DNA from: Candidatus Pacearchaeota archaeon CG10_big_fil_rev_8_21_14_0_10_34_76
GTDB lineage: Archaea > Nanobdellota > Nanobdellia > Pacearchaeales > GW2011-AR1
Assembly (NCBI GenBank): GCA_002763075.1
Contig: PFDB01000002.1
Location: forward strand, 1 to 62,285
Direction of reading: 5' to 3'
Length of the DNA: 62,285 nt
A model generated the notes under the pieces. That model was not told the DNA's origin. It did not search any database and saw only the letters and a program-made list of their open reading frames with translations. The translations under genes were made by a program, and so were the position numbers. Positions 1 to 62,285 of the stretch are shown one piece after another. Numbering within the stretch: the first letter of the stretch is position 1; each line of letters opens with the position of its first letter.

Positions 1-495
<495 letters not shown>

Positions 496-559
496 AAAAA
501 TTAGCATAAGTACAGCTTATGTTTCGCATACCGTTAACATTTTTAACAATTTTAATAAA

Positions 560-850
560 ATGACAATTAATCCATATCCTACAAAAGGGTGTTTTAGTGA
601 AAGATCGGTAGAATTACCTAATTCGTTATATAGAGTTAGTGTCTGGAAACCAGATTTGGATTCTGAAGATTCTGTGCATGGAACTTCAAGAGTACTACAT
701 TATTCTGCGAATGATGTTGCGGAATTAAGAAATCTTGTTGAAGGCCAAGGACATGTTATAAAAGATCCTAAAAAAGATATAACTAGGGAAGGTGGGACAG
801 AACTTTCGCCCGGTGGCCCATATACACGAGAGCAGATTTCTGGAGAGTAA
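560..850 (+). CDS. hypothetical small protein (96 aa) in the 16S-23S spacer
   Basis: ORF with ATG start and AT-rich upstream aacatttttaac; no recognisable family. Confidence 0.5.
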   Translation: MTINPYPTKGCFSERSVELPNSLYRVSVWKPDLDSEDSVHGTSRVLHYSANDVAELRNLVEGQGHVIKDPKKDITREGGTELSPGGPYTREQISGE

Positions 851-861
851 TTCTTAGACAT

Positions 862-872
862 ACATTTAAAAG
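862..872 (+). promoter_or_regulatory. TATA-box-like ACATTTAAAAG upstream of 895 ORF
   Basis: Same 11-mer occurs upstream of 23S leader and tRNA-Phe; ~25-30 nt before ATG at 895, consistent with a leaderless transcript. Confidence 0.5.
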
Positions 873-894
873 TTCTTTTGGAAACTAAATTTTG

Positions 895-1164
895 ATGGGG
901 AAAATATCTGGAAAATGTATGACAAGAGTGAGTTTTATTAAAAGTCCGTATAATGGAACAATTACTATCGGGGACGAAAGATATATACGAGAAGTTGCAA
1001 TACCTAGTCTAGGAATGTGGAGTACGCAACCACATAATATAGAAACGTTTTTGGAGAGTATGCAGTCTATTTTTGAAGGTGAATTGATAAAGCTTCCATC
1101 TCTGAAAGAAATTTTAGGAGATTTACAATTGAAGGTTATAATTCTGAAGGGGGATTATACATAA
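895..1164 (+). CDS. hypothetical small protein (89 aa) in the 16S-23S spacer
   Basis: ORF track (TTG 892 / ATG 895) with TATA-like element just upstream. Confidence 0.5.
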   Translation: MGKISGKCMTRVSFIKSPYNGTITIGDERYIREVAIPSLGMWSTQPHNIETFLESMQSIFEGELIKLPSLKEILGDLQLKVIILKGDYT

Positions 1165-1206
1165 CTGGAGAGTTCGATTATACTAAATGAAATTATTCTT
1201 ACGAAA

Positions 1207-1217
1207 ACATTAAAAAG
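1207..1217 (+). promoter_or_regulatory. TATA-box-like ACATTAAAAAG upstream of tRNA-Ala
   Basis: Located ~25-35 nt upstream of tRNA 5' end. Confidence 0.5.
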
Positions 1218-1241
1218 CAAGATTATGATAAGAAATGATAA

Positions 1242-1312
1242 GGGCCCATAGTCTAGTGGTAAAACGCCCCGCTTGCACCGGGGGGTCCCGCGTTCGATTC
1301 GCGGTGGGTCCA
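1242..1312 (+). tRNA. tRNA-Ala (anticodon TGC)
   Basis: GGGCCCA...TGGGTCC acceptor stem, CCCCG-CTTGCAC-CGGGG anticodon arm, GTTCGATTC T-loop; no encoded CCA. Confidence 0.93.
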
Positions 1313-1398
1313 TTTAAGCGCGAATCGAGTGCTTAAAGAGAAAGCTCTTTGGCAACTTCAACTTTTATAAGATTGAAGTATTCGCGGTGGGTCCATTT
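1297..1398 (+). repeat. 19-bp direct repeat of the tRNA-Ala 3' end (ATTCGCGGTGGGTCCATTT at 1297-1315 and 1380-1398)
   Basis: Exact match read in the sequence; spacer made of consecutive hairpins. Confidence 0.9.
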
Positions 1399-1404
1399 TT
1401 AAAA

Positions 1405-1656
1405 ATGACAATATATGAAACTTGGGAAGAAGGGATTGAAGAGACGATTGGAGGATTATTAAGAAGTTTAAATTTGAATTCTGAAAATAATGAACACTCT
1501 GCGGATAGTCATGAGACTAGGGGGATTTGTTATGATAGCCGTATAATAATGGCTATATCTGGTTTTCCAAGACCTGGAAGTTCTGCATTATTGCCTCAAA
1601 AAGGGTCATATAACCCGTCTGATAATGATATTATTTGGAATAGATGGTTTGGCTAG
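1405..1656 (+). CDS. hypothetical small protein between tRNA-Ala and 23S rRNA
   Basis: ORF track; ATG 1405 immediately after the duplicated tRNA 3' end. Confidence 0.45.
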   Translation: MTIYETWEEGIEETIGGLLRSLNLNSENNEHSADSHETRGICYDSRIIMAISGFPRPGSSALLPQKGSYNPSDNDIIWNRWFG

Positions 1657-1660
1657 CAAA

Positions 1661-1671
1661 ACATTTAAAAG
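1661..1671 (+). promoter_or_regulatory. TATA-box-like ACATTTAAAAG upstream of pre-23S leader
   Basis: Identical 11-mer to 862 and 8071. Confidence 0.5.
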
Positions 1672-1824
1672 CCAACGATATCATAAAAATTAACGAACAA
1701 AATTTGGAGTTATAAAATCGTAAATCATATTCACTTTAGTGAACTTCAGAAAAGAAGCAAAAATCAAATGAATGGCGACTTACCGACGGTATTTTGTCAT
1801 GTCGAGACATTATGTTCAATGACA

Positions 1825-1838
1825 CAAGTAGGCAGACA
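1825..1838 (+). repeat. 5' arm of pre-23S processing stem (CAAGTAGGCAGACA)
   Basis: Perfect complement of TGTCTGCCTACTTG at 5343-5356. Confidence 0.85.
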
Positions 1839-3746
1839 CTAGCGAATTACTTGTGTGTTTTAGAAATGATCTTATTTCTTGAGCTAGTAGATGGATAGCT
1901 TGGTTTGAATTGTGACGAAGGACGTGGCAAGCTGCGATAAGCTCGGGCGAGCTGCATGCGAGCATTGAACCCGAGATCTCCGAATGCGATAACGTTCTCT
2001 TAGGAGAATGCCGAGAGGCAAGCATACGCCGGGAATTGAAACATCTTAGTACCGGTAGGAAAAGAAATCAATTGAGATTCCCCCAATAGCAGCGAGCGAA
2101 AAGGGAATAGGGCAAACCGAATCTCCTTTTGAAAAGAAGGTAGAGATGTGGTGAGCAAAGTGGCTAAGTTATCGAAGGAAAATAGTCTGGAATGACGTGC
2201 CTTAGAGGGTGATAGCCCCGTACCTGAAGATAATATGTCGCTGCTCGAAAGAGTAGGGCCTCCTAGATTGGAGGTTCGAATACGGCTGGATTAACAGCCA
2301 ACCCTAAATATTAATTCAAGTCCGATAGTGAACTTAGTACCGCGAGGGAAAGCTGAAAAGTACTCTTAGACGAGTGTGAAAAGACTTGAAATCTACTAGT
2401 TACACGATGGTTACGGCATTACGGTGTTGTAACGTACGTTTGGAAAAATGGGCCAAGGAGTTTATCTACGTGGCGAGGTTAAATTGAAGCCATAGCGAAA
2501 GCGAGTAGGAAACTGCATAAGTCACGTGGATAAGACCCGAAGCCAGATGATCTATTCGTGGACAGGCTGAAGTTTTCCGAAAGGAGAATGGAGGGCCGAA
2601 GCAGTGTTATGTGCATGTACTTGTATGATCTGCGAATAGGGGTGAAAAGCCAATCTAATCTGGCGATGGCTGGTTCCTGTCGAAATATGCCTCAGTATAG
2701 CCCTGGATAGTTTGCTGGCGAGGTAAAGTACGGATAGGGTTTGCAGGATCGAAAGATTACGGAACCCATTCCAACTCTGAACTTGTCAGCTGCGTATGCC
2801 AGGAGTGGCGGGCAGTGCGTAAGGTACTGTTCGAAGACCGGAACAACGGAGACCGGAGTTAAGGTCCCTAAATATATGCTAAGTGTAACAAACTTTGTCG
2901 AGAACCTGAAACAGTGGGGATGTAGGCCCAGAAGCAGCCATCATTTAAAGAAAGCGTAACAGCTCACCCATCGAGGTTTTTGGCGGGGAAAATGGACGGG
3001 GCTAAGCATATTACCGATACTCCGGAGGCGCTCATTATGAGCGTTCTGGTAGGCAGGCGTGGATTCTGCACAGAAGCTTTCTCGAAAGAGAGGGTGGAGC
3101 GGGATCCAATGAGAATCTTGGTGAGAGTAAGATCAGATTGCCCTGAAAACGGGCAGCGCCGAAAGAGCAAGGTTTCCGTGGCAATGTCGTTCATCCACGG
3201 GTTAGTCGGCACCTAAGCCATATCTTAACTGAGTATGGCGAATGGACATCCGGTTAATATTCCGGAACTAGTTATTTTCGTTTAGTGCACGAATCCGCTT
3301 CGGGATAGGTGGGTATCCGAGAGGGTGCCTCGTAATAGAAGTCTGTGGATCGTAATGATAAGAAGCAGAAGAATATTACGGGAGAAATCTATTGATTCCT
3401 GGAGCCCATGAAAAGTTTGTGTATAGAAAATAGTTAGCCGTACCCAGAACCGACACTGGTGCTCTAGCTTAGAAGGCTAAGGCGTGCAAGGAAAAACTGG
3501 TTAAGGGAACTCGGCAAGTTAGCCCCGTATCTTCGGTATGTGGGGTGTCTATGATCGTTTCGCAAGAATGCGATCGTAGATCGCAGTGACAAGGACTGCC
3601 CGACTGTTTATCAAAAACGTAGCTGGTTGCAAATCCGAAAGGACTAGTATAACCAGTGAAACCTGCCCAGTGGTGGTGTTTCAAACTCCTTTTCAAGGGA
3701 GCTAAGACCCATTAAACGGCGGGCCTAACTATGAGGCTCTTAAGGT

Positions 3747-4058
3747 GAAAACGTTGCCTTACATTCAGAAATGAATGCTCTAGGCTTCATAGAATAGGAG
3801 ATAAACAATCAATGTCGAAGTTAAACTAAATAGAGAAAATCGAGCTATATGCTGGAACATCCGAGAATATTTTGGTACTAGTCTTAGGACAGTGACAATC
3901 CAAAATTGCGGACAATCAGCAGGAAAGACTTCTTTTTAAGAAGTATCCTCAGAGACTACATGCTCGAGACAATTTTTATTGTCAAGATATAGTCCGAGCT
4001 TTACAGCGATGTAAAGAGTTGTGATTGCTCAAAATAAAAATCACAGAATAACAGAATG
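3747..4058 (+). other. group I intron in 23S rRNA, insertion after E. coli U1931
   Basis: P1 AAGGU/GCCUU with U.G at splice site; P10 AGCGU/ACGUU; P3 CGAGC/GCTCG; R-like CTCAGAGACTACA; S AAGATATAGTCC; terminal G. Confidence 0.93.
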
Positions 4059-4709
4059 AGCGTAATGCCTTGTCGTCTGAATGGCGACGTGCATGAATGG
4101 TTTAACGAGGTAGTTACTGTCCCTAACCAGGTCCTTCTGAACACACTTGATGGTGAAAATGCCATCGTCGCCTAGTGGGAAGTGAAGACCTTGTGAACCT
4201 TTACTACAACTTGTTGTTGTGATTTCGAGGAGGGTGCATAGTATAAGTGGGAGCGTCGATGCCAACTTTCAGGAGTTGGCGGAGCAACCTTGTAATACCA
4301 CTCATCGTTCTTGGAATTGCTTACTTTCGTTAGAAGGGACAGCAGCAGGCGGGTAGTTTGGCTGGGGCGGCACCCTGCAGAAAAGATATCTGTAGGGCCC
4401 AAAGACAAGCTCATCCAGGTTGGAAATCTGGAGTAGAGTGCGAGGGCAAAAGCTTGTCTAACTGTATTCTGAAAAGCAAGGGATGCAGAGATGAAAGTCG
4501 GGCCTAGCGACCCCACGTAGCTTTTTAATAGGGCTCGTGTGTGACAGAAAAGGTACTCCAAGGATAACAGGCTTGTCGCGCCCGATAGTCCATATTGACG
4601 GCGCGGTTTGGTACATCGCTGTCGGCTCTTCCTATCCTGGCTGTGCACAAGCAGCCAAGGGTGTCGGAGTTCACGCATTAAAAGGGATCGTTAGCTGGGT
4701 TAAGAACGT

Positions 4710-5026
4710 CAAAATTAAACTAGCGATCTTGTATCAAAACGCAACTATCAAAATACACGGCGTTGCATAGCAGAGATGCTATGAAAAATAAAATCGGCTC
4801 ATATCGGTGAAACCTAAGTTTGGAAACAGATAAGGCAATACCGAGGGAAGATGAACATTCATCCCCGTAGAGACTTAGATTTTCTCATAAGAGATAGACA
4901 TCCGTCAAATGTTGATAAAATCTGGACTTACTCATATAATGAGTAGGTAATACGCCGATCTCCTAACTCTTAATTGAGAAGGATGATGGTATAGTCCACA
5001 CCTTTACGAAAGTATTGGGTAATGTA
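4710..5026 (+). other. group I intron in 23S rRNA, insertion after E. coli U2593 (3' boundary +/- 2 nt)
   Basis: P1 AAGAACGU(4702-4709)/GCGATCTT(4723-4730) with U.G and one mismatch; AGAGACTTAGA (R-like) and GGTATAGTCC (S-like) give P7; exons rejoin to GAACGT/CGTGAGACAG. Confidence 0.85.
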
Positions 5027-5342
5027 CGTGAGACAGTTTGTATAATATCTACTAGGCGCGTTGTTGTCTGAATGGAACGAGTCCGTAGTACGAGAGGAAC
5101 CGGACTTGGATGCCTCTGGTGAGCGGTTGTTACGAGCAGGCCGCGCAGCTACGCATTGTGTGGATAAGTGCTGAAAGCATCTAAGCACGAAGCCATCCGT
5201 AAGACGAGACAACATAGGCCGCGAAAGAAGATCGCGTTGATAGAGTTGGTGTGTAAGAACCGAGCTTCGGCGAGGTTTTAAGCATGCAACCACTAAAAGC
5301 TACAAAACAATAAATATCATTCCTAAGACGCTAAACTCGTTA

Positions 5343-5356
5343 TGTCTGCCTACTTG
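5343..5356 (+). repeat. 3' arm of pre-23S processing stem (TGTCTGCCTACTTG)
   Basis: Perfect complement of 1825-1838. Confidence 0.85.
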
Positions 5357-5359
5357 TTG

Positions 5360-5382
5360 ATTTGTTTTTTTATTTTTTATAA
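5360..5382 (+). terminator. U-rich terminator downstream of 23S
   Basis: GTTTTTTTATTTTTT. Confidence 0.4.
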
Positions 5383-5444
5383 AGAGATTAATAATATTTT
5401 TATATCCCAATAATGCTTATATATCTTGAAGGAGTGAATTTTGT

Positions 5445-5720
5445 ATGAGTTCTGTAAAATATGCTAGAACAAGTGAAGAAGTTGCTGGATATATCCAAGC
5501 TTATGTTGAATTAGGCAATAGGCTGGCTAATGCTAGAGAAGCATTGAGGTCTGGAGAAGGACTTGTTGAAAAAGTTGGAGAGCTTAGGATCTGGAAAGAA
5601 GTAGTTCTTGAAACAGTTCCATTAGGAATTAGAGAGGCTCTTAAAAAAGACATTTTAGTTGATGCTGACGAGTTTATTTCTAAGCACGATCCTAGATATA
5701 AGGGACTGAGAGAAGAATAA
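5445..5720 (+). CDS. hypothetical protein (91 aa)
   Basis: ORF, GAAGGAGTG RBS-like sequence upstream. Confidence 0.65.
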   Translation: MSSVKYARTSEEVAGYIQAYVELGNRLANAREALRSGEGLVEKVGELRIWKEVVLETVPLGIREALKKDILVDADEFISKHDPRYKGLREE

Positions 5721-5754
5721 TTAACATAAATTTAAAAACTAAAAAAATATCGTG

Positions 5755-6003
5755 ATGTGCATGTCTGAATCTTCAAGAAATGGAAAACCTAGTGTATTGG
5801 AAGTGCGATCTAATAAGGGTAATGTAATTGGATCAACCTTAATTGCCCTTGATGATTGTTCTAAAGAAATAGCTAGATTAACAAATTATCTTGATGGAAG
5901 ATTTCCAGAAGCCAGCCTAGGAGATTCCGCTGAATATCAAGAAGCTCTTAAAGGAATTAGAGATTATCATGATTTTGTCCTTCAAAGATTGAGAGAACAT
6001 TAG
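5755..6003 (+). CDS. hypothetical protein
   Basis: ORF track; start GTG 5752 or ATG 5755/5761. Confidence 0.55.
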   Translation: MCMSESSRNGKPSVLEVRSNKGNVIGSTLIALDDCSKEIARLTNYLDGRFPEASLGDSAEYQEALKGIRDYHDFVLQRLREH

Positions 6004-6071
6004 AAGAAACATAACGAGTTTTTGTTTTTGAGACCGCATATGTTTAAAAACTGAATAAATTGCTATTTTTT

Positions 6072-6413
6072 ATGGAAGAAATATTGAAAATTGGAGTTAG
6101 TCCTCCTACGTATCAATTTGGAAGGTATGAAATTTCGTTAGATTGTGTCGGTAGGATAGATGATTCTAGAGATTATGAAGAATATGCTGCTCATCCTGGA
6201 GGAAAAAGAATATTTTCTCACATCTATTCGGCCTCGAGGGGAGATCATTATTTTAGATTTAGTAGTATTGTCACAAGAATATGCGAGGGGTTTGTTTACC
6301 TACCGAAAAAAGAAAGAGATATTGAAGTTTCCGCCGTAAGAAAAATTGTTGAACTTCTTGATAGGAATTCATCCGGACTTGAGGCTGACCTAGTTGAAGG
6401 AAAAGAGGATTAG
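6072..6413 (+). CDS. hypothetical protein
   Basis: ORF track, ATG at 6072. Confidence 0.6.
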   Translation: MEEILKIGVSPPTYQFGRYEISLDCVGRIDDSRDYEEYAAHPGGKRIFSHIYSASRGDHYFRFSSIVTRICEGFVYLPKKERDIEVSAVRKIVELLDRNSSGLEADLVEGKED

Positions 6414-6829
6414 ATTTTATCATCATATTCGTATTCCTGCTTTTTAGAATCCTTTCTTATCCTAAAAAATAAATAGATAGTGTAGATTATATAAAATGTA
6501 GAAAAGATCAATAGGAAAATTGTGGTGTTTGGCCCCCTGAATCTCATTAAAACTGAGTAATCAAGCAATGTAACAATTCCTAATGAGACTGCAATACCAA
6601 GATACGAATTTTTCCTTATTAATATTATTAGCCATATGAAAAAGAAGAAGAGCAATATTGCTATAACTAGTGAAAAAACAATCTCTCTAAGCCCGAATCC
6701 TGCTCCTGTTTTTTGGTCAAGTTTGTAATAGAAAGTCATTGCAATTATGAAAAAAATTGAGGTTGAGATAGGCAGAGATAATGGGGCAGGGTTTCTCCTT
6801 ACTTGTTTCTTTACTTCTTTTTTCACCAT
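6410..6829 (-). CDS. integral membrane protein, ~4 TM helices
   Basis: ORF with four hydrophobic segments; convergent with upstream CDS. Confidence 0.65.
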   Translation of the reverse strand: MVKKEVKKQVRRNPAPLSLPISTSIFFIIAMTFYYKLDQKTGAGFGLREIVFSLVIAILLFFFFIWLIILIRKNSYLGIAVSLGIVTLLDYSVLMRFRGPNTTIFLLIFSTFYIIYTIYLFFRIRKDSKKQEYEYDDKI

Positions 6830-7087
6830 TTTTTATATTACAATTAAGGATTTAAAAATTGTTCTATGAAGTTGAGCGTTTGATATTATCAATTAGAAGT
6901 CTTAAGAGACATTGAGTAATTTAGTTCCATAATCATGACTTAAAATTTCTTATTTCAACAATAACATTTTTAGTTATTCCTTACAAATTCTTGAGTCTAT
7001 GAATAGTTTGCATATTATCTCAAAAGGTTTTATGCATTGAATCCTTGAGATGCAAAGCCTTAAAAGTCAATTTAAATGTTATATTAA

Positions 7088-7421
7088 GTGAGTCAGGGAG
7101 CTGATTTCGGGATTTGCTCTTGAATGAGCAAGTGTTGATTAATGAACACTAATCCTGAGGAAGGTCCGGACACCATAAATGGCCAGCTCCTGAAAGGGAG
7201 ACGATCGTGAGGTCGAGCTCTGCTACAGAAACGACACAGCCTTCAATCGCAAGGATCCATGCGGGGAGCATGTTTGAAGGATTTGCTGAAACGGGTACCT
7301 TGGCCGGTGCAAGAGCCTTAGCCGCTCGCATAGACGGATATCAGCGCGCATGGTCTGTCTCTATAACCTTTAGAAAAGGAGAGAAACAGCATTCGACAAA
7401 ATCTGGCCTACTCTGACTCAC
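7088..7421 (+). ncRNA. rnpB: RNase P RNA
   Basis: GAGGAAGGTCCGGACACC near 5' part, CTACAGAAACGACAC, and 9-bp terminal P1 GTGAGTCAG/CTGACTCAC; TATA-like GCCTTAAAAG upstream. Confidence 0.93.
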
Positions 7422-7503
7422 TTCTCCATTACTTCTAAATAACAATTAAAAGTGTTGTTTTGAGTATATGAAAGCTTATTAAGTATTATTGATAAATGAT
7501 TTT

Positions 7504-8019
7504 ATGCCAAGATTTACCTATGGAAGTTTACCTCAAGCCCTAGAAACTTTCCCGTCGCGTTTGAGAGATCGTGGATTAATGGGTATTGGGGAAAAATATG
7601 CTCATGTTGAGAAAGATGTGTTGACCTATAAAGGCCATAGGATTTCTGTACGACCATTGCATGATAAATTATTATGTGTAGAAAGCGAGTTGGTTGTTCC
7701 AGATGGAATGAATGGAAAACTTATTCCCTCTGATTGGGCATTGCATATATTGGGAAACTCTAGAGATGTTTTAAGTATTTTCAATCTTACATCGGGTGAT
7801 ATAAACAGGTCCCACAATTTATTTCCATCAAGTGGGAGAGAAATTCTTATGGAAGAGAGTCCTATTCCCACTGCTGCAATGCCTGAGAAAATTAAAATCA
7901 TTGATGCTATCTACCCTGGTAAAGAAAAGAGGGGATATGATGTTTCTACCTTGTTTAATTCTTGGTTTAATCTTACTGGAAGAAGATTGCTTTATATTGC
8001 CCAGAGAAATGGCAGATAA
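7504..8019 (+). CDS. hypothetical protein
   Basis: ORF track, ATG 7504 preferred over TTG 7489. Confidence 0.6.
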   Translation: MPRFTYGSLPQALETFPSRLRDRGLMGIGEKYAHVEKDVLTYKGHRISVRPLHDKLLCVESELVVPDGMNGKLIPSDWALHILGNSRDVLSIFNLTSGDINRSHNLFPSSGREILMEESPIPTAAMPEKIKIIDAIYPGKEKRGYDVSTLFNSWFNLTGRRLLYIAQRNGR

Positions 8020-8070
8020 ATTGTCAACTTAATTTGTTCACTTCCAATTTTACAATGTACGCAACTGAAA

Positions 8071-8081
8071 ACATTTAAAAG
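8071..8081 (+). promoter_or_regulatory. TATA-box-like ACATTTAAAAG upstream of tRNA-Phe
   Basis: 27 nt before tRNA. Confidence 0.55.
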
Positions 8082-8107
8082 CAATTTATTTCTTCATTAT
8101 GTTATGC

Positions 8108-8179
8108 GGGGCGGTAGCTCAGTGGGAGAGCACACGACTGAAGCTCGTGGTGTCGGGGGTTCGATTCCCTCCCGCCCCA
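8108..8179 (+). tRNA. tRNA-Phe (anticodon GAA)
   Basis: GGGGCGG/CCGCCCC acceptor stem, CACGA-CTGAAGC-TCGTG, GGTTCGATTCC. Confidence 0.95.
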
Positions 8180-8263
8180 TTTAAAAAATTTGTGTAGAAA
8201 CAGATAGGGGTTTTTCTTGTGTTGATTAAAAACATTTATAAAAGATAGAAGACAAATATAGGA

Positions 8264-8539
8264 ATGGTTAGTAAAGGGGATGGAAGTTCTGGTCTGCTTG
8301 TCTGGAGCTTTGGAATGTTGAGTATGATATTTGCAATTATGCAACCTATTGGAGGAATTGCATTTGGAATTGTGGGTCTTGTTTTAAAATCTAGATTTAA
8401 GGGTGATGATACCTGGGCAAAACCTGGAAAGACATTAAGTATTACTGGATTGATTTTGAGCATCACCATATTGATATTCAGTTTTATATTTGCATATATG
8501 AACCCTGGCCTAATTTCACAAATTCAGGGAGGATATTAA
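8264..8539 (+). CDS. small membrane protein, DUF4190-like
   Basis: Two hydrophobic segments; GIVGLVLKSRFKGDD...GKTLSITGLILS pattern. Confidence 0.55.
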   Translation: MVSKGDGSSGLLVWSFGMLSMIFAIMQPIGGIAFGIVGLVLKSRFKGDDTWAKPGKTLSITGLILSITILIFSFIFAYMNPGLISQIQGGY

Positions 8540-9129
8540 TGGAAAGAAAGGGCGCTTTGGAGATGTCTGTCAGTACTATTGTTATTCTTGTTATTGGTAT
8601 GACTATGCTTATTCTTGGAATTGTTCTAGTTACAAATATATTTACTGGTGCTACAGATAGTGTAGATGACCTTAATGAAAAAGTAAAAAATGAGATTTCT
8701 TCTTTATTTTCAGATACAAATAAGGATGTGATTGTTAAACTTGGAGCAGATAATACTGCTAAAATAACTCCAAGTCCAGATGCCTTTGGAATAGCTATTG
8801 GAGCAAAAACAAAAGATGGATCTGCGACAAACAGGGAAAGGTTGAAGTATAAACTCACTCCTGAAACGGCTACAGGATCTAATTGTGCAAGTCCAAGAAT
8901 TTTGGGACAAACAAATATGGAAAAATTGTTTGTTACCCCTCTTAATGTTGATAGAAGTTTTGATGAATATGATGGTGCAACAGCATTTGCCATAATTGAG
9001 TTGAAAGTTCCAAAGGGAACTGCCGAATGCACCCAAAAGATATTTATTGATGTCAAAGATACTCAAACAACTGAAAATGTTGGAGGTAGCTTCTTCATAA
9101 TTGATATAGGTTCTGGTGGATTTTTCTAA
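8539..9129 (+). CDS. type IV pilin-like / secreted protein with N-terminal hydrophobic helix
   Basis: N-terminal ALEMSVSTIVILVIGMTMLILGIVLVTNIF; start overlaps previous stop. Confidence 0.55.
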   Translation: MERKGALEMSVSTIVILVIGMTMLILGIVLVTNIFTGATDSVDDLNEKVKNEISSLFSDTNKDVIVKLGADNTAKITPSPDAFGIAIGAKTKDGSATNRERLKYKLTPETATGSNCASPRILGQTNMEKLFVTPLNVDRSFDEYDGATAFAIIELKVPKGTAECTQKIFIDVKDTQTTENVGGSFFIIDIGSGGFF

Positions 9130-9169
9130 TCTTCATAATATTTAAAAATCATTTTCTTATTGGATTTGT

Positions 9170-9766
9170 ATGGCCATGATTGGAGTTGATCTTGATGATA
9201 CTGTAAAAGATACATTGAGATGTGTCAATGAATTCTATGAAATTGAAACTGGAATAAAAATTCCATTAAGTAAATATACAACATATCTTTGGGAAGATGT
9301 ATGGGGATGTACAAGAGAGGAAGCAATAGCTAGATGGCATAGATTTGTGGATTCTGAGAATTATGATAGAACTCCCCCTATTGAAGGGGCAAGGGATTCA
9401 CTTTGTTCCCTATCACTGAAAAACAATCTGGCAATTATCACTTCACGGCCTGAAATAAACAAACAAAGAACAGAAGAATGGGTTAGAAGAAATATCCCTG
9501 GAATTGAATTTGAATTTTTTTATACTAGGGGATTTGAAGGAGGAAAAAGAGCTAAGGGAGATATATGCATAGAAAATGGAATAAATTTGATTTTTGAAGA
9601 TGATATCAGCAATTCATTGGAATGTGCAATGAAAGGTATTGATGTGATTATGTTTGACAAACCGTATAATCTGGGTTTAGAACATGGGAAAATTCAAAGA
9701 GTATCTTCGTGGGCAGAGGCATTAAAGATTTATGAATGCCTTAATGGGCATAGAGAAAACGCTTAA
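9170..9766 (+). CDS. HAD-family 5' nucleotidase-like protein
   Basis: GVDLDDTVKDT motif I, ITSRPE motif II, FEDDISN motif IV. Confidence 0.65.
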   Translation: MAMIGVDLDDTVKDTLRCVNEFYEIETGIKIPLSKYTTYLWEDVWGCTREEAIARWHRFVDSENYDRTPPIEGARDSLCSLSLKNNLAIITSRPEINKQRTEEWVRRNIPGIEFEFFYTRGFEGGKRAKGDICIENGINLIFEDDISNSLECAMKGIDVIMFDKPYNLGLEHGKIQRVSSWAEALKIYECLNGHRENA

Positions 9767-9790
9767 AAACCGACTTATTCTAGTGATTTG

Positions 9791-10372
9791 ATGGAATTGG
9801 ATGAATATAAGAAATACAAGTGGTTTTTTACCTCGACTGGGAAGTTAGTTGTTGGTGGAAAAAATGCAGGGCAAAATGATGATTTGCTTAAAAATATAAA
9901 AAAATCTGGAAAGGAATATGTTGTGATGCACACCTCTCACCCAGGAAGTCCATTTTGCGTTATTATCTCGGATGTAAATAAAATAAATAAAAAAGACATT
10001 GAAGAATGTGCAATATTCTGCGGGAGTTTCAGTAGGGCATGGAAAGAAGGGAAGAAGATGACTGAAGTGCATATTTTTAAGGCAAGTCAGGTCTCAAAGG
10101 AAAGAAGTATGAAGACTGGAACATGGAGGGTTTCAGGGGAAATTCAAAATGCAAAAATAGAATTATCTCTTGTTTTGACAAGACAAAAAAATATTTTGAG
10201 AGCTGTCCCTGAAAATAGCGTCAGTAAGAAAGATGTGATAATCAAAATATGTCCTGGAAAAATAGATAAAAGAGATATGCTTGCAAAAATACAGTTAGAG
10301 ACTGATGAAGAGATGAAGGCTGAAGAGTTGCTTGCTGCCCTGCCTGCTGGCGGTGTGAGGGTTTGTAAGTAG
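9791..10372 (+). CDS. hypothetical protein
   Basis: ORF track. Confidence 0.6.
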   Translation: MELDEYKKYKWFFTSTGKLVVGGKNAGQNDDLLKNIKKSGKEYVVMHTSHPGSPFCVIISDVNKINKKDIEECAIFCGSFSRAWKEGKKMTEVHIFKASQVSKERSMKTGTWRVSGEIQNAKIELSLVLTRQKNILRAVPENSVSKKDVIIKICPGKIDKRDMLAKIQLETDEEMKAEELLAALPAGGVRVCK

Positions 10373-10422
10373 TTTAAGTCAGATTAGTCAAGGTTATTAA
10401 ACCTATAATATTAAGCTAAAAT

Positions 10423-10653
10423 ATGAGATTTCAAATAGGGAAGGCTGGAGTGACTGATGGAGTTATTGAATCATTGATATTAGCTTTTAAGAATAATAAA
10501 TCCGTAAGAATATCTGCTCTAAAGGGCAGTGGCAGGGATAGAGAAAAAATAAAAGAGATGGCTGAAGAGATGGCTGAAAGACTTCCTGGAGAATATAAAT
10601 TTAAGGTAATCGGCTTTACGATTATTATGAGGAGATCAAATATCAAGAAGTAA
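10423..10653 (+). CDS. YhbY/CRS1-like RNA-binding domain protein
   Basis: IGKAGVTDGVIESLILAFKNNKSVRI...IGFTIIMRR matches the archaeal YhbY pattern. Confidence 0.6.
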   Translation: MRFQIGKAGVTDGVIESLILAFKNNKSVRISALKGSGRDREKIKEMAEEMAERLPGEYKFKVIGFTIIMRRSNIKK

Positions 10654-10811
10654 TGCCCAATAGAAATCTATAATCAAAAAGTCCATAAAGCATTACTTGA
10701 GGTTTGGATGCTTACGAACACTTCACTCTGAAGGAGATGGTTTTAAACGTTCGTGACATAAGATTTATAAGGGCTCTTTTTTTACCTATCTTACTAGTTT
10801 AAAATCAGAAA

Positions 10812-11231
10812 ATGACAGACATAAGAAATATTGAGGCGGGAAAATATAATACCCTTTTAGCTGCAGCTTTGAAAGAGTCAGGAGATTTTGAACAACCTGA
10901 ATGGGTTAATTTTGTGAAAACAGGAACTCATAAAGTTAGGCCAGTAAATGAAGTAGACTTCTGGTATAAGAGAAGTGCAAGTATTTTAAGACAAGTTTAT
11001 ATTAAAGGAATTGTTGGTGTTGAAAGGCTTAGGACAAGATACGGAGGAAGAAAGAATAGGGGAGCAGAACCTGCAAAATTCTATAAGGGTGCTGGAAAGA
11101 TAATTAGGACTATATTAAAACAGGCTGAAGAGGCTGGACTTGTTGAGACTGTAAAAGACAAGAAGCCTGGAAGAAGAATTACTGCCAAGGGTAGAGAATT
11201 CATGGAAAAAATTGTAGGGGAAAATAAATGA
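10812..11231 (+). CDS. rps19e: ribosomal protein eS19
   Basis: DFWYKRSASILRQVYIKGIVGVERLRTRYGGRKNRGAEPAKFYKGAGKIIR. Confidence 0.95.
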   Translation: MTDIRNIEAGKYNTLLAAALKESGDFEQPEWVNFVKTGTHKVRPVNEVDFWYKRSASILRQVYIKGIVGVERLRTRYGGRKNRGAEPAKFYKGAGKIIRTILKQAEEAGLVETVKDKKPGRRITAKGREFMEKIVGENK

Positions 11232-11434
11232 CAAGACATTATCAAAAAAAAATAACCCTTGGGGTTTATGGAAGACAAACAAAATGGGCTCCAGTCTGGG
11301 CAGTGGTTAAGAAATTTGGACAAGGAAAGGCAAAGGGTACCCATCCTTCTCAGATAACAAAAGTCAGAAGATCCTGGAACAGGACTAAGCTAAAAATCAA
11401 GCCTCGAAGGACTAGAAAGAAACAATTAGGTTAA
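11228..11434 (+). CDS. rpl39e: ribosomal protein eL39
   Basis: APVWAVVKK...THPSQITKVRRSWNRTKLKI; 4-nt overlap with eS19. Confidence 0.8.
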   Translation: MTRHYQKKITLGVYGRQTKWAPVWAVVKKFGQGKAKGTHPSQITKVRRSWNRTKLKIKPRRTRKKQLG

Positions 11435-11437
11435 ACA

Positions 11438-11992
11438 ATGACAGAAGTTAAGACAAGTATGCAGGGAAATGAAAGAGAATATGTTATTCCACTTAGATCT
11501 AGCTGGATGAAGAGCGCTAGATATAAAAGAAGTAGAAAGGCCATTATGACTATTAAGGAGTTTGTAGCAAGACATATGAGGATTCCTGATAGAGATTTGA
11601 GCAAAGTAAAGTTAGATGTTCATTTGAATAATGATATTTGGTTTAGAGGATGTAAAAAGCCTCCTGCAAAGGTTAAAGTTAGGGTGAAAAGGGATGGAGA
11701 ATTTGTAAGAGTTGAATTTGCTGAAATTCCTGAATATGTCAAATTTGCAAAGGCAAAAGAAGAAAGAAGGCATAAGAAGGCAGATAAGAAGAAAGAAGTT
11801 AAAACAGAAGAAATAAAGCCTACGGAAGAAAAATCCACTGAAAGGAAAGAAGAAGATAAGAAAAATTTAGAGGAAAAAGAAAAGTCCATGGAGAAAATGC
11901 ATGAAAAAGTTGCTGAACAACAGGCAAAAGCACAAAAGCATCTTACAAAGGTAAAAGAGCCAATTGCCCATAGAAAGGCTCTAAAAAAATAG
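11438..11992 (+). CDS. rpl31e: ribosomal protein eL31 with charged C-terminal extension
   Basis: YVIPLRSSWMKSARYKRSRKAIMTIKEFVARHM...VKLDVHLNNDIWFRG. Confidence 0.9.
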   Translation: MTEVKTSMQGNEREYVIPLRSSWMKSARYKRSRKAIMTIKEFVARHMRIPDRDLSKVKLDVHLNNDIWFRGCKKPPAKVKVRVKRDGEFVRVEFAEIPEYVKFAKAKEERRHKKADKKKEVKTEEIKPTEEKSTERKEEDKKNLEEKEKSMEKMHEKVAEQQAKAQKHLTKVKEPIAHRKALKK

Positions 11993-12019
11993 TTTTTTAA
12001 GTCTGATATTTCTAGTTAG

Positions 12020-12550
12020 ATGATGAATAATGAAAAGATTACATTCTCTGTTGATATTGGGATATTAAACAAAAAAGACGTTGAGGATAGTTCTGAAATG
12101 GCTGAAGAATTTTTTGAAATGGAGAGCAAACCAGATGAAATGCCAGCATCTGAAGAAAATAAAAAATTTATTTTGGAAAAAATACCAGAATGCGACAATG
12201 TGATACGTGAGGATGGAAAAATAATTGGATTCTCATTCATCATTCCATGTAACAAAGATATAATGGAAAGGTTTCTGTCAAACAAAATAAGTGAAAGAGA
12301 ATTATTTGAAGAGGTAAAGTCAAAAATAAATTATGAAAACTTTGATACGATTTATTTATGTTCTTCGTTCATAAAAGAAGGATATAGGGGGAGAGGTCTT
12401 TCAATACAAGGCAGCGTAAAATCTATAAAGAAAATCATTGCAGATAGAGAAATTAAACCAATTCTGTTTGCGTGGACTCAAACTAAAGAAGGAGAAAAGA
12501 GTGTAAAGAGGACAGCCAAAGAATTGGGATTTGAGCTTAGAATCAAATGA
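12020..12550 (+). CDS. GNAT-like acetyltransferase (weak)
   Basis: GKIIGFSFIIP...IKEGYRGRGLSIQGS acetyl-CoA loop-like. Confidence 0.5.
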   Translation: MMNNEKITFSVDIGILNKKDVEDSSEMAEEFFEMESKPDEMPASEENKKFILEKIPECDNVIREDGKIIGFSFIIPCNKDIMERFLSNKISERELFEEVKSKINYENFDTIYLCSSFIKEGYRGRGLSIQGSVKSIKKIIADREIKPILFAWTQTKEGEKSVKRTAKELGFELRIK

Positions 12551-13026
12551 CAATTCATAAAATAAAATCTAATGAAGAGATAATTTGGATTTCTAAGAGA
12601 TTAAAGGATGAGGGAAAAAGAATTGTTACTACAAATGGCAGTTTTGATATATTGCATTCTGCGCATCTGCACATACTTGAGAAAGCTAGAAAACAAGGGG
12701 ATGTGTTAATCGTGTTGTTGAATAGCGATAACTCAATAAAAAAGTTAAAGGGAGAGTCGAGACCAATTATCCCAGAGAGAGAAAGGGCTGAAATGCTTGC
12801 TGGTTTAGAGTGTGTAGACTATGTTAGTGTGTTTGATGATGATAATCCATTGAATTTACTGAGAGATTTAAGACCTGATGTTCATGTAAAGGGCGGAAGC
12901 TTTAATGAAAATAGAATTGCTGAGGAAAAAAAATTACTCTCTGAATGGAATGGAGAATTCAAAAATTTTGAGCTTGAGAATGAGAAATCTACAACAAATA
13001 TAATAGATAAAATCAAAGAAATATAA
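12547..13026 (+). CDS. cytidylyltransferase-like nucleotidyltransferase (RfaE2/HldE C-domain type)
   Basis: TNGSFDILHSAHLHILEKA; DVHVKGG; 4-nt overlap with upstream CDS. Confidence 0.8.
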   Translation: MTIHKIKSNEEIIWISKRLKDEGKRIVTTNGSFDILHSAHLHILEKARKQGDVLIVLLNSDNSIKKLKGESRPIIPERERAEMLAGLECVDYVSVFDDDNPLNLLRDLRPDVHVKGGSFNENRIAEEKKLLSEWNGEFKNFELENEKSTTNIIDKIKEI

Positions 13027-13046
13027 GATGAATGATTTTGAAGAGA

Positions 13047-13157
13047 TTTTTGAGAGATAATTATGAACAGTTACCAAGGACTACATTGAGATATGCTATT
13101 GAGCGATTTGATAAGGAAGAAAGATTAAGATATCTTAAGGGTTCTTTCGATTCTTGA
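13047..13157 (+). pseudogene. C-terminal remnant of DNA alkylation repair (AlkD-like) protein
   Basis: Reads FLRDNYEQLPRTTLRYAIERFDKEERLRYLKGSFDS*; no start, upstream in-frame stop. Confidence 0.55.
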
Positions 13158-15849
13158 TTAACTTGTAAGCTTCACCAGCCCAAAGTATTAGAGAGGAGAA
13201 TGCTATTAATAATACAAAATCTATTGGAGGAATTGCTGCAAATTTAAAGACTGAGCTAATGAATGGATTATAAATAACAATAATTTGTAAGAGCGCTGAG
13301 ATAGTTATGCCCAAAAGGAGTAACTTGTTTGTGAATAATCCTAGCTTGAATATAGATGTCTTGATAGAACGCATGTTTAATGCATTAAAGAGTTGTGTGA
13401 ATGCCATTACTGTGAATGCTCCTGCTCTAGCCTGCTCAATGCCTGATGGAAGATAGTACATGAATGTAATGAGTGTCATTAAAAGCATCAATGAGACATT
13501 TAATATGAGAAATGGCATTATGTCTTTTGTTAATATTCCTTCTTTTCTACTTAATGGATGTTGGTTTAAGACATCTGTGTGACCCCTCTCAGAAGCAAGT
13601 GGAATAACTGCCATCCCATCTGTAACGAGATTAAGCCAGAGTATCTGAGTAGGAAGTAATGGTAATGGAAGATTTATCAATAAAGTCGCGATTATTGTTG
13701 CTTGTTCTGCAAAACTGGTTGTGACGAGATAGAAGCTGGTTTGTTTAGTATTTGTAAAAACAATTCTACCTTCTTCTACTGCATTGATTATGGAGGCAAA
13801 GTTATCATCTGAGAGAATTATTTCGCTTGATTCTCTGGCTACGTCTGTTCCTATTATCCCCATAGCCACTCCGATATCTGCCTTTTTTAAGGCTAGAGCA
13901 TCGTTTACCCCGTCACCAGTCATAGCTATCAGATTTCCATCTTTTTGAAGTGCTGTTGCGATTTTTAGCTTCATTTTTGGGGTAAGCCTTGAGAAGACTG
14001 AAACATTTCTTATGCAATCTAGGAATTTTTCATGAGGAAGATCCGCTATGTCTTCTTCATCCATGACTTCAGGATATTTTGAATTTGATTTTGTGATTAA
14101 TCCAATCTGCTTCGCAACTGAAAGCGCTGTGATCTTGTGGTCTCCTGTTAGCATCATGACCCTCATTCCTGCTTTTTCTGCTTTAGAAATGGCTTCCTTG
14201 ACTTCCGGGCGTATTGGATCAGACATTCCAACTATTCCAACAAATATCAAATCATCAGTATCTTTTTCAGATATATCGAAAGTATTCTCTGGAACATTTT
14301 TATATGCTACTGCAACTGTCCTATATGCGTCCTTTGCCAGAGAGATTATGCTTTTATGAATATCATTTCTATAAGAATCGTTCAAGATTTTTTTTGTGTT
14401 TTTTATTATTAAGTACTTTGATTTTTTTAGGATAACTTCTGGGGCGCCCACCACATATATCTGTTTTCCAGTCTTGGAAGTGTTTACAAGACTTGCGCGA
14501 TATTTTACTTCTGGACTAAATGGGATATCATCAAGTACATTTTCAGATTTTATCAGGCTTTCTTTTTCTATCCCTGCCTTTTTTCCTACTACTGCCAATG
14601 CTGCCTCTGTTGGATCTCCTATTATCTCATATTGCTCTTTCTTTGAATCAGACTTCCTTAATGCTCTTGAGTTGTTTGAGATGACTGAAATTTTTAGAAG
14701 TTTTGAGAGTTGGAGTTTATCTTGCGCTTCAAAGACTTTTCCATCCTGAGAGAATTCTCCACGTGGTATCCACCCTTCTCCGGAGACCAAAATCTCCTTT
14801 TCTTCTGGAAAGACAATTTTTTGGACAGTCATTGTGTTTTGAGTTAATGTTCCAGTTTTATCTGTTAGAATGATATTTACAAGGGCAAGGGTTGCTGTTG
14901 CAGGAAGATTTCTTATTACTGCATTTCTTTTTGACATTCTGTGAGCACCTATTGCAAGAACAATAGTAAGAACTGCAGGAAGGCCTTCTGGGATAGCTGA
15001 AACGAGTGCAGCTATTGTAAATAAAAAAATCTCTGTGAACTCTATTCCCCTTATAAAAAAACCTACTATAAAAATAAGTAATGACCCAGAGGCTGCAATG
15101 ATTGCCATTTGTTTTGCAAGTAAACTTGTTTTTTTACGAAATATTGTAGGTGGTTCTCTTATTTGCTCAAGAGATTTAGCTAATTGCCCTATTACAGTCC
15201 TTTCTCCTGTCGAGACTATAATTGCTTTTGCTGTTCCTGAGGCAACAAAAGTTCCCATCCAAGTCATATTCAACCTGTCTGCAAGAGGAGTTTTTTCAGG
15301 AATATCCTTGGCAAATTTATCTTTTGGAAGAGATTCTCCTGTAAGAGAAGACTCTACTGTCCTGAAGTTCTTGCATCCAAGGATTCTTGCATCTGCAGGA
15401 ATTTTATCTCCTTCTTCCAGAAGAACTATATCTCCAGGCACAATTTCTTTTGCAGAAATTTTTATCAGTTGCCCGTTGCGATAGACTTTTGCGTATTGAA
15501 CTATGATATTTTTAAGAGATTTTATTGCCTTTTCTGCTCTATGCTCTTGAATAAATCCTATAGTTGCATTAAAGAGAATTATTGCACAAATGACATACAC
15601 ATCAATGTAATGCTCAACAAACCAAGATATGAGTGCTGCAATTATCAGAATGTAGATAAGGAAGCTATGGAATTGTTTTAAAAATGTGAATATTGGGTTT
15701 TTCGATTTTTCTTCTTGTATCTCATTTTTCCCGTAATGGGCTAGCCTTGCATTGGCATCTTCTGAAGATAATCCGCCCACTGAGGATTTTAGTCTCCCAA
15801 GAAGTTTTTTTGCTGGAATTGAATGATAATCATTATTCTCTTTTTGCAT
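13135..15849 (-). CDS. P-type (P2-like) cation-transporting ATPase
   Basis: DKTGTLTQNTM, TGES, MLTGDHKITA, MTGDGVNDALALKKADIG. Confidence 0.95.
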   Translation of the reverse strand: MQKENNDYHSIPAKKLLGRLKSSVGGLSSEDANARLAHYGKNEIQEEKSKNPIFTFLKQFHSFLIYILIIAALISWFVEHYIDVYVICAIILFNATIGFIQEHRAEKAIKSLKNIIVQYAKVYRNGQLIKISAKEIVPGDIVLLEEGDKIPADARILGCKNFRTVESSLTGESLPKDKFAKDIPEKTPLADRLNMTWMGTFVASGTAKAIIVSTGERTVIGQLAKSLEQIREPPTIFRKKTSLLAKQMAIIAASGSLLIFIVGFFIRGIEFTEIFLFTIAALVSAIPEGLPAVLTIVLAIGAHRMSKRNAVIRNLPATATLALVNIILTDKTGTLTQNTMTVQKIVFPEEKEILVSGEGWIPRGEFSQDGKVFEAQDKLQLSKLLKISVISNNSRALRKSDSKKEQYEIIGDPTEAALAVVGKKAGIEKESLIKSENVLDDIPFSPEVKYRASLVNTSKTGKQIYVVGAPEVILKKSKYLIIKNTKKILNDSYRNDIHKSIISLAKDAYRTVAVAYKNVPENTFDISEKDTDDLIFVGIVGMSDPIRPEVKEAISKAEKAGMRVMMLTGDHKITALSVAKQIGLITKSNSKYPEVMDEEDIADLPHEKFLDCIRNVSVFSRLTPKMKLKIATALQKDGNLIAMTGDGVNDALALKKADIGVAMGIIGTDVARESSEIILSDDNFASIINAVEEGRIVFTNTKQTSFYLVTTSFAEQATIIATLLINLPLPLLPTQILWLNLVTDGMAVIPLASERGHTDVLNQHPLSRKEGILTKDIMPFLILNVSLMLLMTLITFMYYLPSGIEQARAGAFTVMAFTQLFNALNMRSIKTSIFKLGLFTNKLLLLGITISALLQIIVIYNPFISSVFKFAAIPPIDFVLLIAFSSLILWAGEAYKLIKNRKNP

Positions 15850-15923
15850 GAATTAAATATGAAAATAATATTATTAAGTGTTTAGGAAGAAATCCTTAAA
15901 AGCAATGTTGATGAATGTTTATT

Positions 15924-16769
15924 ATGAATATAGATAAACCTCTCAAAGAACTATTGCAGTTTTGTGTGATTAATATAGACAAACCTGCAGGGCCTACATC
16001 GTTTAGTGTTGGACAATTTGTTAAGAAAGAGTTGAATGCGAAAAAGACATCTCATTTTGGAACACTTGATCCTGAAGTCACAGGAGTTTTACCTATTGCA
16101 GTGAACAGAGCATGCAGATTAAATGAATTTTTAATGCATAGGGATAAAGAATATGTGGGAGTGATGAGGTTGCATAAGGATATGGGAGAGAAAGAATTAA
16201 ATGAAGAAATGAAGAAATTTAAAGGAAAAATCATTCAACTTCCTCCTGTGAGAAGTCGTGTTAAGAGAGCTGAAAGAGAAAGAGAGGTAAAAAGATTTGA
16301 GATAATTGAAAAAATTGGAAAGGATGTGCTTTTTATTGCGGAAGTGCAGGCAGGAACTTACATTAGAAAGATTTGTTCAGATTTAGGTGAGAAAATTGGG
16401 GGGGCACATATGCTTGAATTGAGAAGGATAAGGGCTGGAGATTTTAGAGAAGATAGAATTTACAATCTTTATGAATTTGAAAAAGCTGTTTCTGAGTGGA
16501 AAAATAATGGTAATGAAAAGCCCCTGAGAGAGATGTGCATTCCTGGAGAGATTGCTCTTGAGAAAGTAATGCCGTCTGTACATATCAAGAAGGAAGTCAT
16601 GAAACAAATGATGGATGGGAAGCCATTGATGAAACAGGATGTTCTTGACAAATTGCAGAGTAATGAAATGGGAAAATTTGCTGTTTATTGTGAAAACATA
16701 TTCATTGCAGTCATGAGATCTGTGGATGAAGGAGACATTGTTGGAAGAGCAGATTTTGTCCTGAATTAG
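15924..16769 (+). CDS. cbf5: Cbf5-type tRNA/rRNA pseudouridine synthase with PUA domain
   Basis: INIDKPAGPTSFSVGQFVKKEL, HFGTLDPEVTGVLPIAV, TYIRKICSDLGEKIGGAHMLELRRIRAG. Confidence 0.93.
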   Translation: MNIDKPLKELLQFCVINIDKPAGPTSFSVGQFVKKELNAKKTSHFGTLDPEVTGVLPIAVNRACRLNEFLMHRDKEYVGVMRLHKDMGEKELNEEMKKFKGKIIQLPPVRSRVKRAEREREVKRFEIIEKIGKDVLFIAEVQAGTYIRKICSDLGEKIGGAHMLELRRIRAGDFREDRIYNLYEFEKAVSEWKNNGNEKPLREMCIPGEIALEKVMPSVHIKKEVMKQMMDGKPLMKQDVLDKLQSNEMGKFAVYCENIFIAVMRSVDEGDIVGRADFVLN

Positions 16770-16774
16770 AGAGT

Positions 16775-17359
16775 TTATTTGACCAGTTTTGACATAATTA
16801 ATTTGCTTATGAAGACCCAGACAATTAATATAGCAAAGATTAAGATTATTATCCCACCAATATCATTTGTAAGATTAAAGTAAGTGAAGAGAGCTTTTCC
16901 CACTAATTTTGCGAGAGAAATCATGACAATCATCCAAATGGCTGTTGCTATTGATGTATGAATTATGAATTTTTTGAGTGGCATTTTGTGAACACTGCAG
17001 TAAAATATTCCCCAAGTTCTTAAGCCGAATGTGAATTTTGTGAAGACATATGATTTGAGATTTATAGGCGGAGGAAAGTTTTTGAGCTTTGTTTTTGCTG
17101 CTATCTTTTCTCTTTCTTTTCCTATTTTTTTTGAGAAAATCATTAGAGGCTTTATTTTTATAAATAAAAACCAAAATATATCTGATGTGACTATGCCTAA
17201 GAATCCAAAGAGAAGTATAGAATAAAATGGAATTGTGCCTTCTCCGGATATAATCGTTGTTACTATGAGGACTTCTTCTGCAATAAATCCACAAATGAAT
17301 GGAACGAGATATGGATGATTAAAAAACATTAATAACATTTCTTCAAATAGTATATCCAT
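16775..17359 (-). CDS. DedA-like (VTT domain) membrane protein
   Basis: Hydrophobic, FICGFIAEEVLI...FTKFTFGLRTWG pattern. Confidence 0.65.
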   Translation of the reverse strand: MDILFEEMLLMFFNHPYLVPFICGFIAEEVLIVTTIISGEGTIPFYSILLFGFLGIVTSDIFWFLFIKIKPLMIFSKKIGKEREKIAAKTKLKNFPPPINLKSYVFTKFTFGLRTWGIFYCSVHKMPLKKFIIHTSIATAIWMIVMISLAKLVGKALFTYFNLTNDIGGIIILIFAILIVWVFISKLIMSKLVK

Positions 17360-17409
17360 AAATGATTTTAGAAAGATGATTTTTTAAATGTTATATTCTT
17401 GCTTTTTTT

Positions 17410-17973
17410 ATGGAAATGAAAAGATGCGTTTGGCCAGGTTCAAATGAAGCTATGCAGAAGTATCATGATGAAGAATGGGGAGTTCCATTGCATGATGATA
17501 TGAAATTATTTGAGTTTTTAGTTTTGGATACATTTCAAGCCGGGTTGAGTTGGCAGATTATACTGAATAAACGAGAGGCATTCAGAAAGGCATTTGATAA
17601 TTTTGACTATAAAAAGATTGCAAAATATGGTGAGGGAAAAATTGCGGAATTGATAGGAGATGAGGGGATTGTTCGGAATAAATTGAAAATTTCTGCAACT
17701 GTGAACAATGCTCAAAAATTTATAGAAGTGCAAAAAGAATTTGGTAGTTTTGATAAATATATTTGGCAATTTACAAATGGCAAAACCCTGAAAAACAAAT
17801 TTAAGGGTATTAAAGAAATTTCTTCTAGGAACGCAGAATCAGATTTAATGTCTATTGACTTGAAAAAGCGAGGATTTAAGTTTGTTGGAAGCACAATATG
17901 TTATGCATTTATGCAAGCTTCGGGCATGGTGAATGACCATACAACTGATTGTTTTAAATATGGGGGAGTCTGA
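17410..17973 (+). CDS. tag: DNA-3-methyladenine glycosylase I
   Basis: RCVWPGSNEAMQKYHDEEWGVPLHDDMKLFEFLVLDTFQAGLSWQIIL, GMVNDHTTDCF. Confidence 0.95.
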   Translation: MEMKRCVWPGSNEAMQKYHDEEWGVPLHDDMKLFEFLVLDTFQAGLSWQIILNKREAFRKAFDNFDYKKIAKYGEGKIAELIGDEGIVRNKLKISATVNNAQKFIEVQKEFGSFDKYIWQFTNGKTLKNKFKGIKEISSRNAESDLMSIDLKKRGFKFVGSTICYAFMQASGMVNDHTTDCFKYGGV

Positions 17974-17981
17974 ACCGAACT

Positions 17982-18596
17982 ATGAGAGAATTTATTTATT
18001 ATAGCAGAACTGCTCCGACTTCTGGAGGGTATGTAAAACAGGACCTTATGAAATCAGGGAGATTGGATATTGCAATACATTCAGTGATAGCAGCATTATT
18101 TTTAAGCCATAAGATGAGAGATGATGTTAAATTGCATCTTGTGTTTGCAGGAGCTCCTGATCCAACAAAACATCTTGAATTACAACCAGTGGTTGAAGGG
18201 AAAACTGGAGTTGATAAAATATACCTGAATAAAAGTAATGTTGAAAACATCATAAAAAGAATGCTCTATAAACATAAGCCTGGAGAGAAAAATGAAGTTT
18301 TTCCAGGATATTGGATTGAGAAGAAAGGATTTCTAGAGGTTGTTAAAGAGCTTTACGCAAAGGATAGGAATATTTACATCTTGGATGATAAAGGTCAAGA
18401 TTTAAGGGAAGTAAATATTGAAAAAAATCCAATATTTATATTGGGAGATCACATAGGGCTTCCTTCAAAAGAGTTCAAGAGGTTGAAACAGATGTGCACT
18501 CCTGTTTCTATAGGTAAAAAGACCTATTTTGCATCTCATACTATAGCTGTTGTAAACAATGAAATAGATAGAAGAGAAGAAAGAGGAGAGTTGTAA
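17982..18596 (+). CDS. trmY: tRNA pseudouridine(54) N1-methyltransferase
   Basis: FIYYSRTAPTSGGYVKQDLMKSGRLDIAIHSVIAALFLSHKMRDDVKLHLVFAGAPDP; ILGDHIGLP. Confidence 0.93.
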   Translation: MREFIYYSRTAPTSGGYVKQDLMKSGRLDIAIHSVIAALFLSHKMRDDVKLHLVFAGAPDPTKHLELQPVVEGKTGVDKIYLNKSNVENIIKRMLYKHKPGEKNEVFPGYWIEKKGFLEVVKELYAKDRNIYILDDKGQDLREVNIEKNPIFILGDHIGLPSKEFKRLKQMCTPVSIGKKTYFASHTIAVVNNEIDRREERGEL

Positions 18597-18648
18597 GTAA
18601 TTTTTCTACTATAATAATGATTAAAAACTCATCATTAGTAAGGTTTTG

Positions 18649-19404
18649 ATGGTAAAGGGAGTATCAATAAAATTTGATAGTTATGGGACTACAATTCCTA
18701 AGTTATTGGATCTGATAAAATTCGATAACCTTATAAGAAGTCAGGAGAGTATAGTTCTTAAACCAAGTCTTGGAGAAGCAGGAGTAAACGCAACTAACAT
18801 TGCTTTTGTTGAGAGTATCTTAAGATATTGTCTGTCTAATAGGAACCCGGGAACTGAAATATTCATAGCGGAGGGATGTGATGGGCAAGACACCATGGAA
18901 ATTTTTGAAGAAATAGGGTATAAGAAACTGGCTGAAAAATATGGTATTGGGTTGATTGATTTAAATAAGAGTGAAGCTGAAGAGGTTAGTGATGGTGAGT
19001 TCATTCATTTCAGTGAGATAAATTATCCTAAAATCCTTTTGAATAGCTTTGTGATATCATTGCCATCTGTAAGAAAGGACGACTCTATTGAATTCTCTGG
19101 AGCATTATCAAATATGCTTGGTGCTTTTCCATCTAAATATTACAGCGGATTTTTTAGTTCTAGAAAAAATAAGTTGGATAAGGTACCAATTAAGCATAGA
19201 ATCCATGATATCCTTAAGGTTAAAATGCCTGAATTCGCTATTGCAGATGCATCAGAATATGGAAAGATTCTTGCAGGACAGCCAATTGAAATTGACAAAC
19301 AGGCCACAGGTTTAGTTGGAATTGATTGGAAAAGTGTCAGTTATCTAAGGTTTGTTGACGAAAGCTTTAATAGTTTATTTGATGATAATAAAGAAGGAAT
19401 ATGA
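18649..19404 (+). CDS. DUF362-domain-like protein
   Basis: IVLKPSLGEAGVNATN...EIFIAEG...ILLNSFVISLPSVRKDD. Confidence 0.65.
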   Translation: MVKGVSIKFDSYGTTIPKLLDLIKFDNLIRSQESIVLKPSLGEAGVNATNIAFVESILRYCLSNRNPGTEIFIAEGCDGQDTMEIFEEIGYKKLAEKYGIGLIDLNKSEAEEVSDGEFIHFSEINYPKILLNSFVISLPSVRKDDSIEFSGALSNMLGAFPSKYYSGFFSSRKNKLDKVPIKHRIHDILKVKMPEFAIADASEYGKILAGQPIEIDKQATGLVGIDWKSVSYLRFVDESFNSLFDDNKEGI

Positions 19405-19676
19405 AAAAAAGTATGAGATTTTTTGTTACGGGATCTGTACAACCTGTTTTTTTTAATGGATTTATAAAAAATAATGCCGACAAACTTGGAGTCAACGGTT
19501 TTATCAGATCCTTGGAAGATGGGAGAATAGAGATATTCATTGAGGGAAATATAGATGCAGTATATAAGATGGCTCCGTTGTGTAAGAGGGGTCCTGAGCA
19601 CTCAATAATAAGGAAAGTTGAAGAGAGAGAAGAGAGATATCAGGGTTTTGAGGGATTTAAGGTTCTAAAAATATAA
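19401..19676 (+). CDS. acylphosphatase-fold protein, catalytic residues apparently absent
   Basis: RFFVTGSVQPVFFNGFIKNNADKLGVNGFIRSLEDGRIEIFIEG; 4-nt overlap with DUF362 gene. Confidence 0.7.
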   Translation: MKKSMRFFVTGSVQPVFFNGFIKNNADKLGVNGFIRSLEDGRIEIFIEGNIDAVYKMAPLCKRGPEHSIIRKVEEREERYQGFEGFKVLKI

Positions 19677-19710
19677 ATAAAAAAATAAAGATTAGTTAAA
19701 GTCTAAAGAC

Positions 19711-19878
19711 TTATTCAGCTGGGGAATCATCTTCCTCTTCCTTTTTGTCTTCATCCTCTGATTCTTCATCATCAGTTGAATCATCTTCTGTTTTGGAGGA
19801 TTCTTCTTCAGATTCTTCAGAACTTTCTTCTGTTTCTTCAGATTCTTCCTCAGTGTTTTTTATTTCTTCTTCTGCCAT
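19711..19878 (-). CDS. very acidic low-complexity protein (55 aa)
   Basis: MAEEEIKNTEEESEETEESSEESEEESSKTEDDSTDDEESEDEDKKEEEDDSPAE; strong RBS AAAAGGAGGTAAA. Confidence 0.7.
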   Translation of the reverse strand: MAEEEIKNTEEESEETEESSEESEEESSKTEDDSTDDEESEDEDKKEEEDDSPAE

Positions 19879-20013
19879 TTTACCTCCTTTTGAACATTTT
19901 TTTAGGTAATTTGCAGGGTATTTAAAGCTTACAATTTTGGCCTGTAATCCTTTAGTGGGTAAAATGAAGGGAAACCGAGATAAATTTATAAGCCATTTTG
20001 ATAGCTGAATTTT

Positions 20014-20688
20014 ATGAGATTGCAAATGATTGATGCCTTAGCTTATAGGCCAAGGTATGGCGTGACTAATGAATCAATTGAAGCGGTAATGGGAGGGCTT
20101 CAGGTATCTGAGAATGATAGGATTTTAGCTATTGCTGGATCCGGAGACCAAGGATTTGCAATGCTTGAGGTTACAAGAGAAGTTGTGCTAGTAGATAATG
20201 ATGAAAGACAGATCGATTGGGTTAGAAGAAGAGCTATGTGCCTTGCAAAAGGAGATAATGTAGACTTTTTGTATGCTCCAAATTCTATAGACGAATGGCA
20301 AGAAATTTGTAAACCTCGAAGAGATGAATATTTTGAGATTCCTGGAAGACTGGAAAAAATCAGGGCTAATTTGTCAGGATTAAGAGTTAAAATGGATGAT
20401 ATCACAATATGTTCTCAGAATTCTAAGCCTGAAAGTTTTGATAAAATTTATCTTTCTAATGCTGGAGGAGATACTCCAAGGCCAGAATTTTTTAAAAAAT
20501 TTGCACATGCTCTATCTCCTGGAGGATTATTATACCATGCAGACGTTGGATTCTCAAGAGGTTATATTCCTGAAAGAACTGGATTAATTTTAGAAAGAGA
20601 ATTGACGCAATTTGCAATAGCTAAGGAAATTGAATGTAAAAAGAATTGGTTCTTCTGGAAGCCTGCAGTTTTTAGAAAAAAGGCATAA
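20014..20688 (+). CDS. class I SAM-dependent methyltransferase-like protein
   Basis: ILAIAGSGDQGFAMLE...VVLVDNDERQIDWVRRR; DKIYLSNAGGD. Confidence 0.55.
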   Translation: MRLQMIDALAYRPRYGVTNESIEAVMGGLQVSENDRILAIAGSGDQGFAMLEVTREVVLVDNDERQIDWVRRRAMCLAKGDNVDFLYAPNSIDEWQEICKPRRDEYFEIPGRLEKIRANLSGLRVKMDDITICSQNSKPESFDKIYLSNAGGDTPRPEFFKKFAHALSPGGLLYHADVGFSRGYIPERTGLILERELTQFAIAKEIECKKNWFFWKPAVFRKKA

Positions 20689-20730
20689 TTTCAAAATGTA
20701 TTTAAAGCATTAACCTCTTTTGTTAACCAC

Positions 20731-22224
20731 ATGGGAAGACAAGAACAAATAATAAGTGAAAGAGTGAAAAAACTTGAAGAATTGAAAAAGAAAGGAATAA
20801 ATCCATATCCTCATAAATATGAGAAATCTTGTAAATCAACAGATTTACATGAGAAATATAAAAAACTCAAGAATGGCGAGAAGACAAAAATTTCTGTTAA
20901 AATCCCTGGAAGATTGATGAGTTATAGGGATTTTGGCAAGATCGCTTTTGGAGTGCTTGATGATGGGTATGGGAAAATCCAAATTACATTACAAAAAGAT
21001 AGTACTCATGAAAAAGTGTTTGAGCTTGTAAAATATGTGGATACCGGAGACTTCATTGGAGTTGAAGGGATTGTTATGAGAACTGAAAGAGGAGAGCTAT
21101 CTGTTCTTGTAGAGAAACTGGAGATTCTCACTAAATCTCTTTTACCTCTGCCTGAGAAATGGCATGGGATCAAAGATGATGAAGAGAGGCTGAGGAAGAG
21201 ATATTTAGATATTCTAATGAATCCTGAAATAAAAGAGATGTTTATAAGAAAAAGCAGATTTTGGAACACTGTGAGAGAATTTCTTATTGAGAGAGAGTTT
21301 TTGGAGGTTGAGACTCCTGTACTTGAAAATTCTGCAGGAGGTGCAAGTGCTACTCCTTTTGCAACGCATCACAATGCTCTTGATTTGAATGTTTATCTAA
21401 GGATTTCTATGGGAGAATTATGGCAGAAGAAATTGATGGTTGCTGGATACCCAAAAACATTTGAGATAGGAAGACAATTTAGAAATGAAGGAATGGATGC
21501 AGAACATCTACAGGATTATACCCAGATGGAGTTTTATTGGGGGTATGCAAACTATGAAGATGGAATGAACCTTGTAGAAGATATGTACAAGGAAATAGCA
21601 AGAAAAGTTTATGGAAAAACTGAATTCAAATATGATGGATATAAATTTGATTTGAATAAGAAGTGGAAAAGAATTGATTATTCTGAAACTGTAAAGAAAG
21701 AGCTTGGAATTGACATATTTAGTGCGAGCAAGCAGGAGATGGAGAAGAAGCTCAAAGAAAACCATACAGAGTATGCACCAGGACTTGAAAAAGGAAGGTT
21801 AATGGATTTGTTATGGAAGATATGTCGGAAAAAAATTGCTGGCCCCGTATTCTTGACAGGACAGCCTGTTGAGGTAACACCTCTTGCAAAAAGAAATAAG
21901 GATGATCCAAGAAAAGTAGAGCAGTTCCAGATTATCTTAGCTGGGAGTGAGATGGGAAATGGTTATAGTGAACTTAACGACCCATTAGATCAAGAAGAAA
22001 GGTTTAGAGAGCAGAGAAAGATGAAAGAGGCAGGTGACCTAGAAGCTCAGGAACATGATGAAAGTTTTGTTGAGGCTCTTAAATATGGAATGCCTCCTGC
22101 ATGTGGATTTGGATTTTCAGAAAGATTATTTTCATTGCTGGAAAACAAGCCAATTAGAGAGACAGTTATTTTTCCATTGATGAAGCCTTTGGAAGGTTTA
22201 AAATCAGAAAAAAATGCCAAATAA
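20731..22224 (+). CDS. lysS: lysyl-tRNA synthetase, class II
   Basis: FLEVETPVLENSAGGASATPFATHHNALDLNVYLRIS; FRNEGMDAEHLQDYTQMEFYW; GFGFSERLFSLL. Confidence 0.97.
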   Translation: MGRQEQIISERVKKLEELKKKGINPYPHKYEKSCKSTDLHEKYKKLKNGEKTKISVKIPGRLMSYRDFGKIAFGVLDDGYGKIQITLQKDSTHEKVFELVKYVDTGDFIGVEGIVMRTERGELSVLVEKLEILTKSLLPLPEKWHGIKDDEERLRKRYLDILMNPEIKEMFIRKSRFWNTVREFLIEREFLEVETPVLENSAGGASATPFATHHNALDLNVYLRISMGELWQKKLMVAGYPKTFEIGRQFRNEGMDAEHLQDYTQMEFYWGYANYEDGMNLVEDMYKEIARKVYGKTEFKYDGYKFDLNKKWKRIDYSETVKKELGIDIFSASKQEMEKKLKENHTEYAPGLEKGRLMDLLWKICRKKIAGPVFLTGQPVEVTPLAKRNKDDPRKVEQFQIILAGSEMGNGYSELNDPLDQEERFREQRKMKEAGDLEAQEHDESFVEALKYGMPPACGFGFSERLFSLLENKPIRETVIFPLMKPLEGLKSEKNAK

Positions 22225-22393
22225 AAAAACAGAGTTGATAATAAAAAGCAAGATAAAATCTGCTGTGCCTGAGCTAAGTGTTGCAGGAGAAGTTGCTGGA
22301 GCTCTCAATGATAAAGTATTAGAAATATTGACAAAGGCTGCTGAAAGGGCAAAGGCAAACGGAAGAAGAACATTGCAGGCAAGAGACCTATAA
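22214..22393 (+). CDS. small histone-fold protein (59 aa), not in ORF track
   Basis: MPNKKTELIIKSKIKSAVPELSVAGEVAGALNDKVLEILTKAAERAKANGRRTLQARDL; start overlaps lysS 3' end. Confidence 0.85.
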   Translation: MPNKKTELIIKSKIKSAVPELSVAGEVAGALNDKVLEILTKAAERAKANGRRTLQARDL

Positions 22394-22428
22394 GGTATTT
22401 TTATATAGTTAAAACCACATATAATAAA

Positions 22429-23145
22429 ATGAAGAAAATAGTATTTTTAGGCATATTTTTAGTGTTTTTCCTTAGCTTTAATGTGTCCGCTGCAATTCAA
22501 CTAAATATATATGTTGATAGTACAGGGGATTCATTGTTCTTAGGAGAGACAGATGAAATTGAGCTTGTTTTACCTGAAGGCATATCTCTCAAGGATGGAA
22601 GAATTACAGGATTTACTCCAAACCTGACTATGAAAAGTGGAGATACATGGATTTTCGAATATTACTTGGATGGCTCTGAAATGAATGTTATTCTTCCTGA
22701 AGGAGCAAGAATATCCGAACTTACAAATGGAGAAATATTTTTAGAAAAGAATCAAATAGCTGTTTTTATGCAAGAGGGTGCAAAAATATCATATGTTTTG
22801 GATAAGAATCCTGACTCTGAAAATTCAATAATCCTAATAATTCTTGCAATTCTGATTGTGGGGGCAATATTCTATATTATAAACTATTTGAAAAGCTCTA
22901 AGGAGAACGATAAAGAAGAAAAGAAAGAGAGTAAAATAGATAATGTAAAGGGGATTCTCAATGAAAGAGAGAGATTAATTATTGAAAAGCTGAAAGAGAG
23001 CGGTAAAATAAAGGGATCTTATCTTAGAAAACAATGTGATATTCCAAAGGCTTCTTTCTCAAGACATGTTCAAGAGCTTGAGAAGAAAGGACTTATTAAG
23101 AGAACTGGCGAGGGGAAGAATAAGTTTATTGAGTTAAATGAATGA
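22429..23145 (+). CDS. membrane-anchored winged-helix transcriptional regulator
   Basis: N-terminal signal peptide, central TM, C-terminal LNERERLIIEKLKESGKIKGSYLRKQCDIPKASFSRHVQELEKKGLIKR. Confidence 0.75.
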   Translation: MKKIVFLGIFLVFFLSFNVSAAIQLNIYVDSTGDSLFLGETDEIELVLPEGISLKDGRITGFTPNLTMKSGDTWIFEYYLDGSEMNVILPEGARISELTNGEIFLEKNQIAVFMQEGAKISYVLDKNPDSENSIILIILAILIVGAIFYIINYLKSSKENDKEEKKESKIDNVKGILNERERLIIEKLKESGKIKGSYLRKQCDIPKASFSRHVQELEKKGLIKRTGEGKNKFIELNE

Positions 23146-23261
23146 TTTATCAGTTCCAATATCGTTCCATAGGTGTTCCAGATGAGATATATAAAGATTG
23201 TTTTTCTAAGGTTTGTATGGAAAAAACAAAATTGAATATGCTGAAAGGGGGTCATGAAAAT

Positions 23262-24053
23262 ATGAAAATAGTAGGAATAGCGATAATGGCACTTTTAGTG
23301 GTTAGTATGTTTACTGTAGGTGTTTTGGCTCAAAAAGAAGAAGTTAAAAAAGAAAGAATAGAATTTATAGCAGCTTCTTCAGGAGCATCCGTTAGTGCGA
23401 GCGAGGCTATAGGAATAGTTCCTCCCGTGGCAGAAGCGAATGACGTTAGTGAGATTATTAATGAAATTGATAGTAGAATAGGTCCTGAATTCAGGAAACT
23501 AGGTTTCGTGAAAATTTCACTTGCTGAAGGATACTTCACATCTGGGGACCATTTGGGTCTTGTTAGAGCTCTTTGGGGACAAGTAAATGTTGTCTCTGTT
23601 GATGATGCTGAAGCTTCAAATCCTGTGACTAATGCTTTTGGTAAGATAAGGGTAGATAATGTAGTTTACAGCCTTGTTAAGGAAAGTTTTAGTGATGATG
23701 AAATAAGCTTTACACTAATCGGAAGAGGCACAGATAGTACTGGAACTCTTGATCTAAGACTTGAAGATAGTTATGATGATGAAACTAGACAAATTTGGAA
23801 AGGAGAGATTAAGACAGAAGAGTACGCTGGAGATATTTCTCTTGTAAGTGTAAATAGGCCTATAAAAAGGGTTTCAAATGAAAACGCTAATGAAAGGGAA
23901 GTTCCGATTGGAAGATTTGATGGTACTTCAGAAAGCTCAGCCGTATCAGATGGATATGAAGCTGCACAAGCAGAAGATTCTAGTGTTACAGAAGCCTCAG
24001 ATAATCCAAGAGGATTTTTTGGATGGTTTAAAAGAACATTCGGAAACGCATAA
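23262..24053 (+). CDS. secreted protein of unknown function
   Basis: Start moved to 23262 (MKIVGIAIMALLVVSMFTVGVLAQ signal peptide, GGGGGT RBS). Confidence 0.65.
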   Translation: MKIVGIAIMALLVVSMFTVGVLAQKEEVKKERIEFIAASSGASVSASEAIGIVPPVAEANDVSEIINEIDSRIGPEFRKLGFVKISLAEGYFTSGDHLGLVRALWGQVNVVSVDDAEASNPVTNAFGKIRVDNVVYSLVKESFSDDEISFTLIGRGTDSTGTLDLRLEDSYDDETRQIWKGEIKTEEYAGDISLVSVNRPIKRVSNENANEREVPIGRFDGTSESSAVSDGYEAAQAEDSSVTEASDNPRGFFGWFKRTFGNA

Positions 24054-24253
24054 GCTCTGAAACTGAGAAATCACACATCATAGTCTTCTAAAGAAGACAT
24101 CACCTCTTTTTCCTGGAAGAGGACGCCTTGGCTTTACTATAAGGTCGGGTCTCCTCTTCAGGAATTTATTTTTTTGATTTTTTATTATGGATATATATAT
24201 ATCAAAAACCTTTTTTGATTTAATATTAATTTGATGAAAGGAGGTTTGATAAA

Positions 24254-24607
24254 ATGAATAAAACAATTTGGATGAATGTTCTTATTTCTGCGATTGTCGC
24301 TGTTATAGTGTTTTCCTTGATGAGCATGATAGGCCCTAGTATTGGACTTTCTCCTGGCTTGAAGACAATTGATGAAGGAAAAATAATAAATGCAAATTCA
24401 TGTAATGCTGATGAGATTTGTGAGATGAGAAGGGGTGAGGCTGAATCTATTATGTCCCCTGGCAATCAGACGTTGAAAATAGGTAGTGATAATGCTATTC
24501 TTCTAAGTGGAGATATTATTGCATATGACTTAGCAGGTAATGGAACTGCTTACGTTTGTACCACATTTAAGGGCTCAGTATACAGAAGTTCAACGCCTTG
24601 TGTCTAG
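24254..24607 (+). CDS. hypothetical membrane-anchored/secreted protein
   Basis: N-terminal hydrophobic helix; GAAAGGAGG RBS. Confidence 0.65.
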   Translation: MNKTIWMNVLISAIVAVIVFSLMSMIGPSIGLSPGLKTIDEGKIINANSCNADEICEMRRGEAESIMSPGNQTLKIGSDNAILLSGDIIAYDLAGNGTAYVCTTFKGSVYRSSTPCV

Positions 24608-24669
24608 TTAATTTAATTTAATTTATTTTTTTCTTTAATTTTATATACTCTTGGAATTTATTCTGAGAG

Positions 24670-25056
24670 ATGTCAAATAAAGCAAAGGGGTCAAAGGCGG
24701 AGAGAGAACTTGTTAAGATATTTACAGAATATGGCTGGAGGGCGGCAAGAGTGGCAGGAAGTGGTGTGAATGATGATTCTCCATGCGATTTGATTGCTGG
24801 AAAAATTGATAAGGGTGGCGTGACTGTGGAATGCAAATCTTCTAAAAAAAGTAATATCTATATCACAAAGGAGCAGATAAGCGATTTTATTACATTCTCA
24901 CATATGATTGGACTTAGACCCGTGATTGCTGTGAGATTCAATAGAGAAGGATGGCTTTTTTTAAATCCGAGGGACATGAAAGATACAGGAAAATCGTGGG
25001 CTATAAGTTTAAAGATTGCAAAGGAAAAGGGAATGAGGTTTGGACAGTTTTTTTAA
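24670..25056 (+). CDS. hjc: archaeal Holliday junction resolvase
   Basis: KGSKAERELVKIFTEYGWRAARVAGSG...PCDLIAGK...VECKSSKK. Confidence 0.93.
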   Translation: MSNKAKGSKAERELVKIFTEYGWRAARVAGSGVNDDSPCDLIAGKIDKGGVTVECKSSKKSNIYITKEQISDFITFSHMIGLRPVIAVRFNREGWLFLNPRDMKDTGKSWAISLKIAKEKGMRFGQFF

Positions 25057-25109
25057 TAGTGTTTTGCAATTTAAGAATATTTATAAATGTGAAAACACTT
25101 TGTTGAGAG

Positions 25110-27587
25110 ATGAAAGGGTGGTTTAATCAAGTAAGTTTTATTTCCTTATGGACTATTCTAGGGATTTTGGTGGTTGGATTAATCCTTGCAGGAACTGGAT
25201 TATACACTATAACACTTAATGAAAAATCTCAAGGATTTGGAAGTGATGGGAAGAATATCCTTCTTTCTCCACCTGAACTTGAATTACATTACAAATTTGA
25301 TAGTCTATCAGGTAATTCTGTTGAAGATTTCTCAGACAATGGATTTGATGGGATTGTTTATGGAGATACTTCTGCAGTTGAAGGGGTTATTGGAAATTCT
25401 TTCAAATTTGATGGAAATGGAGATTACATTTCTTCAACCAATATAAATCTTGGAAAAACATTTAGTGTCTCTACATGGATAAAACTAAACAATTATCCTA
25501 CTAACATTTATATGATTGCGAGTAAGGGAGTAAGAGATGATGTGAACTTTCACCCTTATACCTTCCAGTTGAACAGTGAAGGGTATGTGAGTTTCTTCTT
25601 TAGGGGGGCGAATCTTCTAGATGCGGAAGGAATAACATCTACATCTAAATTACAGTTAAACAAGTGGTACTTAGTAACTGCAACATATAATAATGGAGAT
25701 TATAAAATTTATTTGAATGATAATCTTGAGAAATCAAGAGTGTTGAGTTCTCAATTAGAACCCTACAACAATCAAGGGGAATTATTTATCGGAAGTGTGA
25801 AAAATGTTGTGATGAATAAAACTGAAGCATCCTTGAATGGAACCCTTGATGACTTTAGAATTTATTATATAGCGTTAAATAATTGGGAGATTGAGGGAAT
25901 GTATAAGACTACGTTGAGAGATCTACAGGCACATTATAATTTTGAAAGAATTGATGAGAATGGGAAGGCTAAAGATGAAAGTGAGAATAGATACGATGCG
26001 GTACAATTCGGAAATCCTGAAGTTGTAAAGGGGATTGACCTAAATGCCATAAATTTTGATGGAAATGATTATCTAAAGGCCAGTACATCTAGCTTGTCTG
26101 AGAACAGATTATCAATCACTGCATGGGTGAATCCTGAGGAAATTGAGGGAAGAGATTACAGAACAATTGCAAGCACATATACAAATTTTCAAACAACGCA
26201 GGGAGGATATGGATTTAGGTTAATTGGGGATGAGTCCTCAGAAGATATTGGAAGACTTCAATTCTTTTATTGGCCTATTGGGGGAGAAAGTTATCAAACA
26301 TTCAAGAGCAACAAGGTAATCCCTGTTGACTCGTGGTCGCAGGTAGGAGTGACATTTGATGGGTCTGATGTAAGGCTATATGTTGATGGAAAATTAGATT
26401 CAACTCATACAAGTTCTAGGGAAATAAAACAACAGAATGATTTGTATATTGGGGCAATGAATTTTTCTACAGATGGAATTGTTAATTATTGGAAGGGAAA
26501 AATAGACAATCTAAAAGTATATGATAAAGTTATATCTGAGGGAGATATAAGGTCTGAGTTCGATTCAATAAATTTGATAGTATATCATAAATTTGATAGT
26601 ATAACTTCTGATAATCAAGTACGTGATAGTTCAACCCACGGATTTGATGGAGAGGTATTCAACGCAAAAGAAGATGAATACGGAATTAAAGACGATGCAG
26701 TCGCATTTGATGGAAAAAATGACTATATTGAAATTGCAGATTCTCAAAGGCTTGATCTTGCATCTGGATCTTTCACAATTAGCCTATGGTTTAAGAGCTT
26801 GAGTTCAAATCTGACTCAGACAATGTTTGAAAAAAAGAATTTCTATAATTTAAATGATAGTTATTATAACCTTATATTAGATGATGAGGGAATAGTAGAA
26901 TTTAACTCAAGATGCAATTCCACCATCTCAGTTAAATCTGAGAATAGCGTTTTGCCTAACAAGTGGAATAATGTAGTTGTTGTAAGGGAAGGAAACAGAG
27001 ATAGAATCTTATTATACCTTAATGGGGAATTAGATATTACCAGTACAGATAGAGGATGTGATGATCTTTCAAATTCTATGCCCCTAACTCTTGGAGGACA
27101 ATCAGATATTGAGAATGATGATGATTTCAATGGGCTTCTGGATGAATTCAAGATGTATTCAAGAGCAATGAACTCTGCTGAGATAGAAGATTTATATGAT
27201 GATGTTGCCCCGTCAAATGATACAGATGATGGAAATAACAACAATAACCAGCAAACGTGCACTCCAGACTGGTCTTGCACATGGAGTGAATGCGCAAATG
27301 GTATACAGCAGAATGTATGCGAAGATTTAAACAGTTGTGGAACTAACACTGGAAAACCTGCTGAGAATGAGAGAACATGCTCTTCTGGAAGCAGTGATTT
27401 TGGGTCTTCAGATAGTAGTAGTGATTCTGGAGATAGTCTTGATACCTCCTCTAGCTCAAGTATCTCTGCATCTAAGTTGATATTTTATTTCCTAATAGCT
27501 ATTCTTCTTGTAGGAATAGTTGTAATTGGAGTTGTTCTTTTCATAAAACATAAGAATAATCAGGCAGAACAGGCTGGAAATATATAG
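25110..27587 (+). CDS. large surface protein with three LamG-like domains and C-terminal TM anchor
   Basis: Repeated LxxHYKFDS...NxxxFDGxxDYI...SxSxWIK...G.LDDFRIY pattern; C-terminal hydrophobic helix. Confidence 0.85.
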   Translation: MKGWFNQVSFISLWTILGILVVGLILAGTGLYTITLNEKSQGFGSDGKNILLSPPELELHYKFDSLSGNSVEDFSDNGFDGIVYGDTSAVEGVIGNSFKFDGNGDYISSTNINLGKTFSVSTWIKLNNYPTNIYMIASKGVRDDVNFHPYTFQLNSEGYVSFFFRGANLLDAEGITSTSKLQLNKWYLVTATYNNGDYKIYLNDNLEKSRVLSSQLEPYNNQGELFIGSVKNVVMNKTEASLNGTLDDFRIYYIALNNWEIEGMYKTTLRDLQAHYNFERIDENGKAKDESENRYDAVQFGNPEVVKGIDLNAINFDGNDYLKASTSSLSENRLSITAWVNPEEIEGRDYRTIASTYTNFQTTQGGYGFRLIGDESSEDIGRLQFFYWPIGGESYQTFKSNKVIPVDSWSQVGVTFDGSDVRLYVDGKLDSTHTSSREIKQQNDLYIGAMNFSTDGIVNYWKGKIDNLKVYDKVISEGDIRSEFDSINLIVYHKFDSITSDNQVRDSSTHGFDGEVFNAKEDEYGIKDDAVAFDGKNDYIEIADSQRLDLASGSFTISLWFKSLSSNLTQTMFEKKNFYNLNDSYYNLILDDEGIVEFNSRCNSTISVKSENSVLPNKWNNVVVVREGNRDRILLYLNGELDITSTDRGCDDLSNSMPLTLGGQSDIENDDDFNGLLDEFKMYSRAMNSAEIEDLYDDVAPSNDTDDGNNNNNQQTCTPDWSCTWSECANGIQQNVCEDLNSCGTNTGKPAENERTCSSGSSDFGSSDSSSDSGDSLDTSSSSSISASKLIFYFLIAILLVGIVVIGVVLFIKHKNNQAEQAGNI

Positions 27588-27610
27588 TTTTGATTTGACA
27601 AAATTATAAT

Positions 27611-28567
27611 TTAACTGGTCTCTACAGATTTCTTGGTGAGATATTCATATGCTGAATGTGCTGCCGTGCATCCTTCTGCAACTCCAGTTATTAATTGTTT
27701 GAAAGGTTTGTCAGCAACATCTCCTGCAGCAAATACTCCTGGAATATTAGTAGAAGAATCCTTGTGATCAATCTCGATTTCTCCGCGCTTATTGAGCTTT
27801 ATTCCAATGTCTTTTGCTAAATCTGATAGAATGATGTGCCCTATTGCAATAAACAGCCCCTGTAGTTCCAATTCTTTCTTTCCATTGTATTCATTGTCCA
27901 GAATAACTTTCTCAAGGAATTGAGAGCCAATTACCTCTATCACATTTGTACTTGAGATTATCTCTATTTTCTTGTTTTGATTTACTCTCTCAAGATTTAT
28001 AGGTTCTGCGCGTATTTTATCATTCCTGTATATGATATAGACTTTTTTTGCATGTTCTGCCAGAACTAAGGCATCTTTTGCTGCAGAGTCCGAGCCTCCG
28101 ACAACTCCCACTATCTTATTTTTAAATAATGGTGCATCACATAATGCACAATAAGCCACCCCCTTATTTTCAAATTCTGTAGATCCTGGAACATCTAGTT
28201 TTCTCCATTTTGTTCCCGTTGCAAATAGAATTGTTTTTCCAACGTATTCTGATTTTTCAGTCTTTACAATAAAATTGTCTTTTGATTTTTCTACTGATGT
28301 GGCTTTCTCTTCTTTTATTTCAACATTTTCATAGGATCTCGCGTGCTTTTCAATTTTTTCAGCTATTTCTGGTCCAGAGAGTGTTATAAATCCTGGATAA
28401 TTCTCAACAATGTTAGTTGTGGTTATAACTCCTCCAACGGGCATTTCAGAGCCGTGCGAATAACCTAGTACAAGAGTGCTTAGACCTAAACGTGCTCCAT
28501 ACATTGCTGCAGACAATCCGGTTCCACCCGCTCCTAGGATTATAAAATCATAATTTTTTTCTTTCAT
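27611..28567 (-). CDS. thioredoxin-reductase-like FAD-dependent oxidoreductase
   Basis: IILGAGGTGLSAAMYGARLG, CALC active site, GVVGGSDSAAKDALVLAEHAKKVYIIYR. Confidence 0.9.
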   Translation of the reverse strand: MKEKNYDFIILGAGGTGLSAAMYGARLGLSTLVLGYSHGSEMPVGGVITTTNIVENYPGFITLSGPEIAEKIEKHARSYENVEIKEEKATSVEKSKDNFIVKTEKSEYVGKTILFATGTKWRKLDVPGSTEFENKGVAYCALCDAPLFKNKIVGVVGGSDSAAKDALVLAEHAKKVYIIYRNDKIRAEPINLERVNQNKKIEIISSTNVIEVIGSQFLEKVILDNEYNGKKELELQGLFIAIGHIILSDLAKDIGIKLNKRGEIEIDHKDSSTNIPGVFAAGDVADKPFKQLITGVAEGCTAAHSAYEYLTKKSVETS

Positions 28568-28569
28568 TT

Positions 28570-28815
28570 TTATTTTAAATGTAAGGCTTTTTTCAATGAA
28601 TGCTCATCAAAACCCACGATTATCTTTCCATTTGCATCTATGACTGGAACTCCCTTTTGACCAGATTTTTTTATCATTTCATCAGCAGCCTTTGCATCTG
28701 ATGAGACATCCACATCGTTAAACTCAATCTTATGCTCTTTAAAAAATTCCTTTGTCTTCTTACACCATGGACAGTCTGGGGTTGAATATATTGTTATGGA
28801 CATCTGTTCTTCCAT
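28570..28815 (-). CDS. glutaredoxin-like protein
   Basis: TIYSTPDCPWCKKTKEFF...GVPVIDANGKIIVGFD. Confidence 0.92.
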   Translation of the reverse strand: MEEQMSITIYSTPDCPWCKKTKEFFKEHKIEFNDVDVSSDAKAADEMIKKSGQKGVPVIDANGKIIVGFDEHSLKKALHLK

Positions 28816-28872
28816 ACAATATTAATATGGTGTTATATAAAACTTTTTATGCTATGATTCCTTGTAAAAGAA

Positions 28873-29355
28873 ATGGATAAAAAATTGAAAGATTATTTGG
28901 ATAAAAATGAGATAAAATATAAATTGCACAAGCATATTGCAGTATTTAGGGTTATAGAATCTAAAAAAATACATGAAAAAATATCAGGGTTGCATTGTAA
29001 GACCCTTTTTTTGAAAGATAATAATGAAAATTTTTATCTTGTAGGGATGCCGGCTGAGAAAAAACTTTGTACAAAGTCATTAAAGAGGCACTTGGGGGTA
29101 AAAAAGATTAATTTTGGATCCCCTAATGAATTAAAGCTGAAAACAGGGCTTGTTCCTGGAAGTGTAAGTATATTTGGAATTATCAATAGTGATAAGGATG
29201 TGGGCATTGTAATAGATAAGATTGTATGGGAATCTGAGATAGTTGGTTTCCATCCCAACGTCAATACAGAGACCCTTGAGATTTCCCATTCTGATTTAAA
29301 AAAATATTATGAGTCTTTGAATTGTAAAAAAAATATTCTAAATATCTCAATATGA
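28873..29355 (+). CDS. YbaK/ProX-type aminoacyl-tRNA deacylase
   Basis: CKTLFLKDNNENFYLVGMPAEKKL...GLVPGSVSIFGI...GFHPNVNTETLEIS. Confidence 0.85.
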   Translation: MDKKLKDYLDKNEIKYKLHKHIAVFRVIESKKIHEKISGLHCKTLFLKDNNENFYLVGMPAEKKLCTKSLKRHLGVKKINFGSPNELKLKTGLVPGSVSIFGIINSDKDVGIVIDKIVWESEIVGFHPNVNTETLEISHSDLKKYYESLNCKKNILNISI

Positions 29356-29387
29356 AAATTTATTAATTATGAATTTCAGTTATATCT

Positions 29388-29843
29388 ATGAATTGGAAAC
29401 CCAATTATATGGCAATAATTGTTTTGGTATTTTTAGCAATATTTTCATCATTTATATTTGCAAATAGGAGTATACCCGCGTGTTTTAGTGACTCTTGTTT
29501 TGAAGTTGAAATTGCAGATGATATTAAGGAAAGGGAAATGGGATTGATGTTTAGGGAAAATTTAAGTGATGGCTCTGGAATGCTTTTTATTTTTGATGAA
29601 TCTGGAATTTATCCTTTTTGGATGAAAAATACATTTATTCCATTGGATATAATTTGGATTAACGAAAATATGGAAGTTGTTTTTATAGAAAGTTATGCCA
29701 TGCCTTGTGGAGAGGGTGAATGCATTCCAATAAATCCAGACATTTTGGCAAAATATGTTTTGGAGGTTAATTCTGGCATGGTTGAAAAGAATAATATTTC
29801 TATTGGAGATGTGATGAAATGGAAAAAAGACACGCTATTTTAA
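29388..29843 (+). CDS. DUF192 family secreted protein
   Basis: VEIADDIKEREMGLMFRENLSDGSGMLFIFDESGIYPFWMKNTFIPLDIIWI. Confidence 0.9.
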   Translation: MNWKPNYMAIIVLVFLAIFSSFIFANRSIPACFSDSCFEVEIADDIKEREMGLMFRENLSDGSGMLFIFDESGIYPFWMKNTFIPLDIIWINENMEVVFIESYAMPCGEGECIPINPDILAKYVLEVNSGMVEKNNISIGDVMKWKKDTLF

Positions 29844-30550
29844 TATCTTTTTTAGTGACGCTTGTCATAGCAGGGAATATATTATTTTTTTATGATTTTT
29901 CTTCTTCAAGGGAAAATGCAGTCATTGTTAGAGTTCTTGATGGTGATACTGTTGAACTTGAAGATGGAAGGACTGTCAGATTACTTAATATAAATGCTCC
30001 TGAAAAAAATGATTTCTTTCATGATGAAGCTAAGAGTTTTTTAAAAGAATTTGAGAATAAAAGTGTTCAAGTTGAGATTAAGGGAGTTGACAAGTATAAC
30101 AGAGCTCTTGGGAAGATTTATTCTCAAGAATACATAAATCTTAAAATCGTAGAAGAAGGTTTTGCTCATGTTTATATGGTTGAAAAAGAAGAGATGGTGA
30201 GATTTAAGGATGCTGAAAAAGAGGCATTTGAAAATGAAAGTGGTATCTGGAAGAAATCTGAATATTACGGTTGTGTTGATGTAGAAATAAATAAAAATGA
30301 GGAAACTCTTAATATATTAGTCAAATGTGACATCTCGTTGAAAGGGTGGCATATAAAGGACGAGAGCACTAAGATGTATGTGTTTGGAGATATTATCAGT
30401 GATAGGGTAATACTTCATTCAGGAAAGGGGGATGACAAGGATAATGAAGTTTATTGGAAAATCGGAAATGTGTGGAATGATGATAAAGATTCGATATTCA
30501 TCAGGGATCAGAAAGGTCTTCTTGCCTATTATGATAGTTATGGTTATTAA
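29819..30550 (+). CDS. thermonuclease (SNase) fused to lamin-tail-like domain
   Basis: VRVLDGDTVELEDGRTVRLLNINAPE; C-terminal ISLKGWHIKDES...VWNDDKDSIFIRDQKG. Confidence 0.85.
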   Translation: MEKRHAILISFLVTLVIAGNILFFYDFSSSRENAVIVRVLDGDTVELEDGRTVRLLNINAPEKNDFFHDEAKSFLKEFENKSVQVEIKGVDKYNRALGKIYSQEYINLKIVEEGFAHVYMVEKEEMVRFKDAEKEAFENESGIWKKSEYYGCVDVEINKNEETLNILVKCDISLKGWHIKDESTKMYVFGDIISDRVILHSGKGDDKDNEVYWKIGNVWNDDKDSIFIRDQKGLLAYYDSYGY

Positions 30551-31175
30551 CATTTTGTTGAATCCTGTTAGCGGACTTGATTTTTCTTTCAGTTATCCTG
30601 AAGAGGTTCAAGCTGGAGAGGAATTTGAGGTCATTATTGAACTGGATACCTCAGATGAGCACGATGTTAAGATATATGTTCATGAGGCAAAAAAGGGAGT
30701 ATCAGAGATATTTGATGGAAGTGAATGGAAAAATCCATTTTACTATCTCCAGAGATATTTTCCAAATGTTAAAACATACTATGTAAGGACAAATTATACT
30801 GGAGAGAGTGAGATATGTGTTCAATTAAGAAATTCAGAAACAGAGAAGGTTGAAAAGAAGTGCTCCCCCATAGTTTCACAGAATTTGGAGGAAGAGCAAT
30901 TAGTTTTGCCTGAAGAGGATGAGGACCCAAAATTAACTGAAATTGAATCTTCAGAGTTGAATGAAGATAATACTCTAAATAATTCTGATTTAAAATCTGG
31001 AGGGGGAAATGTTAATCAGTTTAATAAAATTGTATTGAACTCTCCAACTAAGACAAATAATGTGGAAGAGAAAATTTTTGTTTCCAAAGAAGAAAAAATA
31101 AGATTAGGAGTTATTTATGGATTTGTTATAATCTGTGTAGTTATAATAATCTTATTATCATTGAAAAAATTATAA
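30531..31175 (+). CDS. secreted protein with C-terminal TM
   Basis: ORF track; start moved to 30531 where a signal-like segment begins. Confidence 0.6.
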   Translation: MIVMVINILLNPVSGLDFSFSYPEEVQAGEEFEVIIELDTSDEHDVKIYVHEAKKGVSEIFDGSEWKNPFYYLQRYFPNVKTYYVRTNYTGESEICVQLRNSETEKVEKKCSPIVSQNLEEEQLVLPEEDEDPKLTEIESSELNEDNTLNNSDLKSGGGNVNQFNKIVLNSPTKTNNVEEKIFVSKEEKIRLGVIYGFVIICVVIIILLSLKKL

Positions 31176-31213
31176 TGTAAAACTTTTAAAAACCCTAATT
31201 ACATGGGTGTAGC

Positions 31214-31705
31214 ATGGAAAAAGCCATACACTCCCGTATGATATTTGAAATATTAGGAAGGCCTGCTGAGCATATTAAAGAAGCACTGAACACATTGGTT
31301 GTGAGATTAGGTTCTGAAAAGGGTGTAAATGTATTGAATAAAGTATATCATGACCCAAAAAAGATTGAAAATGCTGATGAGTTATATTCTGCATTTAGCG
31401 AGGTTGAACTAGAAATAGAGTCTATTGATAAATTCTTTTTGGTGATTTTTGGCTATTTTCCTTCAAATGTTGAGGTAATTGCACCACGTGAGATTAAGAT
31501 AAGAAATGAGGATCTTAACAGCCTTGCAAACGATCTTGTTGCGAGAATTCACCATTACGACGCTATCACGAAAAAACTTCTGACAGAGAGAAATATACTT
31601 GCTAGTAAATTGAAGGAAGCAGGAATAGAGTTTGGAAATGGAACGCCTGCTCAAGACAAAGAAAGTCAAGAAAAAAATTCTGAAAGAAAAAAGAAAAAAA
31701 ATTAG
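31214..31705 (+). CDS. conserved-looking cytosolic protein, unknown function
   Basis: ORF track; TATA-like aaaacttttaaaaac upstream. Confidence 0.65.
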   Translation: MEKAIHSRMIFEILGRPAEHIKEALNTLVVRLGSEKGVNVLNKVYHDPKKIENADELYSAFSEVELEIESIDKFFLVIFGYFPSNVEVIAPREIKIRNEDLNSLANDLVARIHHYDAITKKLLTERNILASKLKEAGIEFGNGTPAQDKESQEKNSERKKKKN

Positions 31706-31706
31706 T

Positions 31707-32939
31707 TTACTTGTGGATACCCAATTTTTTTGTCTTTAAATATTTTGCAATTACTATTACCAGAACAATTAGTATTATTGCCCCTATCAAATACCCTGCC
31801 CAAGAGTAATCTTTCTTTAATTCAGTCTTTTTACAGGAGGCGATGCAGCAGCTATTGCCATCTATAGAAGAGACTACCTCTCCAGTGCAAGTTTCGTCTG
31901 CGGAGCAAAACCTACCATCCAGTTCTGAACAAAGATATCCTGAAGAGCTAGAAAAATCTTGTAAATAGGGAGTGAACACTTCAGACTCATTTTGAGTGAA
32001 ATTTATTATAACTGGGAGGATAATCTCTTCTTCTCCAGACATTATCACTATTACCTCATCTATATTACTGTTTTGATTTTTTAGAAGGAGATTGAATTCT
32101 ACATATTCTGATGCTGGAATTATCTCTGGAAGCTCATCAATAAGGAAAAGTTCTTCGTCATAAATGAACCTTATATCCTCTATGTCTAAATCTTTAAGAT
32201 TTGTCAATCTTATTGGAAATTTTATCTCTTCAGAATATAAGATTGTACTGCGAATCTCCAGTGGAAGTAAGACTAATGCATCTTCTCGAAAGTTAGTTTC
32301 GTTCTCTTGGAAGTAAGTATCGTTATTTTCTGATGGGCTGAAGTATACTGGGATAAAATACATCCCGAATTTTATTTTATTAAATCCTGATTCAAGTGAA
32401 GATGGAAATACTGAAATCTTATTTTCTCCAGGCTTAAGAGTTAAGTTTGCATAACCTTCTAGGGAAGTCTCAATTGTCTGGGGAATATCTAATTTTGAAA
32501 TTAACTTTAATGTAAACTCTGAATTGGTTATTATCAACCCCGGATTTATTGAATAAGGGGCTATTTCTCCGGAAGCAGTAAAGTTCTGGCTGAAATCTAT
32601 TTTTTGAGACTGCCCGTTTAGAGTTGTTAGGATGTCTTTTATATGGAGAGTGTAGTTTTTTTCTTCATCTGGTAAAAGAGCGTATAAAAAATATTTTTCT
32701 CCTAATCTCTTTATATCATATTGAAGAGGAACATCTATATTTCCAAATTTTCCAGTTTTGAATTCTACTTGATCTGGATAGATTGGTTCAAGAATATTAC
32801 CAGAGATTTCTATTATAAGTGTTTCTCCTGGTTGATATGATTGTTTTAGGTCTGTAGATATTGCAAGAACTGATGGCAAAATAAACATCAAAATAGAGAG
32901 TGATATTAAAAAATATTTTTTCATGGAAATCCTTGGCAA
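31707..32939 (-). CDS. secreted protein with C-terminal TM and Cys-rich module
   Basis: Signal peptide; CSELDGRFCSADETCTGEVVSSIDGNSCCIASCKK; C-terminal TM. Confidence 0.75.
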   Translation of the reverse strand: MPRISMKKYFLISLSILMFILPSVLAISTDLKQSYQPGETLIIEISGNILEPIYPDQVEFKTGKFGNIDVPLQYDIKRLGEKYFLYALLPDEEKNYTLHIKDILTTLNGQSQKIDFSQNFTASGEIAPYSINPGLIITNSEFTLKLISKLDIPQTIETSLEGYANLTLKPGENKISVFPSSLESGFNKIKFGMYFIPVYFSPSENNDTYFQENETNFREDALVLLPLEIRSTILYSEEIKFPIRLTNLKDLDIEDIRFIYDEELFLIDELPEIIPASEYVEFNLLLKNQNSNIDEVIVIMSGEEEIILPVIINFTQNESEVFTPYLQDFSSSSGYLCSELDGRFCSADETCTGEVVSSIDGNSCCIASCKKTELKKDYSWAGYLIGAIILIVLVIVIAKYLKTKKLGIHK

Positions 32940-32962
32940 ATGGTTTATATAAATTTTTAGAG

Positions 32963-34813
32963 TTAATCGCTCATCTCTTTTAATTTCCTCAATGTTTCTT
33001 CCATTTCCTGATCAAGCTTTGATACAGGCCTATTTTGAGGCGTTGAAGACCTTGCTTGAGGCTGCCCAGGTCTGTTTTGAGGTTGCACTTGTCTTCTAAG
33101 AATTGGAGGCTGGAAAGGAGGCCTTCTAGGAGTTGTAGGTGAAGATTTTATACCTCCCCTTCTTTTGAATTTAAACCACCAAACTTGTAGCTTTCTCCTG
33201 AATATTATTGCAAGAGCTATAAGAATTATAAGAATTATTAATATGACTATCCAAAGCAATGAACCTGATTCTTCCGAACCCTCGTCTTTTTGGACACAAC
33301 ATAAGTCTGTAGAAAGACTACAACTTAGAGATGATTCTTCCTCACTTGATAGGCAAGAATTGTCGCATGTCCCTCCTGCCTGTTCACATTCGTTATCATC
33401 AGAAGTGGTTGGTGCAGGAATACATTGTCCAATACAACAGGTTCCATCTGAAGAGCTTGTAGGATTTCCTTCACAAATCTGACTTGAAGTGCAAATTCTT
33501 CCTCCTTGTTCAGTGCATGTAGCTTGAATTCCAACAGGCACGGAGCAGCAATATTCGCTGAAAGCCGAACAGGTTCTGTCAATGATGCTCCCACCTGCAT
33601 CTGCGCACTGATTGTATGAACTACAAGAATATGTTGGCTCACATAGTTGGGATCCACCTGATGTTCCATTACCTGTTTGGTTTTCGTTTCCTGTACCTGA
33701 AAATCCAAGATTTTTTGGCCATCCAGAGTATAAGATAAACGCTGTGTCTCTTAAGTTGTTATTGTTCCAACATCCAGTGTTCTTGTCTTGAATAGCTAAC
33801 AAATAGTCTTTAGCATTGTTCAATTCTAAGGAAGAACTTCCCTGAAGGGCTAGCATCCCAAGAGAAGTATCATAAAATTTATTGTAAGGCGTGTTTGGAG
33901 CTTGCCAGTATTGACTGTTCTTTTGAGATTGAATTATCGAAGCAAATTGTTCATCTCCCTTTTTTAAGATATATAGAAGAGCGTCTGAAAAGAACATTTT
34001 GTTATCTTCACTAAGAGCGATTAAATATGGAGTGTATGCTGAAACGTCATGCCCAGTTTTTTGAAGAGCAAGAGCGGTCCAAAGGCTACCTTCATAATCA
34101 CAGGAACTCCCTGTTCTAAAACAACGCGCATTTACATGTTCTGTTTTCTCTCCGCCTGCAGGTGTTGAAGTAGTTGTAGAGGAAACATACATCACATCTG
34201 AGCCAGATTTTTTGTAAAGAAGTGTTGTAATAAAGTTTCCAAAATCCCCATCACAAGATACATCAAAATTTCTATCTATACAATTATCTTCTATGCTTAA
34301 CCAATATCCCTCAGGAGTTATTCTCAGGCAACTTCCTGGATTTCCAGAAATTTTCATATCTTCTTCAACAGAAATCGTGTGACTTGCTCCTGAATAAGTA
34401 ATTGTGCAAGATGCAGGGGCATGATTCTCTATATCTATAAGCAAAAACCAGTTTAAACCTGTTGCAGTGGCATTTTTAGAGATGAGATATTCTTCTATTT
34501 GAGATGTGTCTTTGTTTATACGGTCGTAAGCAAGTACTACTTGAGCAGTTTCCTTAAGTCTGCACCCTGAACTTGGCCAACAATTGTTTTTTTCTTCGTC
34601 AGTAATTGCGTTTAATAACTTACTATTTGAACCCAATGCAAGAATTCCAAATATCCCTTCTGAAAGAGCTAAGGAAGATTCATCTGAATCATCAAATCTA
34701 TCTTGAAGACATTGATAAGCCTTTTCGACTCCAGAAGTCTCGTTTGATTGTGCTAAAACAGATGACACAAATAGTATGAAAGTTATCGCTACTAGAACAC
34801 CACTCTTTTTCAT
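32963..34813 (-). CDS. secreted prenyltransferase/squalene-cyclase-toroid-like protein with Cys-rich modules, TM and Pro-rich tail
   Basis: Signal peptide; repeated CW/ALALQ...GCWNNNNLRDTAFILYSGW; EQGGRICTSSQICEGNPTSSSDGTCCIGQC; TM; PRRPPFQPPILRRQVQPQNRPGQPQ. Confidence 0.7.
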   Translation of the reverse strand: MKKSGVLVAITFILFVSSVLAQSNETSGVEKAYQCLQDRFDDSDESSLALSEGIFGILALGSNSKLLNAITDEEKNNCWPSSGCRLKETAQVVLAYDRINKDTSQIEEYLISKNATATGLNWFLLIDIENHAPASCTITYSGASHTISVEEDMKISGNPGSCLRITPEGYWLSIEDNCIDRNFDVSCDGDFGNFITTLLYKKSGSDVMYVSSTTTSTPAGGEKTEHVNARCFRTGSSCDYEGSLWTALALQKTGHDVSAYTPYLIALSEDNKMFFSDALLYILKKGDEQFASIIQSQKNSQYWQAPNTPYNKFYDTSLGMLALQGSSSLELNNAKDYLLAIQDKNTGCWNNNNLRDTAFILYSGWPKNLGFSGTGNENQTGNGTSGGSQLCEPTYSCSSYNQCADAGGSIIDRTCSAFSEYCCSVPVGIQATCTEQGGRICTSSQICEGNPTSSSDGTCCIGQCIPAPTTSDDNECEQAGGTCDNSCLSSEEESSLSCSLSTDLCCVQKDEGSEESGSLLWIVILIILIILIALAIIFRRKLQVWWFKFKRRGGIKSSPTTPRRPPFQPPILRRQVQPQNRPGQPQARSSTPQNRPVSKLDQEMEETLRKLKEMSD

Positions 34814-34848
34814 GAGTTTAATAAGAGCGGGATGTTTAAAAAGATTGT

Positions 34849-36438
34849 CTAATCCCTAAACATCTTTCTGGCAACTTCTGAAATAGGATTTTTTGCATTT
34901 GGAAGAGAATCAAGCAGATTTAGATCTTTATAAAAACTTTCGTTTGAATAGTTTGGAGGGAGGATCTTCTTCTTTTGCTTGATGTGCCAATCTATTTGAC
35001 TTTTTACATACCCCTCCTTTAGAGGAGGTTTATTTTTTTTATTCCATTCTATTATCATCTCATTTATTTGTGCAGGAGAATAGTTAAGGCTCTTTAGAAA
35101 AGTTATTAGAATAAACAGCCCTCTTTTCCTGCCTTCTTGCAAGCCTTTTAGTAATTTTTTTATAGGTTTTGGAAACATGGCTTCTGTAACTCCTGAAAAA
35201 TCAGTGGGAGTGTAGTCTGAGTACTTTTTCTTTTGTATAATTTCTTCTTCATTATCTTGTAATCTTCTCCATTCAAGCGCTTCCGCAAGAAGACCTTCGG
35301 CTTCTCCGGGAGAAGCATTTGGATAAAAACTCCTTACTTTTACTTTTAGAGGATTTGCATCCTTAGGAAGAAATGAGCTTATTTGATCCTTTGTTAGCAC
35401 AACACTAGCTAATGCTGTTTTTTCATGAAGAGAATAAGGCATGCGGAAAAGGTGCCTAGATGAAACGAGAACTAAATCCAATGCACCAAGTTTTGAAGCG
35501 GAGAGTTCTTCCTTAAACTCTTCAGATGTGCCTGAATCAATTGGACTTCTAGCGGTAGTTGTTGTTGAGGATCTGAATCTTGAAGTTTTCCAAAAATCTG
35601 TGCCTATGTCTATTTTTAACTTTGTCTTACAATTCTCACAAAAGAAATAGTCCTCTTCTTTTATCACCTCAAAATACCCTGGACAAGAGATTTCTGTGCA
35701 TTTTAGCTGCCTTTTTGTAAGTTTAAAGTTGGGTCTTGCATAAGGAGTGTTGCACCTGTTGCATTTAAAATGAACAAGATTTGTTTTTTTTGCATCCTTT
35801 CCACATGAAGGGCATTTTATTTCTAATATATCTTCCTTAGAGAGATTTGTCCTTTGATGAACTGCTTCAAAATTAACTCCCATTTCTGCAACCTCCTTGT
35901 TATATTTGGGTTTTATGCTGTTCATCAAAAATTGAGTTATCGCCCTAGGCCATTCTGGAAACATTTTTTTTGATTCGATCCCATTGAAAGTTTCAGGAAA
36001 GGCTTTTGAAGGAACTATTATGTGAAATCCTTTAGATCCTGAAAATTTTATCGCATAGCTCTTGATCTTGTGTTTTTCTAGTTCTTCAATTATAAGTCTT
36101 GCTGCGATCTTTGAATAATCCAAGTAAGGAGAGTCAATATCAAGAAGCAAATCCCATCCTGATCTAATCTCTGATAATTCTTCAGTACTCATATCTGAGT
36201 TTATCTCTAAAGGTTGATCCCATATCTCTTCTGAAGCATGAAACGATGTTGCTCCTTTGCTTACCATCCCAAATATATCTCCGGGATATTGAATAGTGTC
36301 TGGTCTTTTTCCAAATCCTTCAAAATATCTTGGGACTACCTCTCGGCTTTTTGAAAACTCAAAAAGTGCTTTTTGTACATTTGGATTGGTATAATAAATT
36401 CGTGTTATTGCTCTTACTCTTGTCTCTTTTTCTGACAT
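34849..36438 (-). CDS. priS: archaeal DNA primase, PriS catalytic core with PriL-CTD-like C-terminal region
   Basis: WDLLLDIDSPYLDYSK, KFSGSKGFHIIVPSKAF, CPSC/CNRC zinc-ribbon; C-terminal GRKRGLFILITFLKSLNYSPAQINEMI...YVKSQIDWHIK. Confidence 0.9.
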   Translation of the reverse strand: MSEKETRVRAITRIYYTNPNVQKALFEFSKSREVVPRYFEGFGKRPDTIQYPGDIFGMVSKGATSFHASEEIWDQPLEINSDMSTEELSEIRSGWDLLLDIDSPYLDYSKIAARLIIEELEKHKIKSYAIKFSGSKGFHIIVPSKAFPETFNGIESKKMFPEWPRAITQFLMNSIKPKYNKEVAEMGVNFEAVHQRTNLSKEDILEIKCPSCGKDAKKTNLVHFKCNRCNTPYARPNFKLTKRQLKCTEISCPGYFEVIKEEDYFFCENCKTKLKIDIGTDFWKTSRFRSSTTTTARSPIDSGTSEEFKEELSASKLGALDLVLVSSRHLFRMPYSLHEKTALASVVLTKDQISSFLPKDANPLKVKVRSFYPNASPGEAEGLLAEALEWRRLQDNEEEIIQKKKYSDYTPTDFSGVTEAMFPKPIKKLLKGLQEGRKRGLFILITFLKSLNYSPAQINEMIIEWNKKNKPPLKEGYVKSQIDWHIKQKKKILPPNYSNESFYKDLNLLDSLPNAKNPISEVARKMFRD

Positions 36439-36569
36439 AAAATTATTGGAGAGGAGGTGTTTTATATGGTTTTATGTTATGTCGCAAACATTAATATATC
36501 ACAATTAAAGGGTGTGGCGTTAGTGAGCACAAGAGAAAGGCTTATAAAAAAAACATTCTTTTTTACAGA

Positions 36570-37343
36570 ATGCGAAAAAAGAGGAGCAGTGTTTTTATTA
36601 TTGGACTGATTATATTGGTTCTTGCTTCGATTATAATAATTGTTAGGGGTAATGAACTTATAGGTAACGCTATAAATGTCTCTCCTAAATCTGTTCAATA
36701 TACTTCTCCTAGTCAAATTTTAAATAAAGATTCTGTTGATTCTGGCTCTGAGGGTGATTTAAAAAATGTTCAGGCAGAAAATGTGCAGAAGACTCCGAAG
36801 GCGTTAGATGTAGCGGCTGGAAGTTCAGATAAAAAAGGAGTTTCAGGGGTTGAAGTGGGAGGGAAAACAATTCCTGTTGAAGTCCATAAAGTCTCTCCAG
36901 GTTTTATTAATGTTGTTCTGAGGAAGTTTAAGAATTCATTGGGAATTGAGAGTTATGAAGCATCATTGAGTCCTTCTTCTGGAGAATATTTTGATGAGGA
37001 TAGTAAATCTAATCTTCCAAATCTTATTGTTTCTGAACTGGCCTATATTGTCTCTGAGACAGTTGGGGGCAAAAGAATAGATGTCTCTGTGATCATCAAG
37101 AATATTGGAGGAGAGTATTCAGAAGAGAATTATTTTGTACAGAAGTTATGTACTTCTGGAGAGCCATGTATTGAAAAATCAATAAATGTCCCGAGTTTAA
37201 ATGCGGGAGAGAGTAAGACTTTTCTTGAGATCATTTATCTAGGAGATAAGGAGTATGCATTAAGTGTAGAGATTGACCCTCTTGACAATATTAAAGAATC
37301 AAACGAAAAGAATAATAAAGCAAGCCTTTTGATTAATGCATAA
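36570..37343 (+). CDS. secreted/membrane-anchored protein with CARDB-like domain
   Basis: N-terminal TM; PNLIVSELAYI...VIIKNIGGEYSEENYFVQ...LDNIKESNEKNN. Confidence 0.7.
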   Translation: MRKKRSSVFIIGLIILVLASIIIIVRGNELIGNAINVSPKSVQYTSPSQILNKDSVDSGSEGDLKNVQAENVQKTPKALDVAAGSSDKKGVSGVEVGGKTIPVEVHKVSPGFINVVLRKFKNSLGIESYEASLSPSSGEYFDEDSKSNLPNLIVSELAYIVSETVGGKRIDVSVIIKNIGGEYSEENYFVQKLCTSGEPCIEKSINVPSLNAGESKTFLEIIYLGDKEYALSVEIDPLDNIKESNEKNNKASLLINA

Positions 37344-37394
37344 TTGCTTCTTTATAACAATAAACCTTAAAAGCCGGTCTGGTGTGGTTACAGC

Positions 37395-38123
37395 ATGTTA
37401 TTAAAACTTGAAGATCCGAAATTTTTTGCAAATCTTGTGAGTATTATATCCGAATTAGTCACAGAAGTCAGAATAAAAGTAAATAAAAATGGGATGAGTC
37501 TCACTGCCGTAGATCCTGCAACTGTTGCAATGGTCTATTTTAATATCCCTCCTGAACTATTTAGTCAGTTTGAAATTGAAAATGAAGTGGTATTGGGGGT
37601 CAACCTGAATGACTTAAAATCTATTTTGAGAAGATGTGGAATGGGTGGTTCTTTGATAATAGAAAAGGATGAAAACATGCTCAAAATTGGTATAAGAGAC
37701 AGAATAAAGAGAGATTTTAAGCTTGCATTGATAGATATTGAGGGAGAAGAAAAGGAAATGCCTGAATGGGAGTTCAAAAGCGTTATAAAGATGGATTCAC
37801 AGGCATTTGTTGATGCTGTTGAAGATTGCCTTGTTGTATCGGACGCATGTTCCTTTATTGCAGAGCCTAGCAAATTCATAATAGAAGCTAAGGGCCTCCA
37901 TTCATCAAGAGTTGAGTTTTCTAGTGATGAAGCAGAAATCTATTCTGATATGAGTATAGCAAGGTTCTCCTTAGAATATCTTAGCAAATTCATAAAGGGA
38001 GCTAAGATATCAAATAAGGTAGAAATTAATTTTTCTGAAAACCACCCAATGAGGATAAATTTTCCTACAGGAAAAGTGATGCTTTCATTTATTCTTGCAC
38101 CAAGAGTCGAACAAGACGATTGA
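37395..38123 (+). CDS. pcn: DNA polymerase sliding clamp PCNA
   Basis: LTAVDPATVAMVYFNIPPELF...GVNLNDLKSILRR...MRINFPTGKVMLSFILAPRVE. Confidence 0.95.
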   Translation: MLLKLEDPKFFANLVSIISELVTEVRIKVNKNGMSLTAVDPATVAMVYFNIPPELFSQFEIENEVVLGVNLNDLKSILRRCGMGGSLIIEKDENMLKIGIRDRIKRDFKLALIDIEGEEKEMPEWEFKSVIKMDSQAFVDAVEDCLVVSDACSFIAEPSKFIIEAKGLHSSRVEFSSDEAEIYSDMSIARFSLEYLSKFIKGAKISNKVEINFSENHPMRINFPTGKVMLSFILAPRVEQDD

Positions 38124-38162
38124 TTTTAGTTTAGATGTCTGGACGTATTATCCTTCAAAGCA

Positions 38163-38510
38163 TTAAATCAGATTGACAAATTCTTTCTTAACTTTTTCTA
38201 AAGTTTGTTTGTTAATTTTTGCGACTTTTTTGATAATCGTCTTCTTATCTAATGTGAATATTTTATCTAGTTTTATTCTGCTCTTTACAGGAATATATCC
38301 GATTTCTAAATCCTTATTTTCAATCATAATAGAGTATTTTGCGTTTTTTAGATAGGATGTCATGCCACAAGTTATTACATCTTCCGAATCTTTGATGTCT
38401 TTATCTTTTGAAAGAATTAAAACAGGTCTCTGTTTAATAGCACTTAAATCTGAAAATGGGAAAGGAACTATTACTATATCTCCTTGGTTATACATTGTTC
38501 CAAACTTCAT
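38163..38510 (-). CDS. PemK/MazF-family toxin
   Basis: QGDIVIVPFPFSDLSAIKQRPVLILS. Confidence 0.85.
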   Translation of the reverse strand: MKFGTMYNQGDIVIVPFPFSDLSAIKQRPVLILSKDKDIKDSEDVITCGMTSYLKNAKYSIMIENKDLEIGYIPVKSRIKLDKIFTLDKKTIIKKVAKINKQTLEKVKKEFVNLI

Positions 38511-38721
38511 CCTCTTTATTATCCCATAATTTTCTTGCAACTTTCTCAGAATGTTTTAATAAATCTGAAAAATCTTCTTTTTTGACTTTTTTGAGAACGA
38601 GAGAATCATCACTCCGAGTAATAATTAATTCATCTCCTTGTACAATCCTAAGAGAGTCTCTCATTGCCACAGGCAGAGAAATCTGTCCTTTATCTGTAAC
38701 CTTAATTATTTTAGTATCCAT
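38488..38721 (-). CDS. AbrB/MazE-family antitoxin
   Basis: VTDKGQISLPVAMRDSLRIVQGDELIITR; overlaps toxin start. Confidence 0.85.
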   Translation of the reverse strand: MDTKIIKVTDKGQISLPVAMRDSLRIVQGDELIITRSDDSLVLKKVKKEDFSDLLKHSEKVARKLWDNKEDEVWNNV

Positions 38722-38853
38722 GTTAAAGTAAGAATTTCCTTACTTATAAATTTTTCGATTTATCACACTTTTACTAAGGTTTAAATATATCTATGAATAT
38801 TGATACCTAATACTAATATTATTAAAGAGAGGTATTTACTAAGCAATTAACAT

Positions 38854-39039
38854 ATGAATGTTCATAATAATAAAATACTTGAAATCTTAAAGAGAGAAAA
38901 AGTCGTTACTAGTTCTGAAATTGCTAAGGATCTTAAAATTTCATGGAATACCGCTGACAAATATCTTCTTGAACTTGCATTTGAAGGAAAAATAATAAGA
39001 ATAAAGAAATTAGGAGTGAATCTATGGCTTTTGAAATAA
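38854..39039 (+). CDS. small winged-HTH protein
   Basis: ILEILKREKVVTSSEIAKDLKISWNTADKYLLELAFEGKI. Confidence 0.8.
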   Translation: MNVHNNKILEILKREKVVTSSEIAKDLKISWNTADKYLLELAFEGKIIRIKKLGVNLWLLK

Positions 39040-39815
39040 AAAATAAAAAAGGACAGGTAGCAATATTTGTTGTTATTGCCCTAGTTGTTGTGGCAATAAT
39101 AATACTCTTTTTTGTTTTTCTAAAGAAGGATATAAGAATTGATGTTGGGGGAGAGTTTAATCCTGAAAACTATGTTGAGAGATGCGTAAGGGGTGCTATT
39201 GAAGATAAATTAGAGATTATGCTTCCTCAGGGAGGGTTTGTGGATCCAAAAAATTATCATCTTTACAATGATATAAATGTGGGTTATTTATGTGATAATA
39301 TAAACCGATTTGATCCATGTATTACTCAATATCCTGATTTTGTTGAGCAGGTAAGCAGAGAGCTTGAAAGAGAAACAGAAGAAGACATTGAGATGTGCTT
39401 TTACACCCTTGAAGAAGAGTTAGATAGTAGAGGTTTTGAAGTTAGTGGGGGGGAACAAAAAATAGATGTGAACGTAAAACAGGAAAAAATTGAAATAAAG
39501 GTTATTAAAGAATTATCAATCTCAAAGGGGGAAAGTGTACAGAGATTTTCCTCATTTAATGCTGTTATTTTAAGCCCTCTTGGAAAAATGGCAGATATTG
39601 CAGGGAATTTTATTGCTTATGAGGAAGCTAGAAATTGTTATGCAGAAAATCTAGGGTATGTTCTTGCTTACGGAAACAAAAAGAACATTGATATAAAAAA
39701 GGCTGAGTCATATGATTCTACAAGAGTCTACACCATTATTGACACAAATTCTGGAAAGGAAATGAATATTGCAATAAGGGGGTGTGTTCTAGGACACGGA
39801 TTTTATGGAGAGTAG
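39024..39815 (+). CDS. pilin-like membrane-anchored protein (cassette A)
   Basis: N-terminal KKGQVAIFVVIALVVVAIIILFFVF; paralogous to 43647 ORF. Confidence 0.8.
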   Translation: MAFEIKNKKGQVAIFVVIALVVVAIIILFFVFLKKDIRIDVGGEFNPENYVERCVRGAIEDKLEIMLPQGGFVDPKNYHLYNDINVGYLCDNINRFDPCITQYPDFVEQVSRELERETEEDIEMCFYTLEEELDSRGFEVSGGEQKIDVNVKQEKIEIKVIKELSISKGESVQRFSSFNAVILSPLGKMADIAGNFIAYEEARNCYAENLGYVLAYGNKKNIDIKKAESYDSTRVYTIIDTNSGKEMNIAIRGCVLGHGFYGE

Positions 39816-42800
39816 GAAAAAAGTGATAGTGGGATTTGAGGTATTTCTTCTTGTCAGCTTTAGTGTTGCGTTTGCATATTTAATATATCAGGAAAATAAA
39901 TCTGTGCTTCTTCCTTATGTTGATGAAGGAAAATTCATAGGAAAGACAAGGGCAGTCATTCTTGATCATCTTGGTAAAAACTTAGTTTCTGCACAGGAGG
40001 CTATGAATACTTGTACTGTTGATATAAATGGGAGGTTCTGCCAAGAATATATTGCTTCAGAATGTGAAGAGAAGTGTGATGTTGCAAATGAAGGAAGATG
40101 CCTTCCATCTAGGGCTGAAGAGACCTCACTCTGCAAACTTGGTACATGTATTACTGGGGATGGGTTGAGTTGTAATCCTAACACTCCAAAATTAAGATGT
40201 GATGATATTGGAGGGACATGGGATGAAAGAGGGGCTGGAGAAATTCCCCAATGTCAAAAAGGATGCTGTTTTATTGGAAGTGAAAATAATTTTGTTACAA
40301 GTGCGCAATGTAATTCGTTGTCTTCAAGCAGTGGAATAATTCTTGATGGAGAAAATAACAGATTTGACCCAGGAATAAGATCAGAACTACAATGTTTGCT
40401 TTTAGCAAATCCTTCTTCGGAAGGTGCATGTGTACTTTCTTCTAACATCCCTGAAGAGAATGATTGCCAGTTCACTATAAAAAGTTCATGCAATACACTT
40501 GGAGGAGATTTTTATGAGGGCAAATTATGTTCTAATTCAGAGATAAACACTATTTGCGAAAAGCAATCCACAACAGGAATTGTTGATGGAAAGGATGAAA
40601 TATATTGGTTTGATTCGTGTGGAAATAAAGAAAATATTTATGAGGGTGGAAGTGGTGTAGCGAGGCAAAGAAGCTGGAATAATGGGTCTATTTTATCAAA
40701 GGCAGAAAGTTGCATTTTGGGAGATGAAAGAAATCCATTAAAAAATCAAGCAAGTTGTGGAAATTGTAATTATTTAGATGGAACAAAAGCAGGGCTTGCA
40801 CAAAGTGGAGATACAAAAAATTCCGATGGAGGGAATTATGTTTGCAGAGATATAAGATGCAGCTATACAGATCAATTTGGGAAGAGAGTAACTAGAGAAA
40901 ATGGAGAGGCTTGGTGTAGTTATGAAAGTCAGATTGGAACTGAAGGAGAAGGGAATGAACAGAGAGGACTTGATGTTCCTGGAAGTAGCCATTACAAAAA
41001 TGTGTGTCTTAATGGAGAGGTAAGAATTGAGCAATGTGCTAGTGGAAGACAACAGATATGTTCTGAATCAAGGGATGAGGAAATTGGATTTTCGTCTGCT
41101 GCATGCAGACCCAATCAATGGGCAAGATGTTTTGCATTAAATCAGGAGGGCTCTGACCTGAGTAGATGTGAAGATATAACCGACTGCACACTTAGAAATA
41201 TTGATTTAACCAAAGGAGGCAATGATAATTTTAAGTTCAGTTTGTGTGTGCCTAAATATCCTCCAGGATTTGACCTAAAGCCTGATTTGGATGTATTTGG
41301 ACAGATAAGTGGGGAAGTAAGAAGTGATGCAGAAATTGCATGCGGGCTTGCAAGTTTGAAGTGCACAGAAGTTAGTGTTGGTGGCCTTGGAGGAACAAAG
41401 AGAACAAATGATTTATGTCATGATAAAGTATTCACAGAGACATTAAACAACCTGTGCATGAGTTTAGGAGACTGTGGAGGAGGAGCTAATATTGTTGGGG
41501 AATATACGGATGACGGGTATAGCGTCAATTTTGAGGATATAGATTTACAGCAAAATTATATTTCTGCTTTGAGAAAAGTTGCAAGGGCTGTAGAAGGACA
41601 AAGGGGTGAGCCATTGAGTGCTGATGAGATTGCTAGTTTTTATAATGTGAATACAGGAAGTGCAGATTACAAACCAGAAGATGCTCAGTTGGCTTTGATT
41701 GGAACGGTTGGAGGATTGGCAGGAATAACTCTCGCATATGCTGTACAAGCAGGATGGATAAGTGGAGCAGGGAGTGTTGCTGGAGGAGCAGAGAGTATTG
41801 CTGCAGGTGCTGCTGAATTTGCGGGACCGGAAGCAGCTGATGCATTTTTAGCTGAACATGCTGGACCTGGCCTTGGAGCATATGCAGGAGCAGCGGCTGG
41901 AGCATTGATTGGAGCTGCTACTGTATCATTGCTTTTGAAATATACTGGAGTTGGAGCTGGATTGAGCAAGGAAATTCAATATGCATTGATTGCTGGAGGA
42001 GCGATTGCAGGAGCTATTGCTGGATGGTCTTTAGTAGGGGGGACGGGGGCATTTGCAGCGGGATTTAGTTGGGTACCCGTCGTTGGTTGGGTTCTTGGAA
42101 TACTGGTTATAGGATTCATTGGACTTGGATGGCTCCTTGGATGGGGAAAGAAGAAGGAGAAAGAAGTTGTTTTCACATGCAAGCCTTGGGTGCCTCCTTC
42201 TGGAGGAGCTGATTGTGGTAAATGCGGAGATAATGGATTGCCTTGCAATGAATATAAGTGTGAAAGTCTTGGAACTGCATGTGAATTTTTGAATGAGGGA
42301 ACAGATGCAGAAATTTGTGTTGCTGTTGAGGATAAAGATGCTGGACCTCCTATAATAAAATCAGACAGAGATCCTCTGACTGAAGGATTTGATTATACTC
42401 AAGAGTCTAATCTTGGATTTAATGTTATTGGGAATACTAGTGATGGATGTTTGCCCGCGTATACTCCTGTGAAATTTGGGATTGAAATTACAGAAGCAGG
42501 GCAATGTAAATATGACATTGTGCAAGGAAAAGATTTTGAGACAATGAGTTATGATTTTGGAGGAAACTTATTCAGGATGAATCATGTCATGAGTGTGTTT
42601 ATGCCTGCATTATCTGCATTGCAGGAAGAAGGAATAAATCAAGATGTTAGAGCAGACTTTAATCTTTTTGTGAGATGCAAAGACAGAGCAGGAAATGCAA
42701 ATGAAGTTGATTACAATGTGAGATTCTGTGTCTCTCCTGAAGATGACTTAACTCCTCCAATAATCTCCAGGTTCAGCCCCGCGAATGGAGGTTTTACTGC

Positions 42801-43647
42801 ATTTGGAGCAACAGAAAGGAACGTGAACTTCTTTGTGAATGAGCCATCAGATTGTAGATGGGATTCACAGGATGTTGATTATGATGTTATGTTGAATGAA
42901 GTAAACTGCGAGCAGTCTGCTGGGTCTACTACACTATTGGGATACAGGTGTGAAGTCAACGTCCCAGTGAATTCTGACTTAGAAGAAAATAAGTATTATC
43001 TTAGATGTAAAGACCAACCCTATCTTGAAATAAGTAATCCTGATGGAAAGACAAGGAATAAGAATACCCAGAGTGTTGAATATATATTAAAGAAGAGTAA
43101 TGAGCTTAAGATAGTAAGTATCTCTCCAGGGAATGACGAGACCATTACAACTGGAAACGTTGAATATGTTGGAATTGAATTGAGTGTGCAAACAGAGGGA
43201 GGAGCAGAAGGAGCAAGAAGAGTGTGTGAATATGATTCTGCAAACAATGGGCTGTTTGACGAGTTCTTTGAAACTGGAGGAGATATTCATAAACAGAATA
43301 TGAATTTAATTTTCAGGGATTATGAGATACCCATTAAATGTGTGGATGATGCAGGCAATAAAGCTGAAGGCATATCGAAGTTTACAATTGATATTGATAA
43401 CATCGGACCCATAATAACTAGATTTTATAAGCAAGATAATGAATTGAAGGTTATAACTCACGAAAATTCAGTATGCGCATTTAGTAATTTAGGAAGGGAT
43501 TTTGAATTCGTAAATGGAACATTGATGAATGGAAATGAGATTGCACATAGTACTTCTTTTGAAAATTCATTTACGTATTATGTTAAATGCAAAGACGGAT
43601 TTGAGAATATTGGAGGGAGTGTAGTAATAAGGGAGGGATTCTTTTAA
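39805..43647 (+). CDS. giant Cys-rich surface protein (1280 aa) with internal Gly/Ala-rich hydrophobic region
   Basis: Signal/TM N-terminus, dozens of Cys, two halves homologous to 45302 and 48279 ORFs. Confidence 0.85.
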   Translation: MESRKKVIVGFEVFLLVSFSVAFAYLIYQENKSVLLPYVDEGKFIGKTRAVILDHLGKNLVSAQEAMNTCTVDINGRFCQEYIASECEEKCDVANEGRCLPSRAEETSLCKLGTCITGDGLSCNPNTPKLRCDDIGGTWDERGAGEIPQCQKGCCFIGSENNFVTSAQCNSLSSSSGIILDGENNRFDPGIRSELQCLLLANPSSEGACVLSSNIPEENDCQFTIKSSCNTLGGDFYEGKLCSNSEINTICEKQSTTGIVDGKDEIYWFDSCGNKENIYEGGSGVARQRSWNNGSILSKAESCILGDERNPLKNQASCGNCNYLDGTKAGLAQSGDTKNSDGGNYVCRDIRCSYTDQFGKRVTRENGEAWCSYESQIGTEGEGNEQRGLDVPGSSHYKNVCLNGEVRIEQCASGRQQICSESRDEEIGFSSAACRPNQWARCFALNQEGSDLSRCEDITDCTLRNIDLTKGGNDNFKFSLCVPKYPPGFDLKPDLDVFGQISGEVRSDAEIACGLASLKCTEVSVGGLGGTKRTNDLCHDKVFTETLNNLCMSLGDCGGGANIVGEYTDDGYSVNFEDIDLQQNYISALRKVARAVEGQRGEPLSADEIASFYNVNTGSADYKPEDAQLALIGTVGGLAGITLAYAVQAGWISGAGSVAGGAESIAAGAAEFAGPEAADAFLAEHAGPGLGAYAGAAAGALIGAATVSLLLKYTGVGAGLSKEIQYALIAGGAIAGAIAGWSLVGGTGAFAAGFSWVPVVGWVLGILVIGFIGLGWLLGWGKKKEKEVVFTCKPWVPPSGGADCGKCGDNGLPCNEYKCESLGTACEFLNEGTDAEICVAVEDKDAGPPIIKSDRDPLTEGFDYTQESNLGFNVIGNTSDGCLPAYTPVKFGIEITEAGQCKYDIVQGKDFETMSYDFGGNLFRMNHVMSVFMPALSALQEEGINQDVRADFNLFVRCKDRAGNANEVDYNVRFCVSPEDDLTPPIISRFSPANGGFTAFGATERNVNFFVNEPSDCRWDSQDVDYDVMLNEVNCEQSAGSTTLLGYRCEVNVPVNSDLEENKYYLRCKDQPYLEISNPDGKTRNKNTQSVEYILKKSNELKIVSISPGNDETITTGNVEYVGIELSVQTEGGAEGARRVCEYDSANNGLFDEFFETGGDIHKQNMNLIFRDYEIPIKCVDDAGNKAEGISKFTIDIDNIGPIITRFYKQDNELKVITHENSVCAFSNLGRDFEFVNGTLMNGNEIAHSTSFENSFTYYVKCKDGFENIGGSVVIREGFF

Positions 43648-44447
43648 TGCGGAAAGATTATAAACAAATTAATGCTTTTTTAAGAATGGAAAAGAAAGGG
43701 CAGATAGCAATATTTGTTGTTATCGCTTTGGTGATTGTGGCAGTGATAATAGCTGTTTTTCTTTTTCCAAATATAAATGTTGGGACAAGTGCAGAAGTAA
43801 ATCCTAATTCTTTTTTGAGAGAGTGTATTGATTCTGAGATGGACGGTGTACTTGAGGCAGTGAGTGCTCAGGGGGGAAGTATAATTCCAGATAATTACAT
43901 AATGTATCAAGATGATAAAATTCAATATCTTTGTTATACTTCAGAATATTATAAGACCTGTGTTGTGCAGCAGCCACTTTTGGTAAGGCATGTACAGAAT
44001 GAAATTAAAAAAGTAATTGAGCCAAGTGCGCAGCAATGTCTAAGAGAGCTTATTGATGAATATGAAAGCAAGGGATATGATGTCCAGGGCTCTGCGGGGG
44101 AATTGAATGTGACAATTATCCCTGGAAAGATTAATGTAGAGTTCAATGCTCCATTGAGTGTCACCAAAGAAGGAACTCAGTCATTTAGAAAATTTGGAGT
44201 TTCTATGGAAAGCGAAATATATGATCTGTTAATGACTGCTACAAGCATAGTGCAGTTTGAATCGAGTCTGGGAGATTCAGAGCCATTGATGTATATTCAG
44301 TATTATCCTGATCTTAAGATTGAGAAGATAAGCAGGGATGATGGGACAACAATCTACAGGTTGAGTAATGTTGTTTCTGGAGATAGATTTACATTTGCTT
44401 CAAGGAGCCTTGTATTCCCTGCAGGATACGGACTTGAAAATCAGTAG
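43647..44447 (+). CDS. pilin-like membrane-anchored protein (cassette B)
   Basis: KKGQIAIFVVIALVIVAVIIAVFLF; full-length similarity to 39024 ORF. Confidence 0.8.
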   Translation: MRKDYKQINAFLRMEKKGQIAIFVVIALVIVAVIIAVFLFPNINVGTSAEVNPNSFLRECIDSEMDGVLEAVSAQGGSIIPDNYIMYQDDKIQYLCYTSEYYKTCVVQQPLLVRHVQNEIKKVIEPSAQQCLRELIDEYESKGYDVQGSAGELNVTIIPGKINVEFNAPLSVTKEGTQSFRKFGVSMESEIYDLLMTATSIVQFESSLGDSEPLMYIQYYPDLKIEKISRDDGTTIYRLSNVVSGDRFTFASRSLVFPAGYGLENQ

Positions 44448-44823
44448 AGAAGATACGGACAGTGTTGTATACATTATTAGGGATGGAGCTGTTGATTTAG
44501 TAAATAAGTTTTTTAGATTGGAAAAAGCAGTTGTGGAATTGGAAAAGTTTTCTTTGCTTACTCTTATTGGGAAAGAGAGATTTGATTGCGAGGTTGCAGG
44601 ACTAGAAAGCGATTTAGAAAGTTTTATGGAACTAATAAAATGCTGCCCAAAAAAATATAGAAGAAAAATTCCAATTGATTCTGCTGTAGGATTAGGAAAT
44701 ACATTATATAGAAAATATGATTGCTTGAAATCAAGATATCTAGCATTATCAGAAGAGTATGTTGAACTTGGTGAATTGTGTGAGGGGTCAACTTTTGCTG
44801 AGCTTGATGAAGATGATGACTAG
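44434..44823 (+). CDS. hypothetical cytosolic protein
   Basis: ORF track; likely TTG start 44434 overlapping previous stop. Confidence 0.5.
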   Translation: MKISREDTDSVVYIIRDGAVDLVNKFFRLEKAVVELEKFSLLTLIGKERFDCEVAGLESDLESFMELIKCCPKKYRRKIPIDSAVGLGNTLYRKYDCLKSRYLALSEEYVELGELCEGSTFAELDEDDD

Positions 44824-44879
44824 AAGCAATGTGATAGAATAGCTAAAGATATAAAAATATCAAAAATCTGTAAGATACA

Positions 44880-45260
44880 ATGACAAGTTTACAATCAAGA
44901 GATGCTCCTTATTGTACTACTCTTTCTATTGCATCTGCTATTTCTAGATTGGAAGCAGATTTAACAAGAATACGTGAGAAATCTTCTGCTGAGGATGTGC
45001 CCTGGAAATTACTTGATACTGAGTCTAGAGTTGGAGAGGTTTATTCAATGATAGAGGACATGGAGGGAAACAACACTAGAGATGATGGATGGAATAGTCT
45101 GGCAAAAATCTTTAGAGAGTCTCTTGGATATGTTGAAGAAAAATTGCTCGGGCAACCAAGAGCTGGAAGTAGTACTATGGCAATTTGTAGGGCAATGCTA
45201 GGAAATGCAATGTATACTACTCCAGGAGTTATTAGAACAGGACATGGAATGGAATTTTAA
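44880..45260 (+). CDS. hypothetical protein
   Basis: ORF track. Confidence 0.55.
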   Translation: MTSLQSRDAPYCTTLSIASAISRLEADLTRIREKSSAEDVPWKLLDTESRVGEVYSMIEDMEGNNTRDDGWNSLAKIFRESLGYVEEKLLGQPRAGSSTMAICRAMLGNAMYTTPGVIRTGHGMEF

Positions 45261-45301
45261 TTGAGCATAAGATATAAAAATAATAGAAACGCAGGATTGA
45301 T

Positions 45302-46816
45302 ATGAAAAAGGGTGTGATTTTGATTTTATTATTGGTGGGAGTTTTTTTTATTACAAATATTGATTATTCAAGCGCACAGCAAAATACTGTCTGTTGTGAA
45401 CAAACAACTTCTGGCGCATACTGCCAGGATGTACCTGCAACAGAATGTGCTGAAGGATCGAGGCAACTTTCAACTTCTTGTGAATCTACTAGTTTTTGCA
45501 AGGCGGGGACATGCTATGATTCATCTGAAGGGACATGCTTAGATAATACTCCTCAGATAGTATGTAATACGAATGGAGGGACTTGGAGCGAGGAGAGTCC
45601 TGCACAATGTAATCTTGGATGCTGTGTTCTTGGAGACCAGGCCTCTTTTGTTACATTGGTAAGATGTAAAAGACTTTCTTCATTTTTAGGTTTGAAAACA
45701 AATTATGACATGGGAATAACAAATGAATTAAGTTGCGTACAGAGTGTTCAGGGGAAAGAAAAAGGAGCATGTGTTTTTGAGTCTGAGTTCGAAAAGACAT
45801 GTAAGTTTCTTACAAGAGATGAATGTGAAAATTCTCAGGAAAGTGTTAATGGAACGTTGATAACAGATGGAGATTTTTATGCGGGAAAATTATGTTCTGC
45901 TGAAGAGCTTGGGACTAATTGTGGTCCATCTGAACAAACAACTTGTCTTGCTGGAAAAGATGAAGTATATTTTGTGGATACATGCGGTAATCCTGCTAAT
46001 ATCTATGATGCTTCTAAAATAAAAGACAAAGAATATTGGGCAAATACCAAAACAAAGAGCGAAAGTTGTAATCCTGATTCTGGAAATCCTGGAAGCGCAA
46101 GCTGTGGAAATTGTAACTATTTGCAAGGAAGTTTCTGCAGAGCGGAAAGCAAGACAGATAGTAAATCAAGTTATGGAGATTTTGTATGTGCTGATTTGAA
46201 TTGCAAGGATTCTACTGGGAACGAAAGGTTACATGGAGAAAGTTGGTGTGTTAATGATGATAAAACTCCAAACGATGGAGCTAATGATGTTGGAAGCAGG
46301 TTCTTTAGAGAAATTTGCATAAATGGAGAAGTTGTTACAGAAGCTTGTTCTGATTTTAGGAATCAGGAATGTATCGAAGACAAAATAGAAACTTCTAACG
46401 GAGACTTTTCCCAGGCAGCTTGTAGGGTTAATAGATGGCAGGATTGTTTGATACAAAATGATAAAAATGATTGTGAGAATTCTGACAGAAGAGATTGTAT
46501 TTGGAAGGAAGGATTGTCTCTTGGAAACGCAACAAATGAAGGAAGCTGTGTGCCTGCAAATCCTCCTGGATTGAATTTCTGGGAAGGCCAAGAGTCTTCA
46601 GTTATTTGTGCTCAAGGTAATTCACAGTGCATTGTAAAGTTTGAGAAAAGACTCCTTGGTGGTGGAGAGAAATGTGTTGAGAATTGTGAATGTCTTACAG
46701 AAGAATGGGAAAAACAAAGATCAGATTTATGTTCTGCTATTGCAGATTGTGGGCCTAAAGTGAATTGGATTGGGAATGAAGGCAATAAGAAGGGTTTTGA
46801 GATAATAAAAAGTTAG
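45302..46816 (+). CDS. Cys-rich secreted protein, homologous to N-terminal half of 39805-43647 product
   Basis: Signal peptide; GGTWSEESPAQCNLGCCVLGDQASFVT vs GGTWDERGAGEIPQCQKGCCFIGSENNFVT. Confidence 0.85.
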   Translation: MKKGVILILLLVGVFFITNIDYSSAQQNTVCCEQTTSGAYCQDVPATECAEGSRQLSTSCESTSFCKAGTCYDSSEGTCLDNTPQIVCNTNGGTWSEESPAQCNLGCCVLGDQASFVTLVRCKRLSSFLGLKTNYDMGITNELSCVQSVQGKEKGACVFESEFEKTCKFLTRDECENSQESVNGTLITDGDFYAGKLCSAEELGTNCGPSEQTTCLAGKDEVYFVDTCGNPANIYDASKIKDKEYWANTKTKSESCNPDSGNPGSASCGNCNYLQGSFCRAESKTDSKSSYGDFVCADLNCKDSTGNERLHGESWCVNDDKTPNDGANDVGSRFFREICINGEVVTEACSDFRNQECIEDKIETSNGDFSQAACRVNRWQDCLIQNDKNDCENSDRRDCIWKEGLSLGNATNEGSCVPANPPGLNFWEGQESSVICAQGNSQCIVKFEKRLLGGGEKCVENCECLTEEWEKQRSDLCSAIADCGPKVNWIGNEGNKKGFEIIKS

Positions 46817-46875
46817 TTCTTATGTAACTTAAAAGTAATGAAAAAGTTTATAAAGTCTGAATCTATATAAAATAC

Positions 46876-47637
46876 ATGTCTCAGCATCATGAGAGAGGTG
46901 ATGCAAAGAGAAGAGTCAGGAATGGCTTGATTAGTTCTGTTTTATTAGGTGTTACTTTAGGTGGTCAAAGTGGATGTATTTCTCCGGAAGAGAGGCTTAC
47001 ACAGGGAAGGATTAGTCAGCAAGAATATCAAAACATTAAAAGTAATCAAAATGCTTTATTTTTAGGATTGCTTGGGGGTTGGGCTGTTCAAGAAGGAAAG
47101 CCTCAGGCGGCATACGTGGCAAATGCTCTTGCTCAGAATAATAATGCTCAAGCTGGAAGAAGTGAATTGAAACAAGAAGTTAATACATATTCTGCTCCTC
47201 AGACTACTGATTGGGCAAAACTTCCTGTTGTGAATGTTGAGCCAGTCCATAAAAATGGAAATGGAGCACATCATTTTTATAGTGAAAATTTTGGAGAAGT
47301 TGTCAGAGGTACTTTCAATTATGTATTTGATTTTAATAATGATGGATGTTATGATTATCCTGAAGAATATCAAGGAGAAAAGGATTATTTTAAGAGTAAA
47401 GAAAAAATTGATGTCCGGATCAATTGCTCAAAGCAATTATCTAATCTCTCTTATAGGTTAATAAATGGAAATGGAGAGATTGTTGATGAAATTTCGACAG
47501 ATGAGAAGAGTAATGGGGTAAGCAGAGTGTATAATTTTGGAGATGATGCGAAAATGCTAGAGCCTGGAGATTATAGGGCATTGTGGTATTCTGATGGAAA
47601 ACTTGTTTCACAATGGGAGTTTGTACTAAAAGAATGA
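46876..47637 (+). CDS. lipoprotein-like secreted protein
   Basis: N-terminal hydrophobic segment followed by GGQSGC. Confidence 0.6.
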   Translation: MSQHHERGDAKRRVRNGLISSVLLGVTLGGQSGCISPEERLTQGRISQQEYQNIKSNQNALFLGLLGGWAVQEGKPQAAYVANALAQNNNAQAGRSELKQEVNTYSAPQTTDWAKLPVVNVEPVHKNGNGAHHFYSENFGEVVRGTFNYVFDFNNDGCYDYPEEYQGEKDYFKSKEKIDVRINCSKQLSNLSYRLINGNGEIVDEISTDEKSNGVSRVYNFGDDAKMLEPGDYRALWYSDGKLVSQWEFVLKE

Positions 47638-48221
47638 AATCAAATAATAAATCGGGAAGATTGAGAAATAATTTGGTTTTGGGTGCTACAGGATTGAGTC
47701 TTGCAATCGGAGGGTGCACTAGTTTTGTAGAGGTTAGTCCTGTAAGAGAGTATAGACCGAGCTATTCGGCGGAGAGTCTTGTACAGGGTAGAGTTGATGA
47801 AAATTATGTTAAACAAGTAGTTGATCTTAATAGCTCAAATTTTGATGATTTCGTAGAAGATGGAAATAAAGTAGTTGCTTTCTGGAATGGATATGAATCT
47901 GGTAATTATGGTTTTGGTGCAGGTACAAGATGGATAGAACATTTGAATTCATTAGAAGTGGTTGCTGAAATGGTGCCTTACGCAAATTTCGGGAGAATTA
48001 ATGTATCAGAGAATAAGAATCTAGGAAAGAAATACTATGTGACATTGGACGCACATAATTGGAAAAATGGAAGCATGATAGAAATGATTTACTTTAGAGA
48101 TGGAAAACCCCTAATACGTGAAGATATAGGCTTTGAAAGAGGGTTGTTTAGAGTGCGGTCCATATGTGAAGATCTTTATCTTCAAGGCAAGGTGCCTGTT
48201 GAGAAGACAAACTCTGAGTGA
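47634..48221 (+). CDS. lipoprotein-like secreted protein
   Basis: Lipobox-like LAIGGC; 4-nt overlap with upstream CDS. Confidence 0.65.
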   Translation: MKSNNKSGRLRNNLVLGATGLSLAIGGCTSFVEVSPVREYRPSYSAESLVQGRVDENYVKQVVDLNSSNFDDFVEDGNKVVAFWNGYESGNYGFGAGTRWIEHLNSLEVVAEMVPYANFGRINVSENKNLGKKYYVTLDAHNWKNGSMIEMIYFRDGKPLIREDIGFERGLFRVRSICEDLYLQGKVPVEKTNSE

Positions 48222-48278
48222 GGTTAAAATCTCGTTGACTGACTAATCTTTATAAATATAGAAGTTCCTTATATAAAT

Positions 48279-50687
48279 ATGAAAAAGAGAGGCTTGGGTA
48301 TTTTATCAGGTGTGCAGATATTCTTGTTAATTGTTTCAATGATTTCTTTTAGCTGGATTCTTGGACAACCCAGTTTTGTTAGTGCACAATCTGCAACACA
48401 AAGCCCAACTAGGACTGGAGGAACAAATTCTGTAGGTTACTCGAAAATTCATACTTATTCTGTTGATGGAGAAACTCAAACCCTTACTCAAAAAGTAATC
48501 GGAGGAGAACTAAAATATTATGGTAATGATGGAGAAATAATTGGGGATGGAGTTGTTAAGGGTATAGCTACCAAAAACAACCTTGACCTTTCTGGAGGAT
48601 ATAATTATGTTGTGCAAAGCTCATTAACTAAATCTAATTTACAATTGAGCAGTTTGAAGGTTGGGCAAGATTTAGGAAATGGATTAACTATTAAAGAAAT
48701 TGGAAACATTGATGGAAAATATGCTGGGACTGTCTCTGTTCCTGGAGGTCAAGAGATTCCAATTGAGGGTTCTGGCAGTACTCGTTTGGGTTCTGCTACT
48801 GCAAAATCTCTTGGATTAACAAAAGAAAGAGGAATTCCTGCATTAGGAATTACAACTACAAACTTTCTTGGAGGACATCTTCTTGAAGGATTAACTTGGA
48901 GTTTGTTTGTCGTTGGTGCTATACAATTAATTGCTCCACTTTTAGGAGCTGATTCCGATATGACTAATGCATTAAGCGTTGCTGCCACTGCAGGAATCAT
49001 GTCTGGAAAACTAGCTTATGGACTTTTTGGTGCTGGAACTAGTACGGCAGATGCTGGACTTCTAGGAAGCTGGCTATCTCCGACCTATGCGACAGGGATT
49101 GGGATAGCAGTCGCTGTTGTTGTATTTGTGGCTTTGTATAAGAAAGACAGCAAGAAAGTGATTGAATTCCAATGCAATCCTTATGAGCCTCCGCTTGGAG
49201 GAGCTGATTGTAATAAGTGTGGAAGTGATGGTCTGCCGTGTTCTGAATATAGGTGTAGAAGCCTTGGACAGGCGTGTGAGCTTTTGAATTCTGGAAGTAA
49301 GGAAGAAAAATGTGTTTGGGTGAGTAAGGATGATGTAAGAGCTCCAACAATGACTCCTTCTACTTCGGCATTAACTGAAAGACATAAGTATACAAATCAT
49401 GAGACAAGGCCTCCAAGTCTTGGAACAAAAATAGTTAGAGATGATAGCACTAATGGATGTATTAAGCCATTTACACCCCTAACATTTGGAGTGGTTACAA
49501 ATGAGCCTGCACAATGCAAAATAGATATTGGAAACATGAAGAAATTTGATGAGATGAAGTTCTTCCTTGGGGAGACAAATCTTTTCTTGGAGAACCATAC
49601 TCAAGAGATGAGATTGCCATCTCCTGATGCAATAGCAGAATTTGGTGGGGAAGAGCTTATCATTGGTGCTGATGGGATATATGACTTTTATGTGAAATGT
49701 CAGGATAAGAATGGGAATGTAAATGAAGAAGATTTTGTTTTCAGTTTCTGTGTTGATCCAACACCAGATACAACGCCCCCGATAATTGAAGATACTTCCA
49801 TAAGAGATGGAAGTCCTGTTGCATTTAACTCTGAGAAGATTGATTTAAGTTTGTTCGTGAATGAACCTGCCGAATGTAAGTGGAGTGTGCAAGACAAAGC
49901 ATTTTTAGATATGGAAAATAATATGAGCTGTTCAACTGAGGTATATCAACAGAATGCAAACCAATTGTATAGTTGCTCTACTCAACTTACAGGAATAAAG
50001 GATAGAGAAGAGAACAGCTTTTATTTCAGATGTAAGGACCAGCCAAATAAGCCAGATAATGAAAGAAATGTAAACACTCAAAGCAAAAAATTCACATTGT
50101 TGGGAAGCCAAGAATTGAATATAATCAGATTCTCTCCAGAGGCTAACAAGACATTATTTGATAGCACTGAAAGTGTACGACTCACGTTGGAAGTTGAGAC
50201 AAGCAATGGAGCTAACGAAGGGCAGTCTATATGTTATATAAGCCCTAGTGGAAATCCTGATAGTTATATAGCCATGTCTGATACGAATAGTTTCAAGCAT
50301 TCACAATTATTAGTATTGCCTGCTGGGACATATAACTACTACTTTAGGTGTATTGATGCGGGGGGAAATAGTGACGAAGCCATTACTAATTTCCAAATTG
50401 AAACCGACAATAAAGCCCCATTCATCACTAGGTTGTATAAAGAAGGTGTTGACGCTCTTAAAATAATCACTAATGAGAAGGCTGAATGCTCTTACTCAAT
50501 AAACACCTGTAACTTTGAAGTTGCTGATGGAATTGATATGAGAACGCTGGATGTGGAGAAGAAAGTTATTCATTTTGCAGAATGGAAGACAGGCCAAACA
50601 TATCATATAAAGTGTGCTGATGAGTTTGGGAACCAACCTGCACCAGATGCCTGTACAATACAAATTAGTGCTTCGACATTCGAGTAA
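48279..50687 (+). CDS. Cys-rich secreted protein, homologous to C-terminal half of 39805-43647 product
   Basis: Signal peptide; FQCNPYEPPLGGADCNKCGSDGLPCSEYRCRSLGQACELLN vs FTCKPWVPPSGGADCGKCGDNGLPCNEYKCESLGTACEFLN. Confidence 0.85.
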   Translation: MKKRGLGILSGVQIFLLIVSMISFSWILGQPSFVSAQSATQSPTRTGGTNSVGYSKIHTYSVDGETQTLTQKVIGGELKYYGNDGEIIGDGVVKGIATKNNLDLSGGYNYVVQSSLTKSNLQLSSLKVGQDLGNGLTIKEIGNIDGKYAGTVSVPGGQEIPIEGSGSTRLGSATAKSLGLTKERGIPALGITTTNFLGGHLLEGLTWSLFVVGAIQLIAPLLGADSDMTNALSVAATAGIMSGKLAYGLFGAGTSTADAGLLGSWLSPTYATGIGIAVAVVVFVALYKKDSKKVIEFQCNPYEPPLGGADCNKCGSDGLPCSEYRCRSLGQACELLNSGSKEEKCVWVSKDDVRAPTMTPSTSALTERHKYTNHETRPPSLGTKIVRDDSTNGCIKPFTPLTFGVVTNEPAQCKIDIGNMKKFDEMKFFLGETNLFLENHTQEMRLPSPDAIAEFGGEELIIGADGIYDFYVKCQDKNGNVNEEDFVFSFCVDPTPDTTPPIIEDTSIRDGSPVAFNSEKIDLSLFVNEPAECKWSVQDKAFLDMENNMSCSTEVYQQNANQLYSCSTQLTGIKDREENSFYFRCKDQPNKPDNERNVNTQSKKFTLLGSQELNIIRFSPEANKTLFDSTESVRLTLEVETSNGANEGQSICYISPSGNPDSYIAMSDTNSFKHSQLLVLPAGTYNYYFRCIDAGGNSDEAITNFQIETDNKAPFITRLYKEGVDALKIITNEKAECSYSINTCNFEVADGIDMRTLDVEKKVIHFAEWKTGQTYHIKCADEFGNQPAPDACTIQISASTFE

Positions 50688-50723
50688 CGAAAGCTTTAAT
50701 TATTAAATTTCTTAAGTGATAGT

Positions 50724-51194
50724 ATGCAGAAAAGAGGTTTGCAGCTTGCGTTTGGATTTATATTCTCAATTATATTAATTGCGGCAATTTTATTTGTGTC
50801 TTTCTATGCAATATCAAAATTTAGTGGGGTGAAAAAATGCACTGAAGGTGCATTGTTTTATGAGAATTTTCAAGAGAGAATTGATTCTGCCTGGAGATCT
50901 GAAATAGTAAAAGATGTTTTCAGTGAGAGAGTTTCTTCTGGAATTAAGGAAGTTTGTATTGGAGAGTTGAGCAACCTGGAAGAAAAATATAGAATCCTAG
51001 AAGATTATTCATTTTCAGGAGGGAATGTTTTTATGTGGCCTCCTGAAAAAGCTTGTGAAGACTTTGCTAGCCATAAGATTGAGCATATTGGATTTGAGAA
51101 TAGTGGAATAAAATGCTTTACAGTTGTCAATGGAAGAGTGGAAATACCTATAGAGAAAGGAAGCACTGATGCCTTGGTGATGATAAGAAGATGA
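50724..51194 (+). CDS. pilin-like protein
   Basis: MQKRGLQLAFGFIFSIILIAAILFVSFYAISKF. Confidence 0.7.
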   Translation: MQKRGLQLAFGFIFSIILIAAILFVSFYAISKFSGVKKCTEGALFYENFQERIDSAWRSEIVKDVFSERVSSGIKEVCIGELSNLEEKYRILEDYSFSGGNVFMWPPEKACEDFASHKIEHIGFENSGIKCFTVVNGRVEIPIEKGSTDALVMIRR

Positions 51195-51222
51195 TTGGAA
51201 TTAAATGTGGAGGGATTTGTTG

Positions 51223-52179
51223 ATGACATCAAATAGATTGATTAACATTAACAAAAAGGGACTGGAATTCACATTTGCATGGCTTTTTGCCATAATAGCC
51301 GGTGCGGTGATAATTTTCATTGCTATTTATGCAACAACCCAGTTTATTGGGACAAGTAAAGATGCATCTAATGCAAAAATAACTGGAGAGGTTGGAAGCA
51401 TTTTAGAGTCTGTGGAGACTAGCCTTGAAGAAGGGAAACAAATAAAGATTGAATTCCCTGATGAAACCAGGATTTACAATAGGTGTGATGATTTTGGAAA
51501 TTTTGGAAGGCAGCTTCTTAGTGTAAGTGTGCGAAGCGGAATTGGAAATGAGTTTCAAAGATCTGAAAATGAACAAGCATTTTTTGATAAATATATATTC
51601 TCAGAGGAACTTGTGCAAGGAAAGGAAGTCAATATCTTTGTAAAACCTTTTGAGATGCCGTATAAAATAGCTAGTTTGGCATATATCTATTCAGAAAATT
51701 ATTGTTTTGTCAACCCTAGTGGAGATATAGAAGATGAGATCAGAGGGTTAAACCTAAAAAATGTTAATATAAGTGAGAGTGTTGGGGGGTGTGCAAGAGA
51801 GAGTATTAAGGTGTGCTTTGAAAGTGCGGGTTGTGATGTGAATGTGAATCTTGAAGAACAAAGTGTCACAAAAAATAGAATCAAAGTATTTTATGAGGGG
51901 GATTCTTTAATGTATGGAGCAATTTTTGCAGAGCCAGAGATATATTTGTGCCAGGTAACAAGACTAATGAAGAGAACTGGAGAACTTGCACATGTTTATT
52001 CTTTGAAGGCAGAATTTTTAGAGGGAAAAGGATGTACAACAGGATTAGACAATAAGATGAAAATATATGCTTCTAATCTTGCTAATGTAGAATCTGATAA
52101 AGATGATATTAAAGCTATTGGAATAGAAAGTACAGAAATAAGGAGGAGTAATGAAAAATTATCTTGTAAGCTGTTCTAA
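51223..52179 (+). CDS. pilin-like protein
   Basis: NKKGLEFTFAWLFAIIAGAVIIFIAIYATTQF. Confidence 0.7.
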   Translation: MTSNRLININKKGLEFTFAWLFAIIAGAVIIFIAIYATTQFIGTSKDASNAKITGEVGSILESVETSLEEGKQIKIEFPDETRIYNRCDDFGNFGRQLLSVSVRSGIGNEFQRSENEQAFFDKYIFSEELVQGKEVNIFVKPFEMPYKIASLAYIYSENYCFVNPSGDIEDEIRGLNLKNVNISESVGGCARESIKVCFESAGCDVNVNLEEQSVTKNRIKVFYEGDSLMYGAIFAEPEIYLCQVTRLMKRTGELAHVYSLKAEFLEGKGCTTGLDNKMKIYASNLANVESDKDDIKAIGIESTEIRRSNEKLSCKLF

Positions 52180-52663
52180 GGGCCAGATGAAGGTTCAGCA
52201 GATGGCTTTTGTGCTTGTGGCATTAGTTATATTTTTTGTTATAATAGGATTATTTTTCCTCAGTATATCCCTCTCCTCGTTGAAGAACTCTGCTCAAGAG
52301 ATTAGAGAGAAAGATGTATTAGAGAGCATAAAGAGAGTCACTTCTATTCCTGAATTTGCATGGACTATAGATGATTGTGCGTCTTGTATTGATATGGATA
52401 AGGCAATGGCGTTTAAGGGAAGGGCAAGTTATGTTGGATTTTGGGATTATTCATTCTTTAGAATTGAGAAAGTTTATCCTATTGAATCTGGTGGAGAATG
52501 TACATTATATAACTATCCTGAATGCAATACATTGACTTTAATCAATAAAAGCATAATTCCAGATAGTAAGAGCGCTTTTGTTTCTCTTTGTAGGTATGAA
52601 CCTGAAGAAGGTTATTATAAATGTGAGCTGGGGAAGGTAATAATTGCGGGGGAGGCAATATGA
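52151..52663 (+). CDS. pilin-like protein
   Basis: SKGQMKVQQMAFVLVALVIFFVIIGLFFLSI; overlaps neighbours. Confidence 0.7.
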   Translation: MKNYLVSCSKGQMKVQQMAFVLVALVIFFVIIGLFFLSISLSSLKNSAQEIREKDVLESIKRVTSIPEFAWTIDDCASCIDMDKAMAFKGRASYVGFWDYSFFRIEKVYPIESGGECTLYNYPECNTLTLINKSIIPDSKSAFVSLCRYEPEEGYYKCELGKVIIAGEAI

Positions 52664-53163
52664 TGAAAAAAGGACAAGAGGAGATTGTAGGATTTATTAT
52701 GGTTGTGGTATTAGTAGTAGTTATCCTCCTTATCTTCTTAGGACTAAATATACGAAGTGGGGATAATCCTATTTTGCAAGATAGTGTCAAAGCAAGACAA
52801 TTTTTAGAGAGTTCTATGGAATTTACTACAGATTGTGCAATAGGATATATTCCCGCCTATGCTAGAATAGGGGAAGTTATAAGAGAATGTTCAAGAGGAG
52901 GGAGATGTGTTGATGGTAGAAGCTCGTGCGAAGTGCTAAATACAAGTATTTCTGGGCTTGTGGATGCAGGGTTTAATATAGGGGAAGATAATCCCATAAA
53001 AGGATTTAGGTTCAGGTCTTATTATTCATCTAATTCAAGCAATTCTGAAGAGGATATTATAGAACTGTCAAGGGGGCAATGTAATAATTCATTGACTGGC
53101 TCAGAATATCTTATTCCTGCATTTCCTGGAAGGATTGTGACATCTGTTGAATTGTGTAGTTAA
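52660..53163 (+). CDS. pilin-like protein
   Basis: MKKGQEEIVGFIMVVVLVVVILLIFLGLNI; 4-nt overlap. Confidence 0.7.
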   Translation: MMKKGQEEIVGFIMVVVLVVVILLIFLGLNIRSGDNPILQDSVKARQFLESSMEFTTDCAIGYIPAYARIGEVIRECSRGGRCVDGRSSCEVLNTSISGLVDAGFNIGEDNPIKGFRFRSYYSSNSSNSEEDIIELSRGQCNNSLTGSEYLIPAFPGRIVTSVELCS

Positions 53164-53519
53164 AGCTTTAATTCTATATTTATAGAATCCAAAATAATCC
53201 TTGGTCTAAGCCTTTCTCTTTTACCTGTTTTCTCTGCTATCAGATCTATAAACCCAAATTTTTCCATTAATTTGATATCATCACTCACAGATTTGAAGTC
53301 TCTACCGAGCATCTTCGCTAAGGCATAAACAGATTTTGGACTCTTTGTTTTTATTGTGTGCATCATCCTTGCCTTTTCATTTGAAAGCAATCCCCTTAAA
53401 GCAGAAAGGCCTTCAAAGTCGTAATCCTTTTTGTTTCCAGGAAACTTTTTGAATAAAGCTGAGAATGTTCCCTGTTTATCGACGATAGTTATTTGCATGC
53501 TCTTTGTTTTTTGCGCCAT
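53160..53519 (-). CDS. winged-HTH transcriptional regulator
   Basis: TKSPKSVYALAKMLGRDFKSVSDDIKLMEKFGFIDL. Confidence 0.75.
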   Translation of the reverse strand: MAQKTKSMQITIVDKQGTFSALFKKFPGNKKDYDFEGLSALRGLLSNEKARMMHTIKTKSPKSVYALAKMLGRDFKSVSDDIKLMEKFGFIDLIAEKTGKRERLRPRIILDSINIELKL

Positions 53520-53540
53520 TTTTTACTATATATGTTTTTT

Positions 53541-53594
53541 TATAACCTATATATCTTTAATAACTTATGTATTTATATGTTTCTATAGGTTATA
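53541..53594. promoter_or_regulatory. inverted repeat TATAACCTATA / TATAGGTTATA upstream of HTH gene
   Basis: 53541-53551 and 53584-53594 are exact reverse complements. Confidence 0.5.
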
Positions 53595-53734
53595 TATGGG
53601 TTGATAATACATATAAAATTTGGGTGCTTAGTTTAACTGTCTTAAGAGATGAGGATAAATCCCAAAGTGATACCGAAAGATTTATAAATGAATCCCAGTT
53701 TTAAGGGTAAATCTTGGATTTTTATAGGCCTGAT

Positions 53735-53932
53735 GTACAAAGCTTTTTAAAGGGTTTTGAATTATATGTATTACTCCAAAGCGGAGTACCGACGGGAGTT
53801 GTGCTTTTAGGAGCACAATTTCAGTGTCAGTAGCTTAATTCATGCTACTTGACGAGACGAGCTGTAAAAAGCTTCCCTTACGGGAGCCTTGAGGGGCTGT
53901 CAACGTACAAAGCTGAAAGGGGGTTAAAAAAA
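53735..53932 (+). promoter_or_regulatory. structured 5' leader of the S-layer gene
   Basis: Perfect hairpins TACTCC/GGAGTA, TTGTGCT/AGCACAA, AGTAGC/GCTACT, then GCTTCCC/GGGAGC; flanked by GTACAAAGCT repeats. Confidence 0.6.
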
Positions 53933-56380
53933 ATGAGATTTAATTTTAGAAAAATCGCATCTGCAGCTGCATCAACCTTAATGGTTGGATCTACAGTTGC
54001 TTTGGCTGCTGCCGCAAGCTATCCTGCTCCCTTCGTGACTAACGGACAGGCAGACGTAGGAATTGTTTACGGAAGCAGTGCTCAGCCAACTGACTTGGTC
54101 GCAGCTACAGATATTGCTACAAATCTACAATCTGCTTTGACTTCACAGGGAGGCAACAGCGGAGGAACTCCAACAGGCGGGGACTTTGTCCAACTAGATA
54201 GATCTAGTGACCGTTTGAACCTAGGAAATGCTGTCAACGGGCCTTTCGGGCCAACAGTTGATGACGATGACTTGGAAGTTCTTTTAGCTGACGGCACATA
54301 CTCTGCTGAAGACAATGATGAGTTTGATTATGAACAGAAGATAACCTTAGGAGCTTTTTCATTAAGTCATTTCAGAGACTCTGACTATGAATCTCTTGTA
54401 GGCTTAAGTGAGAGAACTCCAGTTATTGGATTCCAAATCAGTTCATCAAATACATTGATTGCTAACTATTCTCTTGATTTCACTTCTGATGCTGAATCAG
54501 ACGTTGCTTCAGGTGATTTGGAGGATTTTGAAGGAAGCGACATAATGCTGTTTGGCAAGAAATATTATGTTTCTGATGCTAAAAACGGCACTGCTGCTGC
54601 AAACTTCGGAACATTCACATTACTAGATTCTGCAACTACAGGAATAGTTTCTGAAGGAGAAACTATAAGTGTTACAGAGAGTGGAAAGACATACAATGTA
54701 CAGATTACATTCATAAGCAGTGATAAGGTCATTTTTGATGTTAATGGTGAAACTACTAATTCCATGAGTGAAGGGGAGACCTATAAACTATCAGATGGAA
54801 CATATGTAAGCCTTAGGGATAACTTATATGTTTCAAAAGATACTGGAATCAGTAAAGCCGAGTTTAGCATTGGTTCTGGAAAGTTAGAGATAACTTCTGG
54901 AAACGAAATTAAAATGAACGATGACACTGTTGATGGTGTAAGAGCATGGTTTGTCAGAGGAACATCTGTTTCTGGCGCTGAGAGACTTGACAAGGTAGTT
55001 GTTGAATGGGTAACTGATGAGGAAGAGTTTATCACATCTGAAACAGGGCTTCAAATGCCTGGTCTTGGGGGAATCAAGTTCACAATGAACGATTTCTTTA
55101 GACCAACTGAGGAGACCATAACTGTTGCAGGAGATTCTGATACAAATCTACAGATAACATGGCCATTTGTGGATGGAAGCGCAAGCTTACATCTATTATA
55201 TGCTAATGCATCTGGAGAATTTTTAGGAATTGGAAAGGCAGCAGATGAAAGGTTAGCTACATCAGCAAACACTACATTGACATACTATGAGAAACAGACT
55301 AATGACAATTATCATAGGTATTTCATAGCTTCGTACAATACCACTACAGATTCTTCATCTTATTTATTGTCTGCAAACATCAGAGAAGATACTGATGCAA
55401 ACAGAAATGAAACAATAATAAAGAATGAGATCACTGGTGAGACATTCGGAGCAAGAACTGCTGGAGATACATTGGACGTTGGAGATGTTAGATTAACAAT
55501 TGTTGCTGTTGACAGGAACGCATCTGACGAGTGGATGACTATCTCTGCAGGAACAAACACTAATTTCAACACAATCTATACAAAGGGTGGTTTGAAAGCG
55601 TGGTTGCCTGTAGATCAGAACGCTACCTACATTAATGGAGGTATTGACTTTACTGACGCAGATCAAGCTATTGCTGGAGCAGGACACAATATGGACACTT
55701 GGTTACTCTTCTTTGATGAAGAAGACAAAGACGATAATATTGCTGCTGGAACTGCATTCAATCTGACTGCTGACGACAACTCCGATGGAGATGTACATGT
55801 CACGCAAGTTAGTGGATCAGGCAGTGGAGGTCCTGGAGCTCAGGAAGTGGGAGACAGTACTGGAGTCTATGAAGCCTATCTGACATCTGATGTTGCTACA
55901 AGGACATTGCACTACACCAAACCTGATAGGGATTGGGCAGAAGTGCTGTATCCTGCAGGAAGCGATGGAGATTCAGAATCATATGCTGAAGTGTTCTTGG
56001 CTGAAACTTCTACAAGTAGTGGAAGCGGAGGAAGCTTAGGCAGTGTGACTGTTCTTGATAGTGAAGCTTCACAGGTATCTGCCAATCACTTAATTGTTGT
56101 TGGTGGAAGCTGTGTTAACACTGTTGCTGCTCAATTGTTAGGAAGCTCTAGCCCTATGTGCGGAAGCGCATTCGAATCAGCTGCTGGAATTGGTTCTGGA
56201 AGCTACTTAATCCAGACATTCAATAATCCATTCAGCGGAGCAAAGGTTGCTACATTAGTGGCAGGTTATAACGCTGCTGATACAACCAATGCTGCAAAGG
56301 CACTAACAACTCAGACTGTAGACACAACTGTTGGCAAGAAGTACACTGGTACATCTTCTGATAGTCTTGAGTTAGCTTAA
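53933..56380 (+). CDS. S-layer protein (815 aa)
   Basis: MRFNFRKIASAAASTLMVGSTVALAAAASYPAPFVTNGQADVGIVYGSSAQPTDLVAATDIATNL matches archaeal S-layer N-domain pattern; RBS GGGGGT. Confidence 0.88.
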   Translation: MRFNFRKIASAAASTLMVGSTVALAAAASYPAPFVTNGQADVGIVYGSSAQPTDLVAATDIATNLQSALTSQGGNSGGTPTGGDFVQLDRSSDRLNLGNAVNGPFGPTVDDDDLEVLLADGTYSAEDNDEFDYEQKITLGAFSLSHFRDSDYESLVGLSERTPVIGFQISSSNTLIANYSLDFTSDAESDVASGDLEDFEGSDIMLFGKKYYVSDAKNGTAAANFGTFTLLDSATTGIVSEGETISVTESGKTYNVQITFISSDKVIFDVNGETTNSMSEGETYKLSDGTYVSLRDNLYVSKDTGISKAEFSIGSGKLEITSGNEIKMNDDTVDGVRAWFVRGTSVSGAERLDKVVVEWVTDEEEFITSETGLQMPGLGGIKFTMNDFFRPTEETITVAGDSDTNLQITWPFVDGSASLHLLYANASGEFLGIGKAADERLATSANTTLTYYEKQTNDNYHRYFIASYNTTTDSSSYLLSANIREDTDANRNETIIKNEITGETFGARTAGDTLDVGDVRLTIVAVDRNASDEWMTISAGTNTNFNTIYTKGGLKAWLPVDQNATYINGGIDFTDADQAIAGAGHNMDTWLLFFDEEDKDDNIAAGTAFNLTADDNSDGDVHVTQVSGSGSGGPGAQEVGDSTGVYEAYLTSDVATRTLHYTKPDRDWAEVLYPAGSDGDSESYAEVFLAETSTSSGSGGSLGSVTVLDSEASQVSANHLIVVGGSCVNTVAAQLLGSSSPMCGSAFESAAGIGSGSYLIQTFNNPFSGAKVATLVAGYNAADTTNAAKALTTQTVDTTVGKKYTGTSSDSLELA

Positions 56381-56387
56381 ACGCAAA

Positions 56388-56423
56388 AAACTTTTTTCTT
56401 TTTTTTCTTTTTTTTCTTTTTTA
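56388..56423 (+). terminator. poly-T terminator of S-layer gene
   Basis: Four consecutive C-T(6-9) tracts. Confidence 0.7.
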
Positions 56424-56499
56424 TTCTGGTGTAATCGAGATTCTGTTATCCTAAATTGCAATGGTTAATTTTTTAAACTGAGAGTTATTTTACTTTAAA

Positions 56500-57045
56500 A
56501 TGAGAAAAATAAGGACGCCTGAAGAAGTAGAAAAGTCTGAGAAAAGAAAAAGATTGATTGTAGGAGTTATTTTAATTGGCTTAATGGCATTTAGCAGTTT
56601 GGGATATGCTTTTTTTGGTCTTGGAAGTTCCTCGGAATCAGATGAGAGTTTATCTAATCCATATTTTGATGGAAACCAATGGATATTGGATACTGGAGGG
56701 ATTAAATTTTATCTTGTCAATTCTGTAGAAAGTGTGAAGGATATTCCTGTGGATATAGAGAATAACCTTCAAGATTATCTGGGGGCTCCACTCTTTATTG
56801 CTTCAGATAACGATCTTAGCACAAATGAAGTGGCTGCAAATCTTGGACAATATTCATCTAGGATGCAAAGGGCGTGTTATGGGGCGTGTGAAGAGGATCT
56901 TCCAGAAAAGGATTGTACTGAGAACCTTATAGTCTTTAGAGAGTCTGAGCAAAAAAGTGTTTTGCAAGAAGATAAATGCGTATTTATCAATGGAGACATT
57001 GAATCAGTTGATGCATTTTTATATAGCTTAGCGGGGAATTACTAG
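56500..57045 (+). CDS. membrane-anchored protein, unknown function
   Basis: One N-terminal TM; RKRLIVGVILIGLMAFSSLGYAFFGL. Confidence 0.65.
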   Translation: MRKIRTPEEVEKSEKRKRLIVGVILIGLMAFSSLGYAFFGLGSSSESDESLSNPYFDGNQWILDTGGIKFYLVNSVESVKDIPVDIENNLQDYLGAPLFIASDNDLSTNEVAANLGQYSSRMQRACYGACEEDLPEKDCTENLIVFRESEQKSVLQEDKCVFINGDIESVDAFLYSLAGNY

Positions 57046-57078
57046 AAACATTTAAAACACTCGAGCGTATTTGATTTT

Positions 57079-57735
57079 ATGCCAAGTAAAAAAACAAAAC
57101 AAGAGAATAAGGTAGAAAAAGACCTCATGAAGGTAATCGGATTTTTCATTTTTTTAGTGGTTTTGTTCATTGTGGCAAGCTGGTTTTTTAAAAATTTGAA
57201 CCATTTTGATTATGAGGGGTTGACTTTCACTAAGGAAAAATTTGGAGAGCTTACATTTTACCATTATAGTTATTTATTTGAGAATAAGAAGGGGCAAATA
57301 ACTGAGTACAATTTATACCTTAGGACTAATCCCAGTGCAAATAATGTTCCAGTTTACGCGGAGAATGACATTGTGTTTAAATCACCTTCCTTTGCAGAAA
57401 GCACTGCGTTTATAACTATAGATACCCTTGGATTGCCCCAATGCACTGAGAGCTTTGCTGCAATAGGCACGTTGTCTAAATTTTTAGCAGATAATCAGAT
57501 AACTGTTAAATCTGGGAATATGAATGAAAGCGAGGCGAGTATACAAGGCCATAATTATGTCACTTGTGATAATACTAAAGCACAGAATGTAAGAGTAATC
57601 CAGATTGTTGGAGGAAATGAGAGCAGGATTGATATAAATGGGAGTTGTTATACAATTAGTGTTGGAGAGGATTGCAAAATAATGCAAGCTATAGAAAAAT
57701 TTGAACTGCAGACCATTTTAGATGCTAGAACTTAG
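57079..57735 (+). CDS. membrane-anchored protein, unknown function
   Basis: One N-terminal TM; ORF track. Confidence 0.65.
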   Translation: MPSKKTKQENKVEKDLMKVIGFFIFLVVLFIVASWFFKNLNHFDYEGLTFTKEKFGELTFYHYSYLFENKKGQITEYNLYLRTNPSANNVPVYAENDIVFKSPSFAESTAFITIDTLGLPQCTESFAAIGTLSKFLADNQITVKSGNMNESEASIQGHNYVTCDNTKAQNVRVIQIVGGNESRIDINGSCYTISVGEDCKIMQAIEKFELQTILDART

Positions 57736-58363
57736 TTTTGCTTTTTCTTTTAAGTGTTAAATACACATATATTAAGATTGTAACCAGGCACATCATAACA
57801 ACTATGGCAGTTATTAGAGTAATGTTTTGCCTAATCATCTCAAGATTATCTCCTATGAAATACCCTAATGATATGAGAATTATACTCCATATGCCTGATC
57901 CCAATGCTGTAAATATTATGAACCCTGCGAGGGGCATTTTTGAAAATCCTGCAGGTAAGGATATAAGCTGTCTAACTATGGGGATTAATCTTCCTACAAG
58001 AGTTGTTATTTTTCCATGTTTTGTAAAAAATCTATCAGAATAAGCTAATTTTTCAGTATTTAAAAATAATATTTTCCCGTACTTTTTTATTAATAAATTA
58101 ATGGTGCTCCTTCCAAGATAAAGGGCGAGTGTGTAGTTTATCGTTGCACCGAGAATGCTTCCAAGTATCGAAACAGCTAAGACTCCTAAAAAGGACATAT
58201 TTCCTTGTGCGACAACTGCTCCTGCAGGTATAAGAATTGCTTCGCTGGGAAATGGAATGAATGAGCTTTCAATAGTCATTAGAAGGAAAACTCCAAGATA
58301 ACCAAGAGCATTTGCAGTCTCTAGAATAAATGTAACTAGTTGATTTAGGATTTCTGAGATCAT
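57725..58363 (-). CDS. DedA family membrane protein
   Basis: FLLMTIESSFIPFPSEAILIPAGAVVAQG; GKITTLVGRLIPIVRQLISLPAGFSKM. Confidence 0.93.
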   Translation of the reverse strand: MISEILNQLVTFILETANALGYLGVFLLMTIESSFIPFPSEAILIPAGAVVAQGNMSFLGVLAVSILGSILGATINYTLALYLGRSTINLLIKKYGKILFLNTEKLAYSDRFFTKHGKITTLVGRLIPIVRQLISLPAGFSKMPLAGFIIFTALGSGIWSIILISLGYFIGDNLEMIRQNITLITAIVVMMCLVTILIYVYLTLKRKSKTKF

Positions 58364-58896
58364 TTTTTAGATTTAATCTTTTTTGATTCTGATTCTTTAT
58401 AAATTAATCTCATATCAGAGTATATTGGAATGTGATTTATTTTGAATATCTTTACATTTGCAAACCATATCACCATGATTAGAATTGTGCTTCCAATATA
58501 CCACGTTGATTCATGAGCAAAATCAAAATAGGAGTAGTTATTAGAAAATAGTATGCTGAAGACAATTATTCTAAAGATATTCAAAATAAAAAATAAACCA
58601 ATTATGAACAGCAAGCTTTTTGTTCTGATTTTTTTATCCATTGGAGTGGTTAGATTTAAGATTAATAACAGATAATATGCTGAGCCTGCTATGCATGCAG
58701 GAATAAGATTTATTTGAATACCCCTAAAGAAAATTGAATTACCGGATAATGTTGCATCTGAAATTATATTTAATGCAAAGAAAGAAATATATATTGTAAT
58801 GGGAGATATGAGAAAGTATATCATAAACAATCCGTTAAGCCCCAGAATAAGAAGAATTGCGTAACGAATTATCAAGTCAGAGAGTTTATTCATCAA
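58360..58896 (-). CDS. archaeosortase/exosortase-family protease
   Basis: Multi-TM; LIPACIAGSAYYLLLILNLTTP (Cys), NIFRIIVFSIL (Arg), FDFAHESTWY (His). Confidence 0.8.
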   Translation of the reverse strand: MMNKLSDLIIRYAILLILGLNGLFMIYFLISPITIYISFFALNIISDATLSGNSIFFRGIQINLIPACIAGSAYYLLLILNLTTPMDKKIRTKSLLFIIGLFFILNIFRIIVFSILFSNNYSYFDFAHESTWYIGSTILIMVIWFANVKIFKINHIPIYSDMRLIYKESESKKIKSKK

Positions 58897-58937
58897 GGAA
58901 TTAAACTAAAAATGTTTAAATCTCTTTGGGAGAAAAA

Positions 58938-60884
58938 TTATCTTCTGGAAAGCCTTACTGCTACAATAATTATCAATATAATCAGGATGATGTTTATTGC
59001 TGCAATTATCCATATCAATCCATTTCCAGGTAAATCAAATCCAAAGTTTAATTCATCCTTGGTTTCGACATTAACTTCAACTTCTTGTAATGCTCTGCTT
59101 TCGCCTTCTGCTAGTTCTATTAGGAATGTATTACTTCCTTCAGCAGAGTCCTTTATATCAAGATTAATTGTTAGTGTGGCGCTTTGACCTGCTCCAATTG
59201 TTAATGCTTGTGCTGAGATTGATTTAAGATCTGCCCATGAACTATATGCGGATGCTCCTATTGTAAACGTCTTTGCTACTGAAGCAGTGTTTGTGACTAC
59301 TACGTTCACTGTTAGAGATTCTCCTGCCTTTGGAGTTGGAGTGCTAGGTGTTGCAGTAACTACTGCAGTTAATGGAGTTGTTCCGCCACAACCGAATATA
59401 GTCAATGGCCTTACAAATTCATTTCCTTCAAGCTTATACACTCCATTTTTGTAATCAAACTCAGGTGTGAATTTCAGAGAGTAAGTCTTTGATTCTACAT
59501 TTTCAGGAATATTGAATATGAAGTCTACTTCTTCATCGTCTCCTTTATCTAAATCTCTTAGTTCAAAAGTTCTATCAAGACCTAATTCTGAGTTCTCTAG
59601 GGTAATCAATACCCTGTCTTGATCATCTTTTCCAACATTGAATACGCTAAAGCTTCCTGAGAGTGTTTCTCCACAAGCTAGTTCGTTTGGGAAATTGAAG
59701 TCTTCTATTGCTACAAAATCTTCTTTCTTATCTTTTTCTACTATTTTTATTTCTTGATAGGTTGAGTGACTTAGACTTGTGAAGCTATCTAGGCAAGATA
59801 TTCTTTCTCCTGCATCATCGTCATATACTTTTATAGCTGCCTTGTAGGTGTCTGCATCAACATCTGCTGGAACTCTGAAAACAAAATTTACAGTTTCATC
59901 ATCATTATTATCTATGTTTATTGATATTTCTTGTTCGTCTCCTGAGTCTCCATCTGATTCAGGCAAATAGTCTAGGTCATCTGCTATATTATTTCCATTA
60001 CTGTCAAATAGAGCGAATTCTATAATAACATCAGTGTCATCATCGTTGTTGTTTTGTACTTTGATTTCCAGGTCTACCTCATCAAGGAACTCCCATGAAT
60101 TGTCATTTCCATCTCCTTTGTTGTCAAACTCAATTTTTGAGAAAGTGAAGTTTGTACCTATAGGACCATTGGAACAGAATGATTTCTTTACTATGATTGA
60201 AGCAGTGTCTACTGCATCTTGGGTGTTAGGGTCTTTTGCTTGGATTGTTACTGTATTATCTCCAAATCTGAACCTGTTTAATCCGCTTAGAATTACATTA
60301 ATTGTGCCTGATGTTGTTCCTCCATTTACCACTATATTCTCTGGAGAAAATGTTGCTCCGAAGGATGTCAATTCGCTTAATGCTACATTAAGTGCTGAAG
60401 ATCCGAAATTGGTTAGTGTGATTGTAGCGTTTTGTCCAAAATTAATTGGTTGAGTGTCTGGATTTATTTTTAGACTCTCTGTAACATTTATTGGAACAGA
60501 GAAAGTGAAACTCTGGTTATTTCCTAATCCTAAAGGCTCAACTTCAATTTTTCCAGCTATATTCCCTGTTTGTCCTGAGTTGAAAGTCACTGTTGCTATT
60601 ACTGGAATTGTTGTTGGATCTGTGCTGTTTCCCATATCAATAAATGTCTGATCAACACTAATTGAACCTGTTCCTTGAGTGAGTACTGAATTGCTCCAAC
60701 TAAGGTTTGATTCTTCACCTTTATTTATTAAATCAAAAGTTATTTGGAAAGAACCTGCATCCTCATTTACTTCTGAAGGAATGTTAATATTTGCAAAGCT
60801 CAATGAGGCTGCGCTGGAAAATCCTGCGAATACAATTAATGCGAAAAATACTGCTAAAAACAATGCTGTTTTCTTGAATGCCAT
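58938..60884 (-). CDS. large secreted surface protein with CARDB-like/Ig-like repeats and C-terminal TM
   Basis: Signal peptide MAFKKTALFLAVFFALIVFAGFSSA; C-terminus FDLPGNGLIWIIAAINIILIILIIIVAVRLSRR. Confidence 0.8.
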   Translation of the reverse strand: MAFKKTALFLAVFFALIVFAGFSSAASLSFANINIPSEVNEDAGSFQITFDLINKGEESNLSWSNSVLTQGTGSISVDQTFIDMGNSTDPTTIPVIATVTFNSGQTGNIAGKIEVEPLGLGNNQSFTFSVPINVTESLKINPDTQPINFGQNATITLTNFGSSALNVALSELTSFGATFSPENIVVNGGTTSGTINVILSGLNRFRFGDNTVTIQAKDPNTQDAVDTASIIVKKSFCSNGPIGTNFTFSKIEFDNKGDGNDNSWEFLDEVDLEIKVQNNNDDDTDVIIEFALFDSNGNNIADDLDYLPESDGDSGDEQEISINIDNNDDETVNFVFRVPADVDADTYKAAIKVYDDDAGERISCLDSFTSLSHSTYQEIKIVEKDKKEDFVAIEDFNFPNELACGETLSGSFSVFNVGKDDQDRVLITLENSELGLDRTFELRDLDKGDDEEVDFIFNIPENVESKTYSLKFTPEFDYKNGVYKLEGNEFVRPLTIFGCGGTTPLTAVVTATPSTPTPKAGESLTVNVVVTNTASVAKTFTIGASAYSSWADLKSISAQALTIGAGQSATLTINLDIKDSAEGSNTFLIELAEGESRALQEVEVNVETKDELNFGFDLPGNGLIWIIAAINIILIILIIIVAVRLSRR

Positions 60885-61013
60885 TTTGTGTTGTAACTTG
60901 TTAATTACACTGCTTTATAAATTTTTCGGTTTTGAATTATTCTGACAATTAGGTGCTTTAGATTGGCTTGGTAAGATTTATATAAATAATCTTCTTGTAA
61001 TTTGTATAATATC

Positions 61014-61379
61014 ATGGCAATACGTTCACGAGAAAATCTTTTTGGCGCATGGGCTTTTTTGATAGGTGTTGTGCTGTCACTTGCAGTTGGAATTCTGAGT
61101 TTTGGCTCCCTGCATCCTATTATATTAGGGGTGCTTGTGATTATTGGGCTGATTGTAGGATTTGTAAATGTCTCTCCCAAGAATGTTAATACTTTTTTGA
61201 TGGCTGCAGTTTCATTAGTTATTGTAAGTTTTGCAGGAGTGCAAGGAGTTGCAAAAATTGAATTCCTGACAATTGGAGATATAGTAAATTCGACACTTGG
61301 AGCGCTTCTTGTTATGCTTGTACCTGCAACCATTGTGGTAGCAATAAAAAGCTTGTTTTCTATATCTGCACAGAGTTAG
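61014..61379 (+). CDS. small integral membrane protein
   Basis: Four hydrophobic segments; ATG 61014. Confidence 0.65.
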   Translation: MAIRSRENLFGAWAFLIGVVLSLAVGILSFGSLHPIILGVLVIIGLIVGFVNVSPKNVNTFLMAAVSLVIVSFAGVQGVAKIEFLTIGDIVNSTLGALLVMLVPATIVVAIKSLFSISAQS

Positions 61380-62285
61380 CTAAGAATTAATTCATTAGAA
61401 GAACCCCAAAGAGTTCCTTGATGATGATTATCTCTTTCTTTTGAACCGTAAGGATGCTTTACTCCACCTTCAAAATAGATTACTCTCCCACAAATATATG
61501 GATCATCCTTGTTAAGAGATAGGGCGTCATGGAGTTGGGGTTGTGCTGCAACATCCCCTGTATACCCTGGATCGACAACTCCATCAAGTTGAAAATTTCC
61601 ATTTGAGTCTATGAAAAATAGCTGGACTGCCACATGAGGAGAGAGCTGTAGGACTTCTCTTGATGGAATACTGATTGGAGATTGTCTTGGAACCCTTAGT
61701 TTTCCATTATCATTGCTTATCGTCTGAGCTTTGTAAAATGAAGAATCCTTATTATTTGTTGGATTCATTACACTTCTTGGATCTACCTTTGCCATATGCA
61801 TGACTCCAGAAGGTGTAAGAAGTAGATATCCGTCTTCAATCAAAACACCCTTGTTTGAGGCATTTCTTACTGAAAGAAATCCCTCTTTTATCATGCGCCT
61901 TACTTCATCATTTGTTGTAAGAACACGTCCGTGAGGAATATCAGAAATAATTCCATCTCCAAGTGGATTGTCTGGCAACCCTCCTATGTAAGTTTGTGCA
62001 AATCTGTCTCCCTCGTTTATCTGATATGTTTGACCTGAAGGATTATAAATTGGAAATCCTCCGTCTTCTGGGGAAAAAGCTGTTGCCCTGAGTCCTAATC
62101 TCCTCATTCTGCTCCTCAAATCTGGGAATATATCAATGTTCTCAGAAAAGGACATTTTTTGAAGAGGCATAAATATTGTCTGGAGAGGTTCTATTCTTTT
62201 AGTCTCACCAGCAAGAACGTCAATTGTGGCTGCTTGGATCTGTTGGGGGTCAACACCAGTAAGATGATCTTCAAGGATAACTTGC
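61376..62285 (-). CDS. dCTP deaminase/dUTPase-fold protein (5' end beyond window)
   Basis: Frame stays open from 62170 to window end (QIQAATIDVLAGETKRI); VDPGYTGDV-type motif. Confidence 0.7.
   Translation of the reverse strand, partial: QVILEDHLTGVDPQQIQAATIDVLAGETKRIEPLQTIFMPLQKMSFSENIDIFPDLRSRMRRLGLRATAFSPEDGGFPIYNPSGQTYQINEGDRFAQTYIGGLPDNPLGDGIISDIPHGRVLTTNDEVRRMIKEGFLSVRNASNKGVLIEDGYLLLTPSGVMHMAKVDPRSVMNPTNNKDSSFYKAQTISNDNGKLRVPRQSPISIPSREVLQLSPHVAVQLFFIDSNGNFQLDGVVDPGYTGDVAAQPQLHDALSLNKDDPYICGRVIYFEGGVKHPYGSKERDNHHQGTLWGSSNELILS

Follow-up and report, generated by a model that had tools for sequence, protein, structure and literature searches.

Hardly any DPANN archaea have been cultured, and it is an open question how most of them recognize and hold other cells. 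What, then, is built by a row of genes for pilin-like and giant cysteine-rich proteins in a Pacearchaeota genome? On one strand (+), between positions 39024 and 53163, the window (the whole stretch of DNA that was analyzed, 62,285 nucleotides) carries three cysteine-rich ORFs and genes for six proteins whose N-termini are of the prepilin type. We propose, with moderate confidence, that the locus is a surface-exposed module of a T4P-superfamily machine, in which a giant protein and four minor-pilin-like subunits would serve contact or attachment through the S-layer. An ORF check placed the genes where the initial annotation had them, co-oriented and in several cases overlapping. The conserved locus is wider than was noted there: on the left it reaches PCNA/primase, and on the right, beyond a divergent HTH gene, it takes in an S-layer gene. 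The features are as follows (a slash marks the putative cleavage position):

38854–39039, +: A, small winged-helix regulator, 61 aa (HTH_11, E 6e-6); optional member
39024–39815, +: B, pilin-like protein 1, 263 aa, prepilin-type site KKG/QVAIF; partner of the intact Cys-rich protein C
39805–43647, +: C, Cys-rich protein, 1280 aa; N-terminal signal/TM, Cys-rich N half, Gly/Ala-rich helices, Ig-like C half
41875–42135, +: predicted hydrophobic helices of C, residues 691–714, 722–744, and 757–777
43647–44447, +: D, pilin-like protein 2, 266 aa, paralogue of B, site KKG/QIAIF
44368–44823, +: E, 151-aa ORF
44880–45260, +: F, 126-aa ORF
45302–46816, +: G, CysN, 504 aa with 43 Cys; N-terminal half of a second Cys-rich protein, which is split
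46876–47637, +: H, lipoprotein-like ORF between the CysN and CysC halves, in about 7 loci
47613–48221, +: I, lipoprotein-like ORF between the same halves, window only
48279–50687, +: J, CysC, 802 aa with 21 Cys; the matching C-terminal half, with hydrophobic helices followed by Ig-like domains
50724–51194, +: K, pilin-like protein 3, 156 aa, KRG/LQLAF
51205–52179, +: L, large pilin-like protein 4, 324 aa, KKG/LEFTF; most widespread member
52151–52663, +: M, pilin-like protein 5, 170 aa, SKG/QMKVQQ
52660–53163, +: N, pilin-like protein 6, 167 aa, KKG/QEEIV
53160–53519, −: O, divergent HTH regulator, located between N and P (PF25212, E 1.3e-15)
53933–56380, +: P, S-layer protein, 815 aa from ATG, ORF opening at 53849 (PF05124, E 6e-13; TIGR01564)
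56500–57735, +: Q and R, small proteins with a membrane anchor, often after the S-layer gene

Is this a known system? None of the six pilin-like and three Cys-rich ORFs matched a family over the Pfam or NCBIfam cut-off. Nor did sequence searches of the PDB return anything over cut-off for the window's pilin-like or Cys-rich families, whether a single protein or a family profile was the query. Thus, no match over cut-off to a characterized system in Pfam, NCBIfam, or PDB speaks against the initial annotation, which had proposed an undescribed apparatus. Matches over the Pfam/NCBIfam cut-off were also absent for the PilY1, vWFA, and PilX/FimU families, and no published description of the locus was found in the PMC literature searched.

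The genes keep a constant order. Across 86 loci, a unit made of a pilin-like protein (B/D) and a Cys-rich protein occurs in one to four copies, followed by the four-gene K-L-M-N cassette and, in Pacearchaeales and nearby families, by an S-layer gene. The pilin precedes the Cys-rich unit in 119 of 120 cases, a Cys-rich gene lies ahead of K in 55/55, and the next labeled gene after N is the S-layer gene in 42/42 loci. K-L-M-N is complete in 44 of the 86 loci, some of which are truncated. Outside the taxonomic order, 18/20 loci retain K-L-M-N, with a Cys-rich protein ahead of K in 17/17, and the giants of these outgroups show homology to CysC/CysN (hhalign 99.4%, E 1.8e-21; N-terminus 92.8%). This retained order, seen in a gene-neighborhood survey over the phylum sampled, gives the proposed apparatus the conserved co-occurrence that it needed. 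L (profile A2) is found in 300 of 382 phylum genomes and CysN in 124 of the 382; the majority of the genomes sampled in this DPANN phylum (Pacearchaeota and relatives) share the cassette. Among the best 80 of 240 matches in a contig search with profile A4, the nearest named records are Candidatus Pacearchaeota, with few outside it, which supports a DPANN origin of the DNA.

Are the pilin-like proteins pilins? Under a rule of our own (not FlaFind itself), the motif, [KR][GAS]/Q with a hydrophobic helix after it, is present well above background, in 210 of 321 N-TM members of five pilin-like families from the 86 loci. It occurs in 1 of 159 other N-TM ORFs taken from the same loci as controls, and in none of the Cys-rich, S-layer, Q, and R families there. 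In the window, Q stands at +1 in B, D, M, and N, and G/L is found in K and L. The earlier claim of pilin-type signals therefore holds for the motif, and a class III prepilin-type signal on structural subunits, a trait of the T4P superfamily, is present, with cleavage predicted from the sequence. For B and D, the label “pilin-like” stands with respect to these signals but, to judge from the model of D, not to the fold. In that model, a linker of low confidence joins a TM helix at residues 16–39 (24 residues) to an alpha/beta domain, and Foldseek comparison of the model with the PDB gave nothing better than E 3e-3 (TM about 0.1–0.2). As modeled, this short membrane helix, linker, and domain are not the canonical pilin fold, since classic pilins have a long continuous N-terminal helix packed on a beta sheet. 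K and L have a common 80-residue N-terminal module (hhalign 97.4%).

In the archaellum stator proteins ArlF/ArlG, the N-terminus is of the pilin type and a globular domain touches the S-layer. In a similar way, the prepilin signals could serve membrane insertion alone, and the locus could encode a non-filamentous, membrane-anchored S-layer complex such as anchors, pores, or collars. The constant S-layer gene after N, the central or C-terminal TM segments of the giants, and the position of the B/D globular domain on a linker all favor such a complex, as does the finding of no ATPase within the loci. On the other hand, six separate prepilin-type proteins and the K-L-M-N arrangement point to an assembled pseudopilus or pilus, and an evolutionary tie to an ATPase/TadC/peptidase operon elsewhere in the genome also argues against it. 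The gene context differs from that of ArlF/ArlG, and D has no fold match. We consider this complex unlikely, but deserving of serious weight.

If a T4P-superfamily machine is assembled, where is its motor? The initial annotation had supposed that the machinery is encoded elsewhere. Indeed, contig C7 of the same genome carries a T2SSE ATPase, a TadC-like platform, an A24 prepilin peptidase, and eight pilin-like genes. The peptidase (PF01478 match at C7:17256–17570, in an ORF with a GGDAK motif) lies about 1 kb from those pilin-like genes and would cut B, D, and K–N; PF06847 is absent. One of the C7 pilin-like families (354 aa) lies near K-L-M-N in 14/20 outgroup loci (E 1e-5 to 3e-24). The C7 genes are flanked here by RadA/RPA, and K-L-M-N in outgroups is flanked by RPA (RadA in 2/5). 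The genome has three T2SSE/T2SSF-type loci. The C7 ATPase is near-universal, including in genomes without detected CysNC, and was undetected in four draft genomes with CysNC (G001, G025, G029, and G034). The C11 ATPase tracks CysNC better (72/77 with strong CysNC matches versus 12/39), but this strong statistical association is confounded by phylogeny, and the ATPase was not found in G072, a one-contig genome, 77% complete, that keeps the pilin-Cys unit and a C7-type ATPase; it was therefore rejected as the motor. An archaellum-like KaiC/T2SSE/T2SSF set on C1 was also rejected, because its ATPase is missing in 54/77 genomes with strong CysNC matches. A search for ArlH/ArlI/ArlJ and archaellins in one operon found none at this locus. 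Thus, the assembly ATPase and TadC/PilC platform typical of the T4P superfamily are present in the genome, and the C7 operon most likely supplies them.

What might the cassette do? In Myxococcus, one PilY1 and four minor pilins, encoded by clustered genes, form the T4aP priming/tip complex, and several PilY1/minor-pilin clusters per genome can share one motor (PMC7541494). As with the bacterial T4aP FimU-PilVWX-PilY1, one large extracellular protein is encoded here with exactly four minor-pilin-type proteins. The two differ in that the large protein here carries Cys repeats, Ig arrays, and TM segments, and in that one further pilin-like protein, the B/D partner, lies ahead of each giant. A large secreted protein beside four minor pilins, the PilY1-type tip layout, is present, and by analogy it may work in a similar way; the locus resembles a giant-plus-minor-pilin module more closely than a stand-alone filament. 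K-L-M-N (three small proteins, one large) would act as a minor-pilin complex, and each giant (intact C; split G + J) has its own B/D partner. A layout of one large protein with four minor pilins would thereby be extended to archaea. Minor pseudopilins of type II secretion systems also comprise three small proteins and one large, so K-L-M-N could instead be a GspH-K-like tip of a type II-secretion-like or DNA-uptake pseudopilus, with the giants as exported substrates or receptors. The adjoining primase, PCNA, RadA, and RPA genes hint at nucleic-acid uptake, in keeping with a reduced genome, but replication genes are ordinary conserved neighbors in small genomes, and no Pfam pseudopilin match was found among members of the L, M, and N families. 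We regard such a pseudopilus as improbable.

What are the giants? G is 39% identical to C residues 61–576 and J is 35% identical to residues 646–1268, and CysN and CysC are fused into one protein in loci L060 and L063. Judged by these alignments, G and J (504 + 802 aa) together represent a paralogue of the 1280-aa C that is split over two ORFs. The Cys-rich “halves” first described are real, but belong to one split protein, paralogous to the two ends of C. Relatives of C occur in 87/116 genomes. Cys content is conserved, most often 43 in CysN, 21 in CysC, and 64–66 in full-length members; the number is odd in each split half and even once fused, which would fit one inter-half disulfide. The four Thioredoxin_4 proteins that are encoded count for the proposed machine; that no VKOR was found counts against it. 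The AlphaFold2 model of C residues 68–1267 (pLDDT 82.5) gave Ig/FN3-type Foldseek matches, with adhesive ectodomains among the matches to Ig-like domains, and Big_13 matches are sub-threshold in 22/26 CysC members. The best Foldseek match of the Cys-rich protein, the Aureispira grappling hook protein GhpA (TM-scores 0.1–0.3), shares an Ig-like adhesive domain array, a likeness that reflects Ig-type domains only and not system homology. A phage origin of the 1280-aa protein was rejected, there being no phage match, and PF05124 (S_layer_C) matches P alone and none of the Cys-rich proteins.

C has Gly/Ala-rich hydrophobic helices at residues about 691–777, and outgroup giants (1.6–2.5 kaa) end in a TM segment and a charged tail; hence, the giants are probably membrane-anchored rather than detachable pilus-tip proteins. 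Detectable central helices number 0–5 across the family, so a fixed TM topology was dropped. Could these helices insert into the membrane of a partner cell as part of a contact-dependent translocator? Gly/Ala-rich hydrophobic central segments are found in many members, and the DPANN lifestyle is predicted to be host-dependent. However, the segments vary widely in number and sequence, the outgroup giants have ordinary C-terminal anchors, and the sole PDB translocator match of the profile (AopB, E 2.7) is a chance hit, making a translocator highly improbable. As part of a contact module, the giant would instead be an outward-facing adhesin or S-layer-spanning scaffold, in which N domains rich in disulfides are combined with a membrane anchor and an Ig-like array.

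We propose that the module lets the cell touch other cells or surfaces across the S-layer and attach to them. The catalogue of archaeal T4P by Makarova, Koonin and Albers 2016 (PMC4858521) includes S-layer-like and adhesin-like proteins, and conserved cysteines in Thermoproteales systems; a text search of it found no Pacearchaeota, Woesearchaeota, or DPANN. Prepilin-type proteins, TadC, a T2SSE ATPase, and S-layer-like and adhesin-like proteins are common to those systems and this one, but the families here match no Pfam/NCBIfam pilin over cut-off, and the Pacearchaeales ATPase/TadC genes lie in a separate operon. Saccharibacteria T4P-2 is an episymbiont pilus whose large adhesin-like minor pilin mediates host binding (PMC12206443); its machinery is bacterial T4aP, and it resembles the locus by analogy. 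A bolder version, which we consider doubtful, is a phylum-wide, pilin-based DPANN contact organelle with no described counterpart in other archaea or bacteria. In it, a giant Ig/Cys protein, held together by disulfides and anchored in the membrane, would pass through the S-layer and dock to a partner cell; that a filament forms and that a host is contacted are both conjectural here. An ordered, phylum-wide cassette of giant, paired pilins, S-layer gene, and likely motor nonetheless provides genes and antigens to seek in enrichments.

The remaining genes of the locus are less constant. Among the other 85 loci, E, F, and the second lipoprotein have no homologue, and the first lipoprotein has about six. 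Four ORFs initially counted as members of the apparatus, two of them small and cytosolic and two lipoprotein-like, are present at the locus but are mostly lineage-specific cargo, and E and F are not part of the conserved apparatus. The small winged-helix gene A is present in nine loci including the window (8 of the other 85), and the HTH regulator O is kept in Pacearchaeales loci.

The locus is real and conserved, and it is undescribed among papers reachable by literature search. It is best placed as a variant within the type IV filament superfamily, not as a categorically new machine. All the ORFs named in the initial annotation are present on the + strand at 38854–53163, and the 1280-aa Cys-rich protein is matched in 87 of 116 relatives. 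We took 85 further loci from relatives over the phylum, called their genes and labelled families with HMMs. Among labelled genes, between which unlabelled ORFs may intervene, 119/120 Cys-rich units have a B/D pilin-like gene before them, the pilin-like gene K comes after a Cys-rich gene in 55/55 cases, and the S-layer gene follows the pilin-like gene N in 42/42. The pilin-like and Cys-rich genes do co-occur. The complete K-L-M-N series is found in 44 loci, many loci being cut by contig ends. The unit of B/D gene and Cys-rich gene is present in 1–4 copies per locus, a range over the phylum that suggests lineage-specific expansion. Three such modules stand in tandem in one relative (locus L052, genome G009). 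The left flank within Pacearchaeales is usually PCNA and primase; in the window, a toxin–antitoxin pair (MazF/PemK-like, PF02452, E 2.5e-16; MazE/AbrB-like, PF04014, E 1.2e-11) lies between PCNA and the locus at 38163–38721 (− strand). The component list first drawn up was too broad: the pilin-like and Cys-rich genes are conserved, whereas across the 86 loci the small ORFs E and F and the lipoprotein-like I are seen in the window only and the lipoprotein-like H occurs in about seven. The small wHTH occurs in nine loci.

Do the pilin-like proteins carry pilin-type signals, as had been proposed? By a rule of our own, patterned on the class III signals of archaea ([KR][GAS] ahead of Q, followed by a hydrophobic helix free of charged residues) and scored over the 86 loci, they do: 210/321 N-TM members of five pilin-like families fit, versus 1/159 other N-TM ORFs, and none of the Cys-rich proteins, S-layer proteins, or small membrane-anchored proteins Q and R. 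The window's B, D, M and N proteins carry a K-G|Q site; K (R-G|L) and L (K-G|L) pass only a looser +1 rule, which is less specific (background 21/159). An N-terminal module of 80 residues, extending beyond the TM segment, is common to K and L. In the model of D (121 sequences, pLDDT 91), a TM helix at 16–39 is joined by a linker, predicted with low confidence, to an alpha/beta domain that matches nothing among PDB structures; the modelled fold appears to differ from the classical pilin fold. None of the window's pilin-like or Cys-rich proteins passes a Pfam or NCBIfam cut-off, and PDB sequences gave no convincing match to the B/D, L, CysC or CysN profiles.

The Cys-rich "halves" are present as ORFs but are not separate proteins in origin. 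The 504-aa ORF (CysN) matches residues 61–576 of the 1280-aa protein and the 802-aa ORF (CysC) matches 646–1268, and in other genomes (L060, L063) the second copy is a single fused protein of 1.2–1.4 kaa. These matches indicate that the window carries this protein twice, once intact and once split, and that unrelated ORFs have been inserted at the break. Most halves have an odd number of cysteines (CysN 46/55, CysC 34/46), and 63/72 full-length members have an even number; this parity, counted over related and hence non-independent genomes, predicts at least one disulfide joining the halves. An AlphaFold2 model of residues 68–1267 of the 1280-aa protein (pLDDT 82.5) places three hydrophobic helices (691–777) between an N half rich in cysteine and a C half rich in beta structure. 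Foldseek returned, with low TM-scores, Ig/FN3/cadherin-type arrays, among which GhpA, the grappling hook of Aureispira, ranked first; sub-threshold Ig-like Pfam matches in 22/26 CysC members are consistent with this. Because members have anywhere from 0 to 5 central hydrophobic segments, we assign the family no fixed membrane topology. The region around the split copy (in the window, 46876–48221, separating CysN from CysC; likewise in other Pacearchaeales loci) is an insertion hot spot whose ORFs differ by genome. Examples are lipoproteins, a Polbeta/HepT-like pair immediately ahead of CysN (L059), and a 676-aa ORF directly behind CysC (L040). At L060 (genome G012, 6448–14955), both Cys-rich proteins are identical over their first ~30 residues and the same antisense ORF is present at each; this suggests that a gene conversion or duplication took place recently.

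How far does the locus extend? The proposed DPANN origin holds, named CysC-family records being mostly Candidatus Pacearchaeota among the best 80 of 240 matches listed. Across 382 genomes drawn from the phylum, the L profile is found in 300 and CysN in 124. Of 20 loci picked outside Pacearchaeales from genomes with a weak or no CysN match, 18 keep K, L, M and N in consecutive order when labelled genes alone are counted, and in 17/17 cases K comes after a Cys-rich protein. Many of these outgroup loci encode a Cys-rich giant (1.6–2.5 kaa, 80–138 Cys), often with a B/D relative ahead of it and in several cases with a C-terminal TM segment and charged tail. By hhalign, the giants match CysC (99.4%, E 1.8e-21) and CysN (92.8%, E 3.9e-7) and so are homologous to the window's family. 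A single-contig genome of 490,885 bases has no match to L or the 1280-aa protein.

What would assemble these proteins? The machinery was expected elsewhere, and the source genome (a draft of 0.91 Mb, 21 contigs, 88% complete, the window being contig C15) indeed has three T2SSE loci on other contigs:

C1: two T2SSF proteins and a KaiC/ArlH-like ATPase
C11: a PilB3-like ATPase and T2SSF
C7: a 754-aa ATPase and a 719-aa TadC-like protein

Only C7 has an A24 prepilin peptidase nearby (C7:17256–17570); eight pilin-like genes stand in a row ~1 kb from the 276-aa peptidase ORF. In 14/20 outgroup K-L-M-N loci, a member of this operon's 354-aa pilin-like family is encoded a few genes away from N (E about 1e-5 to 3e-24), with matches reaching well past the TM segment. 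The C7 pilins are flanked by RadA and an OB-fold RPA-like gene, and outgroup K-L-M-N loci are flanked by RPA (5/5 examined) and RadA (2/5). Because both the pilin family and RPA/RadA adjoin outgroup K-L-M-N, we read K-L-M-N and the C7 genes as probably one ancestral super-locus, now split in Pacearchaeales, a reading that favours C7 as the motor. Presence and absence of the ATPases does not settle between C7 and C11: the C7 ATPase is almost universal among relatives, the C11 ATPase tracks both the Cys-rich family (72/77 vs 12/39) and phylogeny, and for either ATPase there are a few locus-bearing draft genomes in which it was not detected.

A mechanism can be proposed from these parts. Locus proteins would be made with prepilin-type signals, the C7 peptidase would cleave these, and the C7 ATPase/TadC would assemble K-L-M-N into a minor-pilin complex. 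The Cys-rich protein would be exported and then oxidatively folded; the source genome has four Thioredoxin_4 proteins, and no VKOR was found in it. The protein would then be displayed through or above the S-layer, where its Ig/Cys arrays would bind a partner. We infer each step, from signal to partner binding, from the genes alone, and the strongest uncertainties are filament formation and the binding partner. The closest functional precedents are in Myxococcus, where PilY1 and four minor pilins form a priming and tip complex (PMC7541494), and in Saccharibacteria, where a pilus binds the host (PMC12206443). Makarova et al. 2016 (PMC4858521) described T4P loci of archaea whose components include S-layer-like and disulfide-rich ones; searching their text turned up no Pacearchaeota, Woesearchaeota or DPANN.

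Some assembly ATPase ORFs reach about 1.0–2.0 kaa, and their matches break at similar points, which suggests inteins or insertions of a similar kind (C11-type in G028, G024, G023, G021, G062, G020 and G077; C7-type in G049, G040, G020, G070 and G104). Beside the PilB3-like ATPase of C11 is a 986-aa protein (L056:9369–12329) with a Cys-containing N-terminus and stretches that by eye resemble the window's S-layer protein; this second S-layer-like protein may go with the C11 pilus. The C1 set (L055), with its KaiC, ATPase and double T2SSF, also includes pilin-like genes and an 836-aa, vWFA-looking protein with a prepilin-like N-terminus. It is possibly an archaellum-like system and is found in a minority of relatives.
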